Of a stretch of 32,860 bases of DNA, positions 1-32,860 are shown one piece after another (within the stretch, counting starts at the first letter, position 1; each line of letters begins with the position of its first letter). The stretch covers positions 1-32,860 of the forward strand of contig JAEUPH010000002.1 of assembly GCA_016790395.1 (NCBI GenBank). Direction: 5' to 3'. Both the position numbers and the translations under genes were made by a program. The DNA is from Rubrivivax sp. (GTDB lineage: Bacteria; Pseudomonadota; Gammaproteobacteria; Burkholderiales; Burkholderiaceae_C). The notes under the pieces were generated by a model. The model had not been told where the DNA came from. It saw nothing but the letters and a program-made list of their open reading frames with translations, and ran no database searches.

Positions 1-377
1 CGGCCCCGGCCGTCGTGCAGCAGGAATGCGGCAGCTGCCACGTCGTCTACCCGGCGGCCTTGCTGCCCGCCGAGAGCTGGCGCGCGCTGATGGCCGGCCT
101 GCCGCGCCACTTCGGCAGCGATGCCAGTGTCGATGCCAGCACGGCGCGTGCCATCGGCACCTGGTACGAGGCCAACGCCGGCCGCGGCAAGCGGGCCCGC
201 GAAGTGCCGCCCGAACACCGCATCACGCGCGGCGCCTGGTTCCTGCGCGAACACCGCGAGGTGAGCACGGCCACCTGGAAGCGTGCCGCCGTCAAGACCC
301 CCGCCAACTGCAGCGCCTGCCACGAGGGCGCGGCGCAAGGAGACTTCAATGAACACGCCGTCCGCATCCCCCGCTGA
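1..377 (+). CDS. dhc: Diheme cytochrome c (DHC family), 3' part, truncated by window start
   Basis: Periplasmic diheme c-type cytochrome; 124 residues are visible and the frame is open to the window edge. The first haem motif CGSCH is near the visible N-terminus and the second, CSACH, near the C-terminus. Between them lie features typical of the DHC family: LLPAESW, a HFGSDAS segment and a RITRGAWF-like stretch. A GTG at 15 is in frame, but the signal peptide is missing, so the true start lies upstream. The stop at 375-377 overlaps the cytochrome b561 gene by 29 bp, indicating translational coupling. In known clusters DHC is the electron partner of SHP (sphaeroides haem protein) and of a cytochrome b561, so a shp gene would be expected just upstream (inference). 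Family assignment is confident; the physiological role is not. Confidence 0.88.
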   Translation, partial: APAVVQQECGSCHVVYPAALLPAESWRALMAGLPRHFGSDASVDASTARAIGTWYEANAGRGKRAREVPPEHRITRGAWFLREHREVSTATWKRAAVKTPANCSACHEGAAQGDFNEHAVRIPR

Positions 378-1068
378 AACCTCGCCGCGCGTGCTCGTCT
401 GGGACGCGCCTGTGCGCCTCTTCCACTGGCTCATGGTGGCCTGCTTCGCCGGCGCCTGGCTGAGCGCCGAGAGCGAGCGCTTCCGCCTGCTGCACGTGAC
501 GCTGGGCCTGACCATGGTGGGCCTCGTCGTCTTCCGCCTGCTGTGGGGTGTGGTAGGCACGAAGCACGCGCGCTTCGCCAGCTTCGTGCGCGGCCCGATG
601 GCGGCCTGGCAGCATCTGAAGGCGATGTTCGCGGGCCGCCACGAGGGCGGTGCCGGCCACAACCCTGCGGGGGCACTGGCCATCGTGGCGATGCTCGCGC
701 TGACGCTCACGGCCGGCGCCACCGGCTGGCTGGCCTACACCGGCAGCGACGCGGCGGGCGAGCTGCATGAAGGCGTCGTCAACGGCCTGCTGGCCCTGGT
801 GGGCCTGCACCTGGCGGGCGTGCTGCTGGCCAGCCTGCTGGGGCGCCGCAACCTGGTCAAGCCGATGCTCACCGGCCGCGCGCAGGCGCGGCCCGACGAA
901 GGCATCCGCAGCGCCCGCGTCGGCATCGCGCTGCTGGTGCTGGCCGGCGTGCTGGGCTTCTGGGCCTGGCAGTGGCAGCAGGCGCCGGCACCGCTGCAGG
1001 CCGCCGCCGGCGAGCGCCACGCGGCCCAGCACGGCGAAGGCACGCGGCATCGCGACCACGACGACTGA
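349..1068 (+). CDS. Cytochrome b561 family membrane protein
   Basis: Inner-membrane b-type cytochrome of 239 residues, probably passing electrons between quinol and the overlapping DHC. About four core transmembrane helices are visible (roughly residues 24-40, 47-67, 108-129, 142-164), plus a fifth near 192-210. Likely haem ligands are H26 (in RLFHW), H49 (LLHVT), H140 (ELHEG) and H154 (GLHLAG), as in bacterial b561 and NiFe-hydrogenase b-type subunits. The C-terminal tail is rich in His and Asp (H224, H228, H234, H237), which is unusual and might bind metal. The ATG at 349 was chosen because AAGGAG lies just upstream (337-342) and the protein then starts shortly before the conserved WDAPVRLFHW segment. 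A 20-bp gap separates it from the response regulator downstream. Confidence 0.9.
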   Translation: MNTPSASPAETSPRVLVWDAPVRLFHWLMVACFAGAWLSAESERFRLLHVTLGLTMVGLVVFRLLWGVVGTKHARFASFVRGPMAAWQHLKAMFAGRHEGGAGHNPAGALAIVAMLALTLTAGATGWLAYTGSDAAGELHEGVVNGLLALVGLHLAGVLLASLLGRRNLVKPMLTGRAQARPDEGIRSARVGIALLVLAGVLGFWAWQWQQAPAPLQAAAGERHAAQHGEGTRHRDHDD

Positions 1069-1088
1069 AGCGGCACGAGAATCCCCCC

Positions 1089-1754
1089 ATGCGCATCCTG
1101 CTCGCCGAAGACGACGCGCTGCTGGGCGACGGCCTGCGGGCCGGCCTTCGCCAGCATGGCTTCCAGGTCGACTGGGTGCGCGACGGCCGCGCCGCTGAAC
1201 GCGAACTGCGCGCCGAGCCCTATGCCGCAGCGGTGCTCGACCTCGGCCTGCCGCAGCTCGACGGCCTGGACGTGCTGGCCGCCGTGCGCGCCGCCGGCGT
1301 GACGCTGCCGGTGCTGGTGCTCACGGCGCGCGACGCCGTGCCCGACCGCATCCGCGGCCTGGACTGCGGTGCCGACGATTACGTCGTCAAGCCCGTGGAC
1401 CTGGACGAGCTGGCCGCGCGCTTGCGTGCGCTGGTGCGGCGCGCCCATGGCCAGCCGCAGGAGCGCCTGCAGGCCGGCAGCGTGCTGCTGGAGCCGGCCA
1501 CGCGCAGCGTCACGCTGGCGGGTGCTGCGGTGGCGCTGTCGGGGCGCGAGTTCGACCTTCTGCAGCTGCTGATGCTGGCCGGTGGCCGCGTGCTCTCGCG
1601 CGAGCAGATCGAGCAGCAGCTCTATGGCTGGGGCCGGGAGGTGGACAGCAACGCCGTGGAAGTGCACGTGCACAACCTGCGTCGCAAGCTCGGGGCCGGG
1701 CTCATTGCCACCGTGCGCGGCGTCGGCTACACGCTGAGGAAGGAAGGCCCTTGA
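1089..1754 (+). CDS. OmpR/PhoB-family response regulator, QseB/TctD-like
   Basis: Two-component response regulator of 221 residues. The receiver domain (about 1-115) has the acidic pair at D8-D9, the phospho-acceptor D51 in VLDLGLP, T79 and K101. A winged-helix DNA-binding domain (about 125-220) ends with the family motif VRGVGYTL. The ATG at 1089 starts directly with the conserved MRILLAEDD segment. Its stop overlaps the TTG start of the kinase by 4 bp (TTGA), so the pair is co-translated. QseB/PmrA-type regulators bind paired TTAA-containing hexamers, and a candidate pair lies upstream of the giant cytochrome gene at 18510-18526. DHC/b561 clusters are known to carry QseBC-like pairs, which fits this position. 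The inducing signal is unknown. Confidence 0.92.
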   Translation: MRILLAEDDALLGDGLRAGLRQHGFQVDWVRDGRAAERELRAEPYAAAVLDLGLPQLDGLDVLAAVRAAGVTLPVLVLTARDAVPDRIRGLDCGADDYVVKPVDLDELAARLRALVRRAHGQPQERLQAGSVLLEPATRSVTLAGAAVALSGREFDLLQLLMLAGGRVLSREQIEQQLYGWGREVDSNAVEVHVHNLRRKLGAGLIATVRGVGYTLRKEGP

Positions 1755-3118
1755 AGCGCGTGCCTTCGCTGCAGCGACGCCTGCTGGTGCTGGTGCTGGG
1801 CGTGGTGGCCCTGGTGTGGCTGGCGGCGGCGGCGAAGACGGCGCTCGATGTGCGCCACGAACTCGACGAACTGCTGGACGGCCACCTGGCGCAAGCGGCC
1901 GCGCTGCTGGTGGCGCAGCAGTCGCCCGAGCTGGGCGACGACCATGCCGGCATCGACGCGCCCACCCTGCACCGCTACGCACCCAAGGTCACCTTCCAGG
2001 TCTTCCACGAGGGCCGGTTGGCGCTGCGCTCGGCCAATGCGCCGCTGCGGCCGATGCTGGAGGCTGCCGCCCGCCATGAGCACGACCGCCATCCCCAGGA
2101 AGGCCACGGCTTTGCGACGGTGACGATCGACGGCGTGGCCTGGCGCGTGTTCTCGGCCCGTGGCGCCGAGCACGACGTGCAGGTGCTGGTGGGCGAGCAG
2201 CTGGACTCTCGTTCGCACATCCTCCATGCCGTGCTGCGCAGCACATTGGCGCCACTGGCACTGGCCTTGCCGCTGCTGGCGCTGGTGGCCTGGTGGGCGG
2301 TGCGCCAGGGCCTGGGGCCGCTGCGTGCGCTTTCGGCGCAGCTCTCGGCGCGCCAGCCGCAGGCGCTGGCGCCGCTGCACCTGCCCGGCGCGCCGCAGGA
2401 GCTGCAGCCGCTGGTGGGCGCACTGAACGGGCTCTTCGAACGCATCGGCACGCTGGTGGAAGGCGAACGCCGCTTCACGGCCGATGCCGCGCACGAGCTG
2501 CGCACGCCCATCGCCGCCATCCGCGCGCAGGCGCAGGTGGCGCTGGCCGAGACCGAAGACACGGCACGTCGCCATGCGCTGGGCGCCACGCTGGCCGGGT
2601 GTGACCGTGCGGCGCGCCTGGTGGAGCAGTTGCTGACGTTGTCGCGCGTGGAGGGCGGCCAGAGCCCGGCCTTCGCCCCCGTGCTGCTGGACGGCCTGGT
2701 GCGGCGCGAGGTGGCCGCCGTGGCCGGCCGCGCCATCGCCAAGAACCAGGGCCTCGCGGTGGACGCCGAGCCCTGCACCGTGATGGGCGACGCCACGCTG
2801 CTGGCGGTGCTGGTGCGCAACCTGGTGGACAACGCCATCCGCTACGCGCCCCCGGGGGCGCGCGTGCAGGTGGACGTGGGCCTGCACGCGGGCCGCGCGC
2901 GCCTGCGCGTGCAGGACGGCGGCGCCGGCCTGCCGGAGGCCGAGCGCCGTCGCCTGGGCGAGCGCTTCTTCCGGGCCCTGGGCAGCGGCGAGGACGGCAG
3001 CGGCCTGGGCTGGTCCATCGTGCGCCGCATCGCGGCGGTGCACGGCTTCACCGTGACGGTGGACGCCTCGGCCGAGTTCGGCGGGCTGGACGTGACGGTG
3101 GAAGGGCGCTCGGCCTAG
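1751..3118 (+). CDS. Sensor histidine kinase, QseC-like
   Basis: Inner-membrane sensor kinase of 455 residues, cognate to the regulator it overlaps. It starts with TTG at 1751. TM1 is about residues 9-29, followed by a periplasmic sensor segment (about 30-162) rich in histidines (HEHDRH near 109-114), then TM2 (about 165-183), a HAMP-like linker, and a HisKA domain with phospho-acceptor H248 in AHELRTP. The ATPase has an N box with N357 and N361, a G1-type segment VQDGGAGL (slightly divergent from DxGxGI) and G2 as GSGLGWSIV. The histidine-rich sensor region could sense metal, but this is inference. Its TAG stop (3116-3118) shares the palindrome CTAG with the stop of the convergent DUF3443 gene. 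Confidence 0.9.
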   Translation: MKRVPSLQRRLLVLVLGVVALVWLAAAAKTALDVRHELDELLDGHLAQAAALLVAQQSPELGDDHAGIDAPTLHRYAPKVTFQVFHEGRLALRSANAPLRPMLEAAARHEHDRHPQEGHGFATVTIDGVAWRVFSARGAEHDVQVLVGEQLDSRSHILHAVLRSTLAPLALALPLLALVAWWAVRQGLGPLRALSAQLSARQPQALAPLHLPGAPQELQPLVGALNGLFERIGTLVEGERRFTADAAHELRTPIAAIRAQAQVALAETEDTARRHALGATLAGCDRAARLVEQLLTLSRVEGGQSPAFAPVLLDGLVRREVAAVAGRAIAKNQGLAVDAEPCTVMGDATLLAVLVRNLVDNAIRYAPPGARVQVDVGLHAGRARLRVQDGGAGLPEAERRRLGERFFRALGSGEDGSGLGWSIVRRIAAVHGFTVTVDASAEFGGLDVTVEGRSA

Positions 3119-4422
3119 AACGCCACCCAGGGCCCGTCATCGGCCAGCGCCTGGCCCCAGATCGACGTGAACACGCCGCGCCCGAAGAAGAAGGGCAGGC
3201 CCCAGACGAAGGCGCCGGCGTTGGCCGCACCGGCGGCGCCGCCCAGGTTGGAGAAGGCCACGTTGGGCGAGGCGAACAGCAGGTCGGCGCTGGCGATGCT
3301 GAAGTCCACCGTGCTGCTGTTGCCGAAGGGGTCGCTGAGCACCGCCTGCCGGGCCTGCGCGCTGGCCGGGCAGTACCAGGTGGAGCCGGCACCGCTGCCG
3401 ACGCAGCGCGTGGGCAGGTTGGCGTCGTCGAAGAAGAGGCCGTTGGAGCCGCTGTCCACATAACTGAACGGGTAGCTCTGCGTGCCGACGCGGGTGTGGA
3501 CGTACAGGTAGTCGTCGGCGCCGGGGTCGGTCTGCACGCGCAGCAGCGCGGCGGCCAGCGGCAGCTGGTTGTTGGCCTGCGTGCCGATGCCGAAGACCAG
3601 CCGCCCGCGCACCACCGAGGCGCCGGTGGCCGGCACCGCCGGCAGGACGATCAGCGTGCCGTTGTTGTTGCTGGCGAAGTGCACCACCGGGTTCTGCACC
3701 TGTTCGTCGGCCGGCACGGCGGTGCCGCGGCAGCCGGTCGCATCGCAGCGGTGGTAGAGCGTGACGCTGCCGGTGTAGTCGCCGGTGGCGCACATCAGGC
3801 CGCAGTCGTAGCGCAGCATGCCGATGCCCAGCACCCCCTTGGCCTGCAGCGTGCCGATGGACTTCAGCAACTCGCCGTTGGCGGCGGCCACGCAGTCGGC
3901 GGTGACGGCCGGTTGCTGCACGTCGCCGTCGTCGATCAGCTGCACGGGGATGTTGGCGGCCCGCTCGCCGGCGATGGCCAGGTCGGCGCGCGCCAGCGGG
4001 CCCCAGACCGCGCCCACGACGAAGGGGAAGCACTCGGCCACCGTGGCACCGCCCTGCGTCACGGCCGGCAGGTTGAGGCCGGCGACGGCGCTCTTCAGCA
4101 CGCGGAACCCGATCGAGCCGGTGTCGAGGAAGACGTGGTCGATGGTCGCGCAGGCCGTGGTGGAGCCGGGCGCGCACACCGTCACCGTGACGTAGGGCAG
4201 GTTGGTGACACCCAGCGAAAAGCCTTGCGCCGGGCCGTTGTCGACGACGATCTCGGTGGTGTTGCTGCCGCTGGGTTCGCTGAGCGTGACCTCCGGGCCG
4301 GCGACGCCGGGCGTGACGCCGTCGCAGTTGCCGACGCAGCGCGTCTCCACGCTGTTGCCGCCGCCGCCGCAGCCGGCCAGCACCAGCAGCGCCAGCGCGC
4401 TGAGCCGTTCAGCGCAGCGCAT
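3115..4422 (-). CDS. DUF3443 lipoprotein with two aspartic-protease-like D-T/S-G-S motifs
   Basis: Predicted lipoprotein of 435 residues. The signal peptide ends in lipobox LAGC with acyl-Cys at C18, followed by a Gly/Ser spacer. The body matches DUF3443 as I recognise it: multiple cysteine pairs, FLDTGSIGFRVL around D100-S103 and YVDSGSNGLFF around D323-S326. The two Asp-Thr/Ser-Gly-Ser motifs about 220 residues apart, together with GVLGIGML (about 197-204) and a late WGLPFFFG segment, look like a two-lobed pepsin-type fold. Catalytic activity is unproven. The start overlaps the DUF2844 gene by 14 bp, and this gene is the last of the minus-strand multihaem operon. DUF2844 and DUF3443 commonly occur together in Burkholderiales. 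Its role here is unknown; processing or surface anchoring of the cytochromes is possible. Confidence 0.85.
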   Translation of the reverse strand: MRCAERLSALALLVLAGCGGGGNSVETRCVGNCDGVTPGVAGPEVTLSEPSGSNTTEIVVDNGPAQGFSLGVTNLPYVTVTVCAPGSTTACATIDHVFLDTGSIGFRVLKSAVAGLNLPAVTQGGATVAECFPFVVGAVWGPLARADLAIAGERAANIPVQLIDDGDVQQPAVTADCVAAANGELLKSIGTLQAKGVLGIGMLRYDCGLMCATGDYTGSVTLYHRCDATGCRGTAVPADEQVQNPVVHFASNNNGTLIVLPAVPATGASVVRGRLVFGIGTQANNQLPLAAALLRVQTDPGADDYLYVHTRVGTQSYPFSYVDSGSNGLFFDDANLPTRCVGSGAGSTWYCPASAQARQAVLSDPFGNSSTVDFSIASADLLFASPNVAFSNLGGAAGAANAGAFVWGLPFFFGRGVFTSIWGQALADDGPWVAF

Positions 4423-4879
4423 CGATGCCCAGGCCCGCGGGCCACAGCGACTTCAGCCAGGCCCGGCCCACGTGCGCGTTCAGGTGCGCCGTGCTCTCCA
4501 CCACCAGGTCGCCCTGCGCGATGCGCGCCGTGTGAGACACGCCGGCGCGCTGCGCCTGCGCCTGCCGGCCGCCCTCGGCGTAGGCGGCGAAGTGGGTGCC
4601 CAGCAGGGTGTCCAGCCGCGGTTTGGCCGGCGTGTTCCAGGCCACGGCAAAGACGCGGCCCTCAGGCGTGGCGAACTGTCGGATGTGGCCGCCGCCCGGC
4701 AGCTTCAGCACCTGCACCTGGACCTGCGGCGTGGAGTTGGCGTTGGCGCGGCGCGCGGCACCCAGGCGCAGCGCGTCGGCCTGCACGCTGGCCAGGTCTT
4801 CGCCCAGCGTGGCGCGGGCCGCCGGCGTCAGCAGCACCGCGGCTGCGCCGAACAGCAGCGTGCGCCTACTTGCGTTCAC
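4409..4879 (-). CDS. DUF2844 family exported protein
   Basis: Exported protein of 156 residues and unknown function. An N-terminal signal peptide (twin Arg followed by LLFGAAAVLL, ending near ATLGE) precedes a domain resembling DUF2844. The GTG start at 4879 was chosen because the signal peptide begins there; a longer in-frame reading from 4963 would add an implausible Arg/Trp-rich extension. It overlaps the upstream TPR gene by 14 bp and the downstream DUF3443 gene by 14 bp. The ready pairing with DUF3443 supports the call. No catalytic motif or haem-binding motif is visible. An envelope accessory to the electron-transfer locus is the best guess. Confidence 0.75.
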   Translation of the reverse strand: MNASRRTLLFGAAAVLLTPAARATLGEDLASVQADALRLGAARRANANSTPQVQVQVLKLPGGGHIRQFATPEGRVFAVAWNTPAKPRLDTLLGTHFAAYAEGGRQAQAQRAGVSHTARIAQGDLVVESTAHLNAHVGRAWLKSLWPAGLGIDALR

Positions 4880-5870
4880 GCGAGATCTCCAGCGCCAGGC
4901 CGCTGCTGCCCAGCGGCACGGGCGCCAGTTCGCCTTCCAGGTCGCCGGGCGCGGGGATGGCATCGCCGCGGCGCGACACCCGCACGCCGACGATCACGCG
5001 CGGATGCTGCGACAGCCGCGCCTCGCGCGTCATGGCCAGCGTGTCGTCGAGCGCGAAGTCCACCGGCAGGTCGCGCCCGCGCTTCTTCAGCAGGGCCACC
5101 GGCATGCGCGAGCCTTCGGGCGGGCGCGCGAAGATGAACACCGTGTCGTCGGGGCCGACCTTGTCCTTCAGCGCCGCGGCCACGGTCACGCGGCCGGCGA
5201 CGAAAGTCTGGCCCACGGCGCCCGATGCGGCCTGGCCCGGCGACAGCAGCGCGCGGGCCTCGGCGATGCTGGTGGTGATGGGGCCGCGCAGGCGTTCGTC
5301 AGGCGCGGTTTTCGCGGCGCGTTCCCAGAAGCCGATGGCTTCGGCGTAGCGGCCACGTTCGAAGGCCTCCTTGCCGGCCAGCACCAGGGCCTTCAGGTTG
5401 GTCGGTTCCAGTTCCAGCGCGCGCGCAATGAGCTTGGCGGGTTCGCCCTGCAAGCGGCCCTGCTGGGCCACGCCCAGGGCGTCGGCGAAGTCGGCGTGGG
5501 CCTGGGCGTCCTGCGGGCGCAGCTTGAGCAACTGCCGGTAGGCCTGGGTCGCTTCTTCGAAGCGGCCGGCCATCTCGGCCGTGTGGGCCAGCATGGCCCA
5601 GGCCGCGGCGTCCTTCGGGTCGCGCTGGGTGTCCTCGCGCGCGCGCTCCAGGCCCCGCTGCACCTGGCTGGCGGACAAGGGCGCGGGGGCCGCCGAGGAT
5701 GCGGCGGCCGCCGGGGCCGGGGCCGCCGTCGGCGGGGCGGGTGGCGCTGGCGATCGGCGCGTGCCGAACCACAGCGCCGCGGCGGCCACCAGCACCAGCA
5801 GCGCCACGGCGGGCAGCAGCCGCTGCCGCGCCGGGCGGTCTTCAGAAGAGTTCGTAGCGGTATCCGACAT
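4866..5870 (-). CDS. Membrane-anchored TPR protein with CcmI/CycH-like C-terminal domain
   Basis: A 334-residue protein with one N-terminal transmembrane anchor (about 18-36), an Ala/Pro linker (40-65), TPR-like helices (about 72-190) and a C-terminal beta domain (about 222-332). The C-terminal domain is clearly paralogous to that of the CcmI-like protein encoded at 24890-26101: both share AALK-K-PDD-VF-FAR, GSRMP-ALL, DLP, a LDD-AM segment and a final LALEI/LSLEI. CcmI proteins hold apocytochrome c and pass it to the haem ligase, so a dedicated chaperone for the adjacent multihaem proteins is a natural inference. ATG 5870 was preferred, but an in-frame ATG at 5894 is possible; neither has a clear Shine-Dalgarno. 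The start overlaps the end of the barrel gene, and the stop overlaps DUF2844. Confidence 0.82.
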   Translation of the reverse strand: MSDTATNSSEDRPARQRLLPAVALLVLVAAAALWFGTRRSPAPPAPPTAAPAPAAAASSAAPAPLSASQVQRGLERAREDTQRDPKDAAAWAMLAHTAEMAGRFEEATQAYRQLLKLRPQDAQAHADFADALGVAQQGRLQGEPAKLIARALELEPTNLKALVLAGKEAFERGRYAEAIGFWERAAKTAPDERLRGPITTSIAEARALLSPGQAASGAVGQTFVAGRVTVAAALKDKVGPDDTVFIFARPPEGSRMPVALLKKRGRDLPVDFALDDTLAMTREARLSQHPRVIVGVRVSRRGDAIPAPGDLEGELAPVPLGSSGLALEISRERK

Positions 5871-8040
5871 AGAAGAACGTGGAGTTCGAATCATCGCGGC
5901 TGCTGGGGCCGCGCGTCTTCGAGGTCTCGTAGAGCAGCTCGCCCAGCAGGCTGGCGCGCCGGGAGGCGCGCCACGACAGGCGCAGCCCGGGGCCGATGCG
6001 GGTGATGCTGACGTCCTGCTGGTCGGTCTGGCGGTACAGGCGCAGCGAGGGCTCGATCGTCAACTCGTCGTTGCCGGCCCATCCCGTGAGGTTGTTGATG
6101 GAGAACTGCACGCCCTTGAACGCCGGGGTGGTGATGACGCTCAGGTTGAAGTTGTTGATGTCGCGCTTGCTGTAGAGGTTGGTGCCGGTGAGCTGGCCGC
6201 TCCAGCTGACCTGCGCGCCCGTGGCCGGCGTGGCCGCGAAGTCGCCCACGGCGGGCAGGGCGCCGACCTGGCTCCAGCGCAGGTCGGTGGACATCTGCCA
6301 CTTCTCCGACAGCGGCCGCGCCACGCTGACGAGGAACTGCTCGGCCGTGGCCGAAGTGTCCAGCGCCCGCTGGCGCACCGTGGCCAAGCTCTCGCCGGGC
6401 CGCTCGAGCAGTTCCTTCAGCGATGCCGCGCCCGAGGAGATGAGCGCGTTGGTGAGCTGCAGGGAAGGCGCGCGGCGCTGGTCGGCCAGCAGCGTCAGCG
6501 TGGTCTGGCCCGCGAACTGGAAGCTGCCGTGCACCGACAGGGCGTTGAGTTTCTTCGTCACGCTCTCGTAGTCGGCCAGCGTGTTGAGCGACCAGCGCTC
6601 GCCGGCATAGCGCAGCTCGGCGCCGATCGCGCGGCGGTTGGTGATGCCCTGCGTGCTCTGCTGCAGCAGGTAGAGGTTGCCGCCAAAGCGCTCGGCGAAG
6701 CTGTCCACTTCCAGCACGCTGGCGAAGAGGCGCTCCGAGGGCGCCGTGACCAGCGCGCTGGCCGGCACGCCGCCCATGATGTCGAGCTTCACGCCGTCGC
6801 GGATGGGGTAGACCAGCGAGATGCCGTCGAACAGGCCCAGCAGGCCGCCGCTGATCGGGCTCTGGCGCCCGGCGCGCACGGCCAGGCCGCCCACCGCGCC
6901 ACCGCCGCCGAAGCGATGCTCGGCATAGGCGGCGCTTACCGAACTGCTGCTGCGGCCATCCTTGAGCAGGTTCTTGGCGCCCGAGCCGCGCAGCACGGCG
7001 CGGGTCTCGGCGGCGTCGGTGCCTGCCTTCGCATCGCGCCAGCGCGCCGAGAGGTCGAAGCTGGTGACGATGGCCGATTCCGTGGTGCGGCTGAGCGTGG
7101 CCTGGTCGATGCCGGTGGCGATGCTCACCAGCGACTGGCTGCGCGCCTTGCCGCCGTAGTAGTACTGGGCGATGGAGCCGCTCAGCACCTTGGGCGGTGG
7201 CGGCGGCGCCGTCGGGGCGGCGGCCTCGGCCGTGCGTGGCGCCGGGGCGCCACCGAGCCCGGCCAGCTTCTGCTGCACACGCAGCGCGCCCTCGCCCTGC
7301 GGGTACAGGCGCAGGTACAGCGCGTACTCGGTGCGCGCGCGCTCGGCGTTGCCGGCCTGCTCCCAGGCCCGGCCGATGAGTTCCTGGGCCGTCTGCGACT
7401 GCGTGTTGGGCGGCAGCTTGAGCAGCTGGTTGAGCAGCGTGATGGCGGTGTCGGGCTGTTGCCCCAGCAGCGCGGCGCGGGCGCGTGTCATCAGCGCCGC
7501 CGCTTCGGTCTCCACCTCGGGCGTGGCCGTGGTTTCCGGCCCGGGGGCGGCGGCAGCCGGGGGCACCGCCACCGGCACCGGCGCTGGCGGCGCCGAAGCG
7601 GCCGCTGCCGGCGCGGGCACGGCCTCGGCGGCCGGACGGAAGACCAGTTCCAGCGAGCGCGCGTTCGGGCCCTGGCGGCCCTGCACGGCCATGGCGCGGC
7701 CCAGGCGCACGGTGAGCTGCTTGATGCGGCTGGCGGGCTCGGGCTGGTAGGTGACGCTGAGGTCGGGCAGGCCGTCGGCGCCGACCAGGCGCCGCGTCTC
7801 GCTGGCCGTCTGGCGCAGCACGGGCTCGTCGGCCGACAGCATCTCGAAGCGCAGCGTGTACAGGTCGGACGTGCCGCCCGGCAGCAGGGTGACGAAGCCG
7901 ACCGACGCGTTGAAGCGGATGCGCACGACGCGGTTCTCGCCCTGCGGACGCACGTCCACGTCGTCCAGCGATTGCGCGAGGGCGCTGCCAGCCAGCAACA
8001 GCCCGAGGAGCACGAAGGCGCGGCGCAGCAGTCTGGTCAT
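5842..8040 (-). CDS. Outer-membrane beta-barrel protein with N-terminal AMIN/TPR region
   Basis: A 732-residue exported protein. Signal peptide with cleavage near ALA-QS (about 22). Residues 24-135 form a beta-rich domain reminiscent of AMIN-like domains. A Pro/Ala linker spans about 137-178, TPR-type helices about 180-262, a second Pro-rich linker about 265-284, then 285-732 of alternating amphipathic strands ending in YRYELF with terminal Phe, the usual signature of a Bam-inserted barrel. About 450 residues would allow roughly 18-22 strands (estimate). Its ATG overlaps the stop of the giant cytochrome (ATGA, 8037-8040), so the two are translationally coupled. By position it could be the porin that sheathes or anchors the haem chain, analogous to MtrB/PioB, but it does not visibly resemble them. 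No haem motifs. Confidence 0.8.
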   Translation of the reverse strand: MTRLLRRAFVLLGLLLAGSALAQSLDDVDVRPQGENRVVRIRFNASVGFVTLLPGGTSDLYTLRFEMLSADEPVLRQTASETRRLVGADGLPDLSVTYQPEPASRIKQLTVRLGRAMAVQGRQGPNARSLELVFRPAAEAVPAPAAAASAPPAPVPVAVPPAAAAPGPETTATPEVETEAAALMTRARAALLGQQPDTAITLLNQLLKLPPNTQSQTAQELIGRAWEQAGNAERARTEYALYLRLYPQGEGALRVQQKLAGLGGAPAPRTAEAAAPTAPPPPPKVLSGSIAQYYYGGKARSQSLVSIATGIDQATLSRTTESAIVTSFDLSARWRDAKAGTDAAETRAVLRGSGAKNLLKDGRSSSSVSAAYAEHRFGGGGAVGGLAVRAGRQSPISGGLLGLFDGISLVYPIRDGVKLDIMGGVPASALVTAPSERLFASVLEVDSFAERFGGNLYLLQQSTQGITNRRAIGAELRYAGERWSLNTLADYESVTKKLNALSVHGSFQFAGQTTLTLLADQRRAPSLQLTNALISSGAASLKELLERPGESLATVRQRALDTSATAEQFLVSVARPLSEKWQMSTDLRWSQVGALPAVGDFAATPATGAQVSWSGQLTGTNLYSKRDINNFNLSVITTPAFKGVQFSINNLTGWAGNDELTIEPSLRLYRQTDQQDVSITRIGPGLRLSWRASRRASLLGELLYETSKTRGPSSRDDSNSTFFYVGYRYELF

Positions 8041-11000
8041 GGCCCCGATTTCGGCGGCACCGGCACCGGACGCGTGCGCGGGTTGCCGTGCAGCTGGCGC
8101 GGGATCACTTCACCGTTGGTGACGTGGCAGCTCACGCAGGTGGGGCGGTCCACCATCGGCTGGTAGGCGGGTGACAGGTGCTGGTAGCGCACGGGCTGCC
8201 AGGCCAGCGGCTTGTGGCAGGCGTCGCAGCTGCGCACGCTGACGAAGTGGTTGCCGGGGCGGCCGCTGGCGTCCACGCCGTTGTGGCAGGCGGCGCACTG
8301 GCCGGCGCTGTTCGTCGGGTGCGTGAAGACGGCCGGCGTCCAGGCCGTGCTGCGGTGGCAGGCATCGCAGGACAGGCGCGGGGCGTAGTGCTTCGCCGGC
8401 CGGCCCTTGGCCATCTGGCCGTTGTGGCAGCTCTGGCACTGGCCGGCGGTGACGCCACGGTGGTCGAAGCGGCGCGCACCGCCCGTGCCCGGCAGCAGGC
8501 CCGGCGTCAGCGCCTCGCGCGGCAGCAGGCGCGGCAGTGCGGCGTTCACGGCGGCGCGCATCACCGGGCGGATGCGTGCGCGGTCGTTGAACTTGATCTC
8601 CACGCGGTGGCACTCGTCGCAGTCGTGCGGCGGCTTGCGCGCGGCGGTCTGGTGGTCGCCGGGCTTGCGGGTCTGGATGTTGGGCGTGCCGAACCACACG
8701 TAGGGGTACTCGTGGCAGCTCATGCAGGTGAAGGCCGCCACCGCCGTGTGCGAGGGGTTGATGGCGTTCGTCGTCGGCTTCATCTTCATGCCACTGAAGG
8801 TGGTGAAGTTGGTCGCCGAGTGGCACTTCTCGCAAGCCACCGTGCCCACCGGGATGTGCGTCAGCGCCGAAGGTGCCGTGGGCGAGCCGCCCGGGGCCAG
8901 CGGCATCTGCTTGACGACATAGGTCAGCGGCACCGGCGTCGGGCAGTTGGCCTGCGTGCTGCAGCCGGCGAAGGGGCCGGCCGCATGGCAGGTGCGGCAG
9001 GCCGTCGACTTGAGGTCGGTGTTGTTGTGCATCGCCGTGTTGTTCGTCAGGCCCTGCACCGAGAAATCGCCCGGCACGATGTGGCAGGCCGAGCAGCTGC
9101 TGTTCGTGGGGATGTGTCCGTTGGGCTTGGTGGCGCCGTCGAAGTAGGTGGTGCCGGTGTGGCACTGGCCGCAGTCGCCCGTGGCTGGGTGGGCGGCGTC
9201 CTTGATGGCGTAGGTGCTGCCGGCGGCGGTGGGCCGCGTCTGGAAGCCCTTGTACTGCGCGCCGCTGGTCAGCGTCGCCGGCGTGATCGGGTAGGCGCCC
9301 ATGCCCATCCACACGTAGCCGGTGTCGTGGCAGGCGTTGCAGTTGCCGCTGATGCCGTTGTGGATCTGCGCACCGGTGGGGGCGGGCGTGGCCCAGCCCG
9401 TGCCGGGCGGCGTCCGCGTCGCCGAGGCCGGGATCAGCCCCGAGGGCACGCTGCCCAGGTGGCAGGCCTCGCAGACGGTGCTGGAGGGGATGTGCGAGCT
9501 GGCTCCCACCGGCGAGGTGGGCGGCATGCCGCTGAGCCTGCTGATGCCGGCGAAGTTCGTCACCGTGCCGCTGGGCACGTGGCACTGGACGCAGTCCTTG
9601 GTGATGCCGGCGTGGTTCATGCGCGAGCCGCTGAACTTCGCGCCGTTGGGCACCGGCGTGGCCGTGATCGAGGAACCGGCGCCGACGTGGCAGACCTCGC
9701 AGGAGGCCGTGGTCGGGATGTGGTTCGAGGGCAGGCCGACGATGCTGAAGTTGGCCGACGGGATGGCGAAGGAGGCTGCGTTGGCGCCGTGGCACTGCGC
9801 GCAGTTCGTGCTGGTGCTCTGTGCGTTGGCGTGGATGTCGGCCAGCGTGGGCATGGCCGCGTAGTCGCTGCTCTTGTGGCAGGCCGTGCAGGCGGCGCTG
9901 GCCGCATAGGGGATGTGGTTGGCCGGCTTGTCCACGCCGACGAAGGCCGTGGTGTTGGTGTGGCACAGCGAGCACTCGCCCGTGGTCGGGTGGCCGGGGT
10001 CGGCCACGGCGTAGGTGCCGCCGCCGGCGCGCGGCCGCGTCTGGAAGCCCTTGTACTGCGCGCCTGCCGTCAGCGTGGCGGGGGTGATCGGGTAGGCGCC
10101 CATGCCCATCCACACCATGCCGGTGTCGTGGCACGACGAACACCCGCCGCTGACGCCGGCGTGGATCTGCGCGCCCGTGGGGGCCGGCGTGGCGAAGCCG
10201 CTGCCCGGCAGGGTGGCCGTGGCCGAGGCGTTCACCAGGCCGGCGGGCACGCTGCCCAGGTGGCAGCTCTCGCAGACGGTGGACGAGGGGATGTGCGACG
10301 TGGCGCCCACCGGGGTGGTGGGCGGCATGCCGATGATGCGGCTGATGCCGGCGAAGTTCACCGCCGTGCCGGCCGGCACGTGGCAGGTGGCGCAGTCCTT
10401 GGTGATGCCGGAGTGGCTCATCTTCGAGCTGCTGAACCGGGCGCCGTTGCCCACCGGCAGCGCGCTGATGGAGGAACCTGCGCCGACGTGGCAGACCTCG
10501 CAACCGGCCGTGGTGGGGATGTGGTTGCTCGGTTTGCCGACGATGCTGAAGCCGTTGGCCGGGATGGCGAAGGAAGGCGCCGCGTCGCCGTGGCACTGCA
10601 CGCAGTTGGTGGTGGTGCTCGGTGCGTTGGCGTGGATGTTGGCCAGCGTGGGCATCGCCGCGTAGTCGGTGCTGGTGTGGCAGCTGCTGCACTGCGCCGT
10701 GGCGGCGTAGGGGATGTGGTTGGCCGGCTTGTCGACGCCGGTGAAGGCCACCGTGCTGCCGTGGCAGCGGCTGCAGTCGTCGGTGCTGGGGTGGGCCGGG
10801 TCGGCCACGTTGTAGGGGCCGGCGGCGGCGCGCGGGCGCGTCTGGAAGCCCTTGTACGAGGCCCCGGGCGTGAGCGTGCTGGGCGTGATCGGGTAGGCGC
10901 TCATGCCCATCCACACGTAGCTGGCTTCGTGGCAGGCACTGCAGCCGCCGCTGACGCCGGCGTGGATCTGCGCCCCCGTGGGCGCCGGTGTGGCGAAGGC

Positions 11001-14000
11001 CGTGCCGGGTGCCGTCTTCGTGGCCGATGCGGGGATGAAGCCGCTGGGCATGCTGGCCAGGTGGCAGGTCTCGCAGGTGGTGGACGAGGGGATGTGCGAG
11101 GTGGCGCCCATCGGGCTCGTCCGCGGCATGCCGACGATGCGCGTGATGCCCGCGAAGCTGGCCGTCGTGCCGGCCGGCACGTGGCAGTTCACGCAGTCCT
11201 TGCTGATGCCGGCGTGATTCATCAGCGAGTTGCTGAACTTGGCGCCGTCGGTGACCGGCAGCGCGGCGATCGACGAACCCGGCCCGACGTGGCAGACCTC
11301 GCAGGAGGCCGTCGTCGGAATGTGGTTGGCGGGCAGGCCGACGATGCTGAAGCCCGCGGCGGGGATGGCGAAGGACGGTGCCGCCGCGCCGTGGCACTGC
11401 GCGCAGTTCGTGGTGGTGCTGGGCGCCCAGGCGTGGATGTTGGTGAGCGTGGGCATCACCGAGTAGCTGGTGCTGGTGTGGCAGGCGTCGCAGGTGGCGG
11501 CCGGGTTGTACGGAATGTGGTTGGCCGGCTTGTCCACGCCGGTGAAGGCGGTGGTGCTGCCGTGGCACTGGCTGCAGTCGCCCAGCGCGGGGTGGGCGGG
11601 GTCGGCGACGTTGTAGGTGCCGGCGGCGGCGCGCGGGCGCGTCTGGAAGCCCGTGTACTGGGCGCCCGGGCTCAGCGTGCTGGGGGTGATCGGGTAGGCG
11701 CTGACGCCCATCCACACCATGCCGGTGTCGTGGCAGGCGTTGCAGCCGCTGGTGATGCCGCTGTGGATCTGAGCGCCCGTCGGTGCCGGCGTGGCGAAGC
11801 CGGTGCCGGGCGCCGTGCGGGTGGCCGAGGCGGGGATCAGGCCCGCGGGCAGGCTGCCGAGGTGGCAGCTTTCGCAGGTGGTGGACGAGGGGATGTGCGA
11901 GGAGGCGCCCGCCGGGCTGGTGGGCGGCATGCCGACGATGCGCGTGATGCCGGTGAACGCGGCCGTGCTGCCCGCCGGCTGGTGGCAGGCCACGCAGTTG
12001 TTCGTGATGCCGGCGTGGTTCATCGCCGAGTTGCTGAACTTCGCGCCATCGCCCACCGGCAGCGCCGTGATCGACGAGCCGCCGCCCACGTGGCAGACCT
12101 CGCAGGACGCGCTGGTCGGGATGTGGTTGGCCGGCAGGCCCACGATGCTGAAGCCGATGGCCGGGATGGCGAACGAGGGGGCCGCCGCGCCGTGGCACTG
12201 CGCGCAGTTGTGGGTGGTGCTGGGTGCCCAGGCGTGGATGTTCGCCAGGCTGGGCATCACGGCGTAGTCCGTGGACGTGTGGCAGCTGCTGCACTGCGCC
12301 GCGGCGTTGTAGGGAATGTGGTTGGCCGGCTTGTCGACGCCGCTGAAGGCGACGGTGCTGGCGTGGCACTGGCTGCAGTCGCCCGTGGCGGGGTGAGCGG
12401 CGTCGGGCACGCTGGTGGCACTGCCGGCGGCGCGCGGGCGTGTCTGGAAGCCGCGGTACTGCGCGCCGGGAATCAGCGTCGTCGGCGAGATCGGGTAGGC
12501 GCCCATGCCCATCCAGAGGTAGCCGGCCTCGTGGCAGGCGTTGCAGCCGCCGGTGATGCCGCTGTGGATCTGCGCCCCGCTGGGCGCCGGCGTGGCGAAG
12601 CCGGTGCCCGGCGCGGTGGCGGTGGCCGAAGCGGGGACCAGCCCTGCCGGCATGCTGGCCAGGTGGCAACTCTCGCAGTTGGTGCCTGAAGGGATGTGCG
12701 ACGACGCGCCCGGCGGGCTGGTGGGCGGCATGCCGACGATGCGCGTGATGCCGGCGAAGCTGGCCGTGCCGCCCGCCGCCTGGTGGCAGGCCACGCAGTT
12801 GCCGCCGATGCCGGCGTGGCTCATCTTCGAGCCGCTGAAGCGCGCCCCGTCCACCACCGGCAGCGCCGCGATGGACGAGCCGGCGCCGACGTGGCAGACC
12901 TCGCAGGAGGCGCTGGTCGGGATGTGGTTGGCCGGCAGCCCGACGATGCTGAAGTTGGCGCCAGGGATGGCGAAGGACGGTGCCGCCGCGCCGTGGCACT
13001 GCGCGCAGTTGCTGGTGGTGCTGGGCGCGTTGGCGTGGATGTCGGTGAGGCTGGGCATCACCGCGTAGTCGGCCGCCTTGTGGCAGCTGTTGCATTGCGC
13101 GCTGGCGGCGTACGGGATGTGGTTGGCGGGCTTGTCGATGCCGCTGAAGGCCACCGTGCTGGCGTGGCACTGGCTGCAGTCGCCGGTGAGCGGGTGCGCG
13201 GCGTCGGCGATGCTGTAGGTGCCCCCGGCGGCACGCGGCCGCGTCTGGAAGCCGCGGTACTGCGCACCGGCGGTGATGACCGAAGGCGTGATGGGGTACG
13301 CGCCCATGCCCATCCACACCAGGCCCGCTTCGTGGCAGGTGTTGCAGCTGCCGGTGACGCCGGCGTGGATCTGCGCGCCCGTGGGGGCCGGGCTGGCGAA
13401 GGCCGTGCCCGGCGCCGTGGCGGTGGCCGATGCGGGCACGGGGCCGGCCGGCACGCTGCCCAGGTGGCAGGCTTCGCAGACCGTGGACGACGGGATGTGC
13501 GCGCTGGCCCCGGCCGGGCTGGTGGGCGGCATGCCGACGATGCGGGTGATGCCGGCGAAGGCCGTGGTGGCGCCGGCGGGCTGGTGGCAGGCCACGCAGT
13601 TCTTCGTGATGCCCGTGTGGCTCATCGTGGAGCCGCTGAAGCGGGCGCCGTCCAGCACCGGCAGCGCGGCGATCGACGAGCCCGGCCCCACGTGGCAGAC
13701 CTCGCAGGAGGCCGTGGTGGGGAGGTGGTTGGCCGGCAGCCCGACGATGCTGAAGTTGCTGGCCGGGATCGCGAAGGACGGTGCCGCCGCGCCGTGGCAC
13801 TGCGCGCAGTTGCCGGTGGTGCTGGGCGCGTTGGCGTGGATCGCGGTCAGCGTGGGCGGCCGCTTGTAGTCGCTGGTCGTGTGGCAGGCGTTGCAGGTGG
13901 CGCTGGCGGCGTAGGGGATGTGGTTGGACGGGATCGTCACGCCGGTGAAGGCCGTGGTGCCGGCGTGGCAGGCCACGCAATCGCCGCTGGCCGGGTGAGC

Positions 14001-17000
14001 GGGGTCGGCGACGTTGAAGGTGCCGGCGGCGGCGCGCGGGCGCGTCTGGAAGCCGGTGTAAGAGGCGCCCGGCGTCAGCGTGCTGGGCGAAATCGGGTAG
14101 GCGCCCATGCCCATCCACACCATGCTGGCCTCGTGGCAGGCGACGCAGCCGCTGGTGACGCCGGCGTGGATCATCGCGCCGGTGGGTGCGGGTGTCGCGA
14201 AGCCGGTGCCCGGGAAGGTCTTGGTCGCCGAGGCCGGGATCAGCCCGCTGGGCACGCTGCCGAGGTGGCAGCTCTCGCACTTCGTCGACGACGGGATGTG
14301 CGCGTTGGGGCCGGGCGGGCTGGTCAGCGGCATGCCGACGATGCGCCCGATGCCGGCGAACTGCAGCCCGCTGCCCGAAGGCGCGTGGCAGGCCACGCAG
14401 TTGCTGCTGATGCCGGCGTGGCTCATCAGCGAGCCGCTGAACCTGGCGCCGTCCAGCACCGGCGTGGCGGCGATGGACGAACCCGCGCCGACGTGGCAGA
14501 CCTCGCAGGAGGCGGTGGTGGGGATGTGGTCCGCCGGCATGCCCGGCACGCTGAAGTTCGTGGCCGGGATGGCGAAGGAGGCGGCGGCCGCGCCGTGGCA
14601 CTGCGCGCAGTTGGTGCTGGTGCTGGGCGCGTTGGCGTGGATCGCGGTGACCGTGGGGCGCACCGCGTAGTCGTTGCTGGTGTGGCAGCTGTTGCACTGC
14701 GCCGTGGCGGCGTAGGGGATGTGGTTGGCCGGCTTGTCCACGCCGGTGAAGGCGGTGGTGTTGGCGTGGCACTCCGAACAGTCGCGGCCCACCGGGTGCG
14801 CGGGGTCGGCGATGCTGGTGGCGCTGCCGGCCGCCCGCGGCCTTGTGTGGAAGCCGGTGTAGGAGGCGCCGGCGGTGAGCGTGGCGGGCGAGATCGGGTA
14901 GGCGCCCATGCCCATCCACACCAGGCCGGCCTCGTGGCAGCTGTTGCAGCCGCTGCTGATGCCGGCGTGGATCATGGCGCCGGTCGGCGCGGGCGTGGCG
15001 AAGCCGGTGCCGGGGGCCGTCTTGGTGGCCGACGCCGCGATCAGGCCTGCCGGCACGCTGCCCAGGTGACAGCTTTCGCAGGTGGTGCTGGAGGGAATGT
15101 GCGCCTGCGCACCCGCCGGGCTGGTGGGCGGCATGCCGACGATGCGCGCGATGCCGGCGAAGGCCGCACTGCTGCCCGCTGGCACGTGGCAGCTGGCGCA
15201 GTTCGTCGTGATGCCGGCGTGGCTCATCAACGAGCCGGCGAACTTCGCGCCGTTGCCCACCGGCAGCGCGGCGATGGACGAGCCCGCGCCCACGTGGCAC
15301 ACCTCGCAGGAAGCCGCCGTGGGGATGTGGTTCGTCGGCAGGCCGACGATGCTGAAGTTGTTGGCCGGGATCGCGAACGAAGCTGCCGCGGTGCCGTGGC
15401 ATTGCGCGCAGTTGGTCGTCGTGCTGGGCGCGTTGGCGTGGATGTCGGCCAGCGTCGGCGTGATGGTGTAGTCGCTGCTCTTGTGGCAGCTGTTGCACTG
15501 CGCCGTGGCGGCGTAGGGGATGTGGTTGGCCGGCTTGTCGACGGCGGTGAAGGCCACGGTGCTGCCGTGGCACTGGCTGCAGTCGCCGTTCAGCGGGTGC
15601 GCAGGGTCGGCCACGTTGAAGGTGCCGGCGGCGGCACGCGGCCGCGTCTGGAAGCCCTTGTACTGCGCGCCCGGCACCAGGCTCGTCGGCGCGATCGGAT
15701 AGGCGCTCATGCCCATCCACACGTAGCCGGCCTCGTGGCAGGCGTTGCAGCCGCTGGTGACGCCGGCGTGGATCTGTGCCCCCGTGGGCGCGGGCGTGGC
15801 GAAGCCGGTGCCGGGCGCGGTCTTGGCGGCCGAGGCCGGGATGAAGCCCACCGGCAGGCTGCCGATGTGGCAGCTCTCGCAGACCGTGGACGAGGGGATG
15901 TGCGAACTGGTGCCCGGCGGGTTGGTGGGCGGCAGGCCGATCAGCCGCGCGATGCCGGCGAAGCTGCTGCTGTTGCCGGCCGGCAGGTGGCAGCTGGCGC
16001 AGTCCTTGTTGATGCCGGCGTGGTTCATCAGCGAGCCGCTGAACTTCGCGCCGTCGCCCACCGGCAGCAGCGAGATCGACGAGCCCGGCCCGACGTGGCA
16101 GACCTCGCAGGAGGCCGTGGTGGGAATGTGGTTCGCGGGCATCCCGACGACGGCGAAGCCGTTGGCGGGAATGGCGAAGGACGGTGCCGCCGCGCCATGG
16201 CACTGGGCGCAGTTGCCGGTGGTGCTGGGCGCGTTGGCGTGGATGTCCGCCAGGCTGGGCATCACGGCGAAATTGCTGCCCTTGTGGCAGGCGTTGCAGG
16301 CCGCGTTGGCGGCCGTCGGGATGTGGTTGGCCGGCTTGTCGACGGCCGTGAAGGCCGCCGTGCTGCCGTGGCACTGCACGCAGTCGCCCGTGGCCGGGTG
16401 CGCGGCGTCGGCCACGCTGGTGGCGCTGCCGGCCGCGGTGGGCCGCGTGTGGAAGCCCTTGTACTGCGCGCCGACGGTGATGACGGCGGGCGAGATGGGG
16501 TAGGCGCCCATGCCCATCCACACCAGACCGGCCTCGTGGCAGGCGTTGCAGCCGCCGGTGACGCCGGTGTGGATCATCGCGCCGGTGGGCGCGGGGCTGG
16601 CGAAGCCGGTGCCCGGTGCCGTGGCCGTGGCCGAGGCCGGCACGAAGTCGGCCGGCCGGCTGGCCAGGTGGCAGGTCTCGCAGGTGGTGGACGAGGGGAT
16701 GTGCGCGTTCGGCCCGGCCGGGCTGGTGGCCGGCATGCCGACGATGCGCGTGATGCCGGCGAAGGCGGTGGCACTGCCTGCGGGCTGGTGGCAGGCGTTG
16801 CAGCCGTTGCTGATGCCGGCATGGCTCATCAGCGAGCCGCTGAACTTGGCGCCGTCGGTCACCGGCGTGGCCGCGATGGACGAGCCCGGGCCGACGTGGC
16901 ACACCTCGCAGGAGGCGTTGGTCGGGATGTGGTTGGACGGCAGCCCGACGATGGCGAAGTTGTTGGCCGGGATGGCGAAGGACGCCGCCGCCGCGCCATG

Positions 17001-18446
17001 GCACTGCGCGCAGTTGCTGCTGGTGCTGGGCGCCCAGGCGTGGATGTTGGTGATGCTGGGCATCACCTGGTAGTTGCTGCCGCTGGTGTGGCAGCTGGTG
17101 CACTGCGCCGTGGCCGCGTAGGGGATGTGGTTGGCGGGCTTGTCCACGCCGCTGAAGGCGCTGGTGCTGCTGTGGCACTGGCTGCAGTCGCCCGTGGACG
17201 GGTGGGCCGGGTCGGCCACGGCGAAGGCGCTGCCGCCCGCCGTGGGGCGCGACTGGAAGCCGCGGTACTGCGCGCCCGGCGTCAGCACCAGCGGCGTGGC
17301 GGGGTAGGCACCCAGGCCCATCCACACCATGCCGGTGTCGTGGCAGGTGTTGCAGCCGCCGGTGATGCCGCGGTGGATCTGCGCCGACGAAGGCGCCGGC
17401 GCGGCGAAGCCGGTGCCGGGGGCGGTCTTCGTGGCCGAGGCCGGCACCGGCAGGGCCGGCGTGCTGGCCAGGTGGCAGGCTTCGCAGGGCGCTTCGGTGG
17501 GGATGTGCGCGCCGGCGCCCGGGGGCGCCGTGGGCGGCATGCCGACGATGGCGCTGATGCCGGCGAAGCGCGCCGTGCTGCCGGCGCGCTGGTGGCAGGC
17601 GTCGCAGCCGCTGCTGATGCCGACGTGGCTCATCAGCGCGCCGGAGAACTTCGCGCCGTTGCCCACCGGCAGGCTGGGCGTGCCCGTGCCGGGGCCGGCG
17701 TGGCAGGTCTCGCAGGCGCCGGTGGTGGGCAGGTGGTCGGCCGGGAAGCCGACGACGCTGAAGTTGGCCGACGGGATGGCGAAGGACGCCGCCGCCGCCG
17801 CGCTGTGGCAGCTGGCGCAGCCGGAAGTCTGCGTCGGGGCGTTGGCGTGGATGTCCGCCAGCGACGGGATGACCGAGAAGTTCGGGCTGCGGTGGCAGGC
17901 GCTGCAGGAGGCGCCGGGCCGCGTGGGGATGTGGTTGGCCGGCTTGGCCGCCGCCGGCAGGAAGGCGGTGGTGACGTGGCACTCGTCGCAGGACGCGATG
18001 GTGGCCGGATGGCCGTTCGGCTTGCCGCGGCCACGCACGTTGTCGTGGCAGCCGGCGCAGCCGCCGGGGGCCACGCCGGTGTGCCTGAACATCACCGACG
18101 AGAAGCCGTTGACGCTGTGGCAGGCGTCGCAGGCCTCGGTGGTCTGGATGTGCAGGTTGGGCATGGCCACCGCACCGCGCGTGTTGTTCTGCGCGTGGCA
18201 GGTGGCGCAGTCGCGCGGCGTGCCCTTGAAGATGCCGCGTTGGTGGCAGGCCTCGCAGCGCACGTCCTCGTGCTTGCCGCGCAGCGGGTAGCCCGTGGCC
18301 GTGTGGTCGTAGCTGCTGGCGCTCTGCGCGAAGGACGGGGACGCGAAGGCGAGCAGCGCGAGCAGCACGAGGCCCAGCCACGCGCGCAGCCAGGCTGCGT
18401 GCCGCTCGGACGTCTTCATTGCTGCGTGTGCCGCGAAGGCCTGCAT
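8037..18446 (-). CDS. Giant multihaem cytochrome c with 92 CXXCH motifs
   Basis: An exported c-type cytochrome of about 3469 residues. I counted 92 CXXCH motifs by reading through the protein, about one per 38 residues. Order: signal peptide ending near SFAQS; an N-terminal four-haem section; 11 copies of a 7-haem unit of about 267 residues (haems 5-81); a diverged C-terminal section (haems 82-92). Inside a unit the seven motifs have fixed followers such as CSQCH..AF, CAQCHGAAAPSFAIP, CEVCHVG and CNACHEAG-VWMGMGAYP. Non-motif His residues occur about once per haem (NHIP, IHAN, NHIP, SHAG, AHIP, IHAG, AHP), as expected for bis-His ligation. The repeats are poor in charged residues and rich in Ala, Ser, Thr, Pro and Gly. 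ATG 18446 was chosen because GGGGAAGAGG precedes it; ATG 18419 gives a shorter signal peptide and remains possible. Probable periplasmic-to-extracellular electron carrier. Confidence 0.93.
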   Translation of the reverse strand: MQAFAAHAAMKTSERHAAWLRAWLGLVLLALLAFASPSFAQSASSYDHTATGYPLRGKHEDVRCEACHQRGIFKGTPRDCATCHAQNNTRGAVAMPNLHIQTTEACDACHSVNGFSSVMFRHTGVAPGGCAGCHDNVRGRGKPNGHPATIASCDECHVTTAFLPAAAKPANHIPTRPGASCSACHRSPNFSVIPSLADIHANAPTQTSGCASCHSAAAAASFAIPSANFSVVGFPADHLPTTGACETCHAGPGTGTPSLPVGNGAKFSGALMSHVGISSGCDACHQRAGSTARFAGISAIVGMPPTAPPGAGAHIPTEAPCEACHLASTPALPVPASATKTAPGTGFAAPAPSSAQIHRGITGGCNTCHDTGMVWMGLGAYPATPLVLTPGAQYRGFQSRPTAGGSAFAVADPAHPSTGDCSQCHSSTSAFSGVDKPANHIPYAATAQCTSCHTSGSNYQVMPSITNIHAWAPSTSSNCAQCHGAAAASFAIPANNFAIVGLPSNHIPTNASCEVCHVGPGSSIAATPVTDGAKFSGSLMSHAGISNGCNACHQPAGSATAFAGITRIVGMPATSPAGPNAHIPSSTTCETCHLASRPADFVPASATATAPGTGFASPAPTGAMIHTGVTGGCNACHEAGLVWMGMGAYPISPAVITVGAQYKGFHTRPTAAGSATSVADAAHPATGDCVQCHGSTAAFTAVDKPANHIPTAANAACNACHKGSNFAVMPSLADIHANAPSTTGNCAQCHGAAAPSFAIPANGFAVVGMPANHIPTTASCEVCHVGPGSSISLLPVGDGAKFSGSLMNHAGINKDCASCHLPAGNSSSFAGIARLIGLPPTNPPGTSSHIPSSTVCESCHIGSLPVGFIPASAAKTAPGTGFATPAPTGAQIHAGVTSGCNACHEAGYVWMGMSAYPIAPTSLVPGAQYKGFQTRPRAAAGTFNVADPAHPLNGDCSQCHGSTVAFTAVDKPANHIPYAATAQCNSCHKSSDYTITPTLADIHANAPSTTTNCAQCHGTAAASFAIPANNFSIVGLPTNHIPTAASCEVCHVGAGSSIAALPVGNGAKFAGSLMSHAGITTNCASCHVPAGSSAAFAGIARIVGMPPTSPAGAQAHIPSSTTCESCHLGSVPAGLIAASATKTAPGTGFATPAPTGAMIHAGISSGCNSCHEAGLVWMGMGAYPISPATLTAGASYTGFHTRPRAAGSATSIADPAHPVGRDCSECHANTTAFTGVDKPANHIPYAATAQCNSCHTSNDYAVRPTVTAIHANAPSTSTNCAQCHGAAAASFAIPATNFSVPGMPADHIPTTASCEVCHVGAGSSIAATPVLDGARFSGSLMSHAGISSNCVACHAPSGSGLQFAGIGRIVGMPLTSPPGPNAHIPSSTKCESCHLGSVPSGLIPASATKTFPGTGFATPAPTGAMIHAGVTSGCVACHEASMVWMGMGAYPISPSTLTPGASYTGFQTRPRAAAGTFNVADPAHPASGDCVACHAGTTAFTGVTIPSNHIPYAASATCNACHTTSDYKRPPTLTAIHANAPSTTGNCAQCHGAAAPSFAIPASNFSIVGLPANHLPTTASCEVCHVGPGSSIAALPVLDGARFSGSTMSHTGITKNCVACHQPAGATTAFAGITRIVGMPPTSPAGASAHIPSSTVCEACHLGSVPAGPVPASATATAPGTAFASPAPTGAQIHAGVTGSCNTCHEAGLVWMGMGAYPITPSVITAGAQYRGFQTRPRAAGGTYSIADAAHPLTGDCSQCHASTVAFSGIDKPANHIPYAASAQCNSCHKAADYAVMPSLTDIHANAPSTTSNCAQCHGAAAPSFAIPGANFSIVGLPANHIPTSASCEVCHVGAGSSIAALPVVDGARFSGSKMSHAGIGGNCVACHQAAGGTASFAGITRIVGMPPTSPPGASSHIPSGTNCESCHLASMPAGLVPASATATAPGTGFATPAPSGAQIHSGITGGCNACHEAGYLWMGMGAYPISPTTLIPGAQYRGFQTRPRAAGSATSVPDAAHPATGDCSQCHASTVAFSGVDKPANHIPYNAAAQCSSCHTSTDYAVMPSLANIHAWAPSTTHNCAQCHGAAAPSFAIPAIGFSIVGLPANHIPTSASCEVCHVGGGSSITALPVGDGAKFSNSAMNHAGITNNCVACHQPAGSTAAFTGITRIVGMPPTSPAGASSHIPSSTTCESCHLGSLPAGLIPASATRTAPGTGFATPAPTGAQIHSGITSGCNACHDTGMVWMGVSAYPITPSTLSPGAQYTGFQTRPRAAAGTYNVADPAHPALGDCSQCHGSTTAFTGVDKPANHIPYNPAATCDACHTSTSYSVMPTLTNIHAWAPSTTTNCAQCHGAAAPSFAIPAAGFSIVGLPANHIPTTASCEVCHVGPGSSIAALPVTDGAKFSNSLMNHAGISKDCVNCHVPAGTTASFAGITRIVGMPRTSPMGATSHIPSSTTCETCHLASMPSGFIPASATKTAPGTAFATPAPTGAQIHAGVSGGCSACHEASYVWMGMSAYPITPSTLTPGASYKGFQTRPRAAAGPYNVADPAHPSTDDCSRCHGSTVAFTGVDKPANHIPYAATAQCSSCHTSTDYAAMPTLANIHANAPSTTTNCVQCHGDAAPSFAIPANGFSIVGKPSNHIPTTAGCEVCHVGAGSSISALPVGNGARFSSSKMSHSGITKDCATCHVPAGTAVNFAGISRIIGMPPTTPVGATSHIPSSTVCESCHLGSVPAGLVNASATATLPGSGFATPAPTGAQIHAGVSGGCSSCHDTGMVWMGMGAYPITPATLTAGAQYKGFQTRPRAGGGTYAVADPGHPTTGECSLCHTNTTAFVGVDKPANHIPYAASAACTACHKSSDYAAMPTLADIHANAQSTSTNCAQCHGANAASFAIPSANFSIVGLPSNHIPTTASCEVCHVGAGSSITATPVPNGAKFSGSRMNHAGITKDCVQCHVPSGTVTNFAGISRLSGMPPTSPVGASSHIPSSTVCEACHLGSVPSGLIPASATRTPPGTGWATPAPTGAQIHNGISGNCNACHDTGYVWMGMGAYPITPATLTSGAQYKGFQTRPTAAGSTYAIKDAAHPATGDCGQCHTGTTYFDGATKPNGHIPTNSSCSACHIVPGDFSVQGLTNNTAMHNNTDLKSTACRTCHAAGPFAGCSTQANCPTPVPLTYVVKQMPLAPGGSPTAPSALTHIPVGTVACEKCHSATNFTTFSGMKMKPTTNAINPSHTAVAAFTCMSCHEYPYVWFGTPNIQTRKPGDHQTAARKPPHDCDECHRVEIKFNDRARIRPVMRAAVNAALPRLLPREALTPGLLPGTGGARRFDHRGVTAGQCQSCHNGQMAKGRPAKHYAPRLSCDACHRSTAWTPAVFTHPTNSAGQCAACHNGVDASGRPGNHFVSVRSCDACHKPLAWQPVRYQHLSPAYQPMVDRPTCVSCHVTNGEVIPRQLHGNPRTRPVPVPPKSGP
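9174..17990 (-). repeat. Eleven in-frame tandem units (801 or 804 bp), each encoding 7 haem sites
   Basis: Measured from one equivalent CXXCH to the next, unit boundaries (high coordinate, minus strand) fall at 17990, 17186, 16382, 15581, 14780, 13979, 13178, 12377, 11576, 10775 and 9974, with the array ending at 9174. The first two units are 804 bp (one extra codon each, at different places) and the other nine are exactly 801 bp. Units are similar but not identical, and sequence variants are shuffled between them (for example GTFNVADPAHP versus SATSVADAAHP after the seventh motif), which suggests recombination or gene conversion. The repeat is protein-coding throughout; it is not a CRISPR or satellite. 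Long near-identical repeats make copy number prone to assembly error and to real variation. Confidence 0.95.
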
Positions 18447-18509
18447 GAACCTCTTCCCCAGCCCCCTCGGCCGTGATGACGCAGTCTTGCCGAGACCCGG
18501 CTGCAGTGC

Positions 18510-18526
18510 GTTAAGCGACACTTAAT
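18510..18526. promoter_or_regulatory. Candidate response-regulator box upstream of the giant cytochrome gene
   Basis: GTTAAG-N5-CTTAAT on the plus strand (18510-18515 and 18521-18526), which is TTAA repeated with an 11-bp period. This fits the paired-hexamer form (Y/H)TTAA(K) N5 (Y/H)TTAA(K) recognised by PmrA/QseB-type OmpR-family regulators, with one mismatch in either orientation. It lies 64-80 bp upstream of the chosen ATG at 18446, in the 122-bp gap between the 24-haem and 92-haem genes. Two regulators of this family are encoded in the window. No clear -10/-35 could be assigned. Functional status is inference. Confidence 0.45.
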
Positions 18527-18534
18527 GTGCAACA

Positions 18535-18550
18535 GCGCCATTTCCGGCGC
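18535..18550. terminator. Weak hairpin after the 24-haem gene
   Basis: GCGCC-ATTTCC-GGCGC, a 5-bp GC stem with a 6-base loop, lies about 18 bases beyond the TAG stop (18569-18571) of the 24-haem gene on the minus strand. There is no U-tract, so it is at best an attenuator or 3'-end stabiliser that would separate expression of the upstream genes from the giant cytochrome. Low confidence. Confidence 0.25.
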
Positions 18551-18568
18551 GCAGACGCGAGCACGGCC

Positions 18569-19978
18569 CTAGGGCCTCGTACCGCGCTTGAGTCGCTTCC
18601 AGTTCTCGTTGTCGTGGCACTGCTCGCAGCGGCGGCCGAAGTTACCTTCGTGTACATCGTCCTTGCGGTGGCAGGCCATGCAGTCGCTGCCCACGGGCGC
18701 GGCCTTGCGGCCGGGCGGCGCCGGCTGCGTGTGGCAGGCCTCGCAGGTGATGCGCCGGTGCTTGCCTTCCAGCCGGAAGCGCGTGCCGCGGTCGTGGTCG
18801 AAGTCCCACAGCGTCCAGGCGCGGACGTTGTGGCAGTTTTCGCATTGCGGCCCGAGCGCCGCCTTGTGGCGGTCGTCCTTGCGGTGGCAGCCGTAGCAGT
18901 CGCGCGGCGCCTCGCGGTAGCGCAGGCTCTGGTGGCAGGCCTTGCACGCCACCACCAGGTGGCCGCCGACCAGCGGGTAGCGCGTCTTCGCATGGTCGAA
19001 GCGCGGCACGCGCCAGTTCAGGTCGCCATGGCACTGCTCGCACTTCTCGCCCAGCGTGGCCTCGTGGCGGTCGTCGCGCTTGTGGCAGCTGAAGCAGGCG
19101 GTGGGGGTGTTCTTGAAGTGCCGCGGCGACTCGTGGCAGTCCGTGCACTTCACCGTCCTGCTGGCATGCGCATTGCGCAGCGGGAACTTGGTCTTGTCGT
19201 GGTCGAAGCTGCCGGGCAGCAGCGTCTTCCAGTTCTGCTCGCCGTGGCAGCTCTCGCACTTGTCGCCGAGCGTGCCACCGTGCTTGTCGTCCTTCTTGTG
19301 GCAGTCGATGCAGCGCGTGGGCGCGCCCTTGAAGTGCGCGTTGTCCTCGTGGCACTGCTTGCAGGGCGTGTCGACGTGCTTGCCCCTCAGCGGGAACTTC
19401 GTCTTCTGGTGGTCGAAGCCGGCCGGTTCCTTCCAGCCGCGCTCGGTGTGGCACTTGGCGCAGTCGCGGCCCAGGGTGTCCTTGTGCTTGTCGTCCTTCT
19501 GGTGGCAGTCGATGCATGTCTTGCCGGTCTTCTTCGCGTACAGCGGCGTGGTGTGGCAGGCCGAGCACTTCACCTGCCGGTGCTTGTCCTTCAGCAGGTA
19601 GCGCGTGTCGGTGTCGTGGTTGAACTGCGAGGGCTTCCAGGCCTTGGTGCCGTGGCAGGTCTCGCACTTCTCGCCGTACTGGCCCTTGTGGCCCTTGTCG
19701 TCGTCTTCCTTGCGGTGGCAGCCGATGCACGTGCGCGGCGTGTCCTTGTAGCGCTGGTCGACGTGGCAGGCGTCGCACTTGGCGTCGATGTGCTTGCCGG
19801 TCAGCGCGAAGCGCGTCTTGTCGTGGTCGAAGCGCGTGGTCTTCCAGTCGCGGGCGCTGTGGCAGTCCTCGCACTTGGCGCCCAGGCTGCCCTTGTGCAC
19901 GTCGTCCTTGCGGTGGCAGCCGTCGCAGCTGAGCGCGGCTTCGCGCCAGCGCTTGCCGGCGACGTGGCACTTGGCGCA
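18569..19978 (-). repeat. Seven tri-haem protein repeats inside the 24-haem cytochrome
   Basis: Haems 4-24 fall into seven consecutive triplets with period about 67-74 codons, beginning at the CAKCH codons whose first base is 19978. Each triplet ends in a W-containing stretch and an FDH...GKH segment. The repeats are more diverged in sequence and length than the 801-bp units of the giant gene, suggesting an older expansion. Confidence 0.85.
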
Positions 19979-20392
19979 GTCCACCTTGGCGTGCTTGTCG
20001 AGCAGTTCGAAATCGGTGAGCTTGTGGTCGAAGGATTTCTGGTCGAAAGCGGCGGCCTTGAAGCCGCGGCCCTTGTGGTCGGTGTGGCAGGCGCGGCAGG
20101 GCTGCTGCTTCTGGTCGCGCTTGCCGTGCCAGCCGGTGCCGGCGCGAACATCCTGTCCCACTTCCTTGTGGCAGGCGATGCACAGGCCGTCCTGCGCATT
20201 GCGGTCGAAGCGCGTGTGGCAGGCCTTGCACTCGTGCTCGGTCTTGACGTGACCTTCGATCACCGGGCCGGGCGACAGCACCGACTCGATGCTCTGCGCC
20301 TGGGCCGGGCCGGATGTCAGCAGCGCCAGCGCCAGCCCGAGGCCGCAGAGCCAGCGCGGCAGCACATCAGTACGCGTGAACCGCGATGACAT
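18569..20392 (-). CDS. 24-haem c-type cytochrome with tri-haem repeats
   Basis: Exported cytochrome of 607 residues with 24 CXXCH motifs by direct count and a signal peptide ending near GPAQAQS. Three leader haems precede seven repeats of a three-haem module (haems 4-24; about 67-74 residues each). The module reads CxxCH...(F/Y)K-(T/A)P, CxxCH-(R/K)KDD-H, CxxCH...W, then FDHDKT-(F)-L-GKH. The protein is strongly rich in Lys, Arg and Asp, unlike the almost uncharged giant neighbour. The final GKH histidine and the DDxH histidine are good candidates for distal ligands. The module resembles doubled-CXXCH, cytochrome c3-like repeats. The ATG at 20392 overlaps the end of the membrane cytochrome b gene by 26 bp, implying a direct functional pair: quinol-side electron donor to periplasmic haem relay (inference). 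Confidence 0.92.
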   Translation of the reverse strand: MSSRFTRTDVLPRWLCGLGLALALLTSGPAQAQSIESVLSPGPVIEGHVKTEHECKACHTRFDRNAQDGLCIACHKEVGQDVRAGTGWHGKRDQKQQPCRACHTDHKGRGFKAAAFDQKSFDHKLTDFELLDKHAKVDCAKCHVAGKRWREAALSCDGCHRKDDVHKGSLGAKCEDCHSARDWKTTRFDHDKTRFALTGKHIDAKCDACHVDQRYKDTPRTCIGCHRKEDDDKGHKGQYGEKCETCHGTKAWKPSQFNHDTDTRYLLKDKHRQVKCSACHTTPLYAKKTGKTCIDCHQKDDKHKDTLGRDCAKCHTERGWKEPAGFDHQKTKFPLRGKHVDTPCKQCHEDNAHFKGAPTRCIDCHKKDDKHGGTLGDKCESCHGEQNWKTLLPGSFDHDKTKFPLRNAHASRTVKCTDCHESPRHFKNTPTACFSCHKRDDRHEATLGEKCEQCHGDLNWRVPRFDHAKTRYPLVGGHLVVACKACHQSLRYREAPRDCYGCHRKDDRHKAALGPQCENCHNVRAWTLWDFDHDRGTRFRLEGKHRRITCEACHTQPAPPGRKAAPVGSDCMACHRKDDVHEGNFGRRCEQCHDNENWKRLKRGTRP

Positions 20393-21275
20393 GCACGATG
20401 GCGCTGATGACCAGCAGGTAGACGAAAGGCACGTGTGCCACGTGCCACCAGGAGAAGAGGCGTTCCCAGGCCGCGAACAGCGCCACGCGGTGCGCGGCGA
20501 GCAGGTATTCGTCGATCAGCAGCCCGGCCGTGTGCACGCGGGCGTTCAGCTTGCGCCGCGTCCAGCCTTCGGTGTGCGCCACCGCCACGAGCTTGCGCCG
20601 CGCCTCGGCATGGCAGAAGCGGGCCGTGCGCCAACGCAGCCAGGGCAGCACGGCGACGGCCCGGAGCACCTCCACCCCGGTGCCGATGCGGCGCTCGATG
20701 GCCCGGCGCTCGAACTCGCGACAGCGCTCCACCACCTTGGGCGCGAAGCGCAGGCGCGCGCTGGTGGTGTTCTCGTGGTCGAGTTGCGCCCGCATCTGGC
20801 CCAGCGTGAGCTTTTCGCCGTTCAGGTTGCGGTGCAGGCGCAGGAAGAGGAATCGTCCGACCACGCCGCTGAGGGCCACGATGGCCATCGAGAAGAAGGC
20901 CACCGACGCGTTCACCGAGCCCAGTTCGAAGTTGGAATGCAGCAGGATCAGCACCGGCCCGGAAACGCCCAGGATCATGTGCGCCGCGAACCAGCCCTTG
21001 GCCGCGCCCCAGCGGTGCATGAAGCGCACGTGCTTGCGCAGCGGGTAGCTCAGCAGCAGCAGCATGCCCACGCCGCCGGCCACGCCCAGCCAGTAGGCGA
21101 TGTCGGACTTGGTGTCGTACAGGCCCAGGCGCGTGAAGCCCCAGCAGCCGCCGATCAGCAGCGCCAGGCCCAGGTACAGCCAGCCGTCGCGGGTGCGCGG
21201 CAGCACGCGCGCCGCCAAGCCGCCGCCCTGGGGGGCGGCAGCGGGAGGCGCAGCGGCAGCAGCGGACTCAGTCAT
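20367..21275 (-). CDS. Polytopic membrane protein, probable di-haem cytochrome b
   Basis: Integral membrane protein of 302 residues that I do not assign to a named family with certainty. Predicted helices are about 31-50, 59-79, 92-113, 123-146 and 280-300, with a basic cytoplasmic region (about 147-265). Histidines sit at helix positions suited to b-haem ligation: H82, H87, H99 and H113 in the first half, and H278, H281, H295 and H300 in the last helix. This is the pattern of ferric-reductase-like or b561-like quinol-linked cytochromes. ATG 21275 was chosen over a TTG at 21287; neither has a strong ribosome binding site. It is first in the minus-strand multihaem operon, overlaps the 24-haem gene by 26 bp, and lies divergent from the flavoprotein gene. 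Likely role: inner-membrane entry point for electrons (inference). Confidence 0.7.
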   Translation of the reverse strand: MTESAAAAAPPAAAPQGGGLAARVLPRTRDGWLYLGLALLIGGCWGFTRLGLYDTKSDIAYWLGVAGGVGMLLLLSYPLRKHVRFMHRWGAAKGWFAAHMILGVSGPVLILLHSNFELGSVNASVAFFSMAIVALSGVVGRFLFLRLHRNLNGEKLTLGQMRAQLDHENTTSARLRFAPKVVERCREFERRAIERRIGTGVEVLRAVAVLPWLRWRTARFCHAEARRKLVAVAHTEGWTRRKLNARVHTAGLLIDEYLLAAHRVALFAAWERLFSWWHVAHVPFVYLLVISAIVHVIAVHAY

Positions 21276-21456
21276 GGCGAGCGACAACGGAGCCGAGCAG
21301 GCTCACCTGGGTTGTTTGCACTTTCAATCCAGTCTAGGGTTCACTCGCCGGCATTGATTAAGCAAAAGCTCATGCAAGGGCCTCGCTTTACAGTCGTTAC
21401 GTGCAGGCCTGCGGGCTTGTGACATCTGCGTCAGCCAGCACCCCCAAGATCGGCCC
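21276..21456. promoter_or_regulatory. Divergent intergenic region, probable bidirectional promoter
   Basis: A 181-bp gap between the membrane cytochrome b gene (minus) and the flavoprotein gene (plus), the largest non-coding stretch in the window and visibly more AT-rich in the middle. TTGATTAAGCAA at 21354-21365 is a 12-bp imperfect palindrome containing the hexamer ATTAAG (21357-21362), related to the paired box at 18510-18526. It also contains an FNR-like half-site TTGAT, but the second half does not match. No confident -35/-10 pair was found on either strand. Confidence 0.45.
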
Positions 21457-22770
21457 ATGGACAGTGTTCTTTACCTCCTTCCCTATCTGCTGCTCGGCCT
21501 GGCGGCCGTGGCCTGGCACGTGTGGCGGCGCGGCCGGCGGCAGCGCCTGGAACTCGAAGCGCTGGAGCAGGCCAGGAAGTCCGGCCTCATGGAGCCGCCG
21601 TCGCTGCACCCCGTGGTGGACCCGAACCGCTGCCTCGGTTCCGGGGCCTGCGCCAAGGCCTGCCCGGAAGGGGCGCTGGGCGTGGTGGACGGCAAGGCCA
21701 CGCTGATCAATGCCGCCTCGTGCATCGGCCACGGCGCCTGCGCGGCGGCCTGCCCGGTGCAGGCGCTGTCCCTGGTGTTCGGCACCGAGAAGCGCGGCAT
21801 GGACATTCCCAACATCAGCCCCGATTTCGAGACCAACGTGCCCGGCGTGTTCATCGCCGGCGAACTGGGCGGCATGGGTCTCATTCGCAAGACGGCCGAG
21901 CAGGGCCGGCAAGCGATGGACGCCATCCGGCGCCGCGCCGCGCAGGGCCACGCGGCGCCGCTGGACGTCGTCATCGTCGGTGCCGGCCCGGCCGGCATTT
22001 CGGCCGGGCTGAGCGCCATCGCGCACAAGCTTCGTTACAAGATCGTCGAGCAGGAGGATTCGCTGGGCGGCGCGGTCTACCACTACCCGCGCAACAAGCT
22101 GGCGATGACGGCGCCCGTGAAGCTGGACCTCATCGGCACCGTGCGCCTGGGGACCGAGGTGCAGAAGGAGAAGCTGCTCGCCTTCTGGCACGACATCGTC
22201 GGCAAGACCGGCCTGACCATGAACTTCAACGAGCGCTTCGAGGGCCTCACGCCCCACGCCGAAGGCGGCTACGAGGTGCGCACTTCGCGCGGCAGCTACC
22301 ACGCGCACTCGGTGCTGCTGGCGCTGGGCCGCCGCGGCACGCCGCGCAAGCTGGGCGTGCCGGGTGAAGCCCTGCCCAAGGTGGTCTACCGGCTGGTGGA
22401 CGCCGAGCAGTACGCCGGACGCCATGTGCTGGTGGTGGGCGGCGGCGACAGTGCGCTGGAGGCTGCCGTGGCACTGGCGGCCGAGCCCGGCACCACGGTC
22501 ACGCTGTCCTACCGCAGCGAGGCCTTCTCGCGCGTCAAGGAGAAGAACCGCCAGCAGCTCGACGATGCGGTTCGCCGCGGGCGGCTGAGCTGCCTGCTGA
22601 AGTCGCAGGTGAAGCTGATCGAGGAGACCCAGGTGCACCTGGCGCTCGATGGCGGCGAGACCCGCGTGCTGCCGAACGAGCACATCATCGTCTGCGCGGG
22701 CGGTGAGCTCCCGACGCCGCTGCTGAAGTCCATCGGCATCCGGTTCGAGACCAAGTTCGGCCGCGCCTGA
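21457..22770 (+). CDS. Membrane-anchored Fe-S/FAD-NAD(P)-binding oxidoreductase with permuted domain order
   Basis: A 437-residue protein: N-terminal transmembrane segment (3-22), a ferredoxin-like region with two Cys motifs (C59, C65, C69 and C89, C95, C99), then a thioredoxin-reductase-like flavoprotein with dinucleotide folds at GAGPAG (175-180) and GGGDSA (328-333). Two oddities are visible. In both Fe-S motifs the usual second Cys is replaced, by Ser and by His, giving C-x5-C-x3-CP. The segment VPGVFIAGELGG (128-139), which normally ends TrxB/YpdA-type enzymes and contacts FAD, precedes the first Rossmann motif, and the protein stops soon after a LLKSIGI segment. No TrxB CxxC active site is visible. 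It probably moves electrons between NAD(P)H and the membrane or periplasmic chain; direction unknown. Divergent from the cytochrome b operon. Confidence 0.82.
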   Translation: MDSVLYLLPYLLLGLAAVAWHVWRRGRRQRLELEALEQARKSGLMEPPSLHPVVDPNRCLGSGACAKACPEGALGVVDGKATLINAASCIGHGACAAACPVQALSLVFGTEKRGMDIPNISPDFETNVPGVFIAGELGGMGLIRKTAEQGRQAMDAIRRRAAQGHAAPLDVVIVGAGPAGISAGLSAIAHKLRYKIVEQEDSLGGAVYHYPRNKLAMTAPVKLDLIGTVRLGTEVQKEKLLAFWHDIVGKTGLTMNFNERFEGLTPHAEGGYEVRTSRGSYHAHSVLLALGRRGTPRKLGVPGEALPKVVYRLVDAEQYAGRHVLVVGGGDSALEAAVALAAEPGTTVTLSYRSEAFSRVKEKNRQQLDDAVRRGRLSCLLKSQVKLIEETQVHLALDGGETRVLPNEHIIVCAGGELPTPLLKSIGIRFETKFGRA

Positions 22771-22772
22771 GG

Positions 22773-22786
22773 GGCCGCTTCCGGCC
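22773..22786. terminator. Short hairpin between convergent genes
   Basis: GGCCG-CTTC-CGGCC, a perfect 5-bp GC stem with a 4-base loop, fills most of the 20-bp gap between the stop of the flavoprotein gene (22768-22770) and the stop of the convergent sensor kinase gene (22791). No T-tract on either side. It may end transcripts from both strands, but evidence is limited to symmetry and position. Confidence 0.35.
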
Positions 22787-22790
22787 GGGC

Positions 22791-24203
22791 TCAGCGCAGC
22801 GGCGGCAGGCTGCGCGGCGGGAAGCGCAGTTCGACCACGAGGCCGCCGCCTTCGCGGGGCCGCAGCGCCACCGTGGCGCCGTGGGCGTCGGCCAGCGCCT
22901 TCACGATGGCCAGGCCCAGGCCCACGCCGGGCCGTGTGTTGCCGCGGCCGCGGTGGAAGCGTTCGAAGAGGCGTTCGCTGTCGGCGGGCGCGATGCCCGG
23001 TCCGCGGTCGGCCACCCACAGGAGCGTGGCCTCGCCCTCAGGCCGGGAGCCGACCTCGATATCGCTGCCGTCCGGTGCCTGGCCCACCGCATTGGACAGC
23101 AGGTTGCGCAGCACCACCCGCAGCGCGAAGGACGAGCCCACCAGCGTGGGCACCGCCAGCCGCTGGGTGATGCGCAGGCCGCGCTCGGCGGCGGCCGGCG
23201 CCACGTCTGCCAGGGCCTCTTCCAGGGTCGCCCGCAAGGCCACCGACTCGGCGTCGGCCAGCATGCGGGCGGGGTCGCCGGCCAGCGCGTCGCTGCGCGC
23301 GAGGTCCAGCAGTTGCGCCACCAGATGTGCCGACTGGTCGACGCCCTCCTGCAGCGCGCGCAGGGCGGCGGCACGGTCCGCTTCGCTGGTGCGCGGGTGG
23401 GCCGCCAGCTGCGACTGCGCCTGCAGCCCGGCCAGCGGGGTGCGCAGCTCGTGCGCAGCGGCGGCCACGAAGTTGCGCTCGCTCTTCAGCGCCACGTCCA
23501 GGCGGCGCAGCAGCTGGTTGAGCGCGTCGATCAGCGGCGTGAATTCGCCCGGCAGCCGCTCCGGGGCCACGGGCCGCAGGTCCGTCGGGCCGCGATCGCC
23601 GATCTGCGCCGCCGTGGCGTCCACCGGACGCAGCGCCAGCCGCGACAGCAGCAGCGTCCAGCCCACGATCGCCACGACGGACAGCGCCAGCCCCGCCAGC
23701 AGCGGCGAGTTGAAGACGTCGCCCATGTCCAGTCGCTGTCCCACGGGCTCGGCCGCCTGGATCACGTGCATGCGTGACGGTGCGTCGGCGACGATCACGC
23801 GCAGCGTCTCGCCGCCCAGTTCCACGGTGGCAAAGCCGGTGCTGGCCAGGGGCACGAAGGGGCGGTCGCTCGGGGCATTGGGGCTGGACAGCACGAGGCG
23901 CCCGCTGAGGGACCAGATCTGATAGCGGTATCGGCCCCGCGCCGTGCCTTCGGTGTCCAGGTGCACGGGCACCTGGCCGCCCTCGGCCTCGACCTCGGCG
24001 ATCTCGTGGTCGGCAAAGGCCAGCAGGGTCTTGGCGATGTCGCCCAGCCGCTCGTCGAACAGGGCGGCGTGCTGGCTCTGCACGACGACGTAGATGGCCA
24101 GCCCGCCGGCCAGCCAGGCCAGCGCACCAGCGGCCAGCGCCACGGCCAGCAGGCGGCGGCGCAGCGACCAGGGCCGCGGTGCCGGTGGCTGCGCGGCGTT
24201 CAC
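22791..24203 (-). CDS. Sensor histidine kinase, QseC/TctE-like
   Basis: Inner-membrane sensor kinase of 470 residues. TM1 is about 17-42, followed by a periplasmic sensor domain (about 43-165), TM2 (about 168-190), a HAMP linker, and HisKA with H251 in AHELRTP. The ATPase has N-box residues N367 and N371, a canonical DRGPGI and GVGLGLAIV. The GTG start (24203) overlaps the regulator stop by 4 bp (GTGA). The pair follows ccmI at the end of the cytochrome maturation operon and may be co-transcribed with it. It differs clearly from the kinase at 1751-3118 in its sensor region, so the two systems probably sense different signals. The stop is 20 bp from the convergent flavoprotein gene. Confidence 0.92.
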   Translation of the reverse strand: MNAAQPPAPRPWSLRRRLLAVALAAGALAWLAGGLAIYVVVQSQHAALFDERLGDIAKTLLAFADHEIAEVEAEGGQVPVHLDTEGTARGRYRYQIWSLSGRLVLSSPNAPSDRPFVPLASTGFATVELGGETLRVIVADAPSRMHVIQAAEPVGQRLDMGDVFNSPLLAGLALSVVAIVGWTLLLSRLALRPVDATAAQIGDRGPTDLRPVAPERLPGEFTPLIDALNQLLRRLDVALKSERNFVAAAAHELRTPLAGLQAQSQLAAHPRTSEADRAAALRALQEGVDQSAHLVAQLLDLARSDALAGDPARMLADAESVALRATLEEALADVAPAAAERGLRITQRLAVPTLVGSSFALRVVLRNLLSNAVGQAPDGSDIEVGSRPEGEATLLWVADRGPGIAPADSERLFERFHRGRGNTRPGVGLGLAIVKALADAHGATVALRPREGGGLVVELRFPPRSLPPLR

Positions 24204-24871
24204 GCCCCGACCGGCCCGAGCGTGTAGCCCACGCCGCGCACGGTCTTGATCAGGCCGCTCCCCAGCTTGCGGCGCAGGTGGTGGACGTGCACGTCCACGG
24301 CGTTGCCGACGATCTCGTCGCCCGCCCCGTACAGCACCTCCACCAGTTCGTCGCGCGACAGCGGGCGACCGCCCGCGCGCAGCAGGGCTTCGAGCAGGAA
24401 GAACTCGCGCTGCGTCAGCAGCACGTACTGCCCGTCCACCGAGACGGTGCGGCTGGCCGGCACCAGCACCAGCGGCCCGTGGCGAAGCGTCTCGTCGCGC
24501 GGTGCGCCGGCCCCCTGGCGGCGGCGCACCGCGCGCAGGCGAGCAGCCAGCTCGTCCAGATGCGCGGGCTTGCCGAGGATGTCGTCGGCGCCCAGGTCGA
24601 GCAAGCGCACGCGGTCCTGGACCTGCTCGCGAGCCGTCATGACGATCACCGGAAGCTCGAAGCCGGCGGCCCGCAGGTTGACGAGCAGCTCCTCGCCGTC
24701 CGCGTCGGGCAGGCCGAGGTCCAGCACCATGCCGTCGTAGCGGCTGCCGCGCAGCGCCGGCTCGACCTCGCGGCCGTGCGTGATCCAGTCGACATCGATG
24801 CCGCCGTGGCCCATCCAGGCCCGCACCGCCTGGGCCAGGCGGGCGTCGTCCTCGACGAGCAGCAGCTTCAC
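24200..24871 (-). CDS. OmpR/PhoB-family response regulator, QseB/TctD-like
   Basis: A 223-residue regulator with receiver domain (D8-D9, phospho-acceptor D51 in VLDLGLP, T79, K101) and C-terminal winged helix ending in VRGVGYTLGP. The start is GTG at 24871, which opens directly into MKLLLVEDD-type sequence; an AGAGG about 10 bases upstream is a moderate ribosome binding site. It begins 18 bp after ccmI and overlaps the kinase gene by 4 bp. It is close to the regulator at 1089-1754 in length and motif positions, so the two may be paralogues. Placement behind the ccm genes suggests feedback between haem-protein maturation and the electron-transfer locus (inference). Confidence 0.92.
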   Translation of the reverse strand: MKLLLVEDDARLAQAVRAWMGHGGIDVDWITHGREVEPALRGSRYDGMVLDLGLPDADGEELLVNLRAAGFELPVIVMTAREQVQDRVRLLDLGADDILGKPAHLDELAARLRAVRRRQGAGAPRDETLRHGPLVLVPASRTVSVDGQYVLLTQREFFLLEALLRAGGRPLSRDELVEVLYGAGDEIVGNAVDVHVHHLRRKLGSGLIKTVRGVGYTLGPVGA

Positions 24872-24889
24872 GTCACAGCGGCCTCTGGG

Positions 24890-26101
24890 TCAGGGGCTGG
24901 GCTTGCCGATCTCCAGGCTCAGCCCTTGCGCGCCCAGGGCCACGGGGACACTGAGCACCTCGGGGTCGCCGGGCTGGGGCATCACGGCCTTGCCGATGCG
25001 GGCGCCGATGATCAGCTGCGGCGCACCGGACAGCTTGGCGGCTTCGCTGATGGCCATGCTGTCGTCGAGCGAGAACTCGAAGGGCAGGTCGCTGACCTTG
25101 CGCGTCAGCAGGGCCAGCGGCATGCGCGAGCCGCCGGCGGCGCGCGCGAAGACGAAGACCATGTCGTCGGGGTTGACCTTGCCCTTGAGGGCCGCGCTCA
25201 GCGCCACGCGGCCGCTGACGCTGGCCCCCAGCGGCGCGGCCGCGCCGGCCGGCTTGGCCCCGGCCGTCGCGGCGGGCGCGGGCGCTGCGGCACCGGGCCC
25301 GGCGGGCATGCCGGCGCGTTCGCGCGCTTCGGCCAGTGCGCCCTGCAGCTGCTTGGCGAAGTCGCCGTTCGGGTCGGCCTTTTCCACCGCGCGTTGCCAC
25401 AGGCCGGCGGCGGCCTTGAAGTCGTTCTTGTTGAAGGCCACCGTGCCGGCCAGCGACAGCGCCTTCACGTTGCCGGGATCGAGCTGCAGCGCCTTGAGGA
25501 TGAGCTTCTCGGGCTCGCCTTCCAGCGTGCGGTTGTTGACCATGGCCGTCGCGTCGGCGAGGTCGGCATAGGCCTGTGCGTCGTCCGGCTTCAGTTCGGT
25601 GACCTTCCTGAATGCGGGCAGCGCCTCGGCGAACTTGCCTTGCGCGGTGTAGGTGCGGCCAAGCATGACCCAGCCTTCGACGTCGTCGGGCTTCGCCTTC
25701 AGCTTCTCCTGCAGCTTGGCGACCATGGCCTCGATCTGCGCCGCCTGCGTGGAGTGGCCGGCGGCGTCCGGCGAGGCAGCGACGTTCTCGCCCGGGCCCA
25801 CGCTCCAGCCGTCGTGGTTGCCCATCACGGCATAGCCCACGGCGCCGAAGGCCAGCACGAAAGTGAGCACGCTGAGCATCAGCCCGCGTGGGGCGCGTTC
25901 TTCCGGGGCGGGCTTCTCTGCCGCGGCGGCCACCGGCAGCTCGGCCGCAGGTTGGGCCATGACGTGCGCGACGATCTGCCGCTCGACGTCGTCGCGCGAT
26001 TTCTGCGCCGACTCGCCTTTCAGCGTGCCGTCGGCAATCAGCGCGTCCAGGTGGGCGAGCTTGGCCTTCAGCTCAGCGAGGGACGGGTTTTTCTTGGACA
26101 T
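24890..26101 (-). CDS. ccmI: Cytochrome c biogenesis protein CcmI (CycH), apparently lacking the first TM helix
   Basis: A 403-residue TPR protein closing the ccm set. CcmI binds the apocytochrome and hands it to CcmF/CcmH for haem attachment in the periplasm. Visible order: a charged helical segment (1-50) like the cytoplasmic loop of CcmI, one transmembrane helix (about 73-92), TPR helices (about 120-260), an Ala/Pro linker (262-292) and the C-terminal beta domain (about 294-400). Family members usually start with a transmembrane helix before the loop; here none is visible and the ATG at 26101 opens straight into MSKKNPSLAE. The start overlaps ccmH by 29 bp. The C-terminal domain is paralogous to that of the protein at 4866-5870. 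Confidence 0.9.
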   Translation of the reverse strand: MSKKNPSLAELKAKLAHLDALIADGTLKGESAQKSRDDVERQIVAHVMAQPAAELPVAAAAEKPAPEERAPRGLMLSVLTFVLAFGAVGYAVMGNHDGWSVGPGENVAASPDAAGHSTQAAQIEAMVAKLQEKLKAKPDDVEGWVMLGRTYTAQGKFAEALPAFRKVTELKPDDAQAYADLADATAMVNNRTLEGEPEKLILKALQLDPGNVKALSLAGTVAFNKNDFKAAAGLWQRAVEKADPNGDFAKQLQGALAEARERAGMPAGPGAAAPAPAATAGAKPAGAAAPLGASVSGRVALSAALKGKVNPDDMVFVFARAAGGSRMPLALLTRKVSDLPFEFSLDDSMAISEAAKLSGAPQLIIGARIGKAVMPQPGDPEVLSVPVALGAQGLSLEIGKPSP

Positions 26102-26549
26102 CGTGGGCCGCGTCGGCGGGGTGTTGGGTGTCGGGGTCGAAGTCTTCGGGCCGCGCCTGCTGGCGGCGGCGCAGCATCAGGAACAGCGCCGCCAGCGCGA
26201 ACACCAGCAGGGCCGGCGGGCCGATCCACAGCAGTGCGGTGGCGGGCTTGAAGGGCGGCTTGTAGAGCACGAAGTCGCCGTAGCGGTCGGTCATGTAGCG
26301 GCGGATCTCGTCGGGGCTCTTGCCCTGCTGCAGCTGGGTGCGGATCTGGTTGCGCAGGTCCACCGCCAGGTCGGCGTGCGAGTCGGCGATGGTCTGGTTC
26401 TGGCAGACCAGGCAGCGCAGCTCGGCCGACAGCTCCATCACGCGGGCTTCGAGCTGCGGGTTGGTGGTCAGGAGCTCGGCCTCCTTCGCGCCCGCCAGCG
26501 GGCTGGCCAGCAGGGCCGCGAGAAGCAGCGCCATCGGTCGGATGAACAT
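26073..26549 (-). CDS. ccmH: Cytochrome c maturation protein CcmH (thiol-disulfide component)
   Basis: A 158-residue membrane-anchored protein that reduces apocytochrome CXXCH cysteines ahead of haem ligation. Signal-like N-terminus (1-21), the family motif LRCLVCQNQ with redox cysteines C46 and C49, conserved helices with a DLR..IR...GKSP..I..YM..RYGDFVLY pattern, and a transmembrane helix (about 103-126). The length suits CcmL/CycL-type CcmH without the fused CcmI part, and a separate ccmI follows. The ATG is at 26549, immediately after the ccmG stop (26550). It overlaps ccmI by 29 bp. Confidence 0.95.
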   Translation of the reverse strand: MFIRPMALLLAALLASPLAGAKEAELLTTNPQLEARVMELSAELRCLVCQNQTIADSHADLAVDLRNQIRTQLQQGKSPDEIRRYMTDRYGDFVLYKPPFKPATALLWIGPPALLVFALAALFLMLRRRQQARPEDFDPDTQHPADAAHDVQEKPVPR

Positions 26550-27119
26550 TCAGGCGCCTCCCAGCCGCTTCACCAGCGGTTCGATCTTGTCCCGCAGCAC
26601 CTCGGGCGTCATGGGCCCGATGTGCTTGTAGCGGACGATGCCCTGGCGGTCGATGACGAAGGTCTCGGGCACGCCGTAGACGCCGTAGTCGATGCCGATG
26701 CGGCCGTCGGGGTCGGTCAGCGACTCGGCGTAGGGGTTGCCCAGCTGCGCCAGCCAGGCCTGCCCGGCCTTGGGCGTGTCCTTGTAGTTCAGGCCGTAGA
26801 TGGGCACGGGCGAACGCTTGGCGTAGTCCACCCACAGCGGATGCTCTTCGCGGCAGGGCGTGCACCAGCTCGCCCAGACGTTGAGGATCCAGGCCTTGCC
26901 CACCAGCTCGTCGCGGCTGAGGCTCTTGTCGGGCTGGGCCAGCAGCTGGGCCTTGAAGGCCGGCGCCGGCTTGTCGATCAGCGGCGAGGGCACCTCGCGC
27001 GGGTTGAGGTTCAGTCCCACGCCCAGGAAGATGGCCAGCACCAGGAACAGTCCCAGCGGCAGCAGGTAGCGCCAGCGGCCGCTGGCGCCTGCCCGGGCCG
27101 CGCTCGTCGGCTCGCTCAT
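26550..27119 (-). CDS. ccmG: Thiol:disulfide interchange protein CcmG (DsbE)
   Basis: Membrane-tethered periplasmic thioredoxin of 189 residues, keeping apocytochrome or CcmH cysteines reduced. N-terminal transmembrane helix (about 16-36), then a thioredoxin fold with the active site WCTPC (C86, C89) and the characteristic GVYGVPETFVID segment with its cis-Pro. The ATG at 27119 overlaps the ccmF stop (ATGA, 27116-27119). Length and motifs are typical of the family. Confidence 0.95.
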   Translation of the reverse strand: MSEPTSAARAGASGRWRYLLPLGLFLVLAIFLGVGLNLNPREVPSPLIDKPAPAFKAQLLAQPDKSLSRDELVGKAWILNVWASWCTPCREEHPLWVDYAKRSPVPIYGLNYKDTPKAGQAWLAQLGNPYAESLTDPDGRIGIDYGVYGVPETFVIDRQGIVRYKHIGPMTPEVLRDKIEPLVKRLGGA

Positions 27120-29098
27120 GCAGCCCGCTCCTGCAAGGCACCGGCGCGCGCGCCGGCGTTCTGCTTCTGGCGGTAGCGGCGGTCGCTCATGGCCAGCAGG
27201 CCGCCGGCCATCATGATGAGGCAGCCGCCCCAGATCCAGCTGATGAAGGGCTTGTACTGCACGCGTACCACCCACTCGCCGCTGGGCAGCTGCTCGCCCA
27301 TCGAGACGTACAGGTCACGCCACAGGTTGGCGTTCACCGCCGCTTCCGTCATGGGGTTCTGCTGCACGCGGTAGATGCGCTTCTGCGGGTTCAGCGTGTC
27401 CACCAGGCGCCCGTCGCGGGTGATGGTCATCGTGCCTTCCATGGCCACGTAGTTCGGGCCTTGCACCTGACGCAGGCTCTTCATCTCGAAGCGGTAGCCG
27501 ACGATCTCGGTGCTGTCGCCCGGGCCCATCTTGACGTCGCGTTCTTCCTGGAAGGTGTTGACCATGGCCACGCCGAAAGCGAAGGCGGCCACGCCCAGGT
27601 GCGCCAGCATCATCCCCCACATGGCCACCGGGATCTGCCCCGCACGGTGCAGGATCTGGCCCAGGCTGCCACCGGCCGGCAGCAGGCGCGGCTTCAGGTC
27701 GGCCGCCAGCGTGAACACGATCCAGAAGGCCATCATCAGGCCGCCCGTGGTGGTGGCCTGGATCTTCCCGGCAGACCACCCCACGGCCAGCGCAGCCACC
27801 AGCGACAGCACCAGCGGCAGCGCCAGCCGACGCGCCAGCACGCCGGCTTCGTCCTGCTTCCAGCGTGTCAGCGGGCCGATGCCCATCACCAGCACCAGCG
27901 GCGCCATGAGCAGCGCGAACACGGTGTCGAAGTAGGGCGGGCCGACGGAGATCTTGCCCATGCCCAGGGCGTCGAGGAACAGCGGGTACAGCGTGCCCAG
28001 CAGCACCGCACCCGTGGCCGCGGCCAGCATCATGTTGTTGCCCAGCAGCAGGGACTCGCGGCTGAGCAGCGAGAAGCGCTGGCCCAGGCCCACGGTGGGC
28101 GCGCGCCAGGCGAACAGCACCAGCGAGGCGCCGATCACGATCACCAGGAAGGCCAGGATGAAGAGGCCGCGGCGCGGGTCCGTCGCGAAGGCATGCACCG
28201 AGCTCAGCACGCCCGAGCGCACGAGGAAGGTGCCCAGCAGCGACAGCGAGAAGGCCATGATGGCCAGCCACACCGTCCACACCTTGAAGCTGCCGCGCTT
28301 CTCGCTGACGGCCAGCGAGTGGATCAGCGCCGTGCCGGTGAGCCAGGGCATGAAACTGGCGTTTTCCACCGGGTCCCAGAACCACCAGCCGCCCCAGCCC
28401 AGCTCGTTGTAGGCCCACCAGCTGCCCAGGCCGATGCCGAAGGTGAGGAAGACCCAGGCGGCCGTGGTCCAGGGGCGCGTCCAGCGCGCCCAGGTGGCGT
28501 CCAGGTTGCCGCCCAGCAGCGCCGCGATGGCGAAGGCAAAGGCCACGCTGAAGCCCACGTAGCCCATGTAGAGCATGGGCGGGTGGATCACCATGCCCGG
28601 GTCCTGCAGCAGCGGGTTCAGGTCGCGCCCGTCGGCGGCGGCGGGCAGCAGGCGGTCGAAGGGATTGCTGGTGAGCAGCATGAAGAGCAGAAAGCCCACG
28701 GCCACCAGCCCCATCACGCCCAGGATGCGCGAAGCGAAGGCCAGCGGCAGCTTGTGGCTGTAGCGCGCCACGGCCACCGTCCAGCCGCTGAGCATCAGCA
28801 CCCACAGCAGCAGCGAGCCTTCGTGGCCGCCCCACACGGCGGCGAACTGATACCACTTGGGCAGCGCGCTGTTGGAGTTGGACGCCACGTAGAGCACGCT
28901 GAAGTCATTGCGCAGGAAGCTGAAGGCCAGCAGCGCGAAAGCGGCAGTGACCAGCAGCCCCTGCAGATAGGACAGCGGCCGCGCCAGCAGCATCCAGCCG
29001 CGATGGTCACGGTGTGCGCCGACCAGCGGCAGCACGCCCTGCACCAGCGAGACGCCGAGCGCGAAGTACAGCAGCAGGTGGCCCAGTTCCGGGATCAC
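27116..29098 (-). CDS. ccmF: Haem lyase subunit CcmF
   Basis: Large polytopic membrane protein of 660 residues, the cytochrome c synthetase core that takes haem from CcmE and attaches it to the CXXCH cysteines. Features seen: [11 protein letters not shown] near residue 90, the [11 protein letters not shown] segment with a conserved His, and the tryptophan-rich WWD domain [17 protein letters not shown] long C-terminal periplasmic domain ends in a transmembrane helix and a basic tail. The GTG at 29098 is the start: it overlaps the ccmE stop as GTGA, and the protein then opens with [14 protein letters not shown], typical of CcmF. A longer frame running into ccmE is a reading artefact. Confidence 0.95.
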
Positions 29099-29565
29099 TT
29101 GCTCATCTCCGACATGCCCTTGCCCGCCTTCTCCATGTGCTTGCGCACCTGCTCGGCCTTGGCCACCGCGTCGGCGGCCTCGGGCGGCATGTAGTTCTCG
29201 TCGTGCTTGGCCAGCACCTCGCGCGCGACGAACACGCCGTCGGGGCCGAGCTGCCCCTGCGCGACCACGCCCTTGCCTTCCTTGAACAGGTCGGGCAGCA
29301 CGCCGTCGTACTTCACCGGCACGGCCTTGCCGGTGTCGGTGACGTTGAAGCGCACGGTGACGCCCTCGCGCACCACGGTGCCGGTTTCCACCATGCCGCC
29401 GACGCGGAAGGTGCGGCCGGTGGGCGCTTCCTTGTCCGCGATCTGGGTCGGCGTGTAGAAGAACACCAGGTTGCTGCTGAAGGCGTTGAGCACCAGTCCG
29501 GCTGCAGCCCCCACGGCCACCAGCACACCCACCACGATGGCAGCTCTCTTGTGACGCGGCTTCAT
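29095..29565 (-). CDS. ccmE: Periplasmic haem chaperone CcmE
   Basis: A 156-residue OB-fold haem chaperone with an N-terminal membrane anchor (about 7-27). The covalent haem-binding site is [12 protein letters not shown], with H121 as attachment residue and Y125 as axial ligand, so it is the standard His-type CcmE. A strong Shine-Dalgarno AAGGAGG precedes the ATG. The start overlaps the ccmD stop by 4 bp, and the stop overlaps the ccmF start by 4 bp. Confidence 0.96.
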
Positions 29566-29738
29566 GCACGACCTCCTTCTTCACGAGCGTTGATGAGCGC
29601 GCGGCGCGTGCGGGCCGCGGCCAGGTGGCTTTCGACGGCCATCACGAGCAGCGTGACGGCATAGGAACCCCACACGTACAGGCCGTAGCCTCCCATGTTG
29701 AGGAAGTCGTCGAAGGATTTCCAGTAGATCGTCGTCAT
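29562..29738 (-). CDS. ccmD: Haem exporter accessory protein CcmD
   Basis: Small membrane protein of 58 residues that helps release holo-CcmE from the CcmABC complex. It has the family pattern: an N-terminal [12 protein letters not shown] segment, one transmembrane helix (about 16-36) and a basic cytoplasmic tail with RTRRAL. ATG 29738 overlaps the ccmC stop (ATGA) and the stop overlaps the ccmE ATG. Confidence 0.93.
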
Positions 29739-30499
29739 GCCTTGCTCCCCGGGGCGGCGACCAGCGCGCGCACCCACTCCGTGTCTGCTTCCTGCTCGAG
29801 CACGATGGCCCGGGCGCGCGTGAACACGACTGCAAAACTGTAGGCCCAGAAGCTGAAGACCATCAGAAGCATTCCGAGCAGCATGGTCGAGGCCATCTTG
29901 GGCGCCGCCGTGGCGCTGATGGTGGCGCCCTGGTGCAGCGTGTTCCACCACTTCACGGAGAAGTAGATGATGGGCACGTTCACCGCGCCCACCAGGGCCA
30001 GCAGCGCACCGGCGTTGGAGGCGCGGCGGAAGTCGTCGATGGCCTCGGTGAGGGCGATGTAACCGACGTAAAGAAGCAGCAGGATGAAGAAGGACGTGAG
30101 CCGCGCGTCCCACACCCACCAGGTGCCCCAGGTCGGCTTGCCCCACAGCGCACCGGTCCAGAGCGCGATGAAGGTCATCAGCGCGCCGGTGGGCGCCAGG
30201 GCGCGGGCGTACATGGCGGCCATGCGCGTGTTGAACATCCAGCCGATGGCGGCCCAGAAGGCCATCACCAGGTACAGCAGCATGGCCATCCAGGCCGAAG
30301 GCACGTGGATGAAGATGATGCGGTAGGCGTCGCCCTGCTGGAAGTCGGTGGGTGCGACGGCGAAGCCGACCCACAGCCCCGCGGCGGCGAGGATCAGCGT
30401 GATGGCCCAGCACCAGGGGATCAGGCGGCCGGCCAGGTGGTAGAAGCGCGAGGGCGCCGCGAAGCGGGTCCAGCGTTGTCGGGCGGTGAGGGCGTTCAT
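29735..30499 (-). CDS. ccmC: Haem-handling membrane protein CcmC
   Basis: A 254-residue protein with six predicted helices that loads haem onto CcmE. The WWD domain reads WGTWWVWDARLTS (about 124-136), and the two flanking periplasmic histidines are H65 (FIHVPSAWM) and H189 (NTLHQGATI). ATG 30499 overlaps the last base of the ccmB stop (TGATG). All signature residues are present. Confidence 0.95.
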   Translation of the reverse strand: MNALTARQRWTRFAAPSRFYHLAGRLIPWCWAITLILAAAGLWVGFAVAPTDFQQGDAYRIIFIHVPSAWMAMLLYLVMAFWAAIGWMFNTRMAAMYARALAPTGALMTFIALWTGALWGKPTWGTWWVWDARLTSFFILLLLYVGYIALTEAIDDFRRASNAGALLALVGAVNVPIIYFSVKWWNTLHQGATISATAAPKMASTMLLGMLLMVFSFWAYSFAVVFTRARAIVLEQEADTEWVRALVAAPGSKA

Positions 30500-31167
30500 C
30501 AGTCCATCGAGATGCGCAGGGCGGCGGCGGTGGCCAAAGGCGCGCCGAGCCCGGTGAAGATCAGCAGTGCGCCCAGCAGCGAGAAGTGCGCACGCGCGGA
30601 CAGGCCGCTTTCCATGGCACCCACGGCGCCGGTGCCGAAGATCAGCGTCGGCACGGTCAGCGGCAGCACGAGCAGGAACACGAGCGCGCCGCCGCTGCGC
30701 AGGCCCAGCGTCAGCGCCGCGCCCACCGCACCCAGCATGCTGAGCACGGGCGTGCCCACCAGCAGCGTGGCGGCCAGCGTGGCGATGGCCGGCGGGCTCA
30801 TGTCGAAGAGCACGCCCAGCAGCGGTGCCGCCAGCACCAGCGGGAGGCCGGTGGTGAGCCAGTGCGCGAAGACCTTGCCGACGACCACCAGCACCAGCGC
30901 TTGCGGGGCCAGCAGCATCTGTTCGAGCGAACCGTCGATGTGGTCGGACGCGAACATCTGCGTCACCGAGAGCATGGCCGCCAGCAGCGCACACACCCAC
31001 ACGATGCCTGGGGCGATGGTGCGCAGCGTCTGCGGCTCGGGGCCCACGCCCAGCGGAAACAGGCCGGCGGCCACGATGAAGAACCCCAGCGGCAGCAGGG
31101 CCTCTACACGCCTGCGGCGGGCAAGCAGCAGGTCGCGACGGGTGGTGGCCAGCAGCACCGAACTCAT
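30499..31167 (-). CDS. ccmB: Haem exporter permease CcmB
   Basis: ABC transporter membrane subunit of 222 residues with six hydrophobic helices, partner of CcmA in the CcmABCD complex that frees holo-CcmE using ATP. The family segments FASDH..GSLEQ (about 72-82) and GTPVLS (about 138-143) are visible. It is separated from ccmA by 105 bp, the only real gap in the ccm operon; no strong ribosome binding site stands out before the ATG at 31167. Confidence 0.93.
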   Translation of the reverse strand: MSSVLLATTRRDLLLARRRRVEALLPLGFFIVAAGLFPLGVGPEPQTLRTIAPGIVWVCALLAAMLSVTQMFASDHIDGSLEQMLLAPQALVLVVVGKVFAHWLTTGLPLVLAAPLLGVLFDMSPPAIATLAATLLVGTPVLSMLGAVGAALTLGLRSGGALVFLLVLPLTVPTLIFGTGAVGAMESGLSARAHFSLLGALLIFTGLGAPLATAAALRISMD

Positions 31168-31224
31168 GGCAGGGACTGCTTGGCCGCGATGAGCAGGGGC
31201 TTCATGGGCGGGCGGATTCTAGGC

Positions 31225-31243
31225 ACGGCCCCCTTAAGGCCGT
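31225..31243. other. Hairpin with TTAAG hexamer in the ccmA-ccmB gap
   Basis: ACGGCC-CCCTTAA-GGCCGT, a perfect 6-bp stem with a 7-base loop, sits in the 105-bp non-coding gap between ccmA and ccmB. There is no U-tract, so a processing or attenuation site is more likely than a full terminator. The loop region contains CTTAAG (31233-31238), the same hexamer type seen at 18510-18526 and 21357-21362. Confidence 0.3.
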
Positions 31244-31272
31244 CTTGCGATTGCTCAAGCAGCGAAGGGCGA

Positions 31273-31947
31273 TCAGGCCGTGGCCCGCGCCGACAGGTCG
31301 TGCTCTCGCAGCCCTGGCAGCGGCACGGCCTGGTGGCTGGTGAGCAGCACGGCACCGCCGCGGGCGGCGTGCGCGGCAATCAGTGCCGACAGCTTCTGCG
31401 TGCTGGCGGTGTCCAGCGCGTCGTAGGGCTCGTCCAGGATCCAGGTGCGCGGCAGCTCGTCCAGCGCCAGCCGTGCGAGCGAGCCGCGACGTCTCTGGCC
31501 CTGCGACAGGTTGCGCACCGGCAGGTGGCGTTGCGCGGTGAGTCCCAGCGTCGCCAGCGCGCGCTCGGCCTGCGCCTGCGGTTCGGGCGCATCGGCCAGC
31601 TGCGCCAGGAAGGTCAGGGCTTCCAGCAGCGTGAGGTCGTCCTTCAGCGCGTTCGTGTGGCCGATGTAGAGCACGCCGCGGCGCGCCGGCGTGTCGCCAT
31701 GCTTGACGGCCTGGCCGTCCCACAGCACTTCGCCGGCGGCCGGTGCCGACAGGCCGGCCAGGATGCGCATGAGGCTGGTCTTGCCGCTGCCGTTGGTGCC
31801 GCGCAGCCAGGTGACGCTGCCGGGCTCCAGCCGGATGTCCAGCCCTTCGAACAGCATCCGCCGGCCGCGCTTGCAGGCCAGGCCGCGGCCTTCCAGCGTG
31901 CCGGGAGCCTGCGCCATCGGTGCGCCTTGTGCATCCATCGTCGTCAT
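31273..31947 (-). CDS. ccmA: Haem exporter ATP-binding protein CcmA
   Basis: ABC ATPase of 224 residues energising release of holo-CcmE. Walker A GTNGSGKT (50-57), signature LSQGQ (147-151), Walker B TWILDEP (168-174), D-loop ALD and a switch histidine in LLTSHQ are all present. It is the first gene of the ccm operon, divergent from the amidohydrolase gene with a 56-bp gap. The start at 31947 is ATG; an in-frame ATG at 31938 is also possible. Confidence 0.95.
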   Translation of the reverse strand: MTTMDAQGAPMAQAPGTLEGRGLACKRGRRMLFEGLDIRLEPGSVTWLRGTNGSGKTSLMRILAGLSAPAAGEVLWDGQAVKHGDTPARRGVLYIGHTNALKDDLTLLEALTFLAQLADAPEPQAQAERALATLGLTAQRHLPVRNLSQGQRRRGSLARLALDELPRTWILDEPYDALDTASTQKLSALIAAHAARGGAVLLTSHQAVPLPGLREHDLSARATA

Positions 31948-32003
31948 GCGGCGATTGTGCAGTGGGCCGTGCTAGCGTCCCTCAGGAGCCTGGAGAACCC
32001 GCC
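31948..32003. promoter_or_regulatory. Short divergent intergenic region between ccmA and the amidohydrolase gene
   Basis: A 56-bp gap that must hold upstream signals for both divergent genes, or parts of them. A GGAG about nine bases before the ATG at 32004 is a good ribosome binding site for the amidohydrolase. No confident promoter hexamers were identified. Confidence 0.35.
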
Positions 32004-32860
32004 ATGACCGACGCCCCCAAAGCCCTAACCCCGAGTTCGCTGGCCGCGCAGATCGACACCGCCGCGCTCGCTCTCGAAGCGCAGGTGATCGCCTGGCGGC
32101 GTGACCTACACGAGCACCCGGAACTCGGCAATCGCGAGTTCCGCACCGCTGGGCTCGTGGCCGATCATCTGCGTGCGCTGGGCCTCGACGACGTGCGCAC
32201 CGGTGTCGCCCACACCGGCGTCGTGGGCCTGCTGAAGGGCGCGCTGCCGGGCCCCGTGGTGGCGCTGCGCGCCGACATGGACGGCCTGCCGGTGGTGGAG
32301 GACGTGGACCTGCCCTTCCGCTCGAAGGTGCGCTCCACCTGGAACGGCGAGGACGTGGGCGTGATGCACGCCTGCGGCCACGACTGCCACGTCGCCATCC
32401 TCATGGGCGTGGCCAGCGTGCTGTCGGGCCTGCGTGCGCAGCTGCGAGGCAGCGTGAAGTTCATCTTCCAGCCGGCCGAGGAGATGCCGCCCGAGGGCGA
32501 GGACGGCGGCGCGAAGATGATGATCGCCGAGGGTGCGCTGGAGAATCCGGTGCCGCAGGCCATCTTCGGCCTGCACGTCACCTCCCGCCAGAACACGGGC
32601 GTCCTGGGCGTGCGATCGGGGCCCACCATGGCCAGCAGCGACCAGCTGAAGATCACCGTGACCGGCCGCCAGACACACGGCGCGGCGCCCTGGGCGGGCG
32701 TGGACCCCATCGTCACGGCGGCGCAGGTGGTGCTGGGCCTGCAGACCATCGTCAGCCGCGGCCTGGAGATCACGCGCGAGCCGGCCGTGGTGACCATCGG
32801 CACCATCCGCGGCGGCGTGCGCGAGAACATCATCCCCGACAAGGTGGAGATGCGCGGCAC
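32004..32860 (+). CDS. M20D-family amidohydrolase (hippurate / N-acyl amino acid hydrolase-like), 5' part
   Basis: The first 285 codons of a metal-dependent amidohydrolase; the frame is open at the window end. Motifs typical of the IAA-amino-acid/hippurate hydrolase group are present: LHEHPELG (about 35-42), ALRADMDGLPV, the metal site HACGHDCH with C124 and H126, FQPAEE with E159-E160, and GLHV with H191. A dimerisation-domain segment with TVTGRQTHGA follows. No signal peptide, so cytoplasmic. Substrate cannot be told from sequence. It appears unrelated to the haem genes and probably marks the edge of the redox cluster. Confidence 0.92.
   Translation, partial: MTDAPKALTPSSLAAQIDTAALALEAQVIAWRRDLHEHPELGNREFRTAGLVADHLRALGLDDVRTGVAHTGVVGLLKGALPGPVVALRADMDGLPVVEDVDLPFRSKVRSTWNGEDVGVMHACGHDCHVAILMGVASVLSGLRAQLRGSVKFIFQPAEEMPPEGEDGGAKMMIAEGALENPVPQAIFGLHVTSRQNTGVLGVRSGPTMASSDQLKITVTGRQTHGAAPWAGVDPIVTAAQVVLGLQTIVSRGLEITREPAVVTIGTIRGGVRENIIPDKVEMRG

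Follow-up and report, generated by a model that had tools for sequence, protein, structure and literature searches.

The outer cytochrome of the MtrCAB conduit of Shewanella carries ten haems per chain, and the OmcS, OmcE and OmcZ cytochromes of Geobacter conduct electrons outside the cell through closely packed c-type haems arranged in non-covalent polymers of small subunits. A further group of porin-cytochrome complexes, PCC3, is widespread and figures among the candidate iron oxidases. In the description of He et al. (2017; PMC5566968), PCC3 cytochromes have at most 85 haem-binding motifs (median 34 in the extracellular and 21 in the periplasmic protein) and are accompanied by a membrane protein of about 300 amino acids that has five helices, an SGXXG motif on the fourth and WX3HX13H motifs on the third and fifth. 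Reported motif numbers run from 10 to 35 for the PCC3 extracellular cytochrome of Gallionellaceae (PMC10734462) and from 10 to 57 for Leptothrix and Sphaerotilus (PMC13386937), while gene neighbourhoods with over a hundred motifs have been noted among about 60,000 assemblies (PMC11475568). Archaeal cytochromes with 86 (PMC9012536) and 113 haems (PMC7082337) have also been described. Extracellular electron transfer by PCC3 is described as untested in PMC12442390.

Here, a stretch of 32,860 nucleotides from Rubrivivax sp. (the window) was analysed, for which an earlier note had claimed a polypeptide with 92 c-type haem motifs. The protein proves to be a new and large addition to PCC3 rather than a new kind of cytochrome, with a haem number that falls within the known range, close to its upper end. 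It is probably the extracellular cytochrome of the complex, with a chain that would reach out of the cell.

Reading frame and motif count

A regex count over all six frames of the window located 92 CXXCH motifs in one long minus-strand frame (8037-18521), bearing out the claim of 92 such motifs in a single polypeptide; CX3CH and CX4CH motifs were absent from that frame. The start proposed in the earlier note (18446) lies in the same frame, at residue 26, but the likelier start is residue 35 (position 18419), which by eye immediately precedes a signal peptide like those found in five relatives. Translation from 18419 leaves the motif total at 92 and yields a predicted extracellular multihaem cytochrome of 3460 amino acids (8037..18419, minus strand) whose signal peptide, again judged by eye, is without a lipobox. 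The calculated mass is 346 kDa for the polypeptide read from this start, to which haem would add 57 kDa for a total near 403 kDa. Shuffled residues yielded on average 0.55 motifs, and never more than 5 in 2000 trials, versus the 92 observed; the GC3 of the frame is 0.97. Translation from the first GTG gives the longest frame, in which 2 of 186 cysteines fall outside the motifs, and the 99 histidines outside the motifs would be enough to supply one distal ligand per haem.

Gene neighbourhood and identity of the complex

The cytochrome gene stands in a minus-strand series with the order membrane protein, 24-haem cytochrome, 92-haem cytochrome, barrel, CcmI-like protein, DUF2844 protein and DUF3443 protein, the first four of which are the four PCC3 genes in order. 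The inner-membrane protein (20367..21287, minus strand), a predicted di-haem cytochrome b, has five hydrophobic regions, WX3HX13H motifs at residues 99 and 281 and SGXXG at residue 140, and the motif residues are invariant in 10 sequences. Its gene is overlapped by 26 nt by that of a lysine-rich, presumably periplasmic cytochrome with 24 CXXCH motifs (18569..20392, minus strand), for which no sequence relatives were found in the PDB. The residue-to-haem ratios, 37.6 for the 92-haem chain and about 24 for the 24-haem protein, lie within the published PCC3 range of 22-39. The fourth gene (5842..8040, minus strand), whose start overlaps the stop of the 92-haem cytochrome by 4 nt, encodes a predicted outer-membrane barrel with an N-terminal TPR domain; its AlphaFold2 model (mean pLDDT 76.9) has 22 strands in residues 285-730, and the 50 Foldseek matches listed are outer-membrane barrels, albeit with low TM-scores (0.17-0.29 by query). 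A relative of this porin was present in all ten genomes chosen for long extracellular cytochromes. The gene neighbourhood supports an extracellular place for the 92-haem protein. The item in the earlier note was silent on the operon, which identifies the 92-haem protein, and on the adjacent 24-motif frame.

Downstream of the barrel lie genes for a CcmI/CycH-like apocytochrome chaperone (4866..5894, minus strand), which is a second copy, and a DUF2844 protein (4409..4963, minus strand). The CcmI-like gene follows the porin in five of ten extended relatives and is not, therefore, a constant part of the system. The other copy, at 24890-26101, belongs with the System I cytochrome c maturation genes (24890..31947, minus strand), mentioned as context only; CcmI and CcmF were identified by profile, and CcmG, CcmC, CcmB and CcmA by eye from the translations. 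The cluster is flanked by two response regulator/sensor kinase pairs, one on each side (972-1754 and 1751-3118, plus strand; 24200-24871 and 22791-24203, minus strand). Both kinases have a 2CSK_N domain, and the pairs may regulate the system. Near the contig start, ahead of the left response regulator, is a di-haem cytochrome c (Pfam DHC; 15-377, plus strand) that may be truncated.

The seven-haem unit array

The 92-haem protein is laid out as an N-terminal cap, eleven tandem units of 267 or 268 amino acids with seven CXXCH motifs each (9174..17990, minus strand), and a C-terminal cap. Motif spacings within the unit are 28, 29, 34, 36, 40, 44 and 56 residues, the 56-residue one being the longest; units 1 and 2 show a one-residue difference. 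One unit with its seven haems would weigh about 31 kDa. In the nine units, out of eleven, that have exactly 267 amino acids, 125 columns are invariant, including 14 cysteines and 14 histidines, i.e. the seven motifs plus seven other histidines, which would fit seven bis-His haems. The modular seven-haem unit is among the points that look new.

The array could conceivably be an artefact, either of an assembler that multiplied repeats or of a frame that is merely the shadow of another, given that the source assembly is fragmented (75% complete, 353 contigs) and that the high-GC DNA carries long opposite-strand frames at 8178-12689 and 12696-18476. However, the 92-haem gene contains no exact direct repeat of at least 60 nt, which makes mis-assembly unlikely even in such an assembly, and DNA identity between equal-length units is 69-83%. 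Moreover, the motifs and histidines are conserved, the GC3 is high, and the same layout and motif total recur on an 890-kb contig of Rubrivivax sp. A210, so that an artefactual origin is barely credible. A search with TRF (periods up to 500) did not reveal the 801-nt array.

An AlphaFold2 model of three units, made with 31 alignment rows, was unusable (mean pLDDT 47, pTM 0.25) and was used neither for a fold search nor for a length claim, and a unit profile found no sequence relatives in the PDB at E ≤0.01. The earlier note had envisaged an extended chain of around 70 nm; the product of 92 haems and 7.8 angstrom is about 72 nm, which is arithmetic only, with a spacing borrowed from another protein. 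Furthermore, at its 37.6 residues per haem the chain is less densely haem-packed than shorter-unit PCC3 cytochromes. Given the failed unit model, the borrowed spacing and the lower haem density, no figure for chain length is supported.

Haem numbers among relatives

Scanning of genome contigs with the membrane-protein alignment yielded 395 relatives, from which 80 loci were kept; for ten loci with long cytochromes a longer stretch was taken wherever the contig permitted. In Rubrivivax sp. A210 (L085/L121) the giant cytochrome has 91 CXXCH motifs and one CX4CH; that of Burkholderiales MAG REEB380 (L030/L122) has 105+1 motifs, and two other relatives have 90 and 78+1. Both the A210 and the REEB380 loci encode the membrane protein, 24-motif cytochrome, giant cytochrome and porin, with gene order and unit as in the window, although in A210 no CcmI-like gene follows the porin. 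Across the relatives, the central region is built of units of approximately 47 amino acids with two motifs, approximately 158 with six, or 267 with seven, or else is long and irregular; repeat motifs in the shorter-unit cytochromes are mostly 20-34 residues apart. Two loci, L102 (8944-13449) and L108 (12568-16149), have arrays with 59+1 and 44+1 motifs in which the haem spacing alternates almost regularly between 24 and 23 residues, a simpler arrangement than the seven-haem type.

The extracellular cytochrome ranges from 11 to 106 motifs, with a median of 35, in 33 complete frames from the 80 loci (CXXCH plus CX3CH or CX4CH; loci L033 and L036 have two frames each, counted as found, the gene of L058 was not completed, and L102, with 59+1 motifs, stands outside the 33, having been moved by the lysine filter). 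The periplasmic partner has exactly 24 motifs in 68 of 74 complete lysine-rich frames. The other six have 21, 27, 9 and 15 (the last two both from L067), 59 and 13, of which the 59- and 13-motif frames are, by elimination, the extracellular frames of L102 and L106. A fixed 24-haem inner cytochrome combined with a variable outer haem number looks new, and is what would be expected if only one of the two proteins has to bridge a fixed distance. That motif number varies so widely among PCC3 loci would also suit a protein that is mainly an electron store, a capacitor rather than a wire, whose haems buffer a shortage of acceptors or donors, and storage has already been suggested for PCC3 (PMC10734462). 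Such a role can be added to conduction, but alone it leaves the conserved barrel and periplasmic partner unexplained, and as the main function it is considered improbable. Separately, 31 of 64 extracellular-cytochrome frames (loci L029-L108) run off the end of a contig or locus, and public counts of giant cytochromes are consequently probably too low.

In a tree built from 50 of 76 units, representing seven proteins, there were 8 label changes against 32.4 in shuffles, indicating that, overall, units cluster by protein. Two C-terminal A210 units grouped outside their own array, and three window units grouped, with weak support, with those of L053; only 5 of 47 inner branches reached at least 95, so that single joins are weak. 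Since the units cluster mostly by protein and not by position, the arrays appear to have been largely homogenised or expanded lineage by lineage.

DUF3443

The last gene of the series encodes a DUF3443 protein (3115..4422, minus strand) with a lipobox and DTGS and DSGS motifs. In the window and in all ten extended long-unit loci (six seven-haem, four irregular) a DUF3443 gene is found past the porin, versus none of the 17 loci of shorter type with at least 2 kb after the porin, and all 11 of 11 sequences retain both D[ST]G[ST] motifs. Two such motifs are the pattern of pepsin-like aspartic proteases, and DUF3443 may accordingly be an uncharacterised pepsin-like lipoprotein family; no mention of the name was found in the literature searched.

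These associations, together with the 56-residue inter-unit stretch being the longest spacing, could be read to mean that the giant cytochrome is a polyprotein, cut by DUF3443 within the 56-residue stretches to free seven-haem pieces that assemble or are shed. Against this, the protease activity is putative, judged by motif, and no PDB sequence match to DUF3443 was found; the family also occurs apart from PCC3, in three of 51 genomes without a strong membrane-protein match; and roles in anchoring or folding fit equally well. Processing of this kind is considered very improbable.

A co-inherited flavoprotein

Divergent from the inner-membrane gene in the window is a gene for an FAD/NAD(P) flavoprotein (21457..22770, plus strand) with two ferredoxin motifs and, by eye, an N-terminal hydrophobic stretch. 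The motifs, C-x-G-S-x2-C-x3-CPE and CIGHGAC-x3-CP, are invariant in 34 aligned sequences, with serine and histidine at the position of the second cysteine of the classical ferredoxin motif. Among 61 genomes, the flavoprotein was found in all ten that have the membrane protein (on a common contig in nine of them) and in none of the other 51. The same pattern was seen in 250 genomes of the order (14 of 14 versus 0 of 236, with the two genes always adjacent and divergent) and again in 299 from the phylum (4 of 4 versus 0 of 295), where the four include one genome of another order, with the genes on two contigs, and one of another class; the three sets overlap and are not independent. Thresholds for the membrane protein were >140 bits, E 1e-20 and E 1e-15 for the 61-, 250- and 299-genome sets, respectively, and those for the flavoprotein E 1e-60, 1e-60 and 1e-50, with at most 28, 6 and 5 flavoprotein candidates scored per genome, such that misses are not absolute. 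The two proteins are on different contigs in G004 and G336.

Five weak membrane-protein matches in the 61-genome set (G058, G037, G039, G022 and G019; E 1e-10 to 9e-4, 27-33% identity) were excluded from these counts. With them included, giving 15 positives, the flavoprotein is present in 10 of 15 versus 0 of 46; frames near the weak matches have 6-8 motifs (short loci), three being cut by the locus end. As a rough control in the 61 genomes, DUF3443 occurs in three of ten positive and three of 51 negative genomes (G016, G024 and G043), and so tracks the membrane protein less closely than does the flavoprotein. In the 80 loci, the flavoprotein lies in the fetched flank of 29. Fifty genomes without it there were examined (L091 was omitted, being from the same assembly as L065), and 47 have a match elsewhere, three of them partial (G612, G602 and G586), with no match in G581, G607 and G615; some of the 50, for example G067, carry it just past the fetched flank.

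A term search of the main texts of PCC3 papers did not find a component of the flavoprotein type, and among the matches listed for NADPH-linked extracellular electron transfer with multihaem proteins there was no title on a PCC3-flavoprotein system. He et al. (PMC5566968) noted that in some PCC4 clusters an iron-sulphur gene adjoins that for the membrane protein, and that other membrane proteins of this type have a different redox protein as neighbour. A redox partner as such therefore has a precedent, and it is the co-inherited flavoprotein that looks new. It offers a concrete handle on the inner end of PCC3 and on the direction of electron flow.

Direction of electron flow

In the mechanism proposed here, the NAD(P)H-linked FAD/iron-sulphur protein on the cytosolic side would hand electrons to the di-haem b membrane protein, the 24-haem cytochrome would bridge the periplasm and meet the 92-haem chain at the barrel, and the latter would extend beyond the cell, conducting and storing electrons in a single chain whose length is set by the number of seven-haem units. 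Electrons moving outward would go to minerals, humic matter or partner cells. That the flavoprotein feeds the di-haem b protein, with outward as the usual direction, is a proposal from gene content for which the case seems to us evenly balanced. NAD(P)H is a low-potential donor, with which outward flow would be easier, contrary to the inward quinone model. Reduction of NAD(P)+ by Fe(II) at neutral pH is uphill, and for this reason also the co-inherited protein fits outward flow better than inward. The flavoprotein could, however, serve maturation instead of acting as an electron donor, and quinones, as in the proposal of He et al., may still be the partners of the membrane protein.

He et al. 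modelled the opposite flow, with Fe(II), Mn(II) or solid donors supplying electrons that PCC3 delivers to the quinone pool. Several iron oxidisers have PCC3 and the membrane protein of the published model is a quinone-active cytochrome b (PMC5566968), and one PCC3 inner-membrane gene is up with iron-oxidising ability in strain CL21 (PMC12442390). Conversely, both PCC3 clusters of Sideroxydans ES-1 are down on Fe(II) (PMC8788666), which, with the fit of the flavoprotein to outward flow, leaves inward transfer possible but doubtful. A point against the explanation preferred here as a whole is that Slit_1448, the PCC3 extracellular cytochrome of ES-1, has the value 0 in each of the eight proteome columns given in PMC12016527. 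The flavoprotein partner makes the published quinone-linked model testable.

The fuller form of the outward mechanism, a five-part, NAD(P)H-driven PCC3 in which the quinone pool is bypassed and electrons pass from the flavoprotein via the di-haem b protein and the 24-haem bridge to a modular outer wire, is put forward tentatively and may well need revision. Similarly tentative are two of its particulars, namely that the flavoprotein would be membrane-anchored with unusual cluster ligands, and that the wire would vary in unit steps, of seven haems in this type, to more than 100 haems.

Comparison with known systems

The earlier note compared the protein with MtrC, OmcZ and OmcS and proposed an electron conductor. 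A multi-haem conductor is indeed the best reading, but the comparison set was too narrow, since a PCC3 cytochrome with 85 haems and the 86- and 113-haem archaeal proteins were already in print. The likeness to MtrCAB lies in a trans-outer-membrane conduit with an outer cytochrome and in Pfam Mtrc-MtrF_II-IV domain matches above cut-off in the 92-haem protein, although the OmcA/MtrC family model TIGR03507 scored 114.4 bits, below its cut-off of 209.3. The seven-haem units differ from the OmcS and OmcZ filaments in that no PDB chain is related to them by sequence (E ≤0.01). It has been suggested in a Gallionellaceae pangenome study (PMC10734462) that a long PCC3 cytochrome may beat a wire of OmcS-like subunits in speed. 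The S-layer cytochromes reported for ANME and Methanoperedens are likewise single chains with about 90-110 haem motifs, but these are archaeal and have an S-layer domain fused to the haem region, whereas the Pfam scan of the present locus gave no S-layer family.

The closest likeness is to the PCC3 systems of He et al. (2017) and of Sideroxydans, Leptothrix and Gallionellaceae, with which the locus shares a porin, two multihaem cytochromes, a five-helix di-haem b protein, a low residue-to-haem ratio and Ser/Thr/Ala/Gly-rich repeats. It differs from published PCC3 in the additional CcmI-like, DUF2844 and DUF3443 genes, in the co-inherited flavoprotein, and in the arrangement of 92 motifs in 267-residue, seven-haem units, which would lend themselves to building single-chain conductors of defined length.
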